Below are positions 1-64,000 of a DNA stretch of 64,000 bases, one piece after another. The stretch covers positions 744,001 through 808,000 of the forward strand of contig NZ_BNEA01000001.1 in NCBI RefSeq assembly GCF_016860525.1. Reading direction: 5' to 3'. The DNA is from Streptomyces rubradiris (GTDB lineage Bacteria; Actinomycetota; Actinomycetes; Streptomycetales; Streptomycetaceae). Below the pieces are notes generated by a model. It was not told the DNA's origin. It did not search any database and worked only from the letters and a program-made list of their open reading frames with translations. Made by a program: the position numbers and the translations under genes. The stretch's first letter is position 1. Each line of letters begins with the position of its first letter.

Positions 1-758
1 CAGGTCTTCGCGACGGGGCCGATCATGCCGCCCTCGCGGGGCTGGGCCATGCCGCCGATGGCGACGCGCTCGTTGTTGAGGGTGGTCTGGGCGACTCGCC
101 AGCCGTCGCCGACCGCGCCGAGGCGGCGGCTGTCGGGGATGCGGACGCCGGTGAGGAAGACCTCGTTGAACTCGGCCTCGCCGGTGATCTGGCGCAGCGG
201 CCGGACCTCCACGCCCGGGTCGGTCATGTCGCAGACGAAGTAGGTGATGCCCTGGTGCTTGGGCACGTCCGGGTCGGTGCGGGCGATGAGGATGGCCCAG
301 CGGGCGAGGTGGGCGCTGGAGGTCCACACCTTCTGCCCGTTGACCACCCAGGTGTCGCCCTCACGGACCGCCCGGGTGCCGAGCGCGGCCAGGTCGGAGC
401 CGGCGCCGGGCTCGCTGAACAGCTGGCACCAGACCTCCTCCCCGGTCCACAGGGGCCGCAGGAAGCGCCGCTTCTGCTCCTCGGTGCCGTAGGCGAGGAT
501 GGTCGGCGCGGCCATGCCGAGGCCGATGCCGATGCGCCGGGGGTCGTTGTCGGGGGCGCCCGCGGCCGCCAGCTCGGCGTCCACGACGCCCTGGAGGGAA
601 CGCGGGGCGCCGAGGCCGCCGAGGCCCTCGGGGTAGTGCACCCAGGCGAGGCCGGCGTCGAACCGGGCCCGCAGGAAGTCCAGGCGGTCGGTGCTCGCGG
701 GCGGGTGCTGGGCGAGGAACTCCCGGGTGCGCCCGCGCAGTTCTCGGGCGTCGGTCAT
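1..758 (-). CDS. Acyl-CoA dehydrogenase, 3' end cut by the window edge
   Basis: FAD enzyme that would introduce the alpha,beta double bond in an acyl-CoA. From the ATG at 758 the visible 252 residues contain the central-domain signatures of the family: a QLFSEPGAGSDLA segment, WVVNGQKVWTSSAHLA, and later LNNERVAIGG. The C-terminal helical domain with the catalytic base lies outside the window. Its ATG overlaps the stop of the upstream oxidoreductase gene by 4 bases (ATGA), so the two are translationally coupled. The substrate is unknown. The gene is intact as far as it can be read. Confidence 0.9.
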   Translation of the reverse strand, partial: MTDARELRGRTREFLAQHPPASTDRLDFLRARFDAGLAWVHYPEGLGGLGAPRSLQGVVDAELAAAGAPDNDPRRIGIGLGMAAPTILAYGTEEQKRRFLRPLWTGEEVWCQLFSEPGAGSDLAALGTRAVREGDTWVVNGQKVWTSSAHLARWAILIARTDPDVPKHQGITYFVCDMTDPGVEVRPLRQITGEAEFNEVFLTGVRIPDSRRLGAVGDGWRVAQTTLNNERVAIGGMAQPREGGMIGPVAKT

Positions 759-1726
759 GCGGCGGCTCCGTTCTCCGGTACGACGGCGATCCGGCCGGTG
801 GTCACCCCGTCGGCGACCCGTTGCACGGCGCCGGCCGCGCCGGCGAGCGGCACCCGCTCGCTGACCAGCGGCTTGACGGCGCCCCGGGCGGCCAGCTCGG
901 TGAGCTGTTCGTGGCAGTGCCGGACCAGTGCCGGGTTCTTGGTGTTGTACAGGCCCCAGTGCAGGCCGAGGATGGAGTAGTTCTTCACCAGGGCGTGGTT
1001 GAGGGCGGGGGCGGGGATGGTGCCGCCGGCGAAGCCCACGACGACGATCCGGCCCTCGAAGGCGACGACCTTGGTGGACTGGGTGTATGCCTCGCCGCCG
1101 ACCGGGTCGTAGATCACGTCGGCGCCCCGGCCGCCGGTGGCCTCCTTCACGGCGGCGACGACGTCCTCGGCGCGCCGGTCGACCACCACGTCACAGCCCA
1201 GTTCCCGGGCGACGGCGGCCTTCTTCTCGCCGCCCACGACACCGATCACGGTGGCGCCGGCCGCCTTGCCGAGCTGGACGGCGGCGCTGCCCACGCCCCC
1301 GGCGGCGGCGTGCACGAGCAGGGTCTCGCCCGCCTCCAGCCGGGCGCGCCGGTGCAGGCCGAACCAGCCGGTCTGGTAGCCGATGTGCAGGGCGGCGGCC
1401 TCGGCGTCGTCCAGCGGGTCCGGCGCGGGGAGCAGGGCGCGGGCGTCGGCGACGGCGTACTCGGCGAAACCGCCGTACGGCAGCGCGGGGTTGGCGATCA
1501 CCCGGCGGCCGTCCTCGGTCTCGCCGCAGATCTCCACGCCGGGCGTGAAGGGCAGTGGCGGGCGCACCTGGTACTGGCCCCGGCACAGCAGCGCGTCGGG
1601 GAAGTTGACGTTGGCCGCGCGCACCCTGAGCAGTACCTGGCCGTCACCGGGCGTGGGCCGCTCGGTCTCCGCCAGGCGCATCACCTCGCTCGGCTCGCCG
1701 TTCTCGTGCACTTGCCATGCCTGCAT
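755..1726 (-). CDS. Zinc-independent NADPH:quinone oxidoreductase-like MDR protein
   Basis: A 323-residue medium-chain dehydrogenase/reductase of the quinone oxidoreductase branch. It has the N-terminal GroES-like fold (LLRVRAANVNFPDALLCRG) and a Rossmann nucleotide site (VHAAAGGVGSAAVQLGKAAG, about residues 140-160). The zinc ligands of alcohol dehydrogenases are not evident. It probably reduces a quinone or enone with NADPH. It is upstream of and coupled to the acyl-CoA dehydrogenase, so the pair may act together in acyl or enoyl metabolism. Start chosen at the ATG opening MQAWQVHENG. Confidence 0.88.
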   Translation of the reverse strand: MQAWQVHENGEPSEVMRLAETERPTPGDGQVLLRVRAANVNFPDALLCRGQYQVRPPLPFTPGVEICGETEDGRRVIANPALPYGGFAEYAVADARALLPAPDPLDDAEAAALHIGYQTGWFGLHRRARLEAGETLLVHAAAGGVGSAAVQLGKAAGATVIGVVGGEKKAAVARELGCDVVVDRRAEDVVAAVKEATGGRGADVIYDPVGGEAYTQSTKVVAFEGRIVVVGFAGGTIPAPALNHALVKNYSILGLHWGLYNTKNPALVRHCHEQLTELAARGAVKPLVSERVPLAGAAGAVQRVADGVTTGRIAVVPENGAAA

Positions 1727-1973
1727 GCGGGGCCTCCACGGGACTGCTTCGTCTGACCGGGTCCGACCGCATACTAAGCGGTCGCTTGCCGATCAGGGAA
1801 CAGCCGACGGGCCCCGGACTCCGAGCGGACGTCACAGGGCAGCAGCGCACGCGCGACGCGGACGTCACAGGGGGGGGCGGCAGCCCAGCACGCGACGCGC
1901 ACGCCACGGGAGTGGCAGCCCCGCACGCGACGCGCACGCCACGGGAGTGGCAGCCCCGCACGCGACGCGCACG
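1727..1973. repeat. Intergenic 35-bp tandem repeat, four imperfect copies
   Basis: The gap between the quinone reductase start and the XRE-cupin stop holds direct repeats beginning with CGCGACGCGC/G at 1852, 1891, 1926 and 1961 (spacings 39, 35, 35). Two of the units carry the small inverted repeat GCCAC-GGGA-GTGGC, so RNA hairpins are possible. No convincing gene is present. The first 60 bases also hold the promoter region of the minus-strand quinone reductase gene. Confidence 0.75.
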
Positions 1974-2546
1974 TCAGGAACGGGCCGGCCGCGCCCGTAC
2001 GTGCATCCGCTCCCCCTGCGGCCCGAACAGGCTCAGGAACTCCACCGGCCCGTCCCCCGCCGGCCCGAACCAGTGCGGCACCCGGGTGTCGAACTCGGCC
2101 GCCTCGCCCGGCGAGAGCACCACGTCGTGCTGTCCGAGCACCAGCCGCAGCCGCCCGGCCAGCACGTACAGCCATTCGTAGCCCTCGTGGGTGCGCGGGT
2201 CGGGCTCGGCGCCGCGCTGCGGTTCGACCACCTTGTAGGCCTGGAGCCCGCCGGGCTGCCGGGTCAGCGGATACAGGGTGCGCCCGTGCCGGGTGATCGG
2301 CCGGGCCCGCACCCGGGGGTCGCCGACCGGCGGGGCCCCGACCAGTTCGTCCAGCGGGACCTGGTGGGCCTGGGCGATGGGCAGCAGCAGTTCCAGGCTG
2401 GGCTTGCGCAGGCCGGACTCCAGCCGGGACAGGGTGCTGACGGAGATGCCGGTGGCCTCCGACAGCGCCGCCAGGGTCACCTCCCGCTCCTTGCGGAGCC
2501 GCCGCAGCCGGGGGCCGACCTCGGCAAGAACGTCGTCGGTACTCAT
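1974..2546 (-). CDS. XRE-family regulator with C-terminal cupin sensor
   Basis: 190 residues. An N-terminal helix-turn-helix (about 10-65; LAALSEATGISVSTLSRLES) is followed by a cupin barrel (about 110-185; EWLYVLAGRLRLVLGQHDVVLSPGEAAEF, then VPHWFGPAG). This architecture binds DNA and senses a small molecule or metal through the cupin. It is transcribed divergently from the flavoprotein at 2624 and is the obvious candidate regulator of that gene and of itself. Start is the ATG at 2546, directly before the MSTDDVLAEVG segment. Confidence 0.9.
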   Translation of the reverse strand: MSTDDVLAEVGPRLRRLRKEREVTLAALSEATGISVSTLSRLESGLRKPSLELLLPIAQAHQVPLDELVGAPPVGDPRVRARPITRHGRTLYPLTRQPGGLQAYKVVEPQRGAEPDPRTHEGYEWLYVLAGRLRLVLGQHDVVLSPGEAAEFDTRVPHWFGPAGDGPVEFLSLFGPQGERMHVRARPARS

Positions 2547-2623
2547 GGTCTCATTGCAGGTTCGGCAAAGATGTTTGTCAATACCGCACGACTTGGGCGA
2601 CGGTCGGGGCGGAGGTGGTCACC
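2547..2623. promoter_or_regulatory. Divergent promoter/operator region between XRE-cupin and flavoprotein genes
   Basis: This 77-base gap is less GC-rich than its surroundings. It contains the inverted repeat TTGC-N7-GCAA at 2554-2568, just upstream of the XRE-cupin start, a plausible autoregulatory operator. A GGAGG at 2611-2615 sits 8 bases before the ATG at 2624 and fixes that start over the in-frame GTG at 2615. The operator call is inference from position and symmetry only. Confidence 0.35.
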
Positions 2624-3550
2624 ATGACCGAGAACTACGAAGTGGTCGTCGTCGGCGGCGGGGCGGCCGGGCTGTCCGCCGCGCTGGTGCTGGGCCGGTC
2701 CCGGCGCCGCACCCTGGTGGTCGACGCGGGCGAGCCGCGCAACGCGCCGTCCGCGCACATGCAGGGGTACCTCTCCCGGGACGGCATGTCCCCGGCCGAG
2801 TTCCTGGCGGTCGGGCGCGCGGAGATCGCCCGGTACGGCGTGGAGCTCGTCGAAGGCCGGGTGGTGGACGCGAGGAGGGACACGGACTTCACCGTCGTCC
2901 TGGCCGGGGGCCGGGCGGTGCGGGCCCGGCGGCTGGTGATCGCGACCGGCCTGCGCGACGAGCTGCCGCCGGTCCCGGGCCTGGCCGGGCGGTTCGGCCG
3001 GGACGTGCTGCACTGCCCGTACTGCCACGGCTGGGAAATGCGCGACCTGCCGACCGGGGTGCTCGCCACCTCGCCGCTCAGCGTGCACCAGGCGCTGATG
3101 GTCACCCAGTGGTCGAAGGACGTACGGCTCTTCCTGCACCGGGTGGACGAGGCCGAGCTGACCGACCAGGACCTGCGCCGGCTGGCCGCCGCCGGGGTCG
3201 GGGTGGTGCCCGGGGAGGTGGCGGAACTGGTGGTCACCGACGACCGGCTCACCGGAGTCCGGCTTTCGGACGGCACGGTGCACGACCGCGCGGTGCTGTA
3301 CGCCGCCCCGCGCGCCGTCCCGCACAACGATCTGCTGGTCAAGCTGGGCGCGGACATGCGCGAGACCCCGTTCGGCAGCTATCCGGTGATCGACGAACGG
3401 GGCCTGACCAGCGTGCCCGGGCTGTGGGCGGCGGGCAACGCGAGCGGGCCCACCGAGCAGGTGGTGAACGCGGCCAGCCGGGGCTACCGGGCGGGCGTGG
3501 CGATCAACGCGGAGCTGCTGATGAGCGACCTCGACGAAAGCGCCCCGTAA
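2624..3550 (+). CDS. Thioredoxin-reductase-like FAD oxidoreductase with CPYC redox pair
   Basis: 308 residues. The N-terminal FAD Rossmann motif (VVVVGGGAAGLSAALVLGRS) is followed by a CPYCHGWE motif with cysteines 131 and 134, and a C-terminal FAD motif (GLTSVPGLWAAGNASG). This is the layout of low-molecular-weight thioredoxin reductases and of the related dithiol oxidases that close disulfides in secondary metabolites. No thioredoxin or dithiol pathway lies beside it, so the substrate is open. It is divergent from an XRE-cupin regulator, suggesting induction by a small molecule. An upstream in-frame GTG at 2615 is disfavoured because it overlaps the ribosome site. Confidence 0.85.
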   Translation: MTENYEVVVVGGGAAGLSAALVLGRSRRRTLVVDAGEPRNAPSAHMQGYLSRDGMSPAEFLAVGRAEIARYGVELVEGRVVDARRDTDFTVVLAGGRAVRARRLVIATGLRDELPPVPGLAGRFGRDVLHCPYCHGWEMRDLPTGVLATSPLSVHQALMVTQWSKDVRLFLHRVDEAELTDQDLRRLAAAGVGVVPGEVAELVVTDDRLTGVRLSDGTVHDRAVLYAAPRAVPHNDLLVKLGADMRETPFGSYPVIDERGLTSVPGLWAAGNASGPTEQVVNAASRGYRAGVAINAELLMSDLDESAP

Positions 3551-3705
3551 GGGGTGCGGGGAACCGCGCGACCAGCCACGACGCGACCCGCAGGCGGGAA
3601 ACCACGCGGCCCGCGGGCGCGGCGGGTCGGCACGGAACCGCTGATGACCGGCCTGGACGCGGCCGTGGGGGTGTGGACCGGGCGCCCCCGGTGCACTCTG
3701 GGGAC

Positions 3706-5244
3706 ATGCTGCTGACCCGGCTGGCCGAGGTGTCCCGGGAGGTCGCCGCGACGGCGGCGCGGTCCCGCAAGACCGCGCTGCTCGCGCAGTTGTTCCGGGA
3801 GGCCGGGCCGGAGGACGTGCCGATCGTCATCCCGTATCTGGCCGGGCGGCTGCCGCAGGGCCGGCTCGGGGTCGGCTGGAAGGTGCTGGGCCGCCCGGTG
3901 CCGCCGGCCGCCGAGCCGACGCTCACCGTGCGCGAGGTCGACGCCCGGCTCGGCGAGCTGGGCAAGGTGGCCGGGCCCGGGGCGCAGGCGGAGCGGTCCC
4001 GGATCGTCGGCGAGCTGATGGGCGCGGCGACCGAGGCCGAGCAGCGCTTCCTGCTCGGCCTGCTCACCGGGGAGGTCCGCCAGGGCGCGCTGGACGCGGT
4101 CGCGGTGGAGGGCCTGGCCCAGGCGACCGGGGCGGATTCGGCGGACGTACGGCGGGCCGTGATGCTCGCCGGGTCGCTCCAGGCGGTGGCCGAGGCGCTG
4201 CTCGGCGAGGGGCCGGCGGCGCTGGAGCGGTTCCGGCTCACGGTGGGCCGCCCGGTGCTGCCGATGCTGGCGCACAGCGCGTCGTCGGTCGCGGAGGCGG
4301 TGCGGAAGCTGGGCGCCTGCGCGGTGGAGGAGAAGCTGGACGGCATCCGGGTCCAGGTGCACCGGGACGGCGACCGGGTGCGGGTCCACACCCGCACCCT
4401 GGACGACATCACCGGCCGGCTGCCCGAAGTCACGGCCGCGGCACTGGAGTTGCCCAGCGAGGGGTTCATCCTGGACGGGGAGGTGATCTCCTTCGACGCG
4501 GCGGGGCGACCCCGGTCCTTCCAGGAGACGGCGGGCCGGGTGGGTTCCCGGTCCGACGTGGCGCGGGCGGCCGAGGAGGTCCCGGTCTCCCCCGTCTTCT
4601 TCGACGCCCTCGCGGTGGACGGCCGCGACCTGCTCGACCTGCCGTTCGCCGAGCGGCACGCGGAGCTGGCCCGGCTGGTGCCCGAGCCGATGCGGGTGCG
4701 GCGCACGCTGGTCGCGGGCCCCGAGGACCTGGCGGAGGCGGAGCGGTTCCTCGCGGACACCCTGGCCCGGGGCCACGAGGGCGTGGTGGTCAAGGCGCTC
4801 GACGCGCCCTACAGCGCGGGCCGGCGAGGCGCGTCCTGGCTGAAGGTCAAGCCCGTGCACACCCTGGACCTGGTGGTGCTGGCCGCCGAGTGGGGCCACG
4901 GCCGGCGCACCGGCCGGCTGTCCAACCTCCACCTCGGCGCCCGCACCGAGGACGGCGGCTTCGCGATGCTCGGCAAGACCTTCAAGGGCATGACGGACGC
5001 GATGCTCGCCTGGCAGACCGGGCGGCTTCAGGAGCTGGCGGTCGAGGACGACGGCCGGGTGGTGCGGGTGCGCCCCGAACTCGTCGTGGAGATCGCCTAC
5101 GACGGCCTGCAGCGCTCCACCCGCTATCCGGCCGGGGTCACCCTGCGCTTCGCCCGCGTGCTCCGCTACCGCGAGGACAAGCGCCCCGAGGAGGCGGACA
5201 CCGTTCAGTCCCTGCTGGCAGCCCATCCGGAGGTCGGGCCATGA
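3706..5244 (+). CDS. ATP-dependent DNA ligase
   Basis: 512 residues. Seals DNA nicks using ATP, separate from the essential NAD-dependent LigA. The order is an N-terminal DNA-binding domain (about 1-190), the nucleotidyltransferase domain with the adenylated lysine in EEKLDGIRVQ (Lys210), a second motif EGVVVKALDAPY, and an OB domain with SWLKVKP at its entry. The frame is open far upstream, but the ATG at 3706 gives the usual family length and N-terminus (MLLTRLAEVS). The stop overlaps the Nudix start by 4 bases, so the two are coupled. Such ligases are usually dispensable repair enzymes in Streptomyces. Confidence 0.93.
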   Translation: MLLTRLAEVSREVAATAARSRKTALLAQLFREAGPEDVPIVIPYLAGRLPQGRLGVGWKVLGRPVPPAAEPTLTVREVDARLGELGKVAGPGAQAERSRIVGELMGAATEAEQRFLLGLLTGEVRQGALDAVAVEGLAQATGADSADVRRAVMLAGSLQAVAEALLGEGPAALERFRLTVGRPVLPMLAHSASSVAEAVRKLGACAVEEKLDGIRVQVHRDGDRVRVHTRTLDDITGRLPEVTAAALELPSEGFILDGEVISFDAAGRPRSFQETAGRVGSRSDVARAAEEVPVSPVFFDALAVDGRDLLDLPFAERHAELARLVPEPMRVRRTLVAGPEDLAEAERFLADTLARGHEGVVVKALDAPYSAGRRGASWLKVKPVHTLDLVVLAAEWGHGRRTGRLSNLHLGARTEDGGFAMLGKTFKGMTDAMLAWQTGRLQELAVEDDGRVVRVRPELVVEIAYDGLQRSTRYPAGVTLRFARVLRYREDKRPEEADTVQSLLAAHPEVGP

Positions 5245-5714
5245 CGGCGCGGACGGCGAGGCGCAGCGCGGGACTGCTGTTGTTCCGGCACACGGATCGG
5301 GGCCTGGAAGTGTTGCTCGGCCATATGGGCGGCCCGCTGTGGGCCAGGAAGGACGCGGGCGCCTGGACCGTGCCCAAGGGCGAGTACGACCCGGCGGAGC
5401 CGGCCTGGGAGGCGGCCCGGCGGGAGTTCCGCGAGGAGCTGGGGGTGGCGCCGCCGGACGGGGAGGCCGTACCGCTGGGCGAGGTCGTACAGCGCAACGG
5501 CAAGATCGTCACGGCCTGGGCGGTTGCGGCGGACTTCGACCCGGAGACGATCGAGCCGGGGACGTTCACCATGGAGTGGCCGCCGCGGTCCGGCCGGCTC
5601 CAGGAGTTCCCGGAGCTGGACCGGGTGGCGTGGTTCACCCCGGACCGGGCCCGTGCGGTGATCATCACGGCGCAGGCCGCGTTTCTCGACCGGCTGGCGG
5701 AGCACTCGGGCTGA
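5241..5714 (+). CDS. Nudix hydrolase coupled to DNA ligase
   Basis: 157 residues. The Nudix box is complete: G-x5-E-x7-REF-REELG between about residues 48 and 70 (GEYDPAEPAWEAARREFREE). Nudix enzymes hydrolyse nucleoside diphosphates linked to another group. The ATGA overlap with the ATP-dependent ligase suggests a role beside DNA repair, such as cleaning damaged or unwanted nucleotides, but the substrate cannot be read from sequence. The family is often annotated as DNA ligase-associated Nudix. Confidence 0.9.
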   Translation: MTARTARRSAGLLLFRHTDRGLEVLLGHMGGPLWARKDAGAWTVPKGEYDPAEPAWEAARREFREELGVAPPDGEAVPLGEVVQRNGKIVTAWAVAADFDPETIEPGTFTMEWPPRSGRLQEFPELDRVAWFTPDRARAVIITAQAAFLDRLAEHSG

Positions 5715-5791
5715 TCGGAGGACCTGTCGCGTTGCGGCTTGCCGGGCCGCGCGCGAAGGTCGAGACAAGCCCGCTCCCAGGGAGGTCGGTC

Positions 5792-7177
5792 ATGCCCATC
5801 GCGACGGTGAACCCGGCGAACGGCGAGACGCTCAAGACGTACGAGCCCATGGACGAGGACGAGCTGGAACGCCGGCTGGAGCTGGCCGAGGCCACGTTCC
5901 GCACCTACCGGACGACCTCGTTCGCCGAGCGCGCCCGGTTGCTGGACAAGGCCGCCGAGCTGCTGGACGAGGACCAGCGGGAGATCGGCCGGGTCGTCAC
6001 GACCGAGATGGGCAAACCCGTCCGGCAGGCCCGCGCGGAGGCGGCGAAGTGCGCCAAGGCGATGCGCTGGTACGCCGAGCACGCCGAACGGCTGCTGGCC
6101 GACGAGGAGCCCGCCGAGTCGGACGTGCGCGACTCGGGCGCCTCGCGGGTGCGGGTGCGCTACCGCCCGCTCGGCCCGGTGCTCGCCGTGATGCCGTGGA
6201 ACTTCCCGCTGTGGCAGGTGGTCCGGTTCGCGGCGCCCGCCCTGATGGCCGGCAACGTGGGCCTGCTCAAGCACGCCTCCAACGTGCCGCAGACGGCCCT
6301 GTACCTGGAGGACCTCTTCCACCGGGCGGGCTTCCCGGAGGGCTGCTTCCAGACGCTGCTGATCGGCTCCGGCGCGGTGGACGACATCCTGCGCGACGAG
6401 CGGGTCAGGGCGGCCACCCTGACCGGCAGCGAACCGGCGGGCCGGGCGGTCGCGTCCACCGCCGGGGAGATGATCAAGAAGACGGTGCTGGAGCTGGGCG
6501 GCAGCGACCCGTACATCGTGATGCCCTCCGCCGACCTCGACCGCGCGGCCGAGGTCGCGGTGACCGCGCGGGTGCAGAACAACGGGCAGTCCTGCATCGC
6601 CGCGAAGCGGTTCATCGTGCACACCGACGTCTACGAGGCGTTCGCCGAGAAGTTCGTCGCGGGCATGCGGGCCCTGAAGGTCGGTGACCCGCTGGCGGAG
6701 GACACCGAGGTCGGGCCGGTCGCCAGCGAGCGGGGCCGCGCCGACCTGGAGGAGCTGGTCGACGACGCCCGGCGCGGCGGGGCGAGGGTGCTGTGCGGCG
6801 GCGAGCGGCCGGACGGGCCCGGCTGGTACTACCCGCCGACCGTGCTGTCCGGCATCACCCGGGAGATGCGCGTGCACCGCGAGGAGGCGTTCGGACCGGT
6901 CGCCACGCTGTACCGGGCGGACGACGTGGACGAGGCCGTGCTCATCGCCAACGACTCGCCGTTCGGCCTGAGTTCGAACGTGTGGACGCGGGACGAGGCC
7001 GAGGTCGAGCGGTTCACCCGGGACCTCGAGGCCGGTTCGGTGTACGTCAACGGGATGACCGCCTCCCACCCGGCGTTCCCGTTCGGCGGGGTGAAGCGCT
7101 CGGGGTACGGGCGTGAGCTGTCCGGGCACGGAATCCGGGAGTTCTGCAACATCACCACGGTTTGGCAGGGTGCGTGA
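5792..7177 (+). CDS. NAD(P)-dependent aldehyde dehydrogenase, succinate-semialdehyde type
   Basis: 461 residues, the short end for this family. The cofactor site PWNFPLWQVVRFAAPALMAG, the general-base glutamate in VLELGGSDPYIV and the catalytic cysteine in NNGQSCIAAKRF (Cys268) are all present. The closest family members oxidise succinate semialdehyde to succinate. A GGAGG 8 bases before the ATG at 5792 sets the start even though the frame is open to 5339. No other GABA-shunt gene is adjacent, so the substrate is a family-level guess. Confidence 0.88.
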   Translation: MPIATVNPANGETLKTYEPMDEDELERRLELAEATFRTYRTTSFAERARLLDKAAELLDEDQREIGRVVTTEMGKPVRQARAEAAKCAKAMRWYAEHAERLLADEEPAESDVRDSGASRVRVRYRPLGPVLAVMPWNFPLWQVVRFAAPALMAGNVGLLKHASNVPQTALYLEDLFHRAGFPEGCFQTLLIGSGAVDDILRDERVRAATLTGSEPAGRAVASTAGEMIKKTVLELGGSDPYIVMPSADLDRAAEVAVTARVQNNGQSCIAAKRFIVHTDVYEAFAEKFVAGMRALKVGDPLAEDTEVGPVASERGRADLEELVDDARRGGARVLCGGERPDGPGWYYPPTVLSGITREMRVHREEAFGPVATLYRADDVDEAVLIANDSPFGLSSNVWTRDEAEVERFTRDLEAGSVYVNGMTASHPAFPFGGVKRSGYGRELSGHGIREFCNITTVWQGA

Positions 7178-7203
7178 GGGCCGCGCGGCTACCATCCCGT
7201 TCT

Positions 7204-7437
7204 GTGAACCGCGAAGTGACCCTGCCTCTGATCGTCGACGACCGCGGGGCCTTGCAGGTCTCCGCGGCCGACGTGAGTAAGTTGTTGCGGACCGTGGGCG
7301 CGCGATGGCTGCATCTGGTCGAGGCGGGCGAGCAGGGGCTCGACGAGGACACCGTGGCGGCGCTGACCATCGAGCTGGCCAAGCTGGCGGACCGGATCGA
7401 CGTCGCGTGCATCGCGCACAGCAGCGGGACGCAGTAG
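7204..7437 (+). CDS. Small conserved Streptomyces protein, probably DUF6213
   Basis: 77 residues from the GTG at 7204 (VNREVTLPLIVDDRG). No membrane segment, signal peptide or metal motif; mixed alpha/beta with a predicted C-terminal helix (LTIELAKLADRIDVACI). I recognise it as a widespread small Streptomyces family of unknown function (DUF6213, from memory). It follows the aldehyde dehydrogenase at a distance of 26 bases and may share its transcript. Confidence 0.65.
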   Translation: MNREVTLPLIVDDRGALQVSAADVSKLLRTVGARWLHLVEAGEQGLDEDTVAALTIELAKLADRIDVACIAHSSGTQ

Positions 7438-7837
7438 GCCGCGCCCGAACGCCCTCACCACCCCGGCAGCCGGGCCGCGTCCGCCAGGCTCCCGCCCCAT
7501 GCCCCGGCCGCCTGTGCTCAAGGCGCCCCCGCCGTGCCCACCGGGCCTCGGCCGCCCGCGGCCCGAACCGCCTGCCGTCCACGGCCCGAGCCCTCCCCGC
7601 CCGCGGCCCGTTCTCCTCGCCGCCGGGCCCTCAGGCATAACGGCCGGCCTGCCGTTTTCCCTCGTCCGGCCGCAGGAATCGCCCTGCGGGCCGGACCCCG
7701 GGGTCCCCGGTTCGGAGTAATCCAACGCGAGATCATCGCCCTCCCGGGTGACGGTGGGTGGAGCGCCCACAGAGGCGAACCCACCTTCTGACCGGCGGGC
7801 GAAGGCCCTGTCGGAACGCGGAAAGCAGGGACGGTTC
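7438..7837. other. Non-coding stretch upstream of rppA
   Basis: 400 bases without a convincing gene. Codon-position bias is lost and short open frames on both strands have no family features. The least GC-rich spot, around 7718-7735 (GGAGTAATCCAACGCG), is the most likely place for the rppA promoter. A purine-rich GCAGGGA just upstream of 7838 can serve as ribosome site. No hairpin terminator after the small gene is clear. Confidence 0.45.
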
Positions 7838-8902
7838 ATGGCGACCTTGTGCAAGCCCTCGGTGTCGGTCCCGGAGTACGTGATCACGATGGAGGAGACG
7901 CTGGAGCTGGCGCGCTCCCGCCACGCCGACCACCCACAACTGCCACTCGCCCTCAGGCTGATCGAGAACACCGGCGTCAAGACGCGGCACATCGTCCAGC
8001 CCATCGAGGAGACCCTGAAGCACCCGGGCTTCGAGGAGCGCAACAAGCTCTACGAGGCCGAGGCCAAGGCCCGGGTCCCCGCGGTGATCCAGCGCGCGCT
8101 GGACGACGCGGAACTGCTCACCAGTGACATCGACGTGATCATCTACGTGTCGTGCACGGGCTTCATGATGCCCTCGCTCACGGCGTGGCTGATCAACGAG
8201 ATGGACTTCGACAGCACCACCCGTCAGCTCCCGATCGCCCAGCTGGGCTGCGCGGCCGGGGGCGCGGCGATCAACCGGGCGCACGACTTCTGCTCGGCCT
8301 ACCCGCACGCCAACGCCCTCATCGTGGCCTGCGAGTTCTGCTCGCTGTGCTACCAGCCCACCGACCTCGGCGTCGGCTCGCTGCTCTCCAACGGGCTGTT
8401 CGGCGACGGCATCGCCGCCGCCGTGGTCCGCGGGCGCGGCGGCCGGGGCGTCACCCTGGAGCGCAACGGCTCCTACCTGATCCCGAAGACCGAGGACTGG
8501 ATCGCCTACGACGTGCGCGCGACCGGCTTCCACTTCCTGCTGGACAAGCGGGTGCCGACCACCATGGAGCCGCTCGCCCCGGCCTTGCGGGAACTGGCCG
8601 GCACGCACGGCTGGGACGCGTCCGACCTGGACTTCTACATCATCCACGCGGGCGGTCCGCGCATCCTCGACGACCTGAGCAAGTTCCTCGAGGTCGACCC
8701 GCACGCCTTCCGGTTCAGCCGGGCCACGCTCACCGAGTACGGCAACATCGCGAGCGCCGTCGTCCTGGACGCGCTGCGCCGGCTGTTCGACGAGGGCGGC
8801 GCCGAGGACCGGGCCCGCGGGCTGCTCGCCGGGTTCGGCCCGGGGATCACCGCCGAGATGACGGTCGGGCGCTGGGCCGACGGGGACGGAGCCGGGCGGT
8901 GA
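7838..8902 (+). CDS. rppA: 1,3,6,8-tetrahydroxynaphthalene synthase (type III PKS)
   Basis: 354 residues. Condenses five malonyl-CoA to 1,3,6,8-tetrahydroxynaphthalene (THN), the precursor of flaviolin pigments and melanin-like polymers. Opens MATLCKPSVSVPE as in known RppA proteins. The catalytic cysteine in AQLGCAAGG is residue 138, the same number as in S. griseus RppA. The catalytic His (FIIHAGGPRILDDL-type segment, here YIIHAGGPR) and Asn (TEYGNIASAVV) are present. The stop overlaps the P450 GTG (GTGA), forming an operon with the P450 and cupin. The frame is open to 7748, but 7838 matches the family N-terminus. Confidence 0.96.
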   Translation: MATLCKPSVSVPEYVITMEETLELARSRHADHPQLPLALRLIENTGVKTRHIVQPIEETLKHPGFEERNKLYEAEAKARVPAVIQRALDDAELLTSDIDVIIYVSCTGFMMPSLTAWLINEMDFDSTTRQLPIAQLGCAAGGAAINRAHDFCSAYPHANALIVACEFCSLCYQPTDLGVGSLLSNGLFGDGIAAAVVRGRGGRGVTLERNGSYLIPKTEDWIAYDVRATGFHFLLDKRVPTTMEPLAPALRELAGTHGWDASDLDFYIIHAGGPRILDDLSKFLEVDPHAFRFSRATLTEYGNIASAVVLDALRRLFDEGGAEDRARGLLAGFGPGITAEMTVGRWADGDGAGR

Positions 8903-10113
8903 CCGCGCCGGCGCTCCCCGAGACCCTGCCCCCGGTACGGCACTGGCCGGCGCTCGACCTGCCCGGGACCGACTTCGACCCGGTACTGGCCGACCTGATG
9001 GCGGAGGGCCCGGTCACCCGCGTCCAGCTGCCGCACGGCGAGGGCTGGGCGTGGCTGGTCACCCGGTACGAGGACGTGCGCAGGGTGGCGGGCGACCCCC
9101 GCTTCAGCCGCGCGGCGGTCAGGGCCAAGCAGGTCACCCGGCTCGCCCCGCACTTCATCCCCGAACCGGGCGCGGTCGGCTTCCTCGATCCGCCCGAACA
9201 CACCCGGCTGCGCCGCTCGGTGGCCGCCGCGTTCGGCGCCAAGGGCGTGGAGCGGGTGCGGGGGAAGGCGCGGGCCGAGCTGGCGGAGCTGGTCGACGAG
9301 CTGCTGCGCGGCGGTCCGCCCGCGGACCTGACCAGCGCGGTGCTCGGCCCGTTCCCGATCGCGGTGATCTGCGAGCTGATGGGCGTCCCGGCCGGCGACC
9401 GGCACGCCCTGCACACCTGGACCGGGCTGATCCTCTCGTCCTCGCACGGCAAGCGGATCAGCGAGCGGGCCAAGCGGGAGATGGCCGCGTACTTCGCCGA
9501 GCTGATCGGGCGGCGCGAGCACGGCACCGGCGAGGACGTCACCTCGCTGCTGGGCGCCGCGGTGGGCCGTGCGGAGATCACGCTGGACCAGGCCGTCGGC
9601 CTCGCCGTCCTCCTCCAGATCGGCGGCGAGGCGGTCACCAGCAACAGCGGGCAGCTCTTCTACCTGCTGCTGACCCGCCCCGCGCTGCTGCGGCGGCTGC
9701 GCGCGGAGCCGGAGCTCAGGCCCCGGGCGATCGATGAACTCCTGCGCTACATCCCGCACCGCAACGCGGTCGGGCTGTCCCGCGTCGCCCTGGAGGACGT
9801 GGACATCGGCGGGGTCCGCATCCGCGCGGGCGACCCGGTCTACGTCTCGTACCTGGCCGCCAACCGCGACCCCGAGGTCTTCCCCGACCCGGACGCCATC
9901 GACTTCTCCCGCAGCCCCAACCCGCACGCGGCCTTCGGCTTCGGCCCGCACTACTGCCCGGGCGGCATCCTGGCCCGGATGGAGGAGGAGCTGCTGACGG
10001 ACGCCCTGCTGGACCGGGTGCCGGGGCTGAGACTGGCCGTACCGCCGGATCAGGTCCCGTTCCGCAAGGGCGTGTTGATCCGGGGCCCCGAGGCCCTTCC
10101 GGTGACGTGGTGA
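8899..10113 (+). CDS. cyp158A2: Cytochrome P450, CYP158A2-like biflaviolin synthase
   Basis: 404 residues from GTG. The haem-binding loop FGFGPHYCPGG places the axial ligand at Cys353, and ExxR lies in AIDELLRYIP. The I-helix reads IGGEAVTSNS and lacks the usual acid-alcohol pair, as I remember for CYP158A2. CYP158A2 couples two flaviolin molecules oxidatively to biflaviolin and triflaviolin. The operon order rppA-P450-cupin is the same as the S. coelicolor locus that defined this enzyme. Electron donors (ferredoxin and its reductase) are not encoded nearby. Confidence 0.93.
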   Translation: MTAPALPETLPPVRHWPALDLPGTDFDPVLADLMAEGPVTRVQLPHGEGWAWLVTRYEDVRRVAGDPRFSRAAVRAKQVTRLAPHFIPEPGAVGFLDPPEHTRLRRSVAAAFGAKGVERVRGKARAELAELVDELLRGGPPADLTSAVLGPFPIAVICELMGVPAGDRHALHTWTGLILSSSHGKRISERAKREMAAYFAELIGRREHGTGEDVTSLLGAAVGRAEITLDQAVGLAVLLQIGGEAVTSNSGQLFYLLLTRPALLRRLRAEPELRPRAIDELLRYIPHRNAVGLSRVALEDVDIGGVRIRAGDPVYVSYLAANRDPEVFPDPDAIDFSRSPNPHAAFGFGPHYCPGGILARMEEELLTDALLDRVPGLRLAVPPDQVPFRKGVLIRGPEALPVTW

Positions 10114-10120
10114 GGCGCTC

Positions 10121-10642
10121 ATGACCGAGACCGAGGGACTGTACGTGCCACCGGGGCACGGCCGTGTCGTCGAGACCCCGGCCCAGCGGGTGACGTTCAA
10201 GGTCACCGGCACCCATTCGCGGATGGCCTCCACCTTCGAGGTGGAGGTGCCGCCCGGCTTCGACGTGGGCGCCCATGTGCACACGCGCAGCGAGGAGTTG
10301 TTCTACGTCCTCGAAGGCGAGCTGGACGTCCTCGCCTTCGAGCCGCGCATCCGTACCCCCGACAACTGGCAGAAGTGGCAGTCGCCTTCGGGCAGCCGGG
10401 TGGTGCGCGCGACTCCGGGCACGGTCATCGTCGTACCGCCGGGCTGCCCCCACGCCTTCGCCAACCCGACGGAGAGCCCGGCGAAGATGTTCTTCCAGGC
10501 GTCTCCCCCGCCGGACCACGAACGCTACTTCGAGGAACTGCTGGAGATCCTGGCCGACGGGGGGCCGCCGGACCAGGAGGCGATCGAGGCGCTCAGGGCG
10601 AAGTACGACATCGAACAGCTGACGCCGCTGAAGCACCGGTGA
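10121..10642 (+). CDS. Cupin quinone-forming monooxygenase (MomA-like)
   Basis: 173 residues with a single cupin barrel. Motif 1 is GAHVHTRSEELFYVLEGELDV and motif 2 is PPGCPHAFANPTESPAKMFFQ, which carry the His/Glu metal ligands. Members of this family next to rppA oxidise THN to flaviolin without added cofactors (established for the S. antibioticus and S. coelicolor proteins). It is 7 bases downstream of the P450, completing a THN to flaviolin to biflaviolin operon. Confidence 0.88.
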   Translation: MTETEGLYVPPGHGRVVETPAQRVTFKVTGTHSRMASTFEVEVPPGFDVGAHVHTRSEELFYVLEGELDVLAFEPRIRTPDNWQKWQSPSGSRVVRATPGTVIVVPPGCPHAFANPTESPAKMFFQASPPPDHERYFEELLEILADGGPPDQEAIEALRAKYDIEQLTPLKHR

Positions 10643-10645
10643 GGA

Positions 10646-10676
10646 GGCGGAGCCGGGTGCGCTGCGCGGCTCCGCC
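10646..10676. terminator. Hairpin between convergent cupin and acyl-CoA dehydrogenase genes
   Basis: GGCGGAGCC at 10646-10654 pairs with GGCTCCGCC at 10668-10676 around a 13-base loop. It lies in the 40-base gap between two convergent stops, so it can serve both strands. No T-run follows, as is common in Streptomyces. Confidence 0.6.
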
Positions 10677-10682
10677 CCGACG

Positions 10683-11939
10683 TCAGCGGATGGGCATGCC
10701 CGACAGGGTCCGGGCGATGACCAGCCGCTGGATCTCGCTGGTCCCCTCGAAGATGGTGTAGATGGCGGCGTCCCGGTGCATCCGCTCCACCGGGTACTCC
10801 CGCGTGTACCCGTTGCCGCCCAGGATCTGGACGGCCTGCGCGGTCACCTGCTTCGCGGTCTCGCTCGCGAACAGCTTGGACATGGATCCCTCGGCCGCGG
10901 TGAACGGCTTGCCGTTGACGGCCATCCAGGAGGCCCGCCACACCAGCAGCCGTGCCGCGTCGATCCGCGTGCGCATGTCCGCGAGCTGGAAGGCCACGCC
11001 CTGGTTGTCGATGATCGGCCGCCCGAACTGCTCGCGGGTCTTGGCGTAGTCGAGCGCGACCTCGTAGGCGGCCCGGGCGGTGCCCACGGCCATGGCGCCG
11101 ACGGCCGGCCGGGACGCCTCGAAGGTGGCCATCGCCGCGTTCTTCACCCTCCCCCAGCCTTCGGCCGGGGGGACCCCCACGCCCCCGGCGGCCCTGGCCT
11201 TCTCCCGGGCCCGCGCGAGGCGCTCGTCCAGCTTCTCCTTGCCGCCGAGCAGGCAGGAGCCGGGCACCCGGACGTCGTCCAGGACGACCTCGGCGGTGTG
11301 GGAGGCGCGGATGCCGTGCTTCTTGAACTTCTGCCCCTGGGACAGGCCGGGCGTGCCGGGCGGGACGATGAAGGAGGCGTGGCCCTTGGAGCCCAGTTCC
11401 GGGTCGACGACGGCGACGACCACGTGGACGTTGGCGATGCCGCCGTTGGTCGCCCAGGTCTTCGTGCCGTTGATCACCCACTCGTCCTTGGCCTCGTCGT
11501 AGACGGCGCGGGTGCGCATGGAGGCGACGTCGGAGCCGGCGTCGGGCTCGGAGGAGCAGAACGCGGCGACCTTGACGTCGTTCTGGTCGCCGTACATCTG
11601 CGGGATCCAGGTGCCGATCTGCTCGTCGGTACCGTTGGCGAGGACGCCGACGGCGGCGAGGCCGGTGCCCACGATGGACAGGGCGATGCCGGCGTCCCCC
11701 CAGAACAGCTCCTCCATCGTCATCGGGATGCCGAGACCGGTGGGGTCGAAGTACTGCTGCGCGTAGAAGTCGAGGGAGTAGATGCCGACCTTCGCGGCCT
11801 CCTGGATGACGGGCCAGGGGGTCTCCTCGCGCTCGTCCCACTCGGCGGCCGCCGGGCGGATCACGTCCGCGGCGAAGCCATGGAGCCAGTCCCGGACTTC
11901 CTTCTGCTCGTCGTTGAGCTCCATGGTGAACTCGGCCAT
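10683..11939 (-). CDS. Acyl-CoA dehydrogenase with in-frame GC-rich repeat insertion
   Basis: 418 residues. FAD site [17 protein letters not shown], substrate-side motif [12 protein letters not shown], and the catalytic glutamate region [20 protein letters not shown] precedes the ATG. It is divergent from the TetR gene at 12104, whose product probably represses it. Between about residues 247 and 263 the chain reads [15 protein letters not shown], encoded by a GC-rich palindromic segment (11147-11191) that looks like a dispersed Streptomyces repeat lying in frame in a surface loop. The core motifs on both sides are intact, so the enzyme is probably active. Confidence 0.93.
11147..11191. repeat. 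GC-rich palindromic dispersed repeat inside the acyl-CoA dehydrogenase gene
   Basis: The plus strand reads CCCTCCCCCAGCC-TTCG-GCCGGGGGGACCCCCAC, an imperfect hairpin plus the palindrome GGGGGACCCCC. I recall near-identical segments scattered through many Streptomyces genomes, between and within genes. Here it stays in frame and adds about 15 residues. Confidence 0.65.
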
Positions 11940-11960
11940 GTCCCCTCCAGCGGCGCTGCG

Positions 11961-12000
11961 ATGTTACTAACGGTAACGCGAGTCTGTTACCGGCCGGTAG
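11961..12000. promoter_or_regulatory. TetR operator candidates in the divergent promoter
   Basis: Two symmetric sites lie in the divergent gap. GTTAC-TAACG-GTAAC is at 11963-11977 and the perfect 12-base palindrome TACCGGCCGGTA is at 11988-11999. Both sit 100-145 bases before the TetR start and within 60 bases of the acyl-CoA dehydrogenase start, the expected place for repressor sites. The assignment to the adjacent TetR protein is inference. Confidence 0.55.
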
Positions 12001-12103
12001 GATTGTCAACCGCCGAGTCCCTCGGCCTCCCGTTCGATGTCAGGGACGCCGTCAGTGTTAGTTTGCGCAGGCGTCACCGAATCAGCACGGGTGGGGAGAG
12101 CAC

Positions 12104-12748
12104 ATGGACACCACACAGCGGACCGAGCAGCAGCGGTCCGCCGACCGCCGCCGGCGCGAGCTGCTGGAGGCCGCCGACCGGGTGGTGCTGCGCGACGGCC
12201 CGCAGGCGTCGATGAACGCGATCGCGGCGGAAGCGGGGATCACCAAGCCGATCCTGTACCGGCACTTCGGCGACAAGGGCGGTCTCTACGCGGCCCTGGC
12301 CCAGCGGCACACCGACGCCCTGCTGGCCTCGCTGCGGGCGGCGCTGGACGCGCCCGCCGGGCGGCGCGAGCGGGTCGAGGCGACCCTCGACACCTACCTC
12401 GCCGCCATCGAGGCGCGGCCCCAGGTGTACCGGTTCCTGATGCATCCGGCCGAGGGCAGCGCCGGCGGGGAACAGGGCTTCGACGTCGGCAAGCACTCCG
12501 TGCCGCTGCTGCGGCGGATGGGCGAGGAGCTGGCCCAGGTCATCGAGGAGCGGGTGGACCTGGGACCGGACAGCCGGCAGCTGGCCCGGGTGTGGGGCCA
12601 CGGGATCGTCGGGATGATGCACGCGGCCGGCGACTGGTGGCTGGGGGAACGTCCCTGCTCCCGGGCCGAGCTGGTGCGCTCCCTCGCCGACCTGCTGTGG
12701 GGCCGGCTGGCCGCCGCCGGGGACCGGCTGGGCGGACCGGGCTTCTGA
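12104..12748 (+). CDS. TetR-family transcriptional regulator
   Basis: 214 residues. The N-terminal helix-turn-helix spans about 15-65 (RRELLEAADRVVLRDG, then ITKPILYRHFGDKGGLYAAL). The C-terminal all-helical ligand domain is of the kind found in fatty-acid or acyl-CoA responsive regulators (HGIVGMMHAAGDWWL). It is divergent from an acyl-CoA dehydrogenase gene with palindromes in between, so it probably represses that gene and itself, and an acyl-CoA may release it. Confidence 0.9.
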   Translation: MDTTQRTEQQRSADRRRRELLEAADRVVLRDGPQASMNAIAAEAGITKPILYRHFGDKGGLYAALAQRHTDALLASLRAALDAPAGRRERVEATLDTYLAAIEARPQVYRFLMHPAEGSAGGEQGFDVGKHSVPLLRRMGEELAQVIEERVDLGPDSRQLARVWGHGIVGMMHAAGDWWLGERPCSRAELVRSLADLLWGRLAAAGDRLGGPGF

Positions 12749-12766
12749 CGGCCGCCGGCCACCGGC

Positions 12767-13324
12767 CTACCCCGCCGTACCGCTCCCCCGGTGCCAGGAG
12801 GCGCGGGAGACCTGACGCATCAGCCTCCGGTGGCGCCACCCCGTCAGACGGTCGGCGTAGATCTCTCCCTCCAGGTGGTCGCACTCGTGCTGGAGGCACC
12901 GGGCGAAGAAGCCGGTGCCGTGCACGGTGACCGGCTCCCCGGCCACCGTCCGGCCCTCGACCACCGCGTGGTCGTAGCGCTCGGTGCCCGCCTCCAGCCC
13001 CGGCAGCGACAGGCAGCCCTCCGGGCCCCGGATCACCACGCCGTCCGCCTCCACCAGCCGCGGGTTCACCACGTGGCCCAGGTGCCGCACGTCCTCGTCG
13101 TCGGGGCAGTCGTAGACGAACACCCGCAGGGGCACGCCCACTTGGTTCGCCGCCAGCCCGACCCCGCGCGCCGCGTACATCGTGGCGAACAGGTCCTCCA
13201 CGAGGGCCGCGAGGGCGGGGCCGAAGTCGGTGACGTCCCGGCAGGGCTCGCGCAGTGCCGCGTCGCCGAGCAGGGTGAGGGGCCGGACGCGCCCGCGGGC
13301 GCCCGGAATGGAACCGTGTCGCAT
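12767..13324 (-). CDS. def: Peptide deformylase
   Basis: 185 residues. Removes the N-formyl group from new proteins using a metal held by one Cys and two His. All three signature motifs are present: GVGLAANQVG, EGCLSLPG (Cys ligand) and HECDHLEG (His ligands and catalytic Glu). It is convergent with the TetR gene (18-base gap). Streptomyces commonly carry several deformylases, and this one has the length of the standard enzymes. I do not connect it with the biosynthetic cluster 10 kb away. Confidence 0.95.
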   Translation of the reverse strand: MRHGSIPGARGRVRPLTLLGDAALREPCRDVTDFGPALAALVEDLFATMYAARGVGLAANQVGVPLRVFVYDCPDDEDVRHLGHVVNPRLVEADGVVIRGPEGCLSLPGLEAGTERYDHAVVEGRTVAGEPVTVHGTGFFARCLQHECDHLEGEIYADRLTGWRHRRLMRQVSRASWHRGSGTAG

Positions 13325-13477
13325 GGCGGCAAGGGTACGGTTCCTTCAGCTCATGCCCGCCGCGGGTGAGCGGAGGCCGGAATTCGGGTGTGTGAACGGA
13401 TCTCGATAGGCTGAGGGTCCCACCACGCTGCCGGATGGCCCCAGGCGCGGCGCGTACGCAAGGAGGATCGAGAACTG

Positions 13478-14716
13478 ATGGCAGGCAACTCGGACCCGCT
13501 CACGCCGCGGGCCAAGCTGGCCGTGACCGCGGGCAAGGCGGTCGCTGCGGCATCGCGCGCCGCGGGACGCGGCAGCGGGTCGGTGATCGGTGGCCGGGTC
13601 GCGCTGAAACTCGACCCCGACCTGCTCGGGCGGCTCGCCCAGAACCTGGACGTCGTCCTGGTGTCGGCGACGAACGGCAAGACCACGACCACCCGGCTCA
13701 TCGCCGAGGCGCTGCGCGCCGCGGGTCCGGTCGTGTCGAACGCGCTCGGCGCCAACATGCCGGCCGGCATCACCTCGGCGCTCGCGGGCGGCTCGGACGC
13801 GAAGTTCGGCGTCATCGAGGTCGACGAGAAGTACCTGGCCGGAGTGGCCCGGGACACCGACCCCAAGTGCATCGCGCTGCTGAACCTCTCCCGGGACCAG
13901 CTGGACCGCGCGGCCGAGACCCGGATGCTCGCCGAGAACTGGCGCGAGGGCCTGGCCGGCTCCAAGGCGGTCGTCGTCGCCAACTGCGACGACCCGCTGG
14001 TGGTGTGGGCCGCGTCCTCCTCCCCGAACGTGGTCTGGGTCGCGGCCGGCCAGATGTGGAAGGACGACGCCTGGTCCTGCCCGTCGTGCGGTGGTGTGAT
14101 GCAGCGCCCCGGCGACGACTGGTTCTGCGGCGAGTGCGGCTTCCGCCGGCCCACGCCGACCTGGGCGCTGTCCGGCGACCACGTGCTGGACCCGCACGGG
14201 TCCGCGTGGCCGATCCACCTCCAGCTGCCGGGCCGCGCCAACAAGGCCAACGCCGCGTCCTCCGCGGCCGTCGCCGCCGTCTTCGGGGTGCCGCCGCAGG
14301 TCGCCCTGGAGCGGATGTACCAGGTGCAGGCGGTGGCCGGCCGGTACGACGTGGTGCAGTTCCAGAACCGCGACCTCAGGCTGCTGCTGGCCAAGAACCC
14401 GGCCGGCTGGCTGGAGACGTTCTCCCTGATCGACCCGCCGCCGGCGCCGGTGATCCTGTCCGTGAACGCGCGCGGGGCCGACGGTACCGACACCTCCTGG
14501 CTGTGGGACGTCGACTACACCCGGCTGACCGGCCACCCGATCTTCGTCATCGGCGACCGGAAGCTGGACCTCGCCGTCCGCCTGGAGGTCGCGAACCAGC
14601 ACTTCCAGGTCTGCGACAACCTCGACCAGGCCGTGCAGATGTGCCCGCCGGGCCGGATCGAGGTCATCGCGAACTACACCGCGTTCCAGGACCTGCGCCG
14701 CCGCGTCGGCAACTGA
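13478..14716 (+). CDS. murT: Lipid II isoglutaminyl synthase, MurT subunit
   Basis: 412 residues. With GatD it amidates the D-Glu of lipid II to D-iso-glutamine in the cytoplasm, using ATP and glutamine-derived ammonia. Mur-ligase central domain with P-loop SATNGKTTTTRLIAEAL; a four-cysteine zinc ribbon inserted in it (CPSCGGVMQ, then CGECGF, about residues 200-222); and a C-terminal DUF1727 domain (GDRKLDLAVRLEV). AAGGAGG lies 9 bases upstream of the ATG. GatD follows after 21 bases. Confidence 0.94.
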   Translation: MAGNSDPLTPRAKLAVTAGKAVAAASRAAGRGSGSVIGGRVALKLDPDLLGRLAQNLDVVLVSATNGKTTTTRLIAEALRAAGPVVSNALGANMPAGITSALAGGSDAKFGVIEVDEKYLAGVARDTDPKCIALLNLSRDQLDRAAETRMLAENWREGLAGSKAVVVANCDDPLVVWAASSSPNVVWVAAGQMWKDDAWSCPSCGGVMQRPGDDWFCGECGFRRPTPTWALSGDHVLDPHGSAWPIHLQLPGRANKANAASSAAVAAVFGVPPQVALERMYQVQAVAGRYDVVQFQNRDLRLLLAKNPAGWLETFSLIDPPPAPVILSVNARGADGTDTSWLWDVDYTRLTGHPIFVIGDRKLDLAVRLEVANQHFQVCDNLDQAVQMCPPGRIEVIANYTAFQDLRRRVGN

Positions 14717-14737
14717 TCTTCGAAGGGCGATCACCTC

Positions 14738-15466
14738 ATGAGCGACAACCAACTGCGGCTGGTGTGGATCTACCCGGACCTGCTGAGCACCTACGGCGAC
14801 CAGGGCAACGCCCTCGTCGTGGAGCGCCGGGCCCGGCAGCGCGGCCTGGACGTGGCCCGGCTCGACGTGCGCAGCGACCAGCCGATCCCGACCTCCGGCG
14901 ACATCTACCTGATCGGCGGCGGCGAGGACCGTCCGCAGCGGCTCGCGGCCGAGCGGCTGCGCCGGGACGGGCATCTGCACCGCGCGGTGGAGAACGGCGC
15001 GATCGTGTTCTCGGTGTGCGCCGGCTACCAGATCCTCGGCCACGAGTTCATCAACGACCTCGGCCAGCGCGAGCCGGGCCTCGGCCTGCTCGACGTGGTG
15101 TCGGTGCGCGGCGAGGGCGAGCGGTGCGTCGGTGACGTGCTCGGGGACATCGACCCGCAGCTCGGGCTGCCCCAGCTGACCGGCTTCGAGAACCACCAGG
15201 GCGTCACCCACCTCGGCCCGACGGCCCGCCCCTTCGCCCGGGTGAAGATCGGCAAGGGCAACGGCACCGGGGACGGCACCGAGGGCGCGTACAACGGCAC
15301 GGTGTTCGGCACGTACATGCACGGACCGGTCCTCGCCCGCAACCCGTTGATCGCCGACCTGCTGCTGAAGCTGGCGCTGGACGTCAACGCGCTGCCGCCG
15401 ATCGACGACCGCTGGTACGAGGCGCTGCGCAACGAGCGCATCGCGGCGGCCCAGCAGCCCGCGTAG
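14738..15466 (+). CDS. gatD: Lipid II isoglutaminyl synthase, GatD glutaminase subunit
   Basis: 242 residues. Class I (CobB/CobQ-like) glutamine amidotransferase. The nucleophile is the Cys in FSVCAGYQILGH, and the catalytic His lies in TYMHGPVLARNP. It supplies ammonia to MurT. The DNQLRLVWIYPDLLSTYGDQGN start is typical of the family. It shares an operon with murT. No terminator hairpin is obvious right after the stop. Confidence 0.94.
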   Translation: MSDNQLRLVWIYPDLLSTYGDQGNALVVERRARQRGLDVARLDVRSDQPIPTSGDIYLIGGGEDRPQRLAAERLRRDGHLHRAVENGAIVFSVCAGYQILGHEFINDLGQREPGLGLLDVVSVRGEGERCVGDVLGDIDPQLGLPQLTGFENHQGVTHLGPTARPFARVKIGKGNGTGDGTEGAYNGTVFGTYMHGPVLARNPLIADLLLKLALDVNALPPIDDRWYEALRNERIAAAQQPA

Positions 15467-15703
15467 CCCACGGGCGAGGGGCGGTTACGGCGGCCCCCGT
15501 AACCGTCCCTTCAACGGGATCTCAGCGTGGTCCGGCAGACTTCCGGCGGGCCCGCCTGACGGCTCGTCCGCTCACATGTGCGGGCGCGTCCAGCAGGCGG
15601 ACGCCCGCTGTGGAGCCACCCCCTCACGCCGGTAGGGTGGCCGGGAATCCGCCGGACAACGTGGTCCGGTCACCCGGCCCACGTTGAGAAGGTATTTCGG
15701 GCT

Positions 15704-16729
15704 ATGCGCATTGGTGTCCTCACGTCCGGCGGCGACTGCCCCGGCCTGAATGCCGTCATCCGGTCCGTCGTGCACCGTGCCGTCGCCGACCACGGCGACG
15801 AGGTCATCGGTTTCCGGGACGGCTGGAAGGGCCTCCTGGAGTGCGACTACCGCAAGCTCGACCTGGACGCCGTGGCCGGCATCCTGGCCCGCGGCGGCAC
15901 CGTCCTCGGCTCCTCCCGGGTTCGCCCGGAGCACCTGCGGGACGGCGTGGAGCGCGCCCGGGGCCATGTCGCGGAACTGGGCCTGGACGCGATCATCCCG
16001 ATCGGCGGTGAGGGCACCCTGAAGGCGGCCCGGCTGCTCTCGGACAACGGTCTGCCCATCGTGGGCGTGCCCAAGACCATCGACAACGACATCGCGGTCA
16101 CCGATGTCACCTTCGGCTTCGACACCGCGGTGACCGTGGCGACCGAGGCCCTGGACCGGCTGAAGACCACCGCCGAGTCCCACCAGCGGGTGCTCATCGT
16201 GGAGGTCATGGGCCGGCACACCGGCTGGATCGCGCTGCACTCCGGCATGGCGGCCGGCGCCCACGCCGTCGTCGTGCCCGAGCGGCCCTTCGACATCGAG
16301 GAGTTGGCACGGAAGGTCGGCGAGCGGTTCGCGGCCGGCAAGCGGTTCGCCATCGTGGTCGCCGCGGAGGGCGCCAAGCCGCGTCCCGGCACCATGGACT
16401 TCGACGAGGGCGGCAAGGACGTCTACGGCCACGAGCGCTTCGCGGGCATCGCCCGGCAGCTGTCGGTCGAGCTGGAGCAGCGCCTCGGCAAGGAGGCCCG
16501 GCCGGTGATCCTCGGGCATGTGCAGCGCGGCGGGACGCCCACGGCGTACGACAGGGTGCTGGCCACGCGGTTCGGATGGCATGCGGTGGAGGCGGTGCAC
16601 CGGCGGGAGTTCGGCGCGATGACCGCGCTGCGGGGGACCGACATCGTCATGGTGCCGCTGGCCGACGCCGTGGAGACGCTGAAGACGGTACCCGCCGCGC
16701 GGTACGACGAGGCGGAGTGCGTCTTGTAG
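15704..16729 (+). CDS. pfkA: 6-phosphofructokinase
   Basis: 341 residues. Phosphorylates fructose 6-phosphate in glycolysis. Substrate loops GVLTSGGDCPGLNAVIRS, PKTIDNDI, MGRHTGWIA and HVQRGGTPTAYDR are complete. The phosphoryl-donor motif reads PIGGEGTLKAA, with Gly at the position that is Asp in pyrophosphate-dependent enzymes, so ATP is the likely donor. The frame is open upstream to 15578, but the ATG at 15704 opens the conserved MRIGVLTSGG. The 237 bases upstream hold no gene. Confidence 0.95.
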   Translation: MRIGVLTSGGDCPGLNAVIRSVVHRAVADHGDEVIGFRDGWKGLLECDYRKLDLDAVAGILARGGTVLGSSRVRPEHLRDGVERARGHVAELGLDAIIPIGGEGTLKAARLLSDNGLPIVGVPKTIDNDIAVTDVTFGFDTAVTVATEALDRLKTTAESHQRVLIVEVMGRHTGWIALHSGMAAGAHAVVVPERPFDIEELARKVGERFAAGKRFAIVVAAEGAKPRPGTMDFDEGGKDVYGHERFAGIARQLSVELEQRLGKEARPVILGHVQRGGTPTAYDRVLATRFGWHAVEAVHRREFGAMTALRGTDIVMVPLADAVETLKTVPAARYDEAECVL

Positions 16730-16780
16730 TTCGCGGCGTCTCGCGGTGCGCGGGCGTCTTGTCGTTCAGGGCAGAACAAT

Positions 16781-16812
16781 CCGCCCCCGGTCGCGGTCAG
16801 GACCGGGGGCGG
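16781..16812 (+). terminator. Terminator after pfkA
   Basis: Perfect 12-base stem: CCGCCCCCGGTC at 16781-16792 and GACCGGGGGCGG at 16801-16812, loop of 8, followed by TTCT. It lies 51 bases past the pfkA stop and 55 bases before ctaG. Confidence 0.85.
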
Positions 16813-16867
16813 TTCTACTCTTGGGGGCGGACAACTCGCACAACCCCCACGAAACAGGAGCCGGCGG

Positions 16868-17818
16868 ATGGATCACAGCGGGCACGGCATGATGATGGAT
16901 CTGCCGCCGTTCACGCTGGGGCGAGGGCTTGCGTGGTCGGCGGACCCCTTCTTCCTCGTCGCCTGCGTGGCCGGGCTGGCCCTGTACGGGTGGGCCGTCG
17001 TACGGCTGCGGCGGCGCGGGGACGCGTGGCCGGCCGGGCGGACGGTGTCGTTCGTCGCCGGCGTGCTCACCATCGCCCTGGTGATGTGCACCAAGCTGAA
17101 CGACTACGGCATGGTCATGTTCAGCGTGCACATGGTGCAGCACATGGTGATCAGCATGCTGTCGCCGATCCTGATCCTGCTCGGCGCCCCCGTCACGCTG
17201 GCGCTGCGCGCGCTGCCGGCCGCGGGCAGGGGCCGCAAGGGGCCGCGCGAGCTGCTGCTGATGCTGCTGCACAGCCGGTACATGCGGGTCATCACCCACC
17301 CGGCGTTCACCATCCCGCTGTTCATCGCCAGCCTGTACGCCCTGTACTTCACCCCGCTGTTCGACTTCCTGATGGGCTCGAAGACCGGGCACATCGCGAT
17401 GATGGTGCACTTCCTCGCGGTCGGTGTGGTGTTCTTCTGGCCGATCATCGGTGTGGACCCCGGCCCGCACCGGCCGGGCCACCTGATGCGGATGCTGGAG
17501 CTGTTCGCGGGCATGCCCTTCCACGCGTTCTTCGGCATCGCGCTCATGATGGCGTCGACCACGATGGTGGACACCTTCGAGCACCCGCCGGCCTCGCTGG
17601 GCATCGACGCGCTGTCCGACCAGAGCGCGGCGGGCGGCATCGCCTGGGCGTTCAGCGAGATCCCGTCGGTGCTGGTGCTGATCGCGCTGTTGTTCCAGTG
17701 GTACCGCTCCGAGCAGCGGCAGGCCAAGCGCAAGGACCGGGCCGCCGACCGGGACGGTGACAAGGAGCTGGAGGCGTACAACGCCTATCTGGCCTCGCTG
17801 AGCGCCCGCGAGGGCTGA
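16868..17818 (+). CDS. ctaG: CtaG-type cytochrome c oxidase assembly / copper protein
   Basis: 316 residues, about seven membrane helices (first near 28-46, last near 258-275). The N-terminus is Met/His-rich (MDHSGHGMMMD). A conserved helix-loop segment MFSVHMVQHMVISMLSP and later MMVHFLAVGVVFFWPI carry the His/Met residues typical of the caa3 CtaG family, which helps deliver copper to cytochrome oxidase. AGGAG lies 8 bases upstream of the ATG. It stands as a single gene between two terminators. Confidence 0.9.
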   Translation: MDHSGHGMMMDLPPFTLGRGLAWSADPFFLVACVAGLALYGWAVVRLRRRGDAWPAGRTVSFVAGVLTIALVMCTKLNDYGMVMFSVHMVQHMVISMLSPILILLGAPVTLALRALPAAGRGRKGPRELLLMLLHSRYMRVITHPAFTIPLFIASLYALYFTPLFDFLMGSKTGHIAMMVHFLAVGVVFFWPIIGVDPGPHRPGHLMRMLELFAGMPFHAFFGIALMMASTTMVDTFEHPPASLGIDALSDQSAAGGIAWAFSEIPSVLVLIALLFQWYRSEQRQAKRKDRAADRDGDKELEAYNAYLASLSAREG

Positions 17819-17834
17819 AGCCGGGGTGTCCCGT

Positions 17835-17865
17835 ACGGGCCGGAGCCGACCGGGCTCCGGCCCGT
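17835..17865 (+). terminator. Terminator after ctaG
   Basis: Perfect 13-base stem ACGGGCCGGAGCC / GGCTCCGGCCCGT with loop GACCG, 16 bases after the ctaG stop. Confidence 0.85.
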
Positions 17866-17954
17866 CGTCGTACCCCGCGGTGTCCCGCCGTATCCCGCCG
17901 GGGCGGGAATCGGGGCACCATGGGTCGGGGACGGACCACGAGGAGGGTGTCGCG

Positions 17955-18131
17955 ATGCCCGGTACCACGAACGGCTCCAATGGCTCCGCCAAGACGATGG
18001 GGGGTCTCACGGCCGGCGCGCTGGTCCTCGTGACCGCCTACACGGTCGCGCTCGGCAGCAACGGCTGGCTGTGGTTCGGCTGGGTGGTGCTGGGGCTGCT
18101 GACCCTGGCCGTGGTCGTCACCCGGTCCTGA
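17955..18131 (+). CDS. Small membrane protein of unknown function
   Basis: 58 residues with a strong ribosome site (AGGAGG at 17941-17946) before the ATG. A polar N-terminus of about 15 residues is followed by two hydrophobic segments (GGLTAGALVLVTAYTVAL and WFGWVVLGLLTLAVVV) around a short turn. It is probably a two-helix inner-membrane hairpin. The family is not known to me; it is typical of small conserved Streptomyces membrane proteins. It precedes the AsnC gene by 34 bases. Confidence 0.75.
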   Translation: MPGTTNGSNGSAKTMGGLTAGALVLVTAYTVALGSNGWLWFGWVVLGLLTLAVVVTRS

Positions 18132-18165
18132 GCCACGGCCCGCGGGAGCTGGCTACAGTGCCCGC

Positions 18166-18651
18166 ATGAACAGCAGGACACCCGCGTTCGACGAGCTGGA
18201 CCGCCGGATCATCACCGCGCTCATGGCGAACGCCCGCACGAGTTTCGCCGAGATCGGCACGGACGTGGGGCTGTCCGCCACGGCGGTCAAGCGGCGGGTG
18301 GACCGGCTGCGGGAGACCGGGGTGATCACCGGGTTCACGGCGACGGTGAAACCGGCGGCGCTGGGCTGGCGCACGGAGGCGTACGTCGAGGTCTACTGCG
18401 AGGGCGCGGCTCCGCCCCGGCGCCTGGCGGAGGTGGTGCGCAACCATCCGGAGATCGCGGCGGCCATGACGGTGACCGGCGGCGCCGACGCGCTGCTGCA
18501 CGTGCGGGCGCGGGACGTGGAGCACTTCGAGGAGGTGCTGGAGCGGATTCGCGCCGAGCCGTTCATCCGCAAGACGATCAGCGTGATGGTGCTGTCCCAC
18601 CTGCTCCCGGAGAGCCCGGAGGCGGGTGCCACCCACGCGGCCCCCGAGTGA
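18166..18651 (+). CDS. Lrp/AsnC-family transcriptional regulator
   Basis: 161 residues. N-terminal helix-turn-helix (about 8-60: LDRRIITALMANARTSFAEI, then LSATAVKRRVDRLRETGVI) and a C-terminal RAM ligand domain (AAAMTVTGGADALLHVRARD). It sits just upstream of ddaH-rocD in the same direction. The likely role is amino-acid responsive control of that arginine/ornithine pathway, an inference from position. Confidence 0.9.
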   Translation: MNSRTPAFDELDRRIITALMANARTSFAEIGTDVGLSATAVKRRVDRLRETGVITGFTATVKPAALGWRTEAYVEVYCEGAAPPRRLAEVVRNHPEIAAAMTVTGGADALLHVRARDVEHFEEVLERIRAEPFIRKTISVMVLSHLLPESPEAGATHAAPE

Positions 18652-18706
18652 CCGGACAGCGGGGGCGCGCGCAGGAGGCGTGCGTGCGTGCCGGTGAGAA
18701 CGCAGC

Positions 18707-18719
18707 GATGCTGCGCATC
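18707..18719. promoter_or_regulatory. Possible AsnC-type operator upstream of ddaH
   Basis: The inverted repeat GATGC-TGC-GCATC lies 93 bases before the ddaH start and 55 bases after the AsnC gene. The 13-base size resembles Lrp-type half-site pairs. Suggestive only. Confidence 0.3.
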
Positions 18720-18811
18720 TACGCAGCCTTTCGCGCTTGTCGGCCGTCTCCCTCCCTTCCTACCGTGGTGTCACCCCCTAGTGACACACAGGAAAGCGGA
18801 GGGAACCCTCT

Positions 18812-19621
18812 GTGACCGAACGTCGTGTGCCGCGTCCCCGGCGATTCCTCGTCTGCGAACCCAGGCACTTCGCCGTCCAGTACGCGATCAACCCCTGGAT
18901 GCACCCCGGCCTCCCCGTCGACGCGGGCCTGGCCCGGGAGCAGTGGCGGTCGCTGATCCGCGCCTACGAGGATCACGGCCACACCGTCGACCGCGTCGAG
19001 CCGGTTCCCGGCCTGCCGGACATGGTCTTCGCCGCCAACGCGGCCCTCGTCGTCGGCGGCCGGGTCTTCGGCTCCCTCTTCCACGCCCCCGAGCGGCGCC
19101 CGGAGTCGGAGCACTACGACACCTGGTTCAAGACGGCCGGCTACGACGTGTACCGGCCTGAGTCGGTGGCCGAGGGCGAGGGCGACCTGGTGTGGACGGG
19201 CCGGTACGTGCTCGCCGGCACCGGGTTCCGCACCACCCCCGAGGCACACCGGGAGGCGCAGGAGTACCTGGGCCGGCCGGTGATCGGCCTGCGGCTGGTG
19301 GACCCGTACTTCTACCACCTGGACACCGCGCTGTTCGTGCTCGACGACGAGAACGTCTGCTACTACCCGGAGGCCTTCTCGCCGGGCAGCCGCGAAGTGC
19401 TCCAGCGGCTGTACCCGGAGGCGGTGCTCGCCACCCGCGAGGACGCGCTGGCCTTCGGCCTGAACTCCGTCTGCGACGGCCGGCACGTCTTCATCGCCCC
19501 CCAGGCCGGGGCGCTGGCCGCACGCCTCGCCGACCACGGCTATGTCCCCGTCCCCGTCGACCTGTCCGAGCTCCACAAGGCCGGCGGCGGCATCAAGTGC
19601 TGCACCCAGGAGATCCGCTGA
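18812..19621 (+). CDS. ddaH: Dimethylarginine dimethylaminohydrolase / amidinotransferase family
   Basis: 269 residues from GTG, with GGAGG 9 bases upstream. Hydrolyses methylated arginines (or arginine) to citrulline plus an amine. The guanidino-modifying fold shows the PDMVFAANAALV segment with substrate carboxylates, the catalytic His in YFYHLDTALFVL and the nucleophile at Cys263/264 in GGIKCCTQE. Its stop shares one base with the rocD start. The pairing suggests a route from arginine derivatives through ornithine to glutamate semialdehyde. Confidence 0.92.
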   Translation: MTERRVPRPRRFLVCEPRHFAVQYAINPWMHPGLPVDAGLAREQWRSLIRAYEDHGHTVDRVEPVPGLPDMVFAANAALVVGGRVFGSLFHAPERRPESEHYDTWFKTAGYDVYRPESVAEGEGDLVWTGRYVLAGTGFRTTPEAHREAQEYLGRPVIGLRLVDPYFYHLDTALFVLDDENVCYYPEAFSPGSREVLQRLYPEAVLATREDALAFGLNSVCDGRHVFIAPQAGALAARLADHGYVPVPVDLSELHKAGGGIKCCTQEIR

Positions 19622-20838
19622 TGACCGCACCCGCGCGCCCCCGTACGTCCGAGCAGCTGATCCGCGCGGAGGAGCCGGTGCTCGCGCACAACTACCACCC
19701 GCTGCCCGTGGTCGTGGCGCGGGCCGAGGGCAGTTGGGTGGAGGACGTCGAGGGCAACCGCTACCTCGACATGCTGGCCGGCTACTCGGCCCTGAACTTC
19801 GGCCACCGGCACCCGGCGCTGGTCGAGGCCGCCCACCGCCAGCTCGACCGGCTCACCCTGACCTCCCGCGCCTTCCACAACGACCGGCTGGCCCACTTCG
19901 CCGAACGGCTCGCGGAGCTGACCGGGCTGGACATGGTGCTGCCGATGAACACCGGCGCGGAGGCCGTGGAGAGCGGCATCAAGGTGGCCCGCAAATGGGC
20001 GTACGACGTGAAGGGCGTCCCCGAGGGCCGGGCGACGATCGTGGTCGCGGCGGAGAACTTCCACGGCCGTACGACGACGATCGTCGGCTTCTCCACGGAC
20101 GAGACGGCCCGGGCCGGCTTCGGGCCCTTCACGCCAGGCTTCAGGGTGGTGCCGTACAACGACCTGGCCGCGCTCGAGGCGGCGGTCGACGACACCACGG
20201 CGGCGGTGCTGATCGAGCCCATCCAGGGCGAGGCGGGCGTGATCGTGCCCGACGACGGCTATCTCGCGGGGGTGCGCGAGCTGACCCGCCGCGCGGGCTG
20301 CCTGTTCGTCGCCGACGAGATCCAGTCGGGCCTCGGCCGCACCGGCCGTACCCTCGCCGTCGAGCACGAGGACGTGCTGCCGGACATGCTGCTGCTCGGC
20401 AAGGCGCTGGGCGGCGGCATCGTGCCGGTGTCGGCGGTGGTGGCCCGGCGCGAGGTGCTGGGCGTGCTGCGTCCCGGCGAGCACGGTTCGACGTTCGGCG
20501 GCAATCCGCTGGCCGCGGCGGTCGGCACGGCCGTGGTGGAGCTGCTGGAGACGGGCGAGTTCCAGCGCCGGGCGGCCGAGCTGGGGGTGCTCCTGCGGGA
20601 CGGGCTGACCGACCTGACCGGCAGGGGCGTGACCGGGTTCCGGGCCCGGGGGCTGTGGGCCGGGGTGGACGTCGACCCGGCGCTCGGCACCGGCCGGGAG
20701 ATCAGTGAGCGGCTGATGCGCGAGGGGGTCCTGGTCAAGGACACCCACGGCTCCACGATCCGGCTGGCGCCGCCGCTGACCATCACGGCGGAGGAGCTGC
20801 GGTCGGCGCTGGGCGCGCTGGAGAAGGTGCTGGTCTGA
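19621..20838 (+). CDS. rocD: Ornithine aminotransferase
   Basis: 405 residues. A PLP class-III aminotransferase that converts ornithine plus 2-oxoglutarate to glutamate semialdehyde plus glutamate. The PLP lysine is Lys261 in LLLGKALGGG; LFVADEIQSGLGRTG carries the PLP-nitrogen Asp, and NTGAEAVESGIKVARKW the phosphate-binding loop. It is coupled to ddaH, and a bidirectional terminator follows. Confidence 0.94.
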   Translation: MTAPARPRTSEQLIRAEEPVLAHNYHPLPVVVARAEGSWVEDVEGNRYLDMLAGYSALNFGHRHPALVEAAHRQLDRLTLTSRAFHNDRLAHFAERLAELTGLDMVLPMNTGAEAVESGIKVARKWAYDVKGVPEGRATIVVAAENFHGRTTTIVGFSTDETARAGFGPFTPGFRVVPYNDLAALEAAVDDTTAAVLIEPIQGEAGVIVPDDGYLAGVRELTRRAGCLFVADEIQSGLGRTGRTLAVEHEDVLPDMLLLGKALGGGIVPVSAVVARREVLGVLRPGEHGSTFGGNPLAAAVGTAVVELLETGEFQRRAAELGVLLRDGLTDLTGRGVTGFRARGLWAGVDVDPALGTGREISERLMREGVLVKDTHGSTIRLAPPLTITAEELRSALGALEKVLV

Positions 20839-20848
20839 GGAGCGCGCG

Positions 20849-20880
20849 GGCGGGGGCCGGTGGCGGTGCCGGCCCCCGCC
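20849..20880. terminator. Bidirectional terminator between rocD and DUF305 gene
   Basis: Perfect 12-base stem GGCGGGGGCCGG (20849-20860) / CCGGCCCCCGCC (20869-20880), loop TGGCGGTG, lying between convergent stops. Confidence 0.85.
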
Positions 20881-20886
20881 GCGGTG

Positions 20887-21531
20887 TCACTTCGCGCCGA
20901 GGAGCTGCTTCATCTCCTTGGTCTCGGCGTCCTGCGCGGTGATGATCGCGTCCGCCATGGCCTTGGCGTCGGCGGAGCGGCCCCGCTGCTTCTCGGTGGC
21001 GGCCATCTCGACGGCGCCCTGGTGGTGCTCGACCATCAGGGACAGGAACCGGGTGTCGAAGTCCTTGCCGGTGGCCTTCTTCAGGGCGGCCATGTCGTCC
21101 TCGCTCATCATCCCGGACATGCCGGACATCCCGCTGTGGCCGGAGTGGTCCGTGCCGGCCGTGGGGGGCTGCTCGCCCCAGGCCTTCAGCCAGCCGGTCA
21201 GGGTGCGGATCTCCGGGTCCTGTGCCTTCTCGATGCGGGCGGCGAGGTCCTTCACCCGCGCCGAGGAGGCGCGGTCGGCGGCGAGTTCCGCCATCTCCAG
21301 GGCCTGCTGGTGGTGCGGGATCATCCCCTTGGCGAAGGCGACGTCCTGGGCGTTGTGCGCGCCGGCCGACGCGCTCGGCGTGGCGGAGGCGGCGGAGGCT
21401 CCGTGACCGGTGTGGCCGGTGCCGCCGTCGCCGTTGTCGTCGCTGTTGCCGCCGCAGGCGGCGAGGACGAGCGCGGAGGTCACGGCAGCCGTGGCGAGGG
21501 CGGCGCGGCGCGTCAGGGTACGGGTGATCAT
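20887..21531 (-). CDS. DUF305 lipoprotein, metal-handling type
   Basis: 214 residues. Lipoprotein signal peptide with lipobox LVLAAC near residue 27, then a low-complexity acidic/Gly stretch with His (GGTGHTGHGAS). Two DUF305 halves follow, each with a paired histidine motif: FAKGMIPHHQQALEMAEL and LSLMVEHHQGAVEMAA. A Met-rich linker (HSGMSGMSGMM) lies between them. These features suggest binding of copper or another metal outside the membrane. AGGAG precedes the ATG at 21531. It is followed upstream on the same strand by the DUF6153 gene, 95 bases away, the usual partner. Confidence 0.88.
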   Translation of the reverse strand: MITRTLTRRAALATAAVTSALVLAACGGNSDDNGDGGTGHTGHGASAASATPSASAGAHNAQDVAFAKGMIPHHQQALEMAELAADRASSARVKDLAARIEKAQDPEIRTLTGWLKAWGEQPPTAGTDHSGHSGMSGMSGMMSEDDMAALKKATGKDFDTRFLSLMVEHHQGAVEMAATEKQRGRSADAKAMADAIITAQDAETKEMKQLLGAK

Positions 21532-21626
21532 GGGAAGAACTCCTGCTGTTCGGAAGGGATTTCGGGCGCGCTCAGGCACGGCCGCGCGTCCCGCGGGTGG
21601 CGGGGCGGGCGCGGCCGGGGCGGCCT

Positions 21627-22025
21627 CTAGATCCGCAGGAGCTGGAGTTCGGCCAGGTCGGGTGGGTCGCGGGCGCCGTCCGGCGCGGTGGTCCACGCGG
21701 TGAGCGGGCGGTGGGCGGTGGCCGGTCCCGGCACCGGGTCCGGGGCCGGCGCGGCCAGGTGCGGCCCGCCGGTCAGCGCGCTTGAGGCACAGCTGGGGTC
21801 GGCGTGGTGCAGCCGGTGGCCGCCGCTGTGGCCGACGCAGTCGTCGACGGCGACGAGCGCGGCCGTCCTGTGCGTGGCGTGGGCGTGTCCGGCGTGTTCC
21901 GTGTGTCCCGCCCCGCCGCCGGGCGCGAGGGCGTGCATGCCCAGCAGCCCGATCAGCACCGCGAGCACGGACAGCGCGCGGTACCGCCCGAGCGGTCGCC
22001 GCGGGTGCTGTCCGGTGGTGCGCAT
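21627..22025 (-). CDS. DUF6153-like His-rich membrane-anchored protein
   Basis: 132 residues. One N-terminal hydrophobic helix (ALSVLAVLIGLLGMHALAPG, about 17-36) is followed by a histidine-rich segment (GHTEHAGHAHATHRT) and a Cys pair (DDCVGHSGGHRLHHADPSC) that could bind metal or form a disulfide. It is paired with the DUF305 lipoprotein, so a joint role in periplasmic metal binding is plausible. It is the last conserved gene before the NRPS cluster. Confidence 0.75.
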   Translation of the reverse strand: MRTTGQHPRRPLGRYRALSVLAVLIGLLGMHALAPGGGAGHTEHAGHAHATHRTAALVAVDDCVGHSGGHRLHHADPSCASSALTGGPHLAAPAPDPVPGPATAHRPLTAWTTAPDGARDPPDLAELQLLRI

Positions 22026-22657
22026 GAGGTCATCGTACGGGGGGCGTGCAACGGCGCACGGGCAAGGCCCTCCGACACACCCGCGCGCCCCGGTTCGGCT
22101 CGGCGGTGTGCGGGCAACCGAGCGGTGTACGACGCGTGGCGGTACTGGCCGCGGGGAACCGGGCACCCCTCGGACCCGGTACCCCCCCGGCTTGCCCGGC
22201 CCGTCACCGGCGCCCGCTGCACCGACCGACGAACACCGCTTATCCGCCCAATTCTTGATTTAACGGACCGCCGGAGTAATTACCATGCTCTGTCGGCGGG
22301 AACCGATGCGACCCATGCTGTCGGCATGAAACGCATGGGCGGTAGTTCGCCGACGGCCGTGTCTCGGGTCCCACGCGCATCCGGTGCTCGCTGGTCACCG
22401 AGTGCGGAAGAGCCCCGGTTGCCCTGACGGCGCCGAGGCGGCCGGCCGTTCCCGGGCCTCACCTGAGGAGGACCCGGTGGTGATGCTCCGCACGCACGTC
22501 CGTCCTCACGGTCTGCCGCGGTGCGAGTGCCGCCGTGCCCCTCGTTCCCGTCGTGTCCGTCGTGTCCGAGTCCACGGCCTCGTCGCCCGGCACGGCGGGC
22601 CGCGGGGGTCACGACGAGCGGCACACCACCCTGTATCGCGCCGAACCGGAGGAACCC
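22026..22657. other. Left edge of the NRPS-PKS cluster, non-coding
   Basis: 632 bases between the DUF6153 start and the MbtH start, so it carries divergent promoters. It includes an AT-richer island at 22240-22300. An AGGAGG at 22465-22471 is followed at a good distance by GTG/ATG codons (22477-22485). The Arg-rich frame they open runs out of frame into the MbtH gene and shows no family features, so I do not call it a gene. It could be a short leader. Confidence 0.5.
22255..22282 (+). promoter_or_regulatory. Candidate promoter for the NRPS operon
   Basis: TTGATT at 22255-22260, a 16-base spacer, then TAATTA at 22277-22282. This is one of the few AT-rich spots in the region and lies about 375 bases before the MbtH start on the coding strand. 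The -10 match is only partial. Confidence 0.35.
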
Positions 22658-22852
22658 ATGGACGACGACACCCGGTCCTACGTGGTCGTACTCAACGACG
22701 AGGAGCAGTACTCGATCTGGCCCGCCGACCGCGACCTGCCCCTCGGGTGGCGCGACGGAGGCGTCAGCGGGTCCAAGGCGGAATGCCTGGCCCACATCAA
22801 CGAAGCCTGGACGGACATGCGCCCGCTGAGTCTGCGCCGGGCCGCCCAGTAA
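22658..22852 (+). CDS. MbtH-like NRPS chaperone
   Basis: 64 residues. Small partner that binds adenylation domains and is often needed for their folding or activity. Signature residues are present: LNDEEQYSIWP, LPLGW and the C-terminal WTDMRPLSLR. A GGAGG 6 bases before the ATG at 22658 fixes the start. It lies immediately before NRPS 1 and marks the start of the biosynthetic operon. It probably serves all three adenylation domains. Confidence 0.95.
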   Translation: MDDDTRSYVVVLNDEEQYSIWPADRDLPLGWRDGGVSGSKAECLAHINEAWTDMRPLSLRRAAQ

Positions 22853-22896
22853 GCCGTTCAGCCACCCACTCTCAGCAGTGAAGGATGACGTGCGAG

Positions 22897-25800
22897 ATGG
22901 TGCTCAATGAATTTCACGTCCGGGTGGCCGAGGCGCCGGACGCGGTCGCGGTGCAGGACGGTGACCTGAGACTGACCTACCGAAACCTTGCCGCGCACGC
23001 GTCCGCTCTGGCGAGCGAGCTCACCGGGCGGGGGGTCGGCCAGGACAGCGTCGTGGCCGTCTACGCCGACCGGTCGGCGGAGCTGGTGGTCGCCGAGCTG
23101 GCCGTCCTGCTGGCGGGCGGGGCCTACCTGCCGCTGGACCCGGCCCACCCGGCCGCGCGGGTCCGCCAACTGCTCCAGGACTCCGGCGCCGTCGCGGTCC
23201 TCAGCACCGCGCCGCTGGTGTCCGGCGGGGCTCCGCTGGGCGACGACGTCCTGCTGGTCGATCTGACCGAGGAGCCTTCCCCGGCGACCGCCTCGGTGCC
23301 GCCCGGCCCGAACGGCGCCGCACTGGCCTACGTGATCTACACGTCGGGTTCCACCGGCCGGCCCAAGGGCGTCGCGGTGACCCACGCGAGCCTGGCCAAC
23401 CTGATGCACTGGCACCACAAGACCTACGGCACGCGGCCCCAGGACCGCTCGACCCTGCTGGCCAGTCCCGGATTCGACGTGTCCGTCCAGGACATCTGGT
23501 TCACCCTGACCGCCGGCGCCACGCTGGTGGTGCCGCCCGCCGAGGTGCGCGCCTCGCCGTCCGCGCTCGCCGCCTGGCTGGCGGACGAGCAGATCACCGT
23601 GTCCTTCCTGCCCACCCCGCTGGCCGAGGCCGTCCTCGACGAGGCCTGGCCCGCGCACACGGTGCTCAGGTACCTGCACACCGGTGGTTCGGCGATGCAG
23701 CGCGGCGTGCCCGAGGGGCTGCCGTTCACCGTGATCAACCTCTACGGGCCGACCGAAGCCACGGTGAAGGTGACGGCCGGCGAGGTCGTGCCCGAGGGAC
23801 CCGTGCCGCCGCCGATCGGCGTGCCGGTCGACGGCGTGCGCTGCTACGTGCTCGACGGGCTCGACCCGGTGCCCGACGGCGAGGTCGGCGAACTGTGCCT
23901 GGGCGGCGCGTGCGTGGCACGCGGATACCTGCACGACCCGGCGAGCACCGCGGCGGTGTTCGTGCCCGACATCGGCGCCCCGGGAGAGCGCATGTACCGC
24001 ACGGGCGACAAGGTCCGCCGCCGCCCGGACGGGGTCTTCGAGTACATCGGCCGCTACGACGACCAGGCCAAGATCCGCGGGTTCCGGATCGAACCCGGCG
24101 AGGTGGCCACGGTTCTCAAGCAGCACCCCGGCGTCCGGGACGCCTTCGTGGTGGTCGAACACTCCGGCCGGCCGGACGCGCGCCTGGTCGCCTACGCGGT
24201 CACCGGCGTCCCCACGACCGAGTTGGTCGAGTTCGTCGCGGCCCGGCTGCCCGGGTACATGGTGCCGGCAGCGGTCGTCGTGCTGCCCGCGCTGCCGCTC
24301 ACCCCCAACGGCAAGGTCGACCGCGCCGCATTGCCCGCCCCCGGCCGCACGGCGGCCGGCCTGGCCGACACCGCGGTCCCGCCCCGCACCCCGACCGAGG
24401 CCGCACTGGCCAGGATCGTGGCCGGGCTGCTCGGCGGCACCGAAGTCGGCGTCCACGACGACTTCTTCGCCCTCGGCGGGAACTCGCTGCTCGTCGCGGG
24501 GCTCGCCGCCCGCATCACCGCGGAACTGCACACGGTGGTGAGCGTGCCCGAGCTGTTCGGCGCGCCCACCGTCGCCGACCTCGCCGCGATCATCGACCAG
24601 CGGGCCGCCGCGGCCGGGAACAACGGCCCGGAACCCGCCGCCCAGGTGATCGCGCCGACCGCGCCGCCGGTGCGCCGGGCCGACCGGAACCGGCCGATCC
24701 CGCTGTCCCTGCCCCAGGAGAGGGTCTGGTTCTTCGAACAGCTCTCGCCCGGCAACCTGGCCTACAACTTCCAGGCCACCGTGTCCTTGCGGGGCGAGGT
24801 GGACGTAGACGCCCTGCGCGCGGCGCTCGACGAGATCGTCCGCCGCCACGAGATCCTGCGCACCGCCTTCGTCTCCGTCGACGGGGTGGGCTACCAGCGC
24901 CCGCTCGCGCAGGCCAAGGCGCCGCTCAAGGTCCTCGACGTCCCGGCGGAACAGGCCGACGAGGTCGTCGCCGCGCACCTGCGCGAACCGTTCGACCTGA
25001 CCGAACCGCCCCTGGCCCGCTGGGTCCTGCTGCGCCACGGCAACGGGCACAACACGTTCCTCCACGTGGAACACCACTTCGTCCACGACGGCTGGTCGCT
25101 GTCGGTGTTCCTGTCCGAGCTGCGCGCCCTCTACCCGGCCTTCGCCGCCGGACAGCCCTCGCCGCTGCCCGAACTCGCCGTCCAGTACGCGGACTACGCC
25201 ATCTGGCAGCGGGACTGGATGCGCGGTGACGTGCTGCGCACCCACGTCGACCACTGGACCGCCCGCCTGGCCGGCGCCCCGCACACGCTGGAACTGCCCG
25301 CCGACCGGCCACGGCCGCCGGTGATGACCTTCCGCGGCCGGGCGCCGCGGATCCGGATCCCCGCCGAACTGGCGCGCCGGCTGCGCGCCTTCAGCCGGGA
25401 CAACCGGGTGTCGCTGTTCTCCACCATGTACGCCGGCTTCGCCGCACTGCTGTACCGCTACACCGGACAGCGGGACATGCTCGTCGGGACCGGCGCGGCG
25501 AACCGGAACGTGCCCGAGCTGGAGCCACTGCTCGGCATGCTCGTCAACACGCTGGTCATGCGCACCAAGGTGTCGGCCGACCAGTCGTTCAGCGACTTGC
25601 TGGCGCAGGTGCGCCAGAGCGTCGCCGAGACACTGGCCTGGTCGGACACCCCCGTCGACGCGGTGATCGACGCGATCGACCCGGTCCGCGACCCTTCGCG
25701 CACCCCGCTGTTCCAGGTCATGTTCAGCTTCCACGACTCCGCGGTGCCCGACATCGACTTCGGCGGGCTCACCGGCAAGGTCACCGAACGCTCGAACAAC

Positions 25801-27975
25801 TCGGCCAAGGCCGACCTCAACGTGATCGTGATCCCGCGGGCCGAGCAGCGCCTGGGCCGGGCGCCCCGCCCCGAGGACGACGACCTCGCCATGATCTGGG
25901 AGCACTCGGCCGACCTGTTCGACCAAGCCACCATGGAGCGGATGGTCACGCACTACCTGACCCTGCTCGCCGACGCGGTGGCCCGGCCGCAGACGCGCGT
26001 GGGCACGCTGCGCCTGCTCCCGGACGAGGAGGCGGCCCAGCTGGAGAGCTGGTCCCACGGGCCCGCCGCGGCCGGCACCCGGCCGGTGACCGAGCTGATC
26101 GCACAGCAGGTGCGGACGCGACCGGACGCCGTCGCCGTGCGCTGGCCCGAGGGACAGCTCAGCTACGGACAGTTGTGGCAGCGCGCCGGCGCACTGGCCC
26201 GCCGGCTCCGCGCGTCCGGCATCGCCGCCGAGGAACCGGTGGCGGTGTACGCCGACCGCTCCCCCGAGCTGGTGGTCGGCGAACTCGCGGTGCTCATGGC
26301 CGGCGGATGCTACCTGCCCTTGGACCCGGACTACCCGGCCGAGCGCGTCGCCTTCATCGTGCGGGACGCCGGCGCCCGTACGATCCTCACCACGCCCCGG
26401 ACACGGCAGCAGCTGCCGGCCTTCGCGCAGAGCCTCGACGTCCTCGGCCTGGACGCCGACACAGACACCGACACCGACACCGCGCCGGTCCACGCCGACC
26501 AGCTCACCCCGGAGCGGCTGGCCTACCTCATCTACACCTCGGGATCCACCGGCCGGCCCAAGGGCGTCGCGCTGGAACACCGGGGGCTCGCGAACCTGGT
26601 CGCCTGGCACACAGCCGAGTACGCGCTCGGACCGGCCGACCGCAGCACACTGTTCGCCAGCCCCGGATTCGACGCGTCCACGTGGGAGATCTGGCCCACC
26701 CTCGCGGCCGGCGCCACCCTGCACGTCGTCCCGCCGCACCTGCGGGCCGCGCCGGCGGAACTGGTGCGCTGGCTCGGCGAGCAGAAGATCACCACGGCGT
26801 TCCTGCCCACCCCCGTCGCCGCGGCCGCACTGGACGAACCGTGGCCGGCCGACAGCGCGCTGCGGGCGCTGCTAACCGGCGGCGACGTGCTGCCGGCGGC
26901 ACCCTCCGACGGCCTGCCGTTCCAGCTCTTCAACCACTACGGGCCGACGGAGAACACCGTGGTGGCGACAGCGGGCCTCGTCCCGCCCGCCCCGGCCGGA
27001 CCGCGCCCGCCCATCGGCAGGCCGATCAGCGGGGTCGACGCCCATGTGCTGGACGCCGAAGGACAGCCCGTGCCCATCGGTGTCCGCGGCGAGCTGTACC
27101 TCGGCGGTACGGCGGTGGCGCGCGGCTACGTCAACCGCCCCGAACTCACCGAACAGAGTTTCCTCGCCGACCCCTTCACCGCTCGGCCCGGCGCACGCCT
27201 GTACCGCACCGGTGACCTGGTCCGCCGACGCGCCGACGGGGAGCTGGACTTCCTGGGCCGCGCGGACGAACAGGTCAAGATCCGGGGCTTTCGGATCGAG
27301 CCCGGAGAAGTGGCGGCAACGCTCAGGGAACACCCGGACGTACGGGACGCCGTCGTCGTCGCCCGCGCGTCGGCGCCCGGAGCCGAAGCCTCGCTCACGG
27401 CGTACGTCTGCACCGACGGCCGCGGCGAAACCACCTCCGGGGACAAGCTGCTGGCGTTCCTGCGGGACCGGCTGCCCGTGTACATGATCCCGGACGGGAT
27501 CGTGCTGCTCCCCGCCCTGCCGCTCACCGAACACGGCAAGGTGGACCACGACGCGCTGGCCGCCCTGGCACCGAGCACCCCGGCCCGGCCCCCCACACGG
27601 CAGGCGCCGCGGACACCGACGGAAGAACGCGTCGCCCGGCTCGCCTCGGCGCTGCTCCACGACCAGCCTGTGGGGCGCACGGACGACTTCTTCCGCGCCG
27701 GTGGCCACTCCCTGCTGGCGGCCCGGCTGGTGGCCCAGGTCAACGAGGCCTTCGACGTCCAGGTCCCGATCTCCGCGTTCCTCCAGCGGCCCACCGTGGC
27801 GAGCCTGGCGGACGCCGTGACCGCCGCCACGACAGGAGCGGCAACGGGCCCCGCCCCGATCACGCCGCGCAACCGCCGCATCGCCGTGCGGCCGGTGTCC
27901 GAAGCCGGCCGGCCCGGTGACGAGGAAGGCGAGTCGCTCCTGCGCGACACGCAGGAACCCGAGGTGCAGCAGTGA
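22897..27975 (+). CDS. NRPS 1: A-PCP-C-A-PCP
   Basis: 1692 residues. The order is A1 (about 1-480; A3 motif YTSGSTGRPKG near 147, GFRIEPGEV, NGKVDR), PCP1 (FALGGNSLL, Ser530), C (about 590-1030; HHFVHDG at 726) and A2 (about 1060-1560; YTSGSTGRPKG near 1212), PCP2 (RAGGHSLLAA, Ser1605). It has no N-terminal C domain, so A1 loads the starter amino acid (Asp235 of the ten-residue pocket code is kept). Hand-read codes: A1 DVQFHGLVKK, unassigned; A2 DAWFLGHVVK, one residue from the leucine code DAWFLGNVVK. The start is ambiguous: ATG 22897 has GAAGGA upstream at long spacing, while ATG 22885 has none. The stop overlaps NRPS 2 (GTGA). Confidence 0.95.
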   Translation: MVLNEFHVRVAEAPDAVAVQDGDLRLTYRNLAAHASALASELTGRGVGQDSVVAVYADRSAELVVAELAVLLAGGAYLPLDPAHPAARVRQLLQDSGAVAVLSTAPLVSGGAPLGDDVLLVDLTEEPSPATASVPPGPNGAALAYVIYTSGSTGRPKGVAVTHASLANLMHWHHKTYGTRPQDRSTLLASPGFDVSVQDIWFTLTAGATLVVPPAEVRASPSALAAWLADEQITVSFLPTPLAEAVLDEAWPAHTVLRYLHTGGSAMQRGVPEGLPFTVINLYGPTEATVKVTAGEVVPEGPVPPPIGVPVDGVRCYVLDGLDPVPDGEVGELCLGGACVARGYLHDPASTAAVFVPDIGAPGERMYRTGDKVRRRPDGVFEYIGRYDDQAKIRGFRIEPGEVATVLKQHPGVRDAFVVVEHSGRPDARLVAYAVTGVPTTELVEFVAARLPGYMVPAAVVVLPALPLTPNGKVDRAALPAPGRTAAGLADTAVPPRTPTEAALARIVAGLLGGTEVGVHDDFFALGGNSLLVAGLAARITAELHTVVSVPELFGAPTVADLAAIIDQRAAAAGNNGPEPAAQVIAPTAPPVRRADRNRPIPLSLPQERVWFFEQLSPGNLAYNFQATVSLRGEVDVDALRAALDEIVRRHEILRTAFVSVDGVGYQRPLAQAKAPLKVLDVPAEQADEVVAAHLREPFDLTEPPLARWVLLRHGNGHNTFLHVEHHFVHDGWSLSVFLSELRALYPAFAAGQPSPLPELAVQYADYAIWQRDWMRGDVLRTHVDHWTARLAGAPHTLELPADRPRPPVMTFRGRAPRIRIPAELARRLRAFSRDNRVSLFSTMYAGFAALLYRYTGQRDMLVGTGAANRNVPELEPLLGMLVNTLVMRTKVSADQSFSDLLAQVRQSVAETLAWSDTPVDAVIDAIDPVRDPSRTPLFQVMFSFHDSAVPDIDFGGLTGKVTERSNNSAKADLNVIVIPRAEQRLGRAPRPEDDDLAMIWEHSADLFDQATMERMVTHYLTLLADAVARPQTRVGTLRLLPDEEAAQLESWSHGPAAAGTRPVTELIAQQVRTRPDAVAVRWPEGQLSYGQLWQRAGALARRLRASGIAAEEPVAVYADRSPELVVGELAVLMAGGCYLPLDPDYPAERVAFIVRDAGARTILTTPRTRQQLPAFAQSLDVLGLDADTDTDTDTAPVHADQLTPERLAYLIYTSGSTGRPKGVALEHRGLANLVAWHTAEYALGPADRSTLFASPGFDASTWEIWPTLAAGATLHVVPPHLRAAPAELVRWLGEQKITTAFLPTPVAAAALDEPWPADSALRALLTGGDVLPAAPSDGLPFQLFNHYGPTENTVVATAGLVPPAPAGPRPPIGRPISGVDAHVLDAEGQPVPIGVRGELYLGGTAVARGYVNRPELTEQSFLADPFTARPGARLYRTGDLVRRRADGELDFLGRADEQVKIRGFRIEPGEVAATLREHPDVRDAVVVARASAPGAEASLTAYVCTDGRGETTSGDKLLAFLRDRLPVYMIPDGIVLLPALPLTEHGKVDHDALAALAPSTPARPPTRQAPRTPTEERVARLASALLHDQPVGRTDDFFRAGGHSLLAARLVAQVNEAFDVQVPISAFLQRPTVASLADAVTAATTGAATGPAPITPRNRRIAVRPVSEAGRPGDEEGESLLRDTQEPEVQQ

Positions 27976-30900
27976 GCGCGGCCATCGAACCGGAAGCCGG
28001 GCCGGACAACAGTGCGGCTCCGCTGTCGTACGCACAACAGCGCCTGTGGTTCCTCGACCAACTACAGCCGGGCAGCTCGGTCTACAACGTCCCGCTCGGC
28101 TACGACATCACCGGCCCGCTGGACCGCGGCGCGCTCGAACAGGCGCTGACCGAGGTCGTGCGGCGCCACGAGATCCTGCGCACCGCCTTCCGCTCCACCG
28201 GCGGCACCCCCCACCAGGTGATCCTGCCGCCCGCCCCGGTCTCCGTACCCGTCACGGACCTGACCGCTGCGGGCCGCACGCCGAAGGAGGCGCCGCGGCT
28301 CGCGGACGAGGAGGCCGGCGCCCCGTTCGACCTGGTGGCCGGCCGGCTCATCCGCGCCCGCCTGCTGCGCCTGGGCGAACAGCGGCACCGGCTGCTGCTC
28401 ACCGTGCACCACCTCGCCTGCGACGCCGCGTCGGTCGGCACGCTCGGCAGGGAGCTCGAGATCCACTACCGGGCCGCGCTGACCGGCCAGGAGTGCCGCG
28501 AGCCCGAACCGCCCATGCAGTACGCCGACTTCGCCGAGTGGCAGCACAGCACGCTGGGCGGACCCGAACTCGACCGGCTGCTGGCGTACTGGACGGACCG
28601 GCTGGCCGGCCTGCCCGCCCAGCTCCTGCCCACCGATCACACCCGCCCACCGGTACAGAGCTACCGCGGTGCCGCGCTCACCTTCGAGCTGCCGCCGGAT
28701 TCGGTCCAGCGGCTCGAAGAGCTGGGCAGGAGCGAAGGCGTCACCCTCTACAGCGTCCTGCTCGCCGCTTTCGCGGTACTGCTGCGGGCACACGTCGGCC
28801 AGGACGAAGTCGTCGTCGGCACGCCGGTCTCCGGCCGGGAACGGCCCGAACTGGCCCGTCTCATCGGGTTCTTCACCAACACCCTGGTGCTCCGCTGCGA
28901 CCTCGCCCACGGCCCGACGTTCCGTGAGCTGATCCAGCGGCTGTGGACGGAGGTCAAGGGAGCGCTCGCCCACCAGGACCTGCCGTTCGAAAAACTCGTC
29001 GAGGAACTGCACCCCGACCGCGACCTCGCGCACAACCCGCTGTTCCAGGTCCTGTTCAGCTACCGGTACGAAGACGAGGGAACGGGGCTGCGCCTGGACG
29101 GCTGCCAGGTGCAGCCGGTACTGGGCGACACCGGCGCGGCGAGGTTCGACCTCACCCTGAGCCTCACCCGGACCCCGGCCGGCGTGACCGGCCGCCTGGA
29201 GTACAGCACCGACCTGTTCCACGCCACGACCGCCCAGCGGCTCGCCGAACGGTACGTCAGCGTCGTCACCGCCGCCGCGCAGGCCCCCGACCGTCCCGTC
29301 GACGAACTGGCGGTGCTGCCGGCGGGCGAACTCGCCGCCCTGGCCGCCTGGCAGACCGGCCCCCGGGCCGAGGTCCCCGGCGCCCTGGTGCACCAGCTGT
29401 TCGAGCGGCGGGTGGCGGCGGCCCCCGACGCGGTCGCCGTGATCGCGGCCGACGCCACCTTGACCTACCGCGAGCTCGACGGGCTCGCCGACCGGCTCGC
29501 CGCCCGGTTGCGCCGACTCGGCGTGGCACCGGACGAACCGGTAGGCGTCCACCTCGGCCGCACGTCCCTGCTGATGGTCACCCTGCTGGGAATCCTCAAA
29601 GCGGGCGCGGCGTACCTTCCGCTGGATCCCGACTACCCGCCCGACCGGCTGGCGTTCATGGTCGGCGACGCCGGCGTGCGGCTGGTCGTCGCGGACTCCG
29701 GCTCCGCCGCGGCCGCGGAGCGCCTCGGCGCGGCCCACGTCGTCGTCCCCGGCCTTGCCGCGACGCCGGACGGCCCGCCCGACAGCCCACTCCCGGCGGT
29801 CACCGCCGACAACCTGGCGTACGTGATCTACACGTCCGGCTCCACCGGACAGCCCAAGGGCGTCATGGTCACCCACCGCAACGTGGTCAACCTGTTCGCC
29901 GGGATGAACGACGTCTTCGGCGCCGACGAGCCCAGCACCTGGCTCGCGCTGACCAGCGTCTCCTTCGACATCTCCGTGGTCGAGCTGCTGTGGGCGCTGA
30001 TCCACGGCCACCGGATCGTGCTGCGCCGTGAACCGCCCCTGCCGTCGGCCCTGGCCGCCGCGCGGTCGGCCGCGGTGGCCAAGGCCCGTGCCCGCCACAT
30101 CGACTTCAGCCTGCTCTACTTCGGCAGCGACTGCGAAGCCGGCTCCGACGACCGTTACCGGCTGCTGCTCGACGGCGCGAGGTTCGCCGACCGCAACGGC
30201 TTCACCGCCGTGTGGACCCCCGAACGCCACTTCCACCAGTTCGGCGGGCTGTACCCGAACCCCTCGGTGACGGCGGCGGCCGTCGCCGCGGTCACCGAGC
30301 GCGTCCAGGTGCGCGCGGGCAGCGTGGTCATGCCGTTGCACGACCCACTGCGCGTGGCCGAGGAATGGTCCGCCGTGGACAACATCTCGGCCGGCCGGGT
30401 CGGCATCTCCCTGGCGTCCGGCTGGCACGCCAACGACTTCACGCTCGCACCCGACCGGTACGACAAGCGCAAGCAGCTGATGATGGAGGGCCTCGCGGAG
30501 GTCCGCAGGCTGTGGCGCGGCGAGAAAGTGCCGCGGCGCAACGGCAACGGCGCCGAGGTCGAGGTCGGCGTCTTCCCCCGGCCCGTCCAACCGGAGCTGC
30601 CGGTGTGGCTGACCAGTGCCAGGCACCCGGAGACCTTCCGGATGGCGGGCGAGGCCGGCACCGGGGTGCTCACCCACCTCCTCGGACACAGCCTGGAGGA
30701 ACTGGCCGAGAAGATCGCGCTGTACCGCAGGACCTGGCGCGAGCACGGGCACGGACCCGGGGACGGCCACGTGGTGGTCATGGTCCACACGTTCGTCGGC
30801 CCGGACCTCGACGAGGTCCGCGAGCTGGTCCGGGAACCGATGAGCCGGTACCTGGAGACCTCTTTCGACCTGATCTCCTCGCTCGGCGTCACCACGCGAA

Positions 30901-32357
30901 GCGCCGAGGACTTCAAGGCGCTGCCCCCCGGGGAACTGCGGGAACTGATCGACCGGGCATTCGACCGGTTCTTCGCCACCGCCAGCCTGCTCGGCACACC
31001 GCAGGTCTGCGCCGACATGGTGGACCGGATGAAGGCCACCGGCGTCGACGAGGTCGCCTGCCTGATCGACTTCGGTGTCGAGGAGAAAGCGGCACTCGAC
31101 GCCCTGACCCACCTGAACACCGTCAGGGAGATCAGCGACGAGCGCAGGAACGCCGCGCTGGCCGAGGCCGAGGAACCGATAGCCGAACAGCTGCGCGAGC
31201 ACGCGGTGACCCACCTGCAGTGCACGCCGTCCCTGGCCCGCGCCCTGCTGGCCGACCAGGACGCGCGCGCCCGGCTGCGCGGGCTCGACCGGCTGCTGGT
31301 GGGCGGGGAAGCGCTCCCCGCGGACCTGGCCCGCGAACTCGCCGGCACCGTCGCGGGCACGGTCCACAACATGTACGGGCCGACCGAGGCCGCGGTCTGG
31401 GCGACGACGTCCCGGATACCGCCCGACGGCGGCCCGGTGACCATCGGGCGGCCGCTGGCGAACGTACGGGCCTACGTGGTCGACCGCGACATGCGGCCGT
31501 GTCCGACGGGCGTGCCCGGGGAACTGCTGCTCGGCGGGGAGGGCGTGGTCAGGGGCTACTTCCACCGCACACAGGTGACCGCCGAACGCTTCCAGCCCGA
31601 CCCGTTCGCCGGCCGGCCCGGCGCGCGTGTCTACCGCACGGGCGACCTGGCCCGCTGGACACCCGACGGCACACTCGAATTCCTCGGCCGGCTCGACGAC
31701 CAGGTCAAGCTGCACGGCCACCGGATCGAACTCGGCGAGATCGAGACCACGCTCGCCGAACACCCCGGTGTCCGCTCGGCCGCCGCCGTCATCCGGGGCA
31801 CCGGCGCGGAACAGCGGATCACCGGCTACTACGTTCCGGCGCCCGACCGGCCCGCGACCGCCACCGGACTGCGCGCCTTCCTCGCCACCCGGCTGCCCGG
31901 CTACATGCTGCCGAGCGTCCTCCACCCCATCGACGCGATGCCGTTGACCCCGAACAAAAAGGTCGACCGCAGGGCACTGCCCGACCTGTCGGACGCGCGG
32001 CCCGAGGGCACGACCGCGTACGCGCCGCCGACCACCCCGACCGAACGGCTGGTCACCGAGGTGTGGCGGGAGGTACTCGGCGTGGACCGGGTGGGCCTGG
32101 ACGACAGCTTCTTCGAACTCGGCGGGAACTCGCTGCTCGTGGTCGTGGCCAGGGCACGCCTGCTCGAACACCGCGACAGTGGGCTGTCGTTGGTGGACAT
32201 GTTCAGCTACCCGTCCGCCCGCGCACTCGCCGAGGCCATCGACCGCAAGCCGGCCGAAGGACTCGATGCGGCGGTCGGCGCGGGCGCCGCCCGGGCCGCC
32301 GCCCGCCGCGTCGCGGGCCGGGCCGCCGCGCGCCGAGCGGGCAGGACGGGGGCGTGA
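27972..32357 (+). CDS. NRPS 2: C-A(luciferase-like monooxygenase insert)-PCP
   Basis: 1461 residues from GTG. C domain about 10-450, with active site HHLACDA (Ala in place of the usual Gly). The adenylation domain starts near 490 (A3 YTSGSTGQPKG about 618; A4 FDISVVELLWAL from 665). At about 705-1050 an FMN-dependent luciferase-like monooxygenase is inserted (HIDFSLLYFGS, TPERHFHQFGGLYPNPS, GRVGISLASGWHANDF). The adenylation domain then resumes (NMYGPTEAAV near 1133; NKKVDR), followed by a PCP (FELGGNSLLV, Ser1387). Hand-read pocket code DIVQLGMVWK, close to glycine (DILQLGLIWK). The same insert position, between A4 and A5, is known from glycine modules of myxothiazol-type pathways, where it oxidises the glycine alpha carbon. 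The reading frame is continuous. Confidence 0.95.
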   Translation: MSAAIEPEAGPDNSAAPLSYAQQRLWFLDQLQPGSSVYNVPLGYDITGPLDRGALEQALTEVVRRHEILRTAFRSTGGTPHQVILPPAPVSVPVTDLTAAGRTPKEAPRLADEEAGAPFDLVAGRLIRARLLRLGEQRHRLLLTVHHLACDAASVGTLGRELEIHYRAALTGQECREPEPPMQYADFAEWQHSTLGGPELDRLLAYWTDRLAGLPAQLLPTDHTRPPVQSYRGAALTFELPPDSVQRLEELGRSEGVTLYSVLLAAFAVLLRAHVGQDEVVVGTPVSGRERPELARLIGFFTNTLVLRCDLAHGPTFRELIQRLWTEVKGALAHQDLPFEKLVEELHPDRDLAHNPLFQVLFSYRYEDEGTGLRLDGCQVQPVLGDTGAARFDLTLSLTRTPAGVTGRLEYSTDLFHATTAQRLAERYVSVVTAAAQAPDRPVDELAVLPAGELAALAAWQTGPRAEVPGALVHQLFERRVAAAPDAVAVIAADATLTYRELDGLADRLAARLRRLGVAPDEPVGVHLGRTSLLMVTLLGILKAGAAYLPLDPDYPPDRLAFMVGDAGVRLVVADSGSAAAAERLGAAHVVVPGLAATPDGPPDSPLPAVTADNLAYVIYTSGSTGQPKGVMVTHRNVVNLFAGMNDVFGADEPSTWLALTSVSFDISVVELLWALIHGHRIVLRREPPLPSALAAARSAAVAKARARHIDFSLLYFGSDCEAGSDDRYRLLLDGARFADRNGFTAVWTPERHFHQFGGLYPNPSVTAAAVAAVTERVQVRAGSVVMPLHDPLRVAEEWSAVDNISAGRVGISLASGWHANDFTLAPDRYDKRKQLMMEGLAEVRRLWRGEKVPRRNGNGAEVEVGVFPRPVQPELPVWLTSARHPETFRMAGEAGTGVLTHLLGHSLEELAEKIALYRRTWREHGHGPGDGHVVVMVHTFVGPDLDEVRELVREPMSRYLETSFDLISSLGVTTRSAEDFKALPPGELRELIDRAFDRFFATASLLGTPQVCADMVDRMKATGVDEVACLIDFGVEEKAALDALTHLNTVREISDERRNAALAEAEEPIAEQLREHAVTHLQCTPSLARALLADQDARARLRGLDRLLVGGEALPADLARELAGTVAGTVHNMYGPTEAAVWATTSRIPPDGGPVTIGRPLANVRAYVVDRDMRPCPTGVPGELLLGGEGVVRGYFHRTQVTAERFQPDPFAGRPGARVYRTGDLARWTPDGTLEFLGRLDDQVKLHGHRIELGEIETTLAEHPGVRSAAAVIRGTGAEQRITGYYVPAPDRPATATGLRAFLATRLPGYMLPSVLHPIDAMPLTPNKKVDRRALPDLSDARPEGTTAYAPPTTPTERLVTEVWREVLGVDRVGLDDSFFELGGNSLLVVVARARLLEHRDSGLSLVDMFSYPSARALAEAIDRKPAEGLDAAVGAGAARAAARRVAGRAAARRAGRTGA

Positions 32358-32406
32358 GCGTGTCCGCGCACTTTCCGACAGGGCAGCGAGCCGAGGGGGG
32401 CCTTGG

Positions 32407-34929
32407 GTGAGTACCGGCATGGAAGACGCAGTGGAGCCGATCGCGGTCGTGGGGCTCGCCGGCCGGCTGCCGGGAGCCCCCACCATCGAGGCGTTCTGGC
32501 GCAACCAGCGCGACGGCGTCGAATCGGTCACCAGGTTCAGTACCCGGCAACTGGTCGACGCCGGCTGGCCGCGGGACATGGTCACCCACCCCGACTACGT
32601 ACCCGCCGCCGCGGTCATCGAGGACGCCGACCATTTCGACGCCGAGTTCTTCGGATACACCGGGGAGCAGGCGCGGATCAGCGACCCACAGCAGCGGATC
32701 TTCGCCGAATGCGTCTGGCACGCGCTCGAGGACACCGGACACGACCCGTCGCGGTTCGACGGCTCCGTAGGCGTCTACGCCGGCTGCTTCGCCAACAAGT
32801 ACCTGCCCCTGAACCTCCTGGCGAACGCGCGGTTCCGCGGATCGCTGTCGGCCTTCTCCGCCCGCCCCTACAACGACAAGGACTTCCTCGCGACCAGGGC
32901 GGCATACCTGTGCGACCTCCGCGGGCCCGCGATGACCGTGCAGTCGGCGTGCTCCACCTCGCTCGTCGCCATCCACCTCGCCTGCCAGGCGTTGCTGGGC
33001 CACGAGTGCGACATGGCACTGGCGGGAGGAGTGGCACTGCCCGTCCCGCTGATCGGCGGCTACCCCGTCGTCGCGGGCGGCATCTTCGCGCGTGACGGCC
33101 ACTGCCGGCCCTTCGACGCCGCCTCCGGCGGAACCGTGCCCGGCTACGGCGTCACGGTCGTGGCACTGCGCAGGCTCAGCGACGCGCTCGCGGACAACGA
33201 CCACATCCGCGCACTCGTCCTGGGCAGCGCGGTCAACAACGACGGCTCGGCGAAATTCGGCTTCAACGCGCCGAGCATGCAGGCACAGGCCGAGGTGATC
33301 GCCACCGCCCAGGCCGTCGCCGGGGTGGCGCCGGAGAGCATCGGCTACATCGAAGCCCACGGCACAGGCACTCCGCTCGGTGACCCGATCGAGGTGGCCG
33401 GCCTCACCAAGGCCTTCAACACCGGCGAACGCGGGTTCTGCGCGATCGGCTCGGCGAAGGCCAACATCGGCCATCTGGACGCCGCCGCGGGAGCGGCGGG
33501 CTTCGCCAGGGCGGTGCTGGCCCTCGAACACGGCGAGATCCCGCCGAGCATCAACTTCGACACACCCAACCCGGCCCTGCTGCTGGACCGCACACCGTTC
33601 TACGTCCCGACCACCGCCCGCCCCTGGCCACGCGGCGCGACGCCGCGGCGCGCCGGAGTCAGCGCCTTCGCGGTCGGCGGTACCAACGCCCACCTGGTCC
33701 TCCAGGAGGCACCGGCACCGCGGGCCGCCGAGCCGGACCCACGCGACCGGCAACTGCTCGTGCTGTCCGCCCGCAGCGGCAAGGCCCTGGCGGACGCCGC
33801 GAGGGACCTCGCCGACCGCCTGGACCGCCAGGACGACCTCGACCTCGCCGACGTCGCCCACACCCTGCAGGCCGGCCGTCGCGCGTTTCCGCTCCGCCGG
33901 CACCTGGTGTGCCGCGACCGGGCCGAGGCGACGGCCGCCCTGCGGGCACTGGCCCGGCCCGGCACCGTGGACACCGCCGACGACGCGGAGGCCCGCCAGG
34001 TGGTCTTCATGTTCCCCGGCAGCGCCGCCCACCGGCCGGACGCCGCCACGGCGGTCCACCGCGCCGAACCGGTCTTCGCCCGGGAAGTGGACCGCTGCGC
34101 CGAACTGGCACGGCCCCTGCTCGGCTACGACCTGCGCGCGCTGCTCTTCCCGTCCACCTGGGACGGCCCGCGGACCGGGCACGACGACCCGCGCGGCGTG
34201 CCGCTCGCGGCCTTCGGCCTGCAGTGGGCCCTCGCACGGCTGTGGCAGTCATGGGGAGTGCACCCCACCGCGATGGCCGGCGAAGGCGACGGCGAGTACG
34301 TGGCGGCCTGCCTGGCCGGCGTGATCGACCTGGCGGACGCCCTCGGCATCACGGCCGCCGACGCCGAGGCCCGCTCCCACGCCGGGGCAGGCGGGGTGCC
34401 CGACACGTACGTGTCCGCGTTCGCCGCCAAGGTGGCACACCACGAGCTCGAACCGCCGCAGGTGCCGTACGTCTGCACGGCCACCGGCGGCTGGATCACC
34501 CCCCAGGACGCCACGGAGCCGGCCCACTGGGCGCGCCACCTGCGCGAGGCGGCCCCCTTCGCCGCCGGCCTGCGGGAACTGGCCGGCGACGACGGCCGGA
34601 TCCTGCTGGAGGTGGGGCCGGACAGCACACTGACCGAAGCCGTCGCCCGGCAGGAGACGGCGAAGCGGCTGACGGCGCTGCCGTCGCTGGCCCCCGCGCA
34701 CGGGGGCCGGTCCGGCCTCACCGCGCTGTACGACACCGTCGGCAGGCTCTGGCGGTCCGGCGTCGACATCGACTGGGACGCCTTCCGCGGCACAACGCGA
34801 CCGCGGCGGGTGTCCCTGCCGGGCTACCCGTTCCAGCGCAGCCGCTACTGGATCGGCCCCGACTCCGGCAGTTACGAACCACTGGGTTTGGAGGAGGCGT
34901 CATGGACGAGCCACTCGTCGCCATCGTAG
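32407..34929 (+). CDS. PKS: ketosynthase with vestigial acyltransferase, no ACP
   Basis: 840 residues from GTG 32407 (GAGGGGGG about 6 bases upstream). The ketosynthase is complete: Cys182 in QSACSTSL, His318 in EAHGTGTPLGD and His356 in ANIGHLDAAAG. The AT homology begins near 530 (FMFPGSAAH) but is degenerate. The GHSxG nucleophile motif reads GEGDG (Gly627 for Ser), and roughly 100 residues that normally carry the AFHS region are missing between EARSHAGAGG and VAHHELEPPQVPYVC. The post-AT tail PGYPFQRSRYW is kept. There is no KR, ACP or TE. The end overlaps fkbK by 28 bases. It follows NRPS 2 by 49 bases and probably takes the peptidyl chain from its PCP. Confidence 0.93.
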   Translation: MSTGMEDAVEPIAVVGLAGRLPGAPTIEAFWRNQRDGVESVTRFSTRQLVDAGWPRDMVTHPDYVPAAAVIEDADHFDAEFFGYTGEQARISDPQQRIFAECVWHALEDTGHDPSRFDGSVGVYAGCFANKYLPLNLLANARFRGSLSAFSARPYNDKDFLATRAAYLCDLRGPAMTVQSACSTSLVAIHLACQALLGHECDMALAGGVALPVPLIGGYPVVAGGIFARDGHCRPFDAASGGTVPGYGVTVVALRRLSDALADNDHIRALVLGSAVNNDGSAKFGFNAPSMQAQAEVIATAQAVAGVAPESIGYIEAHGTGTPLGDPIEVAGLTKAFNTGERGFCAIGSAKANIGHLDAAAGAAGFARAVLALEHGEIPPSINFDTPNPALLLDRTPFYVPTTARPWPRGATPRRAGVSAFAVGGTNAHLVLQEAPAPRAAEPDPRDRQLLVLSARSGKALADAARDLADRLDRQDDLDLADVAHTLQAGRRAFPLRRHLVCRDRAEATAALRALARPGTVDTADDAEARQVVFMFPGSAAHRPDAATAVHRAEPVFAREVDRCAELARPLLGYDLRALLFPSTWDGPRTGHDDPRGVPLAAFGLQWALARLWQSWGVHPTAMAGEGDGEYVAACLAGVIDLADALGITAADAEARSHAGAGGVPDTYVSAFAAKVAHHELEPPQVPYVCTATGGWITPQDATEPAHWARHLREAAPFAAGLRELAGDDGRILLEVGPDSTLTEAVARQETAKRLTALPSLAPAHGGRSGLTALYDTVGRLWRSGVDIDWDAFRGTTRPRRVSLPGYPFQRSRYWIGPDSGSYEPLGLEEASWTSHSSPS

Positions 34930-35756
34930 GCGCGGGCGTCATGGGCACCGGGATCTCGACGCTCGTCGTCGGACACGGACTGCCCGTCGTACTGGTGGAC
35001 ATCGACGAAGGCGTGCTGGAGCGCGCCGCCGCCGCGACCGCCGGCGGCCTGCGGCACGCGACGCTGATGGGCGCGCTGCCGGCCGGGCGCGCCCCGGCGC
35101 GGCTGCGCACCACACTGTCGCTGGACGAGGTCGCCGACGCCGCGGTGGTCATCGAGGCGGTCACCGAACTGCCCGAGAGGAAGGCGGAAGTCCTCGCCGG
35201 CGTCTCGGCGCTGGTGCGCCCCGGCACGCCCCTGATCACCAACACCTCCGGCATACCCATCGACGAAATGGCCGCGTGGGTGAAGAGCCCGGGCGATCTC
35301 ATCGGAACGCACTTCATGAACCCCGCGTACCTGATCTCGATGGTCGAGGTGATCCGCGGCCCGCGGACCGCGGACGGGACCGTCGAGTCGGTACTCTCGC
35401 TGCTGACCCGGATCGGCCGGCGCGCGGTGGTGGTCCGTGACGCCCCCGGGTTCGTGACCAGCCGGCTGCTGCACCCGATGATCAACGACGCGGCGCGGGT
35501 GGTCGGCGCCGGCACCGCCACCGTCGAGGACGTGGACACCCTGATGCAGGGCTGCCTCGGGCATCCGACGGGCCCGCTGCGCACCGCGGACCTGATCGGC
35601 ATCGACAACCTCGTCGACGCTCTGGAGGCGCTGTACGCCCGGACCGGTGACGAGCGGTGCCGTCCCAGCGAACTCCTTCTCGAAAAGGTCCGGCGAGGCG
35701 AACTCGGCCGAAAGAGCGGCCGCGGCTTCTACAACTACAGTGAGGCACAGTCATGA
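34902..35756 (+). CDS. FkbK-like 3-hydroxyacyl dehydrogenase (extender-unit synthesis)
   Basis: 284 residues. 3-hydroxybutyryl-CoA dehydrogenase family: NAD Rossmann motif VAIVGAGVMGTGISTLVV, catalytic His in IGTHFMNPAYLISMVEVIRG, and the C-terminal helical domain ending GRKSGRGFYNY. In methoxymalonyl-ACP pathways this enzyme oxidises the hydroxymethyl of glyceryl-ACP towards the acid. GAGGAGG lies 5 bases before the ATG. It is followed by the ACP gene with an ATGA overlap. Confidence 0.9.
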   Translation: MDEPLVAIVGAGVMGTGISTLVVGHGLPVVLVDIDEGVLERAAAATAGGLRHATLMGALPAGRAPARLRTTLSLDEVADAAVVIEAVTELPERKAEVLAGVSALVRPGTPLITNTSGIPIDEMAAWVKSPGDLIGTHFMNPAYLISMVEVIRGPRTADGTVESVLSLLTRIGRRAVVVRDAPGFVTSRLLHPMINDAARVVGAGTATVEDVDTLMQGCLGHPTGPLRTADLIGIDNLVDALEALYARTGDERCRPSELLLEKVRRGELGRKSGRGFYNYSEAQS

Positions 35757-36049
35757 CAGCGGAACAGCAGACCGACAAGGCGCCCTTCGACGTGGACGCC
35801 GTCATCGACGAGATCACCGGGTTCGTGGCCGAGCAGACCCGCACCAGGCCCGGGGTGGACCAGGATCTCTTCGTCACCGGGGTCGCCAACTCCATGTTCG
35901 CCATGCAGCTGGTCGTGTTCCTTGAGCAGACCTTCTCCGTGACGGTCGCCGGACCGGACTTGCAGCTGACCAACTTCCGCACGGTCGAGAGCATGGCCGC
36001 GCTCGTCGGCCGGCTCCGGGCGGAGTCCGCCGCAGCCAGCGATGTCTGA
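35753..36049 (+). CDS. FkbJ-like freestanding acyl carrier protein
   Basis: 98 residues. The phosphopantetheine serine is Ser47 in GVANSMFAMQLVVF, the FkbJ-type motif rather than the GxDSL of PKS carrier proteins. It carries glycerate-derived C3 units as they become hydroxymalonyl- or methoxymalonyl-ACP. It starts in an ATGA overlap with fkbK and overlaps the dehydrogenase gene by 8 bases. Because the cluster's KS protein has no ACP, this carrier may also receive the elongated chain (inference). Confidence 0.92.
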   Translation: MTAEQQTDKAPFDVDAVIDEITGFVAEQTRTRPGVDQDLFVTGVANSMFAMQLVVFLEQTFSVTVAGPDLQLTNFRTVESMAALVGRLRAESAAASDV

Positions 36050-37178
36050 GCCGCTCCGGCCGGGGAGCGAGGACATCTGGCGTCTCGTCGAGGACAACGC
36101 CGGCGCGTGGGACATCGCCGGTGAGATCCCCCGGACCGTCCTGAGCCAACTGGGCGCCGCCGGCGTACTCTGCGCCGAAGTGCACAAGCAGTACGGCGGA
36201 CTCGGCCTGGGCAGCCAGGAGAGCGGGAGGCTCACCGCCCACGCCGGGAGCCTGTGCAGCTCCGTGCGCAGTGTGATGACCTCGCAGGGCATGGCGGCGT
36301 GGACCGTGCAACGCCTCGGCACCGCCGACCAGCGGGCCGTGTTCCTGCCGCAGTTGACCAGCGGCCGGCTCGCGGCCGTCGCCTTCAGCGAGCCGGACGC
36401 CGGCAGCGACCTCGGCGCGATGACCACCGAGCTGCGGTTCGCCGGCGACGCGGTGATCGTGGACGGCAGCAAGACGTGGATCACCGCCGCGGCCTATGCC
36501 GACCTGATCGTCGTCATCGGGAAAGCGGGCGGCGAGGCGGCAGCGGTCATCGTGCCCACGAACGCCGAGGGCGTCAGCATCGAGAAGGTCCCGCACCCGA
36601 TGGGCTGCCGTGCGGCGGGCCACGCGCGGGTGCGGCTGGACGGTGTGCGCCTGCCGGCCTCCAACGTCCTCGGCGGCACCGGGCTGTCGCTGCCGTTCCT
36701 GGTGACGACTGCCCTGGCCTACGGCCGGATGTCGGTGGCATGGGGTTGCGTCGGCATCCTGCGCGGCTGCCTCGGCGCGGTGACCGAACACGCGCGAACG
36801 CGGCGGCAGTTCGGCAAACCGATAGCGGAGCACCAGCTGGTCTCCCGCAGGATCGCCGAGCTCTACGCCGCCGAGCGGGTCGCCACCGCGGTGTGCCGGC
36901 AGGCCGGCGACTGCTGGGAGTCGGGGTCGCCGGACCTCGTGATCGCCACCGTTCTCGCCAAGCACGTCAGCGCGACCCAGGCGGTGCGCGCGAGCGCGTC
37001 GGCCATGCAGATCATGGCCTCGGCGGGCGCGTCGGACGGCCACGTGGTCGCCCGCGCCTACCGGGACGCGAAACTGATGGAGATCATCGAGGGCAGCAGC
37101 GAGATATGCCAGCTCGAACTCGCCAGACACGCTCTGGCGACCGGGCACGGCACGGCGCGGCAGGAGGAGGCCCAGTGA
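36042..37178 (+). CDS. FkbI-like acyl-ACP (acyl-CoA) dehydrogenase
   Basis: 378 residues. Acyl-CoA dehydrogenase fold with FAD motifs [14 protein letters not shown] and VDGSKTWITAAAYAD, ARTRRQFGKPIAEHQLV, and the C-terminal IIEGSSEICQLEL that holds the glutamate base. In the FK520-type pathway this protein works with FkbK on the ACP-bound C3 unit. It sits between the ACP and FkbH genes with short overlaps, so all four are one translational unit. Confidence 0.9.
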   Translation: MSEPLRPGSEDIWRLVEDNAGAWDIAGEIPRTVLSQLGAAGVLCAEVHKQYGGLGLGSQESGRLTAHAGSLCSSVRSVMTSQGMAAWTVQRLGTADQRAVFLPQLTSGRLAAVAFSEPDAGSDLGAMTTELRFAGDAVIVDGSKTWITAAAYADLIVVIGKAGGEAAAVIVPTNAEGVSIEKVPHPMGCRAAGHARVRLDGVRLPASNVLGGTGLSLPFLVTTALAYGRMSVAWGCVGILRGCLGAVTEHARTRRQFGKPIAEHQLVSRRIAELYAAERVATAVCRQAGDCWESGSPDLVIATVLAKHVSATQAVRASASAMQIMASAGASDGHVVARAYRDAKLMEIIEGSSEICQLELARHALATGHGTARQEEAQ

Positions 37179-38269
37179 GCGGAGCACTGCCACCGAACGA
37201 ACCGGTCACCACCGTCAAGTGTGTCGTCTGGGACCTGGACAACACCCTGTGGAAGGGCACCCTGCTCGAAGGCGACGACGTGACCGTCGACGACCGGGTC
37301 CACGAGACCATCGTGGGCCTCGACTCCCGCGGCATCCTTCAGGCGGTCGCCAGCAAGAACGACCACGGCCCGGCATGGGAGCGCCTGGAGGACCTCGGCA
37401 TCGCCCAGTACTTCGTGCTCGCCAGGATCGGCTGGGGCCCGAAGTCCGCGTCGGTCCGGGAGATCGCCGACGAGTTGAAGTTCGCCCACCACACGATCGC
37501 CTTCGTCGACGACCAGCCGGCCGAACGCGCCGAGGTGGCCTTCCACCTGCCGCAGGTGCGCTGCTATCCGGCCGAGTCGGCGCCCGGACTGCTGTCGCTG
37601 CCCGAGTTCACCCCGGCGACCGTGACCGCCGACTCGCGCCGCCGCCGCGAGATGTACCAGGCGAACGCGCGGCGCCAGGCCGAGCAGGAGTCGTTCGACG
37701 GCCCGTCCCAGGAGTTCCTGCGCTCGCTGGACCTCGCGATGGACATCCGCCGGGCCACCGCCGACGACCTGTCCCGGATGGAGGAGCTGACACTGCGCAC
37801 CAGCCAGATGAACGCGACCGGTGTCCACTACTCCGACGCCGACCTGCGCGCCCTCCTGGACGACGCACGCCACGAGGTCCTCGCGGTGACGATGAGCGAC
37901 CGCTTCGGGTCGCACGGAGCGGTCGGTGTCGCGCTCGTGGAGACCGGGGCGGCGGTGTGGCACCTGAAGCTCCTGGCCACCTCGTGCCGGGTCGTCTCCT
38001 ACGGCGCCGGCGCCACCGTACTGAACTGGCTGATCGGCGAGGCGGCGACGGCCGGCACCCATCTGGTCGCGGACTTCCGGCCGACCGAACGCAACCGGAT
38101 CATGGAAGTCGCCTACCGGTTCACCGGGTTCACCGACGAGCTCTGTGCCTGCCTCGCCGAACTGCCGCCGCCGCGGGACGGGCGGACGCAGCGCCTGCAC
38201 ATCACACCGGCACCGAAACCGGCGCCCTGCACGATACGTCTCACCACCGTCCCCCTGACCACGACCTGA
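37175..38269 (+). CDS. FkbH-like glyceryl-ACP synthase (HAD family)
   Basis: 364 residues from GTG 37175, with AGGAGG 7 bases upstream; it overlaps the previous stop. N-terminal HAD phosphatase-like domain: VVWDLDNTLWKGTL (nucleophile Asp), ASKNDHG and IAFVDDQPAERAEV. The C-terminal half (about 190-340) is GNAT-like (MEELTLRTSQMNATG, VWHLKLLATSCRVV). It moves glycerate from 1,3-bisphosphoglycerate onto the ACP with loss of phosphate, the first step of methoxymalonyl- and hydroxymalonyl-ACP synthesis. It is the last gene of the rightward operon, followed by a strong hairpin. Confidence 0.92.
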   Translation: MSGALPPNEPVTTVKCVVWDLDNTLWKGTLLEGDDVTVDDRVHETIVGLDSRGILQAVASKNDHGPAWERLEDLGIAQYFVLARIGWGPKSASVREIADELKFAHHTIAFVDDQPAERAEVAFHLPQVRCYPAESAPGLLSLPEFTPATVTADSRRRREMYQANARRQAEQESFDGPSQEFLRSLDLAMDIRRATADDLSRMEELTLRTSQMNATGVHYSDADLRALLDDARHEVLAVTMSDRFGSHGAVGVALVETGAAVWHLKLLATSCRVVSYGAGATVLNWLIGEAATAGTHLVADFRPTERNRIMEVAYRFTGFTDELCACLAELPPPRDGRTQRLHITPAPKPAPCTIRLTTVPLTTT

Positions 38270-38287
38270 CACCAGCGGCCTTCACCG

Positions 38288-38328
38288 CGCGCAAAGTCCT
38301 CCGACGGGCCGTCGGAGGACTTTGCGCG
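38288..38328. terminator. Strong bidirectional terminator between fkbH and O-methyltransferase
   Basis: Perfect 18-base inverted repeat CGCGCAAAGTCCTCCGAC (38288-38305) / GTCGGAGGACTTTGCGCG (38311-38328) around GGGCC. It separates two convergent operons of the cluster. Confidence 0.92.
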
Positions 38329-38464
38329 TTCGCCGGGCCCCGGGCGGGAGATCAGCCCGGCCACTGCCGTGGCGTGCCCTTGGTCGCCCTTGGACCGCTG
38401 GTCGCGACGAGGCGGCGGCCGGCACGATGTGCCCGCCGCCGCCACACTGTTCACGAGCCGACAG

Positions 38465-39139
38465 TCACCTCTTGCGGGCGAGTGTGATCCCGTCGGCCAT
38501 CGTGAGCATCGAGACGTCCACGCGCGGATCGTCGCGCAGCGACGCGTTGAGCGCCCGTACCGCGGCGGTGTCCGGGTCGTGGCTGTCCGGGTCGACCACT
38601 CGGCCGAAGAAGAGCGTGTTGTCGATGACCACCAGCCCCTTCGGTCGCACGAGGTGGAGCGCGGCCTCGTAGTACGCCCCGTAGTTGGCTTTGTCCGCGT
38701 CGATGAACACGAGGTCGAAACTCGCTTCGCCCCGCTCGTCGGCGAGGGCGGCGAGCGTCCGCGTCGCGTCACCGATGCGGACGTCTATGCGTTCGGCGAC
38801 CCCGGCGCGCTGCCAGTACGCGGCGCCGATCGCCGGCCAGCGCCCGTTGAGGTCGAGGGTGACCACCGTGCCGTCCGGTGGCAGCGCACGTGCCATGCAC
38901 AGCGTGCTGTAGCCGGTGAAGGTGCCGATCTCCAGCACCGATCCGGCACCGGACAGGCTGACGAGGAGCGCCAGCAGCTGGCCTTCCTCGGCCATGACCT
39001 GCATGGCCGGGCCGCCCGGCAACCCCGCGGTCTCCTCGCGGAGTTCGGCCAGGACCGGGTCCTCGCGCAGGGACACGGCGCGGACGTACTCGCGGATTTC
39101 CGGTGTCGCCACGATCTGGTCTGCCATGCCGGGGCTCAC
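38465..39139 (-). CDS. FkbG-type O-methyltransferase (caffeoyl-CoA OMT family)
   Basis: 224 residues from the GTG at 39139 (GTGA overlap with the upstream methyltransferase), or 220 from the ATG at 39127. SAM motif [18 protein letters not shown], the acidic motif VVTLDLN, metal/active-site segments [14 protein letters not shown] and [12 protein letters not shown]. This class I, divalent-metal family includes FkbG, which methylates hydroxymalonyl-ACP. With FkbHIJK opposite, the best reading is that it converts hydroxymalonyl-ACP to methoxymalonyl-ACP. Methylation of the finished product is the alternative. Confidence 0.9.
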
Positions 39140-39954
39140 CGCCGCCTGGCGGTGCAGGAGAACGACAGCGGGATCGGGTCACCCGGAATCCGCCAGTTGT
39201 GGTCTCCGTCGGGTTCCATCAACGACAGCCGCTGCCGCGCGTCGTAGGGGACCTCGCGGACGCGCTCGATGGTCAGGCCGGCGCCTATGAGCGCGTTCAG
39301 CACCTCCTCCACGCTCCACCGCCAGCCGTACAGGCTGTGCGTCTCCACCTCCACCTCGTCGGCGATCCGGTCCGCGTACGTCCTGGACATCTCGTGGTGC
39401 ACCTGCCGGGACTGGAACAGGGAGCGGGCCAGCCGCAGTTCGCCGCCGACGTCGGTGAAGAGGGTGAGCATCGGGTGGATCTCCACGACCGTGAGGGTGC
39501 CGCCCGGTTTGACGTACCGCGCCGCCACCTCGGCCCAGCCGGTGAGGTCGGGCAGGAACGACAGGGTGCCGTATCCGGTGAACACCATGTCGAACTCACC
39601 GTCGAGCACCTTCGGCAGGTCGTAGAGGTTCGCCTGGACGAAACTCGCGTCGAGACCGAGGTCCTCGGCGAGCTCGCGGGCGATGTCGATCGCCTCGTCC
39701 GAGATGTCGGTGCCGGTGACCTGAGCGCCCATGCGGGCGAGCGAGAGCGAGTTGACGCCGATGTGGCACTGCAGTTCCAGCAGGGACCGGCCGCTGACGT
39801 CGCCCAGCTCCTCCTGTTCCAGCCTGCGCAGCATGTTGTGCCCCTGCTTGAACCTTTCGACGTCGTAGTAGGAGGACTGCATGTGCGCCCGTGCTCGCAG
39901 ATTGAAGCCTTCTCTGTTGGCGGATATCTTGTCGAGGTCGCTCATGGAGGTCAT
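39136..39954 (-). CDS. SAM-dependent methyltransferase (class I)
   Basis: 272 residues. SAM motif [21 protein letters not shown], motif [18 protein letters not shown], and a motif-IV-like [16 protein letters not shown]. The ATG overlaps the LuxR stop (ATGA), so it is coupled both to the regulator and to the O-methyltransferase downstream. It lacks an obvious metal site, so it is a tailoring N- or O-methyltransferase. Whether it acts on the peptide or on the polyketide end cannot be told from sequence. Confidence 0.88.
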
Positions 39955-41435
39955 CGCTGTTTCCCTTCGGCGGGTACGGGCGGTGCGGGGCGGTCGGCGA
40001 CGATCAGCGGGGCCAGATCGCGGCGGCTGGTCACGCCGAGCTTCTGGTAGGCGCGGCCCAGGTGGTTGTCGACCGTTCGGGCGGACAGTCCCAGCCGGTG
40101 TCCGATGGCGGGGCTGGTGAATCCGTGGGCGGCCAGCAGCGCGACGTCCCGCTCGCGGCTGGTCAGGCCGACCAGCGGGGTGGTGAGCTGTAACAGCGGG
40201 GTGGTCGCGGTCGGACACGCGATCGTGCTGGAGGGCGTGGCGGTGCGCCGTAGTGCGGCCGCGGCGGTGGCGGTCTCCGCGGCGAGCAGATCCATCCCGA
40301 GTTCGTTGAACCTCGCCGTGGCGACGTCCAGACCCGCGGGATCGGAGCGGGCCAACGCGGCCGCGGCGCCGGCCATGACCGGCACGACCGGCCCCGGCAC
40401 CAGGTCGGTGAGCGCGGCGAGGCGGTGCCGTACGGCGTGGGGACTGCCCAGACGGGCCACGTCGTAGCTTGCCGTCGCCTCGACGGCGTGCTGGCCCAGG
40501 GCCCTGGCGGTGTCGGCCGCGGAGAGTGCCTGTCTGGCGGCGAGGGTGGTGTTTCCGTCGGCCGCTGTGATCCACGCCTGGCTCAGGGTCGACCACGGGA
40601 CGAGCAGGCGGCTCTCGGACGCCCGGTCGGCGGGCTGCCGGGTCCGTCGCGGGCCGGCCTCGTCGCAGGACAGGGCGAGTTCGGCCGGACCCGGTGCCAG
40701 CACGAGACGCGAAGTGCCGCCGTCGAACAGGCGCGAGGCGGTCTCCGCGTCGGCGATGGCGGTGGCCACGTTGGCGACCTGGCCGCGCAGCGCCAGCCAG
40801 CCGTCGGCCACTGCCGAGTCCCCGGCGGCCACCTCGTCGCGGTACCCGTTGCCGGTTGTTCGTGACGTGTGCCGCACCTGACCGGCCATCAGCAAGGCGA
40901 AGCAGTGCGCGTAGCCGATCTCGGCGAACCAGGCCCGGGCCGGGTCGGGCCGGCCGGCGGCCGCCGAAGGCCGGTCGGACCAGCGGGCCGGGCTGGCGGC
41001 GACGACCACGGTGGTCACCGCCGGATGGACCGCCCCGTCGGGCACGCGCCGGTCGCGCAGCACCTTCTCGCACGCGGCGGATGCCGCGTTTCGGGTGCAG
41101 CCGTCCAGCATCAACAGCAGCAGGCCGAGCCCGTGCGCCTCGGACGCCGGGCCGCCGACGTGCCCCGGCTCCAGGTGCGCGGCCCCGACGTTGCCCGCTG
41201 CCCAGCAGGGTATGGCCGCCGCGGTCACCGCCCAGTGGGTGCAGCGCGCCGTCGGAGCCGTGGCCGGTGGGCGGCGGGGCGGCGGATCGGCCACCGCGGT
41301 GGAACCCGGCGCGACGGAACCTGACCGGCGATCGGCCCGTTCGTCCGGCTGAGAGGTGTCGGTGGCGCTGTTGCCGACGACCATGACTCCGGCTCTGGCC
41401 GTCGCCGTCGGTCTGACCTTGGCGATTGACTGCAC
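39951..41435 (-). CDS. LuxR-family regulator, short LAL-like form without ATPase domain
   Basis: About 494 residues from GTG 41435; the N-terminus is uncertain and the frame stays open to 41669. The C-terminal LuxR helix-turn-helix is clear (LTSRERDVALLAAHGFTSPA, then GLSARTVDNHLGRAYQKLGV). The preceding 300 residues are Ala-rich helices like the C-terminal half of large ATP-binding LuxR regulators, but no P-loop is visible. The first 60 residues are low-complexity, Pro/Arg-rich. There is an in-frame TTA codon at 40191-40193, so translation probably needs the bldA tRNA. A second TTA at 41442-41444 would count only if translation starts upstream. It is the likely pathway-specific activator and heads the methyltransferase operon. 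Confidence 0.8.
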   Translation of the reverse strand: MQSIAKVRPTATARAGVMVVGNSATDTSQPDERADRRSGSVAPGSTAVADPPPRRPPATAPTARCTHWAVTAAAIPCWAAGNVGAAHLEPGHVGGPASEAHGLGLLLLMLDGCTRNAASAACEKVLRDRRVPDGAVHPAVTTVVVAASPARWSDRPSAAAGRPDPARAWFAEIGYAHCFALLMAGQVRHTSRTTGNGYRDEVAAGDSAVADGWLALRGQVANVATAIADAETASRLFDGGTSRLVLAPGPAELALSCDEAGPRRTRQPADRASESRLLVPWSTLSQAWITAADGNTTLAARQALSAADTARALGQHAVEATASYDVARLGSPHAVRHRLAALTDLVPGPVVPVMAGAAAALARSDPAGLDVATARFNELGMDLLAAETATAAAALRRTATPSSTIACPTATTPLLQLTTPLVGLTSRERDVALLAAHGFTSPAIGHRLGLSARTVDNHLGRAYQKLGVTSRRDLAPLIVADRPAPPVPAEGKQR

Positions 41436-41708
41436 AACAAATAACCCCCCGTGTCGTGAAAGGAGACCCTTCGTGCCGAGCCCACTGTCCGGAATCGGAC
41501 CGTGCGTGTGTGCGTGACGCCCCGCCCGCCCGGCTGTCCGGGCGGCAGAAGGTGACGTCACTGTCGTGACGGCGTCCTGAATCGCTCCCTCAAGATGCTC
41601 ATCCGACTCAGGACGGCCGAACCGCGTCGGTTGTTCGCTCAGTGCCCGCGGTGCCGCCGGGATCCCCACCGGTCCCGGGTCGCACGACCGTGGTCCATGG
41701 GGCGCGTC

Positions 41709-42380
41709 CTAGACGACGATCGCCTCGTCGATGGGAGTGCCGCCGCCGACCACCACGTAGACGCGGCCGGCGGTGTCGGGCCGGTCGAGGAGCGCCACGA
41801 GCACGGCGGCGACGTCCTCCCTGGCGACCTGGTCGAACCTGGCACGCTTGGGCCCGACCCTGTTCCCGACGGTGAGTTCGACGGTGCCGTCGCCGTCCCC
41901 GTCGGTGAGCACGCCGGGCCGCAGTACCGTCCAGTCGAGCCCGGTCCGGGCGAAGATGTGCTGTTCGGCGGCGTGCTTGGCCCGCAGGTAGACGGAGTAC
42001 CCCTCACCGATGCCGCGCTCGTCGGCACAGCCCACGTTGATGGAGCTGACGTGCAGGAACCGTCGCACACCCGCCTGTTCCGCCGCGTCCATGACGAGTA
42101 CGACAGCGGCCCGGTCCATCTTGTCGCGGCGGGCGGCGGTGGCGCTGTTGCCCGAGCCGGCCGAGAAGACGACGGCGTCCGCGCCGGCCAGGGCGGCGGC
42201 CACCTCGTCCACCGTCGCGCGCTCGAGATCGAGGACGACGGCCTCGCCGCCCGCCTTCCTGATGTCGTCGACGTGGCGGGGGTTGCGCACGATGCCCACG
42301 ACGGAATCGCCGCGTTCGGCCAGGCGCCGGGTCAACCGCAGGGCGACCTTGCCGTGGCCACCGGCGATGACAATCTTCAT
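41709..42380 (-). CDS. NAD(P)-binding reductase of the atypical SDR / NmrA type
   Basis: 223 residues. Dinucleotide motif IVIAGGHGKVALRLTRRLAERGD at the N-terminus, VVFSAGSGNSA, and FLHVSSINVGCADERG in place of the classical catalytic Tyr-x3-Lys. It resembles NAD(P)H-binding sugar-epimerase-like reductases found beside many Streptomyces pathways. AAGGG lies upstream of the ATG at 42380. It lies between the LuxR and ArsR genes, both also on the minus strand. The role could be a tailoring reduction or redox sensing; the sequence does not decide. Confidence 0.8.
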   Translation of the reverse strand: MKIVIAGGHGKVALRLTRRLAERGDSVVGIVRNPRHVDDIRKAGGEAVVLDLERATVDEVAAALAGADAVVFSAGSGNSATAARRDKMDRAAVVLVMDAAEQAGVRRFLHVSSINVGCADERGIGEGYSVYLRAKHAAEQHIFARTGLDWTVLRPGVLTDGDGDGTVELTVGNRVGPKRARFDQVAREDVAAVLVALLDRPDTAGRVYVVVGGGTPIDEAIVV

Positions 42381-42587
42381 TCGATACCCTTTTTCCGGAA
42401 TGGGAACTTCGGGTTTCCCCGCATTCGATGCCGCAAGCGTGCGGAGCTGTCCCGTCCAGCCTGTGCCGTGCCGAATGATCAATACCGGCGACTTACCCGG
42501 CCCGTTCATTGACGTGCGATTTCCGGCAGGTATCCGACAAGCAACCGATGGCTTCGTCCTGCCGGCCGCCATGGCGACTCCGGGGCG

Positions 42588-42610
42588 TCACTCGAATGGC
42601 TAATGAGTGA
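42588..42610. promoter_or_regulatory. Inverted repeat between ArsR and SDR genes
   Basis: TCACTC at 42588-42593 and GAGTGA at 42605-42610, 11 bases apart, in an AT-richer stretch just past the ArsR stop and about 210 bases before the SDR start on the minus strand. It could be a weak terminator or an operator for the SDR gene. The rest of the 250-base gap has no gene. Confidence 0.3.
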
Positions 42611-42631
42611 AGCACCCGCCGCACCTATTGG

Positions 42632-43168
42632 TCAATCGAACTCTCCATCGCTCTCCCGGGGTTCGAGATCGGTCTGGGGCCGGGCGGCGAGGGACCACAG
42701 GTAGCTCAGCGGCTCGCCGTCGGGTTCGTCGGGGTACTCGGCGATCAGCTCCTGGATCCTGCGCTGGAGCGACTGCACGGACTCGGGCCGCAACCGCAGT
42801 ACGCCCCGCTTGGCGCCACGGCCGGAGTCCTTGCCCGCCGCTATCAGTTCGGTACGGTGGGCGCCGAGCACGGCCAGGTCGACCTGCTGGGCCAGACCGG
42901 AGTCGTCGGGCGGGATGATCAGACCCCGGGTGCGCGCGGTGGCGCGATAGGGCCGTTGCAGTGCGCCGTTCTCACCGGCGCACACCGGTTCGGCGACCAG
43001 GAAATCGGTCTTCACCAAGGCCCGGACGTGACGCAGGGTGGTCGCGGGAGCGAGGTCGAGCTCGACCGACAGCTCCTTGTTGGTGAACGCGCGGTCCAGA
43101 CACAGCCGCAGGATCCGCCAGCGGACCGGGTGCCCGAGTGCTTTGAGGTCTTCGATCGTCGCTTCCAC
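42632..43168 (-). CDS. ArsR-family winged-helix regulator
   Basis: 178 residues. Winged helix at about 8-75 (LGHPVRWRILRLCLDRAFTN, KELSVELDLAPATTLRHVRALVKTDFL). The C-terminal 100 residues are charged and helical with no metal-binding cysteine motif; the single N-terminal Cys does not make a CVC metal site. It is divergent from the two-peptidase operon across an 83-base gap with palindromes, so it probably controls the peptidases and itself. Confidence 0.85.
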   Translation of the reverse strand: MEATIEDLKALGHPVRWRILRLCLDRAFTNKELSVELDLAPATTLRHVRALVKTDFLVAEPVCAGENGALQRPYRATARTRGLIIPPDDSGLAQQVDLAVLGAHRTELIAAGKDSGRGAKRGVLRLRPESVQSLQRRIQELIAEYPDEPDGEPLSYLWSLAARPQTDLEPRESDGEFD

Positions 43169-43181
43169 ATCCGGGACTGTA

Positions 43182-43202
43182 CCTTGCCAAGGCCGGTACC
43201 GG
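43182..43202. promoter_or_regulatory. Palindromes in the ArsR / M20 peptidase divergent promoter
   Basis: CCTTG-C-CAAGG at 43182-43192 runs directly into the perfect palindrome CCGGTACCGG at 43193-43202. They are 14 bases from the ArsR start and 50 from the M20 start, the position expected for an operator of the ArsR-type protein. Confidence 0.5.
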
Positions 43203-43251
43203 TTTGCTTGACTGCCATCGATTTCATTCTGTGCAATCGGTTGGAGGGTCT

Positions 43252-44577
43252 GTGATCAAGCAGCTCCGGGACTGGGTGAGCGCCCAGGATCTGGATGGAG
43301 AGCTGGCGGACTGGATCTCCCGGCCGAGTGTGAGCCGGACCGGCGAGGGCATGGCCGAGGCGGCGGCCCACGGTCTTCGGCTGTTACGCGCCTCGGGCCT
43401 GCACGCTCGCGAGGTCGAGACCGGTGGCTGGCCCGCACTGGTGGGTACGGCGGACGGGCCGGGGCCGCACGTGCTGATCTACGGTCACTACGACGTGCAG
43501 CCGGCCGGGCCGCTCGAACTGTGGACGACGCCGCCGTTCGTGCCGTCGATCCGTGACGGCCGGATGTACGGGCGCGGCACGGGCGACAACAAGGGGCAGC
43601 ACCTCGCGCACCTGCTGGGGCTGCGTGCCCTGCGGGACCTGACCGGCGGATTTCCCTGCCGTGTCACGGTGTTGCTCGACGGCGAGGAGGAGATCGGCAG
43701 CCCCCACCTGGCCGCGGCCGTACGCCAGGTCGGTCAGCCGGATCTGGTGATCTGGAGCGATGGGCCCGTGCACGAATCGGGCCACGAGTGCGTGGTCCTC
43801 GGCGTGCGCGGCATCCTGATGTTCGAACTGCGCGCGCGAGGCGCGAACCGGCCGCTGCACTCGGGGAACTGGGGTGGGGTCGCGCCGAACCCGGCGTGGG
43901 CGTTGGTGCAGCTGCTGGCCACCATGCGGTCGGCGGACGGGACGGTCACCGTGGCCGGCTTCGCCGACGACGTCGCGCCGCTGACCGACGGTCAACGTGC
44001 CGCGCTGGAGGATTTCCCGGTGAACGTGGCCCAGACGCTCGAAGCGATCGGGGCGGACGGCCTGGAGCCGCCGCCCTGGCTGGGAATCCGTGCCCGCCTG
44101 ACCCTGCCCACGTTGACCGTGAACTCGTTGAGCTGCGAGGACTCCGGCGACCACCGCGCGGTGATCCCTGACGTCGCCGTCGCCCGGTGCGAGGCCCGGC
44201 TGGTCGGCGGCCAGACACCCGGCCAGGTCGCCGACGCCATCCGGCGGCACGTCGCGAGGTACGCCCCGGATGTGGAGTTCAGGGCCGGCGCGGCCATGGC
44301 ACCGTCCACCACGTTGCCCGAGACCCCTTATACGGCGACGATCGTCCAGGCGGTCGAGGACGTGCACGGGCGAAGACCGTTACTGGTTCCCTCGCTCGGT
44401 GGAAGCCTGCCGATGGCCGTGCTCAGCGACGGGCTCTCGTGCCCCTGTTACGGCGTGCCGCTGGCCAACGCCGACGAGGCCAACCACGCGGCCGACGAGA
44501 ACCTCGACCTCGACCGGTTCCGCCGTGGGATCGTCGCCGCGGCGACGATCCAGCTCGCGTTGGCGGCCCACTCATGA
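43252..44577 (+). CDS. M20-family metallopeptidase (dipeptidase/deacylase)
   Basis: 441 residues from GTG 43252 (GGAGGG 6 bases upstream). Two-metal M20 site: YGHYDVQPAG (His, catalytic Asp), GRGTGDNKGQ (bridging Asp), LDGEEEIGS (Glu base and ligand), WSDGPVH (Asp) and NADEANHAADEN (His). It hydrolyses a peptide or N-acyl bond. Two TTA codons (43384-43386 and 44380-44382) put it under bldA control. It is coupled to the S9 peptidase by an ATGA overlap. In a biosynthetic setting such enzymes trim a protecting residue or inactivate the product; which one applies here is inference. Confidence 0.92.
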   Translation: MIKQLRDWVSAQDLDGELADWISRPSVSRTGEGMAEAAAHGLRLLRASGLHAREVETGGWPALVGTADGPGPHVLIYGHYDVQPAGPLELWTTPPFVPSIRDGRMYGRGTGDNKGQHLAHLLGLRALRDLTGGFPCRVTVLLDGEEEIGSPHLAAAVRQVGQPDLVIWSDGPVHESGHECVVLGVRGILMFELRARGANRPLHSGNWGGVAPNPAWALVQLLATMRSADGTVTVAGFADDVAPLTDGQRAALEDFPVNVAQTLEAIGADGLEPPPWLGIRARLTLPTLTVNSLSCEDSGDHRAVIPDVAVARCEARLVGGQTPGQVADAIRRHVARYAPDVEFRAGAAMAPSTTLPETPYTATIVQAVEDVHGRRPLLVPSLGGSLPMAVLSDGLSCPCYGVPLANADEANHAADENLDLDRFRRGIVAAATIQLALAAHS

Positions 44578-46349
44578 CCGTGTGGGGCGCCTGGCCCGCG
44601 AAGGAGGGCTTCGCGTACGTCAGCGACGAGTCCGGCCGGCCGCAGCCGTGGTTCCGGACCTGGACGGGCGAGCGGCTGCTGTTCCCGGTCGACGGCGCGG
44701 TCACCCGGCTGGCGTGGCGGCCCGACGAGACCCGCCTGCTCGCCGTGACGGACGTGACCGGCGGCCAGGACTACCGGCTGGCCGAGCTCGATCCGCGCAC
44801 CGGCGAGGTGGAGTGGATAGCCGCCGGACCCGGTGTCAGGCGCGAGATAGGCGTGCCGTACTCGAGCGGGAGCCAGCCGTACAGCCCGGACGGCCGGCTG
44901 CTCGCGTACGCGACCAACGCACGCGACGCCACCTGCCTCGACGTCTACGTACGCGACCTGACGACCGGTGCGACCAGGATGGTCCTGGAGGGTGACGACC
45001 GGTACGTGCCGATGTGCTTCTCACCGGACTCCAGGTACCTGCTCGTCCTGAGGTTCCATCAGAACACCGACCAGGACCTGTTCGCCTGTGACCTCACGAC
45101 CGGCCGCGTCCGGCACCTCACCCCGCACGAGGGCCCGGCGAAATACCAGCCGGGCGGGTGGACCGAGGAGGGGATCTACGTGTGTACCACCGAGGGCCGT
45201 GACTTCCTCGGTGTCGCTCTGCTCGTGCCCGGCCGGCCGTTGGAGTGGATCGCCACGCCGGACGCCGATGTGGAGAACGTGATCGTGGGTCCGCAGGTCG
45301 TCTGGACCGTGCCCCAGGACCAGCACACGACGCTGTGCACCTCGCGGACCGCGGTCGCGCTGCCGGGTTTCGCCTCCCAGCCGTTCGGTTACGACGGCTT
45401 CGTGCCGCGGTTCGCCGGGGACCGTCTGCTCGTACAGGTCGGCGCCGCCGACCGGGCGACCGAGTTCTTCCTGGTGGACCTCGCGACCGGCGAGTCACAC
45501 CGGCTCACCGACTTCGGCGACGGGCTGCCCGGTGACCTCGTGGCGCCGGAGACGGTCCGGTTCACCGCGGCGGACGGACTGGAGATAAGCGGGCTGCTGT
45601 ACCGCCCGCGTTCGGCGGCCGGCCCCGTCCCCGCGGTGCTGACCGTCCACGGCGGTCCGGAGTGGGCCGCGCTGCCGGTCCACGATCCGTTGATCCAGCG
45701 GTTGGTGCGGGCCGGGATGGCCGTGCTGGCGCCGAACGTGCGCGGGTCGACCGGACGGGGACTGGCCTATCAGCGGCTGATCTACCGGGACTGGGGAGGC
45801 GGCGACCTGACCGACTTCGACGCCGCCGCACGGTTCCTGCGGAGCCTGGACTGGGTGGACGGCGACCGGCTCGGTGTCCACGGGATGTCGTACGGCGGGT
45901 TCGCGGCGCTCAGTTGTCTGACCAGGCTGCCGCACCACTGGCGGGCCGGCGTCGCGATCTGCGGGCCGGCGGACCTGGAAACGGACGTCCGGGCCCTGCC
46001 GCCCACGTGGAGCCGGCGGGTCGTCGAGTGGATCGGGGACGTCGACGACCCGGAGGACCGGGCGAGGCTGAAGGCGGCGAGTCCGCTGACCCATGCGGCC
46101 GACATCCGGGCGCCGCTGCTGCTGGCACACGCGGAAGGCGACACCACCGTAGTCATCAACGGTACCGAGCAGCTCTACGAGACGCTGACCGGACTGGGCA
46201 AAACCGTCCGGTTCATCCGCCTCTCCCGCGGTCATCTGCCGGACGACCGAGAGGAACGGGACCGACTCGACACCGCTGTCGTGCAATGGTTCCGCGATCA
46301 CCTCGCACCGTGCTCGAACACCCCGGAAAAGGATGCCGAACACCCCTAA
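44574..46349 (+). CDS. S9-family prolyl oligopeptidase / acylaminoacyl peptidase
   Basis: 591 residues without a signal peptide, so cytoplasmic. The N-terminal beta-propeller spans about 1-330 (repeated SPDGRLLAY, FSPDSRYLLVL-type blades). The C-terminal alpha/beta hydrolase carries the oxyanion HGGPEW, the nucleophile Ser in GMSYGGFAA, Asp in AEGDTTVVING and His in SRGHLPDD. It cleaves short peptides or acyl-aminoacyl ends. With no thioesterase in the cluster, this and the M20 enzyme are the only hydrolases that could act on the product, as release factor, trimming enzyme or self-protection. Confidence 0.92.
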   Translation: MTVWGAWPAKEGFAYVSDESGRPQPWFRTWTGERLLFPVDGAVTRLAWRPDETRLLAVTDVTGGQDYRLAELDPRTGEVEWIAAGPGVRREIGVPYSSGSQPYSPDGRLLAYATNARDATCLDVYVRDLTTGATRMVLEGDDRYVPMCFSPDSRYLLVLRFHQNTDQDLFACDLTTGRVRHLTPHEGPAKYQPGGWTEEGIYVCTTEGRDFLGVALLVPGRPLEWIATPDADVENVIVGPQVVWTVPQDQHTTLCTSRTAVALPGFASQPFGYDGFVPRFAGDRLLVQVGAADRATEFFLVDLATGESHRLTDFGDGLPGDLVAPETVRFTAADGLEISGLLYRPRSAAGPVPAVLTVHGGPEWAALPVHDPLIQRLVRAGMAVLAPNVRGSTGRGLAYQRLIYRDWGGGDLTDFDAAARFLRSLDWVDGDRLGVHGMSYGGFAALSCLTRLPHHWRAGVAICGPADLETDVRALPPTWSRRVVEWIGDVDDPEDRARLKAASPLTHAADIRAPLLLAHAEGDTTVVINGTEQLYETLTGLGKTVRFIRLSRGHLPDDREERDRLDTAVVQWFRDHLAPCSNTPEKDAEHP

Positions 46350-46747
46350 CCGGAGTGCGCGAATCCCGGCGAAGGCGTTTCCCGCGAACCCGGCGGATCG
46401 AAAGGAGCCGGTCTTCCGGCTGGGGAAGCAAATGCCGCGCAGGGCAGGAATCCCGAATTCCGACCGGCCGCCCGGGAGACCGGGGCCACACGCTGACCTG
46501 AAAACGACTGACGGGGCACACGCATTCATGAGAACACCCTTCGCCCGATCCCGCGGAAACCGACGACGGCCCCACCCCCGAACGCTCGCGCCATGAGACA
46601 CGGCACGAGCACCGAACCAGTCACCTGCGACATCCACCCGACCGGCGGGAGCACGACCGCCCAGGCGCTGTCGATCGCCACCGGCCCGTCCTACTCCGTG
46701 CGTCACCGACCAGCACCCGAGAAAACCCTGAAGGGACGGCACAGAAA
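46350..46747. other. Non-coding gap before the MFS gene
   Basis: 398 bases with no supported gene. There is a weak hairpin AGCCGG-TCTT-CCGGCT at 46406-46421. A 22-codon open frame (46528-46596, MRTPFARSRGNRRRPHPRTL...) has no clear ribosome site. The MFS promoter must lie here, because transcription pauses between the peptidases and the exporter. Confidence 0.45.
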
Positions 46748-48217
46748 ATGTCTCCTGCGGTCGCCGGCGCCGAGGCGCCATCCCGCCGACGCCTCGGCTG
46801 GATCCTGGCACTGCTGGCTTTTGCCCAGTGCATCTACGCGATCGACTACAGCATCGTCTTCGTGGCACTGCCCGAGATCCGTACCGGCATCGGCTTCTCC
46901 GCCCAGACACTCCAGTGGGTCGTCAGCGCCTACGCCGTCGCCTTCGGCGGCTTCCTGCTGCTCGGCGGCCGTGCGGCGGACCTGTTCGGACGCCGCCGGA
47001 TGTTCATCTTCGGCCTGTTCCTGTACGCGGTCTCCTCGCTGGTCGGAGGGCTCGCGGGCGATCCGACGACCCTGATCGTCGCGCGTGCGGTGCAGGGCAT
47101 CGGCGGCGCCTTCCTCGCCCCCTCCACGCTGTCACTGGTCACCACGACCTTCGCCGAAGGCCCCGAGCGCAACCGCGCGCTGGCGATCTGGGGCGGCGCG
47201 GGTGGCAGCGGCATGATCCTCGGTTCGCTGCTCGGCGGCGTACTGACGGGCGCGTTCGGCTGGGCGTCGATCTTCTTCGCCAACGTCCCGCTCGCCGGCG
47301 GTGCCATGCTGCTGGCGTTCGCCATCATCCCGAAGGACACCGACCGGACCGCCTCCGGGCGCAAGTTCGACCTGCCCGGTGCGCTGACCGCGACCATCGG
47401 ATCGACGCTGCTGGTGTTCACCCTCGTCCAGGGACCGGTGTCGGGCTGGACCTCGCCGACCATCCTGATCACCGCGGCCGTCGCGGTGGCCGTGCTCGCC
47501 GCGTTCGTCACCATCGAAGGCCGCGGCCGGGACCCGCTGTTACCGCTTCGCCTGTTCCGTAACCGCAACCTGAGCACCGGTACCGTCGTCACCTTCATCT
47601 TCATGGGGACGTTCGGCGCGCTGCCCTACTTCTACACCCTCTACTGGCAGACCGTGCACGGCTACTCCGCGACGAAGAGCGGTATCGCCTTCCTCCTGCC
47701 GTGTGTGGGGGTGCTCATCGGCAACCTGTCCGGCGGGAAGCTGGCCACCCGCTTCGGGGTGCGTGCCACGCTGACCGGCGCGCTCCTCCTGGGGGTCGCC
47801 GGTACCGTGGCCTTCGCCTTCTCCGTCTCGCGGACCGGCTCCTACCTGGAGCTGGTACCGGGTGTGCTCATCCTCAGCCTCGGTCAGGGCACCGTGTTCA
47901 CCGCGATGTACGCGGCGGCGACCACCGGGGTCGCGGCAGAGGAACAGGGCATCGCCTCGGGTGTCGCCTCGACCGGCCAGCAGGTCGGTGCCGCGGTCGG
48001 CCTGGCCGTGCTGGTGGCGGTCGCCAACTCCGGTCACGAAGGGCTGACCGGTGAGGCGCTGCGCGTCGCCACCGCCGAGGGAGTGCGCTCCGCCATGTGG
48101 GCCACCGTGGCCGGCATCGTGCTGATCGTGCTGGTCGTGATGAACTTCAGGCGGAGCCCGCAGGCTCCGGCCGCCGAGGAGCCCGAGAGGCAGGACGGCG
48201 TGACGTCCACCGCCTGA
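46748..48217 (+). CDS. MFS drug exporter, DHA2 (EmrB/QacA) family
   Basis: 489 residues and about 14 membrane helices. Motif A is GGRAADLFGRRRMFIFGL after helix 2, and a motif-C-like GSGMILGSLLGGVLTGAFGWASIF lies in helix 5. Proton-driven efflux; likely exports the cluster product and gives self-resistance. Codon 265 (47540-47542) is TTA, so full expression probably waits for bldA. GAAGGGA lies about 12 bases upstream of the ATG. Confidence 0.93.
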   Translation: MSPAVAGAEAPSRRRLGWILALLAFAQCIYAIDYSIVFVALPEIRTGIGFSAQTLQWVVSAYAVAFGGFLLLGGRAADLFGRRRMFIFGLFLYAVSSLVGGLAGDPTTLIVARAVQGIGGAFLAPSTLSLVTTTFAEGPERNRALAIWGGAGGSGMILGSLLGGVLTGAFGWASIFFANVPLAGGAMLLAFAIIPKDTDRTASGRKFDLPGALTATIGSTLLVFTLVQGPVSGWTSPTILITAAVAVAVLAAFVTIEGRGRDPLLPLRLFRNRNLSTGTVVTFIFMGTFGALPYFYTLYWQTVHGYSATKSGIAFLLPCVGVLIGNLSGGKLATRFGVRATLTGALLLGVAGTVAFAFSVSRTGSYLELVPGVLILSLGQGTVFTAMYAAATTGVAAEEQGIASGVASTGQQVGAAVGLAVLVAVANSGHEGLTGEALRVATAEGVRSAMWATVAGIVLIVLVVMNFRRSPQAPAAEEPERQDGVTSTA

Positions 48218-48243
48218 CCTCCTGGCACGAACGAGCAAAAGAT

Positions 48244-48285
48244 GATTCCACTCCGTGTCCGGGTCCACCGCGCACGGGTGGAATC
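48244..48285 (+). terminator. Terminator after the MFS gene
   Basis: GATTCCAC plus CCGTG (48244-48257, one-base bulge) pairs with CACGG plus GTGGAATC (48273-48285). A CTTTT run follows within a few bases. Confidence 0.75.
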
Positions 48286-48368
48286 ACCTTTTCCCATCCG
48301 GAGCCGCTCGCCCGGCATGAGCACCGCGCACACCCCGGAGACCCGAGAGAGAAGGAGGCGCGACCCCA

Positions 48369-48986
48369 GTGCACCGGATCGTGAACGTGGTCGGTGTCGG
48401 CGGTTCGAGCCGGCCCGAGTCAACCGCCGAGCAGGCCCTGCGGACGGTACTGGACGCGGCGCAAAAACGCGGCGCGTCAGTGCGGCTGATCAGCGGACCC
48501 TCACTGGCCATGCCGCTGTACGACCCCCGGCACGGCGCCGGCGCACCGCAGGCCCGCCGGCTCCTGTCGGCCATAGCCGGCGCCGACGGCCTCGTCCTCG
48601 CCAGCCCCGCCTATCACGGCGGGATCTCCGGCCTGGTGAAGAACGCCCTGGACCACGTCGAGGAACTGCGCGAGGACATACGGCCCTACTTGAGTGAACG
48701 GGCCGTCGGATGCGTGGCGGTCGCCCATGGCTGGCAGGGCGCCGTCTCCACACTGGCCGCGCTGCGCGATGTGACCCACGCGCTGCGCGGCTGGCCCACA
48801 CCACTGGGCGCCGCGATCAACATCTCGACGGTCCGCTTCTCGCCCGCCGGCGCCTGCGAGGACCCCCACGTCCAAGGACAGCTGGAGGAGATAGCGGCGC
48901 AGGTCGTCGAGTTCGCCACGATGCGTGTCCTCGCCGCGTCCAGAGAGGAGAACGCCCGGCGACGGGCTGCCGGGCACGCCGAATGA
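48369..48986 (+). CDS. NADPH-dependent FMN reductase
   Basis: 205 residues from GTG. Flavodoxin-like fold of the SsuE/NADPH-dependent FMN reductase family: phosphate loop VVGVGGSSRPESTAEQALR and the flavin-binding ASPAYHGGISGLVKNALDH. It makes free reduced FMN, which two-component luciferase-like monooxygenases need. It is the last gene of the cluster and the only flavin reductase seen, so it is the natural partner of the monooxygenase domain in NRPS 2 (inference from chemistry and position). Confidence 0.88.
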   Translation: MHRIVNVVGVGGSSRPESTAEQALRTVLDAAQKRGASVRLISGPSLAMPLYDPRHGAGAPQARRLLSAIAGADGLVLASPAYHGGISGLVKNALDHVEELREDIRPYLSERAVGCVAVAHGWQGAVSTLAALRDVTHALRGWPTPLGAAINISTVRFSPAGACEDPHVQGQLEEIAAQVVEFATMRVLAASREENARRRAAGHAE

Positions 48987-49111
48987 GATGACCCTCCAGC
49001 CCTGACCGCATGTCGGCCAACCCGGCAAGAGGCCGGCATCAGACCGCCTCGACACGGCTACAGATGACGACAGGTGCACCCGAGCGGGCCTGGTCGAGCA
49101 GGAGGCGAGCC

Positions 49112-49825
49112 GTGTTCTATTACGTCCTCAAGTACGTGCTGCTGGGCCCGCTGCTCAGGCTGGTCTTCCGGCCCCGGATCGAGGGGCTGGAGCGGGTGCC
49201 CGCGTCGGGTCCGGCGATCATCGCGGGCAATCACCTGTCGTTCTCCGACCACTTCCTGATGCCGGCGGTGCTGAAACGCCGCATCACCTTCCTCGCCAAG
49301 GCCGAGTACTTCACCGGTCCGGGGCTGAAGGGCCGGCTCACCGCGTTCTTCTTCCGCGGCGCCGGTCAGATCCCGGTGGACCGCTCCGGGAAGGAGGCGG
49401 GGCAGGCGGCGATCCGCGAGGGGCTCGGGGTGCTGCGCCGGGGCGAGTTGCTCGGCATCTATCCGGAGGGCACGCGGTCGCACGACGGCAGGCTGTACAA
49501 GGGCAAGGTCGGGGTCGCCGTGCTGGCGCTGACGGCGGGGGTGCCGGTGGTGCCCTGCGCGATGATCGGCACGTTCGAGGCCCAGCCGCCCGGCCGGGTC
49601 GTCCCGAGGATCCGCCCGGTGACGATCCGCTTCGGCGAGCCGCTGGACTTCTCCCGCTACGCGGGCCTGGAGCGGGAGAAGGCGGTGCTGCGCGCGGTCA
49701 CCGACGAGATCGTCTACGCGATCCTCGCCTTGTCCGGGCAGGAGTACGTCGACGAGTACGCGGCCGTCGTCAAGGAGCGGCAGGCCGCCGGGGAGCGCGG
49801 GCCGCGCCGGACGCCGCTCGGCTGA
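49112..49825 (+). CDS. 1-acylglycerol-3-phosphate O-acyltransferase (PlsC family)
   Basis: 237 residues from GTG 49112, chosen because GGAGG lies 6 bases upstream and the N-terminus (VFYYVLKYVLLGPLLRLVFRP) is a typical membrane-facing start; the frame is open to 49010. Catalytic NHLSFSD (NHx4D), the FFRGAGQIPVDRS glycerol-phosphate motif, and the YPEGTRSHDG and VPVVPCAMIG blocks are all present. It acylates lysophosphatidic acid in phospholipid synthesis. It resumes the conserved chromosome after the cluster. Confidence 0.92.
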   Translation: MFYYVLKYVLLGPLLRLVFRPRIEGLERVPASGPAIIAGNHLSFSDHFLMPAVLKRRITFLAKAEYFTGPGLKGRLTAFFFRGAGQIPVDRSGKEAGQAAIREGLGVLRRGELLGIYPEGTRSHDGRLYKGKVGVAVLALTAGVPVVPCAMIGTFEAQPPGRVVPRIRPVTIRFGEPLDFSRYAGLEREKAVLRAVTDEIVYAILALSGQEYVDEYAAVVKERQAAGERGPRRTPLG

Positions 49826-49883
49826 TCTCTGCCGTCGGCAGAAAATCCGCGACCGAGGCGGTGGGGGTGCCTAGGCTCGCCGC

Positions 49884-50906
49884 ATGAGGAAAGCGGTGGT
49901 GATCGGGGCGGCCGGGCAGATCGGCCGTCCGGTGGTGGACGCGCTGGCCCGGGACGGCTGGGCGGTGACGGCGGCCTCGCGCGGCGGGGTCCGGGACGCC
50001 GACTGGGACGAGGGGGTGCGCACGGCCCGGCTGGACCGCGCGGACGGCGACGCCCTGGCCGCGCTGGTGGGCGACGGCTGTGAGCTGCTGGTCGACGTGG
50101 TCGCCTATGACGCCGGGCACGCCCGGCAGTTGACGTCGCTCGCGGACCGGATCGGCTCGGCGGTGGTGATCTCCAGCGTCGCCGTGTACGAGGACGGCTC
50201 CGGGCGGGGCTTCGACACCCAGGACGAGCCGGACGGCTTCCCCGCCTACCCGGTGCCGGTCCCCGAGACCCAGCCGACGGTCGCGCCGGGCGAGGCCACC
50301 TACAGCACCCGCAAGGCCGCGCTGGAGGCGGAGCTGCTCGCCGCCGGTGACACGTTCCCGGTCACGGTGTTGCGGCCGGGCGCGGTGCACGGGCCGTACA
50401 GTCCGCTGCCGCGCGAGCTGTACTTCGTCAAGCGGAACCTGGACGGCCGCGGGCGACGGGTGCTGGCGTACCGGGGCGAGAGCCGGTTCCATCCGTCGAG
50501 CACCCGGACCATCGCCGAGCTGGTGCGGCTGGCGGCGGCCCGGCCGGGTACGCGGGTGCTCAACGCCTGTGACGACGAGGCGCCGACGGTCGCGGAGATC
50601 GGCGCGGCGGTGGACGCCGTGATGGGGGCCGAGACCCGGACGGTGTGCCTGGACGGCCCGCCGGAGGGCTCGGTGGGGAGCACGCCCTGGTCGGTGCCGC
50701 GGCCGGTGGTGTGCGACATGTCCGCCGCTCGGCGCGAGCTGGGCTACCGGCCGGTGGTGTCGTACGCGGACAGTCTGCCCCGGACGGTGGAGTGGCTCGC
50801 CGGGATGGTGCGCGGGCGGGACTGGCGGGAGGCGTTTCCGCTGCTCGCGCAGGCGTACCCGGACCTGTTCGACTACGCGGCGGAGGACGCCTGGTGGGCG
50901 GCATAG
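49884..50906 (+). CDS. NAD-dependent epimerase/dehydratase-like protein
   Basis: 340 residues. Extended SDR fold with NAD motif VVIGAAGQIGRPVVDAL, VVISSVAVYED, the YSTRKAALEAELL helix (Tyr-x3-Lys present) and the substrate side segment VLRPGAVHGPYSP. It is probably a sugar-nucleotide or isoflavone-reductase-like enzyme; the substrate is unknown. It ends at a strong bidirectional terminator. Confidence 0.87.
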   Translation: MRKAVVIGAAGQIGRPVVDALARDGWAVTAASRGGVRDADWDEGVRTARLDRADGDALAALVGDGCELLVDVVAYDAGHARQLTSLADRIGSAVVISSVAVYEDGSGRGFDTQDEPDGFPAYPVPVPETQPTVAPGEATYSTRKAALEAELLAAGDTFPVTVLRPGAVHGPYSPLPRELYFVKRNLDGRGRRVLAYRGESRFHPSSTRTIAELVRLAAARPGTRVLNACDDEAPTVAEIGAAVDAVMGAETRTVCLDGPPEGSVGSTPWSVPRPVVCDMSAARRELGYRPVVSYADSLPRTVEWLAGMVRGRDWREAFPLLAQAYPDLFDYAAEDAWWAA

Positions 50907-50909
50907 CCG

Positions 50910-50938
50910 AGGGGCGGCCGGAAGCTCCGGCCGCCCCT
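50910..50938. terminator. Bidirectional terminator
   Basis: Perfect 13-base stem AGGGGCGGCCGGA / TCCGGCCGCCCCT with loop AGC, between the convergent epimerase and aminopeptidase genes. Confidence 0.88.
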
Positions 50939-50957
50939 GGTCGGCGTGGTGGCGCGG

Positions 50958-52553
50958 TTACGGCTTGGGCGTGGCGTGCGGGGCGCAGGTCACGTCCTTG
51001 CCGTCCAGCGCGCCCTTGAGCAGGTAGGCGTCGACGCGCTGGTTGACGCACGGGTTGACCAGGCCGGTCACGCCGTGGGAGCCCGCGTTCTTCTCGGTGA
51101 TCAGACGAGAGCCCTGGAAGCGCTTGTGCAGCTCGACGGCGCCGCCGTAGGGGGTGGCGGCGTCCCGGGCGGACTGCACGATCAGCACCTTCGGCAGGCC
51201 CTTGTGGGTCTTGACCTCGACGGGGGTGTGCTGCTTGGCCGGCCAGGTGGCGCACGGCAGGTTCATCCAGGCGTTGGACCAGGTCAGGAAGGGGTGGTCC
51301 TGGTGGAGCCGGGTGTTGTCCCGGTTCCACTTCTGCCAGCTGGTGGGCCACTTGGCGTCGGCGCACTCGACGGCCGTGTAGACGGCGTTGCCGTTCTCGG
51401 AGGCGATGTTGCCCGCGGTGTCCGACAGGTCGGGGGCGGCGGCGTCGACCAGCGCCTGGGTGTCACCGGCGACGTACTTGCTGAAGACCGTGGCGACCGG
51501 CACCCACGAGGAGTCGTAGTACGGCGCGCTCTGGAAGAAGGAGATCAGCTCGGCCGGGCCGACGACGCCGCCGATCGGGTGCTTCTTGGCGGTGGCGCGC
51601 AGCTGGAGCCACTTGGCCTGGACGGCGGCGCGGGTGGTGCCGAGGTGGAAGGCGGCGTCGTTGGCGGCGACCCAGTCCTGCCAGTCCTGCCAGCGGCCCT
51701 CGAAGGCGACGTCCTGGTCCAGGTTGGCCTGGTACCAGATCTTCTCGCGGGAGGGGTCGACCACGCTGTCCACGACCATGCGGCGCAGGTGGCCCGGGAA
51801 GAGGGTGCCGTAGACGGCGCCGAGGTAGGTGCCGTAGGAGACGCCGAGGTAGTTGAGCTTCTTCTCGCCCAGCGCGGCGCGGATGACGTCCAGGTCGCGG
51901 GCGGTGTTGGGGGTGGTCATGTGCGGCAGCATCGCGCCGCTGCGCTCGGCACAGCCCTCGGCGTACGCACGGGCGAGCTTCCGCTGCGCGGTCTTGTCGG
52001 CCTCGCTGTCCGGCACGGGGTCCATCTTGGGCGCCTTGACGTACTCCTGCGGGTCGACGCAGGAGATGGGCGTGGAGTGGCCGACGCCGCGCGGGTCGAA
52101 GCCGACGAAGTCGTAGGCCTTGGCGACATTCGCCCAGATGGCGTTGTTGGTGGTGACCCGGCGCGGGAAGCGCAGACCGGAGCCGCCGGGGCCGCCGGGG
52201 TTGTAGACGAGGGCGCCCTGGCGCTCCTTCTTGGTGCCGGTGTTGCCGATGCGGTCCACGGCGAGCTTGATCTGCTTGCCGTGGGGGCGGGCGTAGTCCA
52301 GCGGCACGCTGACCCAGCCGCACTGGATGGGCTTCTCCAGCCCCCAGTCGGCCGGGCAGTCCCGCCACTTGATGCCCGCCTTCGCGGCCCGGGCGGCGGC
52401 TATCTCGGCGCCCTTGGCCTCCCGGTCCTGCGCGGGCCGGGAGGCGGCCCCGGCCACGGGCGCCGTCACGGCGCCGGCGATCAGGGTGGCGGTGACGAGT
52501 ACTCCGGCGGAACCGAGCGCCAGCAGGCGGCTCTTCGGTCTGTTCTCCCTCAC
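50958..52553 (-). CDS. Secreted tripeptidyl aminopeptidase
   Basis: 531 residues from GTG 52553 (GGGAGG upstream). Signal peptide about 1-38 (RPKSRLLALGSAGVLVTATL... ending AGAASRP). Alpha/beta hydrolase of the Streptomyces Tap/SlpD/SlpE family: oxyanion YNPGGPGGSG, nucleophile Ser in YLGVSYGTYLGAVY, Asp in QSARDAATPYGG, His in NAGSHGVTG. A C-terminal cap ends with NPCVNQRVDAYLL. It removes N-terminal tripeptides from extracellular peptides. The reading frame extends upstream, but secretion signals fix this start. Confidence 0.93.
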   Translation of the reverse strand: MRENRPKSRLLALGSAGVLVTATLIAGAVTAPVAGAASRPAQDREAKGAEIAAARAAKAGIKWRDCPADWGLEKPIQCGWVSVPLDYARPHGKQIKLAVDRIGNTGTKKERQGALVYNPGGPGGSGLRFPRRVTTNNAIWANVAKAYDFVGFDPRGVGHSTPISCVDPQEYVKAPKMDPVPDSEADKTAQRKLARAYAEGCAERSGAMLPHMTTPNTARDLDVIRAALGEKKLNYLGVSYGTYLGAVYGTLFPGHLRRMVVDSVVDPSREKIWYQANLDQDVAFEGRWQDWQDWVAANDAAFHLGTTRAAVQAKWLQLRATAKKHPIGGVVGPAELISFFQSAPYYDSSWVPVATVFSKYVAGDTQALVDAAAPDLSDTAGNIASENGNAVYTAVECADAKWPTSWQKWNRDNTRLHQDHPFLTWSNAWMNLPCATWPAKQHTPVEVKTHKGLPKVLIVQSARDAATPYGGAVELHKRFQGSRLITEKNAGSHGVTGLVNPCVNQRVDAYLLKGALDGKDVTCAPHATPKP

Positions 52554-52699
52554 GTGGGCCCCTCCCCCTACCTCGATGCGAGTGGTCAGACGGGGATCCT
52601 CTCGGCTGTGAGGAGGCCGGGGACAGGGTTTTCCAGCCATCTTTACCAATCCGATAACCGGATGATCATGTCCCGTTGAGCGAAAGGGTGAGTGACCGG

Positions 52700-53460
52700 T
52701 CAGCCGAAGGCGGTCAGTACCTGGTCCAGGGTCCGGCGCAGGCTCAGCGCGTCCGGGGCGACCGCGCTGACGAGCGCGGCGGGGCCGGCGAGGGGGACCA
52801 GAGCGGCGTACTCGCCGAGTATCCGCGCGGGCACCGGGTCGGTCGCGAACTCCGGGCGTACGACGACCAGCTGGCCCACCGCCCGGTGACCGGCGAGCAC
52901 CGCCGGACCGTCCCAGCCGCCCGGCGCGCCGGGTCCGCAGGACAGCTCCTGGTCCAGCACGGTCCGGCCCGCCACCCGTACGGTCAGCCGGCTGGTGAGC
53001 CGCCCGGGCTGCTCCCCGGTCCGCCCCAGCACCTGCTCCTCGCGCAGCACGAGCCGGGCGCCGGCGCCGAGTTCGGCCCGGGTGGTGACGTACAGGTCGC
53101 TGCCGTCGGCGGAGATCAACTGCTCGGGCAGCCAGCGCAGTTCGCCGCCGTCGGCCACGTCGAGCCGGACGTCGTACCGGGCCTCGCCCTTGGCCTGGCC
53201 CGGCAGGGCGAGGGTGGCGGCGGCCGACCCGACGTGCAGCCGGGCACCCTCCTCCACCCGGGCGTCCAGGGTGAAGCGGTCGCCACCGAGCGGCCCGCTC
53301 ATCGCGCCGACGAGCACGACCTTCGCCCAGGCCCCGGCGGACCGGGTGCGACGCGGCGCCAGCGGGCCCTCGCCGTCCAGGACGGGCAGGGCCGTGCCGC
53401 CGCGCCCGTCGGCGCGGGCGACGATCCGGGCCCTGGCCCGGACCCGGACTCCCAAGGCGG

Positions 53461-53464
<4 letters not shown>
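52700..53464 (-). CDS. ureD: Urease accessory protein UreD (UreH)
   Basis: 254 residues from the GTG overlapping the ureG stop (GTGA). Scaffold that delivers nickel with UreF and UreG to apo-urease. Family segments [19 protein letters not shown] ([17 protein letters not shown]), [17 protein letters not shown] and the C-terminal [14 protein letters not shown] are present. It is the last gene of the ureABCFGD operon. Confidence 0.92.
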
Positions 53465-54138
<674 letters not shown>

Positions 54139-54239
54139 GGACGGCTCCTTGTGCGAGAGGCCTTGTACCGGTCGGGGGGACAAGAGGTACCGGCCGGGGG
54201 CGGAAGCTGTTGTTCAGACGGGTGGGCGGAAGGGCGGGC

Positions 54240-54914
54240 TCATGACGCGAACAGCCTCACCGGCCAGGCCGCGTGGGCCTGCGCCATGACCTCCAGCAGC
54301 GGGGCCGACACCGCCGGGAGCGCGTCGACGCCCTCGGCGGCCACCGACCGCGCAGCCTCCACCGCGGCGTCCGCGACCCGGTCCAGCTCGGGCGCCAGCC
54401 GGGCCAGCACGGCCGTCGCGTCGAACGGGTCGAGGCCGAGCAGCCGCACGGTGGCGGTCGCCGGTCCGCTCACGCTCTCGTAGACCGCGCAGTGGGCCGC
54501 GTCCCCGGGCGTGAGCCCGGCCGCCCGGGCGGCGAGTCCGAGCACGACCGGCTGGTGGGCACCCTTGGGGAACTCCCGGGCGAGCGCGTCCAGTTCGGCG
54601 CACGGCCAGGTCGTCCGCGCGGCCCGCAGCAGTTGCCGGCCCAGGCGCCGGGCGGCGGTCCTGAGCGCCGGGGACGGGGTGCGGGCGTCGGCCGCCGCGT
54701 CCAGTGCGCGCGGGTCGGCGCCGAGGACGGCCGCCGCCGCCAGCGCGCCCGCGATCAGCCCCGCGGTGTGCAGGCGGCCCCGGCAGAACTCCTCCAGGCT
54801 CGCGGGGTCGGTGATGCGTCCGGCCTTGACGGCGGCTTCGGCCCCGCCGGAGTGCGCGTGCCCTCCGGCGGGGAAGCGGCCGTCGGCCAGGACGAGCAGT
54901 GCTGCCCGTGTCAT
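54240..54914 (-). CDS. ureF: Urease accessory protein UreF
   Basis: 224 residues. All-helical nickel-loading factor. Typical N-terminus LLVLADGRFPAGGHAHSGGAE, a central FCRGRLHTAGLIAGALAAAA and a C-terminal APLLEVMAQAHAAWPVRLFAS. The frame is open far upstream through ureC, but the ATG at 54914 lies 15 bases after the ureC stop and gives the family length. Confidence 0.92.
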   Translation of the reverse strand: MTRAALLVLADGRFPAGGHAHSGGAEAAVKAGRITDPASLEEFCRGRLHTAGLIAGALAAAAVLGADPRALDAAADARTPSPALRTAARRLGRQLLRAARTTWPCAELDALAREFPKGAHQPVVLGLAARAAGLTPGDAAHCAVYESVSGPATATVRLLGLDPFDATAVLARLAPELDRVADAAVEAARSVAAEGVDALPAVSAPLLEVMAQAHAAWPVRLFAS

Positions 54915-54928
54915 CGGAAGAACGCCTG

Positions 54929-56642
<1,714 letters not shown>

Positions 56643-56650
<8 letters not shown>

Positions 56651-56954
56651 CGAGGGCACCTCCGGTCTCGCCGCGCAGCCCGGGCACGATCCGGGCGCCG
56701 GACAGCGGCACCAGTTCGACCTCGACGGGGATGCCGGGTTCGAAGCGGACGGCGGTGCCGGCGGCGACGTTCAGGCGCCGGCCGCGGGCGGCGGCGCGGT
56801 CGAACTCCAGGCCGGGGTTTGCCTCGGCGAAGTGGTAGTGGGAGCCGACCTGGACGGGCCGGTCGGCGGCGTTGAGAACAGTCAGACGAGTGACATCACA
56901 GCCGTCGTTGAAGGTGACGGGCTCGTCCGCGAACAGGATCTCTCCGGGAATCAT
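56643..56954 (-). CDS. ureB: Urease beta subunit
   Basis: 103 residues starting [16 protein letters not shown]. The family core [18 protein letters not shown] is present. It is a structural subunit of the trimeric (alpha-beta-gamma) urease. It overlaps the ureC start and lies 10 bases after ureA. Confidence 0.95.
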
Positions 56955-56964
56955 CGCGGCGCCC

Positions 56965-57267
56965 TCAGATGATCGGCTCGTGGACGGTGACGAGCTTGGT
57001 GCCGTCCGGGAAGGTGGCCTCCACCTGCACGTCACGGATCATCTCGGCAACGCCGTCCATGACATCACCCCTGGTCAGGACCTTGCGGCCGGAGGACATC
57101 AGCTCGGCGACCGTGCGGCCGTCGCGCGCGCCCTCCAGGACGTGCGACGTGATGAGGGCGACCGCTTCGGGGTGGTTGAGCTTCAGTCCGCGGGCCTTGC
57201 GCTTCTCTGCGACGTCGGCCGCCACATGGATCAGCAGCCTCTCCTGCTCGTGCGGGGTCAGTTGCAC
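56965..57267 (-). CDS. ureA: Urease gamma subunit
   Basis: 100 residues from the GTG at 57267 ([24 protein letters not shown] start), with GAGG a few bases upstream. A second GTG 12 bases earlier is possible but would add MRWD. The segments [21 protein letters not shown] and [18 protein letters not shown] are typical. It is the first gene of the urease operon; its promoter lies in 57268-57501, which otherwise holds the end of the antitoxin gene's neighbourhood and no further gene. Confidence 0.94.
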
Positions 57268-57501
57268 GTCCCACCTCACTGTCCTTGCTCCGGACCGTGC
57301 GGGGTCCGGTTGCCGCAGCCATCACGACGGGATAGGTGTAACACACAGACAAATTCCCCGGATCGCTCTCAATTCCGGGCAGAAAAACCCCTGATGGCAT
57401 GGAGGGGCAGGCTAGAGCGCCGGAGTTTCAACGACGTTAACCAGACCTTGGCCGGCCCATGACCGCGCTATGGGCTCCGGCAGAGACAGCGGCGGACCGA
57501 C

Positions 57502-57789
57502 TCAGGGAGCACCCGGCCGACGGTGCTCCGCCGCTATCCCGAAGCGCTGCCTCTCCTGCGGCACCGCACCCGCGTCGTGCACCCCGGAGACCGAGCTGAT
57601 GACCCGCTCCTCGCCCGGTTCGTCCCGCGCGTCCAGCGCGTCCAGCCGCTCCAGGTCGGCGGCCGAGACCAGCGCGACCAGCGGCTTGCCGTGCCGGGTC
57701 ACGACGACGCGCTCACCGCCGTACACCACCCGGTTGATCAGGTCGGCGAGCTCAGCCCTGGCTTGCGTCACCGGAATCTCGTAGGCCAT
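57502..57789 (-). CDS. Phd/YefM-family antitoxin without adjacent toxin
   Basis: 95 residues. N-terminal Phd/YefM fold (EIPVTQARAELADLINRVVY, GGERVVVTRHGKPLVALVSA, then DLERLDALD), which binds DNA and normally neutralises a RelE/Doc-type toxin through its C-terminus. No toxin gene overlaps or follows; the next minus-strand gene is ureA. The C-terminal 35 residues (from DEPGEERVISS) are unusual for the family. A TGTACA palindrome lies in its promoter. Confidence 0.85.
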   Translation of the reverse strand: MAYEIPVTQARAELADLINRVVYGGERVVVTRHGKPLVALVSAADLERLDALDARDEPGEERVISSVSGVHDAGAVPQERQRFGIAAEHRRPGAP

Positions 57790-57815
57790 ACCCCCATCAT
57801 AACGTGCCGTACGTC

Positions 57816-57832
57816 CTGTACATTCTGTACAG
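57816..57832. promoter_or_regulatory. TGTACA-type palindrome, candidate antitoxin autoregulation site
   Basis: Perfect inverted repeat CTGTACA-TTC-TGTACAG, 27 bases upstream of the antitoxin start and 37 bases before the ClpP-like gene, in an AT-rich patch. It holds two TGTACA hexamers, the half-site known for YefM-type operators. Confidence 0.65.
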
Positions 57833-57868
57833 AAGTCGAGCCCATCGGGGCCTCGTCAGAGGAGGCGT

Positions 57869-58510
57869 ATGTCCATGCACCGACCGTCCGCCCGGCACGT
57901 CCTGCCCGAATTCACCGAGCGCTCCGGGGGCACCGTGCGCACCCTGGACCCGTACGCGCGGCTCTTCCAGGACCGGATCGTCTTCCTCGGCGCACCGGTC
58001 GACGACGCGACGGCCGGCGATGTGACGGCCCAGCTGATGTATCTGGAACACCAGGCGCCGGAGCGGGACATCACGCTGTACATCAATTCGCCCGGCGGTT
58101 CCCTCGACGCCATGGCGGCGGTCTACGACACGATGCGCTACGTCAGCTGCGACGTGGCGGCCTACTGCCTGGGCCAGGCCGCCGGCCCGGCCGCGGTGCT
58201 GCTCGCGGCCGGCACCCCGGGCAAGCGGTTCATGCTGCCCGGCGCCCGCGTCGTGCTCGAACAGCCGGCGCTGCCCGAGCCGGTGCGCGGACGGCCCAGC
58301 GACCTGTTCGTCCGGGCCGAGGAGCTGACCCGGGTCCGCGCCACCCTGGAGGAGATGCTCGTCCGGCACACGGGGCGCACGGCCGCGCAGGTCCACGAGG
58401 ACCTGGAGCGCGACCTGATCCTGGACGCCCCCGGGGCGCTGGCGTACGGTCTGGTCGACGGCATCGTGCCCAGCCGCCGGGACACGTCCGGCGCACCGGA
58501 CGCGAGGTGA
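57869..58510 (+). CDS. ClpP-like protein lacking catalytic Ser and His
   Basis: 213 residues with the whole ClpP fold: [39 protein letters not shown], and a C-terminal [20 protein letters not shown] that retains the Asp region. The nucleophile motif GQAASM reads GQAAGP (Gly106 for Ser), and the MIHQP motif reads VLEQP (Glu131 for His). It therefore cannot be a serine protease by the known mechanism and may act as a structural or regulatory ring subunit with another ClpP. A hypothetical gene follows 7 bases later. Confidence 0.92.
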
Positions 58511-58517
58511 GCCGCCC

Positions 58518-58823
58518 ATGCTGCCGGACCTGCCGCCGCTGCCCGCCCTGACCCGTGCCGAGGGCGAGTTGATCGATCGTTATCTGGAGGCCGTCGACCT
58601 GCTGGGCCGGGTCAATCCGGCCCGGCACGGGCCCACGTACGGCGGGTTGCGCGCCGCCCAGGCCCTGGTGCGCAAGGCGGCAGAGCTGCGGGACGCGCTC
58701 GCGCTGATGCACCAGCGGGGCGAGACGGAGCTGCACGGGGACACGCTGGCACGGGCACTGCGGGTGCTGGACGGCGAGCGCCGGGCCGCTCGCGTCGCGC
58801 TCCCGCCGGACGACGTCGGCTGA
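58518..58823 (+). CDS. Small helical protein of unknown function next to ClpP-like gene
   Basis: 101 residues with ATG start. Mostly helical: Pro-rich first 12 residues, then ALTRAEGELIDRYLEAVDLLG and LRAAQALVRKAAELRDALALM. No membrane segment or known motif. It is 7 bases downstream of the ClpP-like gene and so likely made with it. I do not recognise the family; an adaptor or partner of the ClpP-like protein is possible but only by position. Confidence 0.7.
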   Translation: MLPDLPPLPALTRAEGELIDRYLEAVDLLGRVNPARHGPTYGGLRAAQALVRKAAELRDALALMHQRGETELHGDTLARALRVLDGERRAARVALPPDDVG

Positions 58824-59221
58824 GGCGGACACCGGTCCGGCCCGGCGGCACCGATATGTCGACACGCGTCGTTCGGACCGGAGTTGAAACGGCCCGAACG
58901 ACGTACCGCCGACCGGTGTACATCCCGATCGTTTTCCGGGCCTCCCGAGTTGCGCAAGGCACGGGTCCGTCGATCGCCGACGAGGACATCACCCCAGGTC
59001 CGGGGCTACGACGATGATCTGACGTAGCCTCGAACAGAGCACTGTCCACCCGAACGGGTGAGTGGTGAGGAACACCACAAATCCCCGATTCCGTTGGGAT
59101 TTTCAGACAGTTGTGAGCCAAGATCCCTGTCTGACGACAAGCCCCCGCCACCGCGGCGGGGCGATCCGGGCGGACGCCGAGTCCTGCCGCCGCCCGGATG
59201 ACCGGTCGACGGAAGTGGATC
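58824..59221. other. Non-coding region upstream of the riboswitch
   Basis: 398 bases with no supported gene. It holds a hairpin GGCTACG (59003-59009) / CGTAGCC (59022-59028) that may end the upstream unit, and AT-richer stretches near 58925-58945 and 59080-59110 where the promoter for the riboswitch transcript probably lies. Exact promoter boxes are not clear. Confidence 0.45.
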
Positions 59222-59392
59222 GGCAGGAGTGGAGGACCCAAGCAAGGCGGGTTCGCCGGTACGGAAGTCCAGTCGTCCGACACGGGTCGGGCGGGGGGCG
59301 GAGGTTCCGGGCGGCCCTTGGGGTGAAGCCGTGGCAACGCGGCCGGGCTACTTCGCCAGCCCGAATCCGACAGGTCATCCTTCACAGGCGGC
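59222..59392 (+). promoter_or_regulatory. Cyclic di-AMP (ydaO/yuaA) riboswitch
   Basis: The leader of the NlpC/P60 gene contains the conserved ydaO blocks in order: GGAGGACCCAAG, GGTACGGAAGTCC, TTGGGGTGAAGCC, GGCTACTTCGCCAGCCCGAA and TCCGACAGG...CAGGCG, ending 17 bases before the start codon. In actinobacteria this riboswitch commonly precedes cell-wall hydrolase genes and turns them off when c-di-AMP is high. Boundaries are approximate. Confidence 0.85.
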
Positions 59393-59408
59393 TGACGAAG
59401 GGTTGCGC

Positions 59409-59882
59409 ATGACTGCGCTCAATCGAGTCCCGTCGCTGATGGCCCGGGCCGGTACGGCCTCGGCACTCACCCTCGCCGCCGTGGGCGGCTCGATCGCGGT
59501 GCCCGGTCTCGCCACGGACGCCTCCGCCGCGACGATCGCGTCGAAGGCTCTCAAGGTCGCGGCATCCAAGAAGGGTGCGCCGTACCGGTGGGGGGCCACC
59601 GGACCGAACAGGTTCGACTGCTCGGGGCTGACCGTGTACTCGTTCAAGAAGGCCGGCAAGAAGCTGCCGCGCACCGCCGCCCAGCAGTACAACAAGTCGC
59701 GACACATCTCCGCCCGCAACCGCAAGGCCGGCGACCTGGTCTTCTTCCACTCGGGCTCCAGCGTCTACCACGTCGGCATCTACGCCGGCCACAACAAGAT
59801 CTGGCACGCCCCGAAGACCGGGGACGTGGTGAAGCTCCAGAAGATCTGGTCCAAGAGCGTCTGGTACGGCCGGGTCGGCTGA
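59409..59882 (+). CDS. Secreted NlpC/P60 cell-wall peptidase
   Basis: 157 residues from the ATG at 59409 (GAAGGG about 6 bases upstream). Signal peptide about 1-42 (ARAGTASALTLAAVGGSIAV... ending ATDASA). The NlpC/P60 domain follows: NRFDCSGLTVYSF (nucleophile Cys), VYHVGIYAGHNKI (His) and WHAPKTGDVV (third polar residue, His). It cleaves peptidoglycan stem peptides outside the cell. Control by the c-di-AMP riboswitch ties it to osmotic state, germination or growth. Confidence 0.93.
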   Translation: MTALNRVPSLMARAGTASALTLAAVGGSIAVPGLATDASAATIASKALKVAASKKGAPYRWGATGPNRFDCSGLTVYSFKKAGKKLPRTAAQQYNKSRHISARNRKAGDLVFFHSGSSVYHVGIYAGHNKIWHAPKTGDVVKLQKIWSKSVWYGRVG

Positions 59883-59898
59883 CCCGCCCGCACGACCG

Positions 59899-59926
59899 GG
59901 AGCGGCTCCGTCGACAGGGCCGCTCC
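59899..59926 (+). terminator. Possible terminator after NlpC/P60 gene
   Basis: GGAGCGGC / GCCGCTCC 8-base stem with a 12-base loop, 17 bases after the stop. Confidence 0.5.
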
Positions 59927-60014
59927 AGCCCACCGCCGACACCTCCTCTCCCGACCGCCTGAAGCCGTGGGGCGGCGGGGACCTTGGGAGCCGACCGCGA
60001 CCGCCATGGAGACC

Positions 60015-60170
60015 AGACGTGCGGGGCCCGGTGGGCGTGCACCCAGACGAGCGAGGCCCCGCGGGTGCGGGCCCAGACGGGCGTGGGGCCAGGCGGGCGA
60101 GGCCCGGCGGGTGCGGGCCCAGGCGGGCGTGGGGGCAGCCAAGCCTGGGGCCCAGACGGGCGCGCGGCCG
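60015..60170. repeat. Short degenerate GC repeat, about 46-bp period
   Basis: Units based on GCGAGGCCC(C/G)GCGGGTGCGGGCCCAG(A/G)CGGGCGTG begin at 60051 and 60097. Degenerate copies lie on each side (GGGCGTGCACCCAGACGAGCGAG and GGGGCCCAGACGGGCGCG). There is no gene in 59883-60193. Confidence 0.6.
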
Positions 60171-60395
60171 CTGACGAGACGTCCGGCTGAAAAGTGACGT
60201 CCAACCAGGAAGGCGCCGTCTCCGGGCACGGGCGGCGGGCTCGGGTCCGGAACGCTCGGCGGCCCACCACGGCCGCCTTCCGGCACGGACGGTCAGGCTC
60301 GGGCCTGGGGCGCTCGGCGGACCGTCACGGCCCCCTCCAAGCGCGGGCTGACGGCTCGGACCCAGGGGCGCTCACCGGACCGCCCGGACGACCTC

Positions 60396-60975
60396 CGGCA
60401 CCAGACCGACAGGCTCGGCCCCGGACACTCACCGGACCGCCACCGGACGACCTCCGGCACGGGGCGGGCGCCCCAGGCCCGCCGCGCTCGCCGCACCACC
60501 ACCGCACGACCTCCGACACGGACCGACAGGCTCGGACCCGGACACTCACCGGTCCCCCACCCGCCGCCCTCCGGCACGGGGCGGGCGCCCCAGGCCCGCA
60601 GCACTCGCCGCACCACCACCGCACGACCTCCGACACGGGCCGACAGGCTCGGACCCGGACACTCACCGGACCGCCACCGGACGACCTCCGGCACGGGGCG
60701 GGCGCCCCAGGCCCGCCGCGCTCGCCGCACCACCACCGCACGACCTCCGACACGGGCCGACAGGCTCGGACCCGGACACTCACCGGACCGCCACCGGACG
60801 ACCTCCGGCACGGGGCGGGCGCCCCAGGCCCGCCGCGCTCGCCGCACCACCACCGCACGACCTCCGACACGGACCGACAGGCTCGGACCCGGACACTCAC
60901 CGGTCCCCCACCCGCCGCCCTCCGGCACGGGGCGGGCGCCCCAGGCCCGCAGCACTCGCCGGACCACCATGCCCG
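60396..60975. repeat. 117-bp tandem repeat array, about five copies
   Basis: The landmark GGACACTCACCGG recurs at 60423, 60540, 60657, 60774 and 60891, exactly 117 bases apart. Each unit has two related halves around CACGACCTCC. Two subtypes alternate (CCACCGGACGACCTCCGG and CCACCCGCCGCCCTCCGG) in the order A-B-A-A-B, and the two B units are 351 bases apart and nearly identical, pointing to recent unequal exchange. Because 117 is divisible by 3, long frames stay open on both strands (for example 60194-61072 plus and 60325-61083 minus). Their Pro/Arg/His-rich products have no family features, so I do not call a gene. Confidence 0.9.
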
Positions 60976-61403
60976 CTTCGAGCGCGGGCAGGCAGGCTCG
61001 GACCCGCAGCGCTCGGTGGCACGTCGGTGCTGCGGTACGTACGGACACTCGGGAAACCCGGCGTCCGAGTGACTGCCCGGCACACCTGCATGGCCACGCC
61101 CGGCGGGGGCGGCCCGGGTGCGTGGCTGGTGGGTCGTGCCGTCTCGGTCGGCTCGCCGTGGGGCCTCGCTGCCCGGAGCGTCGTACAGCGCAGGCGAGGT
61201 GCCCCCGTGTACGGGATGCCGGCCTGGCCTGCCCCAAGCCGCCGCCGGAGAACGCTCCGCACATACCTGGGCGGCCCAGTCCGGCAGGCCCGTGGTGGCT
61301 GGGCTTCCTCACTGCCCCCTCATCCCTCCCCCTCCCCCGCCGCCCTTGCGAGCCCTCCCCTTACGACCGCGAGGCCGGAAGCGGCACCGCCCGCCCCCGT
61401 CCG
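60976..61403. other. Non-coding gap after the repeat array
   Basis: 428 bases containing a decayed fragment of the repeat (to about 61020) and a pyrimidine-rich run near 61315-61350 (CCCCTCATCCCTCCCCCTCC). No gene is supported on either strand. The antisigma-like gene ends at 61404. Confidence 0.5.
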
Positions 61404-61841
61404 TCAGACCGCCGGAGGCTCCGGCAGGCACCAAGGCAGTTCGATGGAGACCGTCTTGCCGCCCTCGCTGGTCGGGCGGACCCGGAGCCGGCCGCCGCAC
61501 TCGGCGGTGAGCCAGCGGATGATCACCATGCCGCGCCCATTGTCCTGCTGGACCGCGGCGGGCAGTCTCTTCGGGAAGCGGGGATGGCTGTCCGTGACGC
61601 CGATGCGCAACTGTTCGTCATGGTGCAGCGCGATGTCGACGGTGAAGGTGGGTGACTGCCCGAAGGTGTGCTGCACGGCGTTGGTGGCGAGTTCGGACAC
61701 GATCAGCCGGACGGTGTCGGCCGTCTCGGTGTCCGAGGGCAGGCCCCACTCCGCAAGGGTGCCCACTACGTAGGAGCGCGCGGCCGAGACCGAGGCGGGA
61801 TCGCTCGGCAGAGTGACGGAGGCTTCCAGATGGTCTGCCAT
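61404..61841 (-). CDS. RsbW-like ATP-binding (HATPase) regulator
   Basis: 145 residues. A GHKL ATPase of the anti-sigma-factor serine-kinase type: N-box VSELATNAVQHTFG, G1 motif IGVTDSHPRFPKRL, and GRGMVIIRWLTAECG. Very common in Streptomyces beside XRE/DUF397 genes. It is divergent from the XRE gene at 62056. It may bind a sigma or anti-anti-sigma factor, or work with the neighbouring WhiJ-like pair. Confidence 0.88.
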   Translation of the reverse strand: MADHLEASVTLPSDPASVSAARSYVVGTLAEWGLPSDTETADTVRLIVSELATNAVQHTFGQSPTFTVDIALHHDEQLRIGVTDSHPRFPKRLPAAVQQDNGRGMVIIRWLTAECGGRLRVRPTSEGGKTVSIELPWCLPEPPAV

Positions 61842-61969
61842 GGCGACGTCGTCCCTTTCCCAACGGGACCGCGGCCCGCCATACGGCGGTGGGTTCGAGT
61901 ACGGTCCCGGACTGGTGCTTGTCCGTCAGACTGCCATCACCGGGACGGTCACGGGGGGCGATCCACCAA

Positions 61970-61985
61970 GATATGCATATATCTG
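61970..61985. promoter_or_regulatory. AT-rich palindrome in the divergent promoter
   Basis: AGATATGCATATATCT contains the perfect palindrome ATATGCATAT within an otherwise GC-rich 214-base divergent gap. It is a plausible promoter or operator element for the XRE gene. Confidence 0.45.
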
Positions 61986-62055
61986 TCGCCCGAAGCGGTG
62001 AACTGTGCGACGCGAGACCGTATCGGGGCGGTCCGGACGGAGTAAGGAGGAGCCG

Positions 62056-62916
62056 ATGCAGAACGGTCCCGCGGTGCGCCGCCGCAAGCTGGGCGCCGAA
62101 CTGCGCACGCTGCGCACCGGTGCCGGGCTCACCAGCGGTGAGGCGGCCCGGCTGGTCGGCTGGCACCAGTCGAAGGTGAGCCGTATCGAGACCGGTGCCA
62201 GCGGCGTGAAACCGGCCGATCTGCGGTTGCTGCTGGACGCCTACGGGGTGCGGGACAGGCATCTGCGCGAGTTGCTGCTGATACTGGCGGGGTCGGAGGA
62301 GACGAGCGGCCGGCACCGCTGGTGGCACGCCTATCGGGGCGTACTGCCGCCCACGTACCGGGATTTCATCAGCCTGGAGTCACAGGCGAGCGCGATGCGC
62401 ACCCTGGAGACCACGGTCGTGCCCGGTCTGCTGCAGACCGCCGAGTACGCCCGCGCGGTGACCCGGGCCGCCGTGAAGGACCTGGACGAGGACCGCCTGG
62501 ACACCCTGGTGGAGGTGCGTCTGGCCCGGCAGGACGTGCTGCGCTCGGACCCGCCGCTGACGCTGAGCGCCGTACTGGACGAGGCGGTGCTGCGCCGGGA
62601 GGTGGGCGGTCCCGGGGTGATGGCCCGGCAGCGCCGGCGGCTGATGGAGGCGGCCCGGCTGCCGCAGGTACGGCTCCAGGTGCTGCCCTTCACCGCGGGG
62701 GCACATATCGGCCTCACCGGGCCTTTCGTTATCTTCTCATTTCCGAGCACTTCTGATCTGGACGTGGTTGTTCTCGACCAGTTGACGAGTAGCCTCTACC
62801 TGGAACGGAAAGAAGACCTGATGGCCTACTCCGAGGCCTTCAACACCCTTCAGTTCCACGCCCTTTCCCCCGAGGACTCGTTGGACTACATCGCCGGGAT
62901 AGGTGACGGCGTGTAA
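62056..62916 (+). CDS. WhiJ-like XRE regulator with DUF5753 domain
   Basis: 286 residues from the ATG at 62056 (AAGGAGG 6 bases upstream). Helix-turn-helix at about 8-65 (LRTGAGLTSGEAARLVGWHQ, SKVSRIETG). Then DUF5753: WWHAYRGVLPPTYRDFISLE, VVPGLLQTAEYARAV and VLDEAVLRREVGG. This architecture is the WhiJ family, which regulates development and antibiotic production in Streptomyces. It is followed after 9 bases by its usual small DUF397 partner. Confidence 0.92.
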   Translation: MQNGPAVRRRKLGAELRTLRTGAGLTSGEAARLVGWHQSKVSRIETGASGVKPADLRLLLDAYGVRDRHLRELLLILAGSEETSGRHRWWHAYRGVLPPTYRDFISLESQASAMRTLETTVVPGLLQTAEYARAVTRAAVKDLDEDRLDTLVEVRLARQDVLRSDPPLTLSAVLDEAVLRREVGGPGVMARQRRRLMEAARLPQVRLQVLPFTAGAHIGLTGPFVIFSFPSTSDLDVVVLDQLTSSLYLERKEDLMAYSEAFNTLQFHALSPEDSLDYIAGIGDGV

Positions 62917-62925
62917 GGAGGCACC

Positions 62926-63147
62926 ATGTCAGTTCTGCCTCGGAACGTCCCCGTAAGTACCGACCTGCACGAGGTGCGCTGGCTGCGCAGCAGCCGCAGC
63001 ACGGGCGCGAACAACTGCGTGGAGACGGCACTGCCGCGCTCCGGCCCCGCGGCCGGACTGCTCGCCGTGCGCGACTCGAAGAACCCGGCCGGCCCCGCCC
63101 TGCTCTTCTCCCCCGAGAGCTGGACGGGATTTGTGACCGCCCTCTGA
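62926..63147 (+). CDS. DUF397 small protein, WhiJ partner
   Basis: 73 residues. DUF397 signature: VRWLRSSRSTGANNCVETAL, VRDSKNPAGPALLFSPESW and a terminal FVTAL. These small proteins are encoded with WhiJ-like regulators and are thought to antagonise them. GGAGG lies 5 bases before the ATG. It is convergent with bioF. Confidence 0.93.
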   Translation: MSVLPRNVPVSTDLHEVRWLRSSRSTGANNCVETALPRSGPAAGLLAVRDSKNPAGPALLFSPESWTGFVTAL

Positions 63148-63227
63148 CCACGTTCCGACTCACACTCTGATCAGATTCGTTCAACCTTTCATCACTTTCG
63201 CGCGATTCACGGCCGTGTCACGCCGAC

Positions 63228-64000
63228 TCATGGTCGCGTTTCGCCGATGACACGTACAGCGCGTTCGATCTCGGTCCCGGAGAGGTCCGCGCGGGCGGTC
63301 AGCCTCAGCCGTGAGATGCCGTCGGGCACGGAAGGAGGACGGAAACAGCCCACGGCCAGACCCGCCGAGCGGCAGTCGGCCGCCCAGCGCACCGCCCGCT
63401 CCGGGGACGGAGCCCGCACGGAGACCACCGCGGCGTCCGGACGTACCGCCTCCAGACCCGCGGTGGTCAGCCGTGCGTGCAGTTCCGCGGCCACCTCGCG
63501 GGCGCGTGCCGCCCGCTGCGGCTCGCGCTCCAGCAGCCGCAGCGCGGCCAGCGCGGCGCCGGCCGCCGCCGGCGCCAGGCCCGTGTCGAAGATGAAGGTC
63601 CGGGCAGCGTTCACCAAGTGGTCGATCACCCGCGCGGGGCCCAGCACCACGCCGCCCTGACTGCCCAGCGACTTGGACAGGGTGGCCGTGACCACCACGT
63701 CGTCGGCGCCCGCGAGGCCGGCCGCGTACGCCGAGCCCCGGCCGCCGTCGCCCAGCACGCCGAGGCCGTGGGCGTCGTCCACCACCAGTCCCGCCCCGTG
63801 CTCCCGGCAGGCGGCGGCCAGTTCGGCCAGCGGTGCCCGGTCCCCGTCGACCGAGAAGACCGTGTCGGAGACCACGATCGCCGCGCCCCGGCGGGTCCCC
63901 AGGGCCTTGCGCACGGCCTCGGGGTCGGCGTGCCCGACGACCTGGGTCTCGCCCCGGGCGAGCCGGCAGCCGTCGATGAGGGAGGCGTGGTTGCCCGCGT
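63228..64000 (-). CDS. bioF: 8-amino-7-oxononanoate synthase, 5' end outside the window
   Basis: 257 residues visible, open to the window edge. PLP enzyme of biotin synthesis that condenses pimeloyl-CoA (or -ACP) with alanine. The visible segments run from NHASLIDGCRLARGE through VVDDAHGLGVLGDGGRG (Asp that contacts PLP) to the PLP lysine in TATLSKSLGSQGGVV. The C-terminus SRLRLTARADLSG is also family-like. The N-terminal part lies outside. Confidence 0.93.
   Translation of the reverse strand, partial: AGNHASLIDGCRLARGETQVVGHADPEAVRKALGTRRGAAIVVSDTVFSVDGDRAPLAELAAACREHGAGLVVDDAHGLGVLGDGGRGSAYAAGLAGADDVVVTATLSKSLGSQGGVVLGPARVIDHLVNAARTFIFDTGLAPAAAGAALAALRLLEREPQRAARAREVAAELHARLTTAGLEAVRPDAAVVSVRAPSPERAVRWAADCRSAGLAVGCFRPPSVPDGISRLRLTARADLSGTEIERAVRVIGETRP

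Follow-up and report, generated by a model that had tools for sequence, protein, structure and literature searches.

An adenylation domain with an embedded luciferase-like monooxygenase beside a ketosynthase with a degenerate acyltransferase and an extender-type gene set in Streptomyces rubradiris

The protein NRPS2, encoded in a 64,000-nucleotide stretch of the Streptomyces rubradiris genome that we refer to as the window, carries an FMN-dependent luciferase-like monooxygenase (MOX) inside an adenylation (A) domain with a glycine-like pocket. It is followed by a ketosynthase (KS) protein with a degenerate acyltransferase (AT), here termed KS-AT0, and by genes of an extender type. This gene content, which we call type B, is shared by five genomes from three genera. 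As judged from sequence, it is the setting of KS-AT0, discrete acyl carrier protein (ACP) and extender set that makes the system distinctive, not the succession of MOX and KS. In our best reading of the whole, which we consider about evenly balanced between right and wrong, a peptidyl-glycine is oxidised at its alpha carbon and then extended by a preloaded unit.

NRPS2 (27972..32357, + strand) is encoded in a single open frame of 1461 residues and shows the order C-A[MOX]-PCP in Pfam and NCBIfam profile matches. Its condensation (C) domain (28017..29342, +; Pfam Condensation, residues 16-457) keeps the HHxxxD motif as HHLACDA, with A where G is usual, a form common to the loci L043, L044, G346 and G703. 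The first half of the A domain (29400..30056, +), which contains motif A4 (FDISVVELLWAL), is defined by the best AMP-binding stretch in Pfam at residues 477-695, covering positions 1-245 of a model of 384. The second half (31167..31961, +) extends from A5 (NMYGPTE) to A10 and is recognized by the NCBIfam A-domain model TIGR01733, whose best stretch sets in at residue 1066 and model position 200 of 409, and by Pfam AMP-binding_C at residues 1256-1330. A peptidyl carrier domain (PCP; 32049..32240, +; Pfam PP-binding, 1360-1423) completes the chain, on which no thioesterase was found by Pfam, and the KS protein comes next. Open frame, both profile libraries and a structure model agree that the A domain is split after A4 and resumes before A5 without a break in the frame, as an earlier note on this DNA had claimed, and that both halves are intact. 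In the predicted structure, the A fold is continuous with the oxygenase looped out, and it aligns with EntF over 486 residues at 2.3 A in a comparison by VIA-align, which re-ranked Foldseek's matches only. Chance or mis-assembly as the cause of this build is ruled out by the profile scores and by the five concordant genomes.

The embedded MOX (30105..31127, +) matches TIGR04020, the MupA/Atu3671 family of FMN-dependent luciferase-like monooxygenases, over its full length (residues 712-1052, positions 1-341 of 341) with 506 bits (E 4.7e-152; curated cut-off 244.45), and Bac_luciferase of Pfam at residues 722-1027 (whole-protein E 1.9e-53), scores that are high enough to exclude a chance match. 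The identity proposed for the insert was thus confirmed, and it lies inside the interval 30085-31135 assigned to it previously, although its length is 341 residues by profile and not the estimated 'about 345'. With PuwE (6KET) it shares 51% identity and motifs along all 341 residues, and its model superimposes on this structure with a target TM-score of 0.93 and an rmsd of 2.4 over 345 columns, displaying a luciferase-like fold that appears intact in the NRPS2 model. With respect to the binding of reduced FMN and hydroxylation of a carrier-bound substrate, both of which are predicted functions, the evidence consists of positions conserved across 69 aligned rows. These comprise 67 of the best 80 of at least 569 related loci together with the window and L001; absent are eight loci with a second insert, four further loci (L061, L082, L099 and L118), and L122, where residues are undefined.

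The pocket code of NRPS2, read by hand as DIVQLGMVWK, was reproduced. Across the same rows, the pocket follows the consensus D-I-[LV]-Q-x-G-[MVL]-[IV]-W, in which D, I, Q, G and W, like the Lys of A10, are present in 69 of 69, and the best solved sequence for its second-half segment is DhbF (5u89), which we take to accept glycine and where four of six visible pocket positions are equal and the other two conservative. Both the resemblance to DhbF and the near-invariance bear out the earlier assignment as glycine-like, and the pocket fits glycine as far as its residues can tell. The insert is found with this one type of pocket irrespective of the downstream partner; with a pocket so nearly invariant, the oxygenase seems to have become fixed in a glycine domain at an early stage and to have been retained through changes of that partner. 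The same constancy argues against a target other than glycine, either another residue or the extended beta-keto chain, on which MOX would act by alpha-hydroxylation or Baeyer-Villiger-type cleavage. One account presents LLM oxygenases of other lines as alpha-hydroxylating, described or proposed, and includes chain-shortening LLM enzymes, CalD and MndB being so described (PMC8739492). The former speak for hydroxylation at the glycine alpha carbon; the latter count against it and lend such a target some support, and we nevertheless regard it as quite improbable.

The monooxygenase-interrupted A domain is a named and widespread kind with one likely origin, as judged from a tree of 120 A-domain rows that was built quickly and without bootstrap, and oxygenase-bearing glycine modules are present in many bacterial phyla. 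In 16 of the 25 plasmid rows listed, A[MOX]-type proteins carry the TIGR04020 family name. The earlier note had stressed that a KS follows. A KS is indeed found downstream, on a separate protein (32407-34929) and not on the same chain, but its presence does not set the module apart: among the best 80 of at least 569 related loci, some of which are near-copies (e.g. L060/L061, L096/L112), 36 contain a KS within 600 bases after A[MOX]-PCP, ten in the window's own sister clusters and 26 outside that group, which rules out the KS as a mark of an unusual module. A thioesterase on the same chain was seen in only six of these best 80. Less common is the combination of an upstream C domain with a downstream KS, present outside the sister clusters in six of them; 20 display A[MOX]-PCP-KS with no upstream C domain detected, a detection that is subject to contig ends and a 300-base gap rule. 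The latter arrangement suits a free amine and resembles oxime-bearing lines, where N-oxidation takes place in a loading A[MOX]-PCP-KS module; it would thus favour oxidation of the glycine nitrogen by MOX, leading to a product of the N-hydroxyglycine, oxime or nitrone type. In NRPS2, however, the module opens with a C domain that has HHxxxD, so the glycine nitrogen would normally be acylated. The window also falls into the half of the MOX tree with C domains detected for 29 of 31 rows; for the remaining half the figure is 6 of 38. The split is weakly supported (78/89) and the tree is rooted at its midpoint. We consider N-oxidation unlikely. At the level of sequence, oxidation of carbon and of nitrogen are indistinguishable.

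The closest relatives of the type B clusters are found in ten loci (G006, G222, L045-L050, L052 and L063) that we call type A. They share with the window the order NRPS1-NRPS2-KS, and nine type A rows form one group with type B in the MOX tree (support 100/99), the trees including three of the five type B genomes. Downstream contexts are intermixed in the MOX tree, and L052, although of type A, clusters with type B there (99/82), so that context alone cannot fix the reaction. Type A differs from type B in its NRPS1 pockets and its intact AT. It carries KS-AT-ACP-reductase, as seen by Pfam in G006 and by similarity in eight named loci, and an FkbH-type set was not found in the type A stretches examined.

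The KS-AT0 protein (32407..34929, +), characterized by Pfam, motif reading and alignment, contains a ketosynthase with Cys and His motifs. The Cys motif and HGTGTPLGDP are present in all four type B sequences tested, and the second His motif was read as NIGHLDAAAG in the window. Its AT bears GEGDGEY instead of GHSLGEY and lacks an internal stretch, being some 60-70 residues shorter than in type A; the motif is lost in five of five type B genomes and retained in nine of nine aligned type A rows. No PP-binding match and no release domain were found by Pfam within 32407-34929, and the chain offers neither the AT GHSxG nor the ACP of a functional cis-AT PKS module. With its degenerate AT, missing ACP and adjoining extender genes, KS-AT0 is by its sequence not a normal extension module. 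A frameshifted AT is ruled out by the identical loss in all five genomes. The loss of motif and residues could also signify a decaying pseudogene, leaving merely a tripeptide as product, but the protein is 76-91% identical over about 840 residues in four other genomes that share the AT loss, as seen partly in two genome draws that scored the two best candidates per genome, and its KS motifs are intact in the four sequences tested, which makes decay a very remote prospect. Upstream, NRPS1 (22897..27975, +; A-PCP-C-A-PCP by Pfam, in a scan started at 22885) has the hand-read codes DVQFHGLVKK in the first and DAWFLGHVVK in the second A domain, the latter presumably leucine-like, with identical pocket residues in L043, L044 and G346. 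An MbtH-like protein (22553..22852, +; Pfam MbtH, 78.5 bits) has kin in all five type B genomes, whereas the arginine dihydrolase and ornithine transaminase genes at 18827-20838 were rejected as members, as they were not found in the stretches examined of the four others.

Downstream of KS-AT0, four genes overlap in series. They encode a 3-hydroxyacyl-CoA dehydrogenase family protein (34902..35756, +; Pfam 3HCDH_N/3HCDH), a discrete ACP (35753..36049, +) with its Ser in VANSMFAMQLV and a weak Pfam PP-binding match (22.9 bits vs 20.8), an acyl-CoA dehydrogenase family protein (36042..37178, +; Pfam family match) and an FkbH-domain protein (37175..38269, +; TIGR01686, 355.3 bits, cut-off 146.65); by position we assume the first three to be FkbK-, FkbJ- and FkbI-like. 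A class I O-methyltransferase (38465..39139, -; Pfam Methyltransf_3, best solved relative 5lhm) is a candidate source of the extender's methyl group. The Pfam families of the ACP, both dehydrogenases and the O-methyltransferase are present in order, with a weak match for the ACP, and a profile search in NCBIfam gave no pathway-specific model for them. The set at 34902-39139 would be of the methoxymalonyl-ACP type, with hydroxymalonyl as alternative. It is followed by a SAM methyltransferase (39136..39954, -; Pfam Methyltransf_25), a LuxR-type regulator (39951..41228, -; Pfam GerE) and by proteins found in all five type B genomes: an NAD(P)-binding protein (41709..42380, -; Pfam NAD_binding_10), a winged-helix regulator (42632..43168, -), an M20 dipeptidase-like protein (43252..44577, +), an S9 prolyl-oligopeptidase-type hydrolase (44574..46349, +) and an MFS exporter (46748..48217, +). 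An NADPH-dependent FMN reductase (48369..48986, +; Pfam FMN_red, 85.4 bits) is a candidate supplier of FMNH2 for MOX. Its gene is present in three of the five type B genomes (that of the window and two more) and in seven of ten type A loci; no copy was seen in the roughly 39 kb covered of each type B locus from Amycolatopsis and Actinokineospora, or in the other three type A loci, of which one stops shortly afterwards.

Building on module anatomy, glycine-like pocket, degenerate AT, extender-type set and conserved gene content, as read from sequence, and on the modelled fold, we infer substrate, oxidation at carbon, its timing, the hand-over to the KS, the extender and the release as follows. 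NRPS1 would build a dipeptide on its second PCP, and NRPS2 would activate glycine and join the dipeptide to it. The FMNH2-dependent MOX would hydroxylate the alpha carbon of the PCP-tethered glycine or peptidyl-glycine, making an alpha-hydroxyglycine-derived motif plausible. KS-AT0 would then accept the peptidyl-(alpha-hydroxy)glycyl chain and condense it with a methoxymalonyl- or hydroxymalonyl-type unit on the discrete ACP; with the extender already loaded, a working AT would be unnecessary. The resulting chain, peptidyl-NH-CH(OH)-CO-CH(OR)-CO-S-ACP, would probably be released by ring closure, of the tetramate or tetronate type, or by a separate hydrolase, no release domain having been found for the line. 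That absence would also be explained by oxidative cleavage, the mode of myxothiazol and melithiazol, in which alpha-hydroxyglycine falls apart and frees the dipeptide as a primary amide, with KS-AT0 and extender genes serving elsewhere or on the glyoxylyl remnant. In favour of cleavage, the domain build is the same, and a thioesterase follows the PCP on the same chain in six of the best 80 of at least 569 relatives. However, KS, ACP and extender genes accompany the MOX module in all five type B genomes, as does KS-AT-ACP-reductase in type A. This fits better with a chain being passed along, and cleavage appears improbable to us. Returning to alpha-carbon oxidation followed by extension, we tentatively propose, as a possibility with more against it than for it, that type B is an undescribed short line, with glycine oxidised in cis, one extension by an AT-less KS and a discrete methoxymalonyl-type ACP, thioesterase-free release and a peptide capped by an alpha-hydroxyglycine/methoxy-C2 ring (e.g. 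an N-acyl 5-hydroxy-3-methoxytetramate or a 5-acylamino tetronate). We know of no compound that fits the type B cluster.

The comparison with known systems places type B as a small conserved case with three assembly-line proteins, one extender and no thioesterase found. The TIGR04020 family also has free-standing members, whereas the window's copy sits inside an A domain. PuwE 6KET is the flavin monooxygenase domain of a hybrid PKS/NRPS line whose substrate, we presume, is not glycine, and the likeness to its solved chain of 362 residues is limited to the monooxygenase part. Closer in build is the myxothiazol/melithiazol type, a glycine-type A domain with an LLM oxygenase between A4 and A5, where the module is terminal and yields an amide. 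In contrast, NRPS2, without the line end and thioesterase by which such a terminal amide would be recognized, is succeeded by the KS-AT0 protein and the extender genes. The methoxymalonyl-ACP sets of the FkbG-K type are matched in the FkbH domain, ACP, acyl-CoA dehydrogenase, hydroxyacyl-CoA dehydrogenase and nearby O-methyltransferase. Unlike these, the window's set adjoins a KS whose AT is degenerate and whose chain lacks an ACP. An AT that has lost its nucleophile motif, next to a separately supplied ACP, bears on how the choice of extender may pass from AT to carrier protein.

NRPS2 is encoded in a single open reading frame (27972-32357, 1461 residues), in which Pfam and NCBIfam models define a C domain, the first half of an A domain, a TIGR04020 monooxygenase, the second half of the A domain and a PCP. 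The earlier note had described a luciferase-like monooxygenase that splits the A domain between A4 and A5 within one frame, and this is borne out by the domain search, where the embedded stretch covers the full TIGR04020 model (residues 712-1052, 341 of 341 positions, 506 bits versus a cut-off of 244.45; NCBIfam) and the A-domain model TIGR01733 is picked up again at residue 1066, at model position 200, placing the break after A4 and before A5. The pocket is defined by D, I, V, Q, L, G, M, V and W together with the Lys of A10. For its second-half segment, the best solved sequence is DhbF (5u89), which accepts glycine and carries Q, L, G, L, I, W versus Q, L, G, M, V, W in the window. When either half of the A domain is searched as a whole, the top solved match is LgrA, whose second module takes glycine too, with other pocket residues. 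Within a set of 69 rows, positions 235, 236, 278, 301 and 331 and the Lys are invariant, position 239 is Leu in 65 and Val in 4, and the nine-letter code of the window is found in four. The pocket sequence thus strongly suggests glycine as substrate of NRPS2.

The KS that follows the glycine module is a separate protein (KS-AT0, 32407-34929), which has the Cys and both His motifs of its KS. Its AT carries GEGDGEY versus GHSLGEY in nine of nine type A rows, is short by some 60-70 further residues, and neither an ACP nor a release domain is detected in the protein by Pfam. The subsequent genes, whose ends overlap, encode a 3-hydroxyacyl-CoA dehydrogenase, a small ACP, an acyl-CoA dehydrogenase and an FkbH protein, and beyond the latter, on the opposite strand, reside a class I O-methyltransferase, a second methyltransferase and a LuxR regulator. 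A KS with an AT devoid of its nucleophile motif adjoins a discrete ACP and an extender-type gene set. In family content and order, these genes resemble a methoxymalonyl-ACP set, and hydroxymalonyl may be an alternative extender. In the best-supported reading of these sequences, carrier-bound glycine would be hydroxylated at its alpha carbon, with N-oxidation in its place and an amide-forming cleavage as possible alternatives. Following alpha-carbon hydroxylation, the chain would be extended once by use of the preloaded extender and, as a guess, released by cyclization at the thioester of the ACP, through either the nitrogen of glycine or the hydroxyl just introduced, for which a thioesterase would not be needed.

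The gene content from MbtH to an MFS exporter is common to five type B genomes, with partly changed order. These comprise the window, G346 and G703 of the same genus, Amycolatopsis oliviviridis (locus L044, genome G101) and Actinokineospora spheciospongiae EG49 (L043, G100; the same place as G637), and the other four share 79-90% identity with the window in NRPS1, 81-91% in NRPS2 and 76-91% in KS-AT0. The AT loss is shared by all five, and the NRPS1 pocket residues are identical in the window, L043, L044 and G346. An NAD-binding protein, a winged-helix regulator and M20 and S9 peptidases are found in all five and an FMN reductase gene in three. The M20 dipeptidase-like and S9 hydrolase genes (43252-46349) overlap by 4 bases in the window, and this pair may serve in self-protection, trimming or release. 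Even draws of 392 genomes from the genus and 394 from the class, with different thresholds and the own genome counted in both, yielded a KS-AT0 of this kind in 2 and 3 genomes, respectively. A narrow literature search, which permits no claim on what is in print, pointed to no described type B product. An AsnC-type regulator, a dimethylargininase/arginine dihydrolase and an ornithine aminotransferase, which adjoin the cluster in a row (18166-20838), were not found in those parts of the other type B genomes that were covered. The minus strand further encodes urease accessory proteins (UreD, UreG-like, UreF) and a urease alpha subunit (52700-56659).

The order NRPS1-NRPS2-KS is also found in ten type A loci (G006, G222, L045-L050, L052 and L063), with L045 beginning within NRPS1. 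In G006, the KS protein comprises KS-AT-PCP-NAD_binding_4 (Pfam), the last being of the thioester reductase type. Eight of the named loci match this architecture by similarity to G006, the match in G222 covers the KS-AT part only, and kin of the FMN reductase are found in seven of the ten. Since EG49 and G703 contain both types, A and B are not simple replacements for each other. In a monooxygenase tree of 69 rows, L043 and L044 group with the window (support 100/100), and these three nest with nine type A rows in a group of 12 (100/99). Type A is not a single clade, as L052 joins type B (99/82). Outside the window's group, the downstream context switches often, and a C domain is detected in 29 of 31 rows in the window's half of the tree versus 6 of 38 in the other, in a split that is weakly supported. 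In a tree of 120 A domains, the 69 interrupted domains cluster together, bar one uninterrupted Paenibacillus domain on a long branch (L116_A1), and their nearest uninterrupted neighbors include the three, out of 49, that have a glycine-like pocket motif. The simplest reading is that a glycine A domain acquired the insert once and early, of which this quick tree is no proof.

TIGR04020 exceeds its cut-off in 38 of 100 genomes, own genome counted and free-standing and embedded forms pooled. A contig scan with five embedded modules retrieved at least 569 relatives, the best 80 of which were kept. Among these, A[MOX]-PCP, the interrupted module with its carrier, is directly followed, within 600 bases, by a KS in 36, making it the most frequent partner in this sample, by a C domain in 10, and by another domain or none in 33, and one locus lacks the PCP; of the tails of the 33 that were long enough for testing, six of seven contain a thioesterase. 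An upstream C domain is detected in 16 of the 36 KS loci, and since the window's own group, with its clusters of type A or B, accounts for 10 of the 36, only six further loci show this combination. The 20 loci where none was detected (L054, L059, L064, L085 and 16 more), from several phyla, would by their domain order possibly be loading modules for oxidized glycine. Eight of the best 80 (L077, L096, L110, L112, L113, L114, L119 and L121, with L096 and L112 being near-copies) are doubly interrupted, with a second insert late in the second half of the A domain that is in each case a methyltransferase (Pfam), of FkbM type in L119 and of Methyltransf_12/31 types elsewhere. In L037 (8424-9563, G058), a second monooxygenase-like stretch is located outside the A-domain match in the same region as the embedded one. 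A search of 72,556 plasmid records gave 27 matches with an E-value of 1e-100 or lower, each below 60% identity; 25 span at least 80% of the query, and the name TIGR04020 is found on 16 of the 25 rows listed. As a named family with a solved relative and wide distribution, the A domain interrupted by a monooxygenase is a known and widespread kind.
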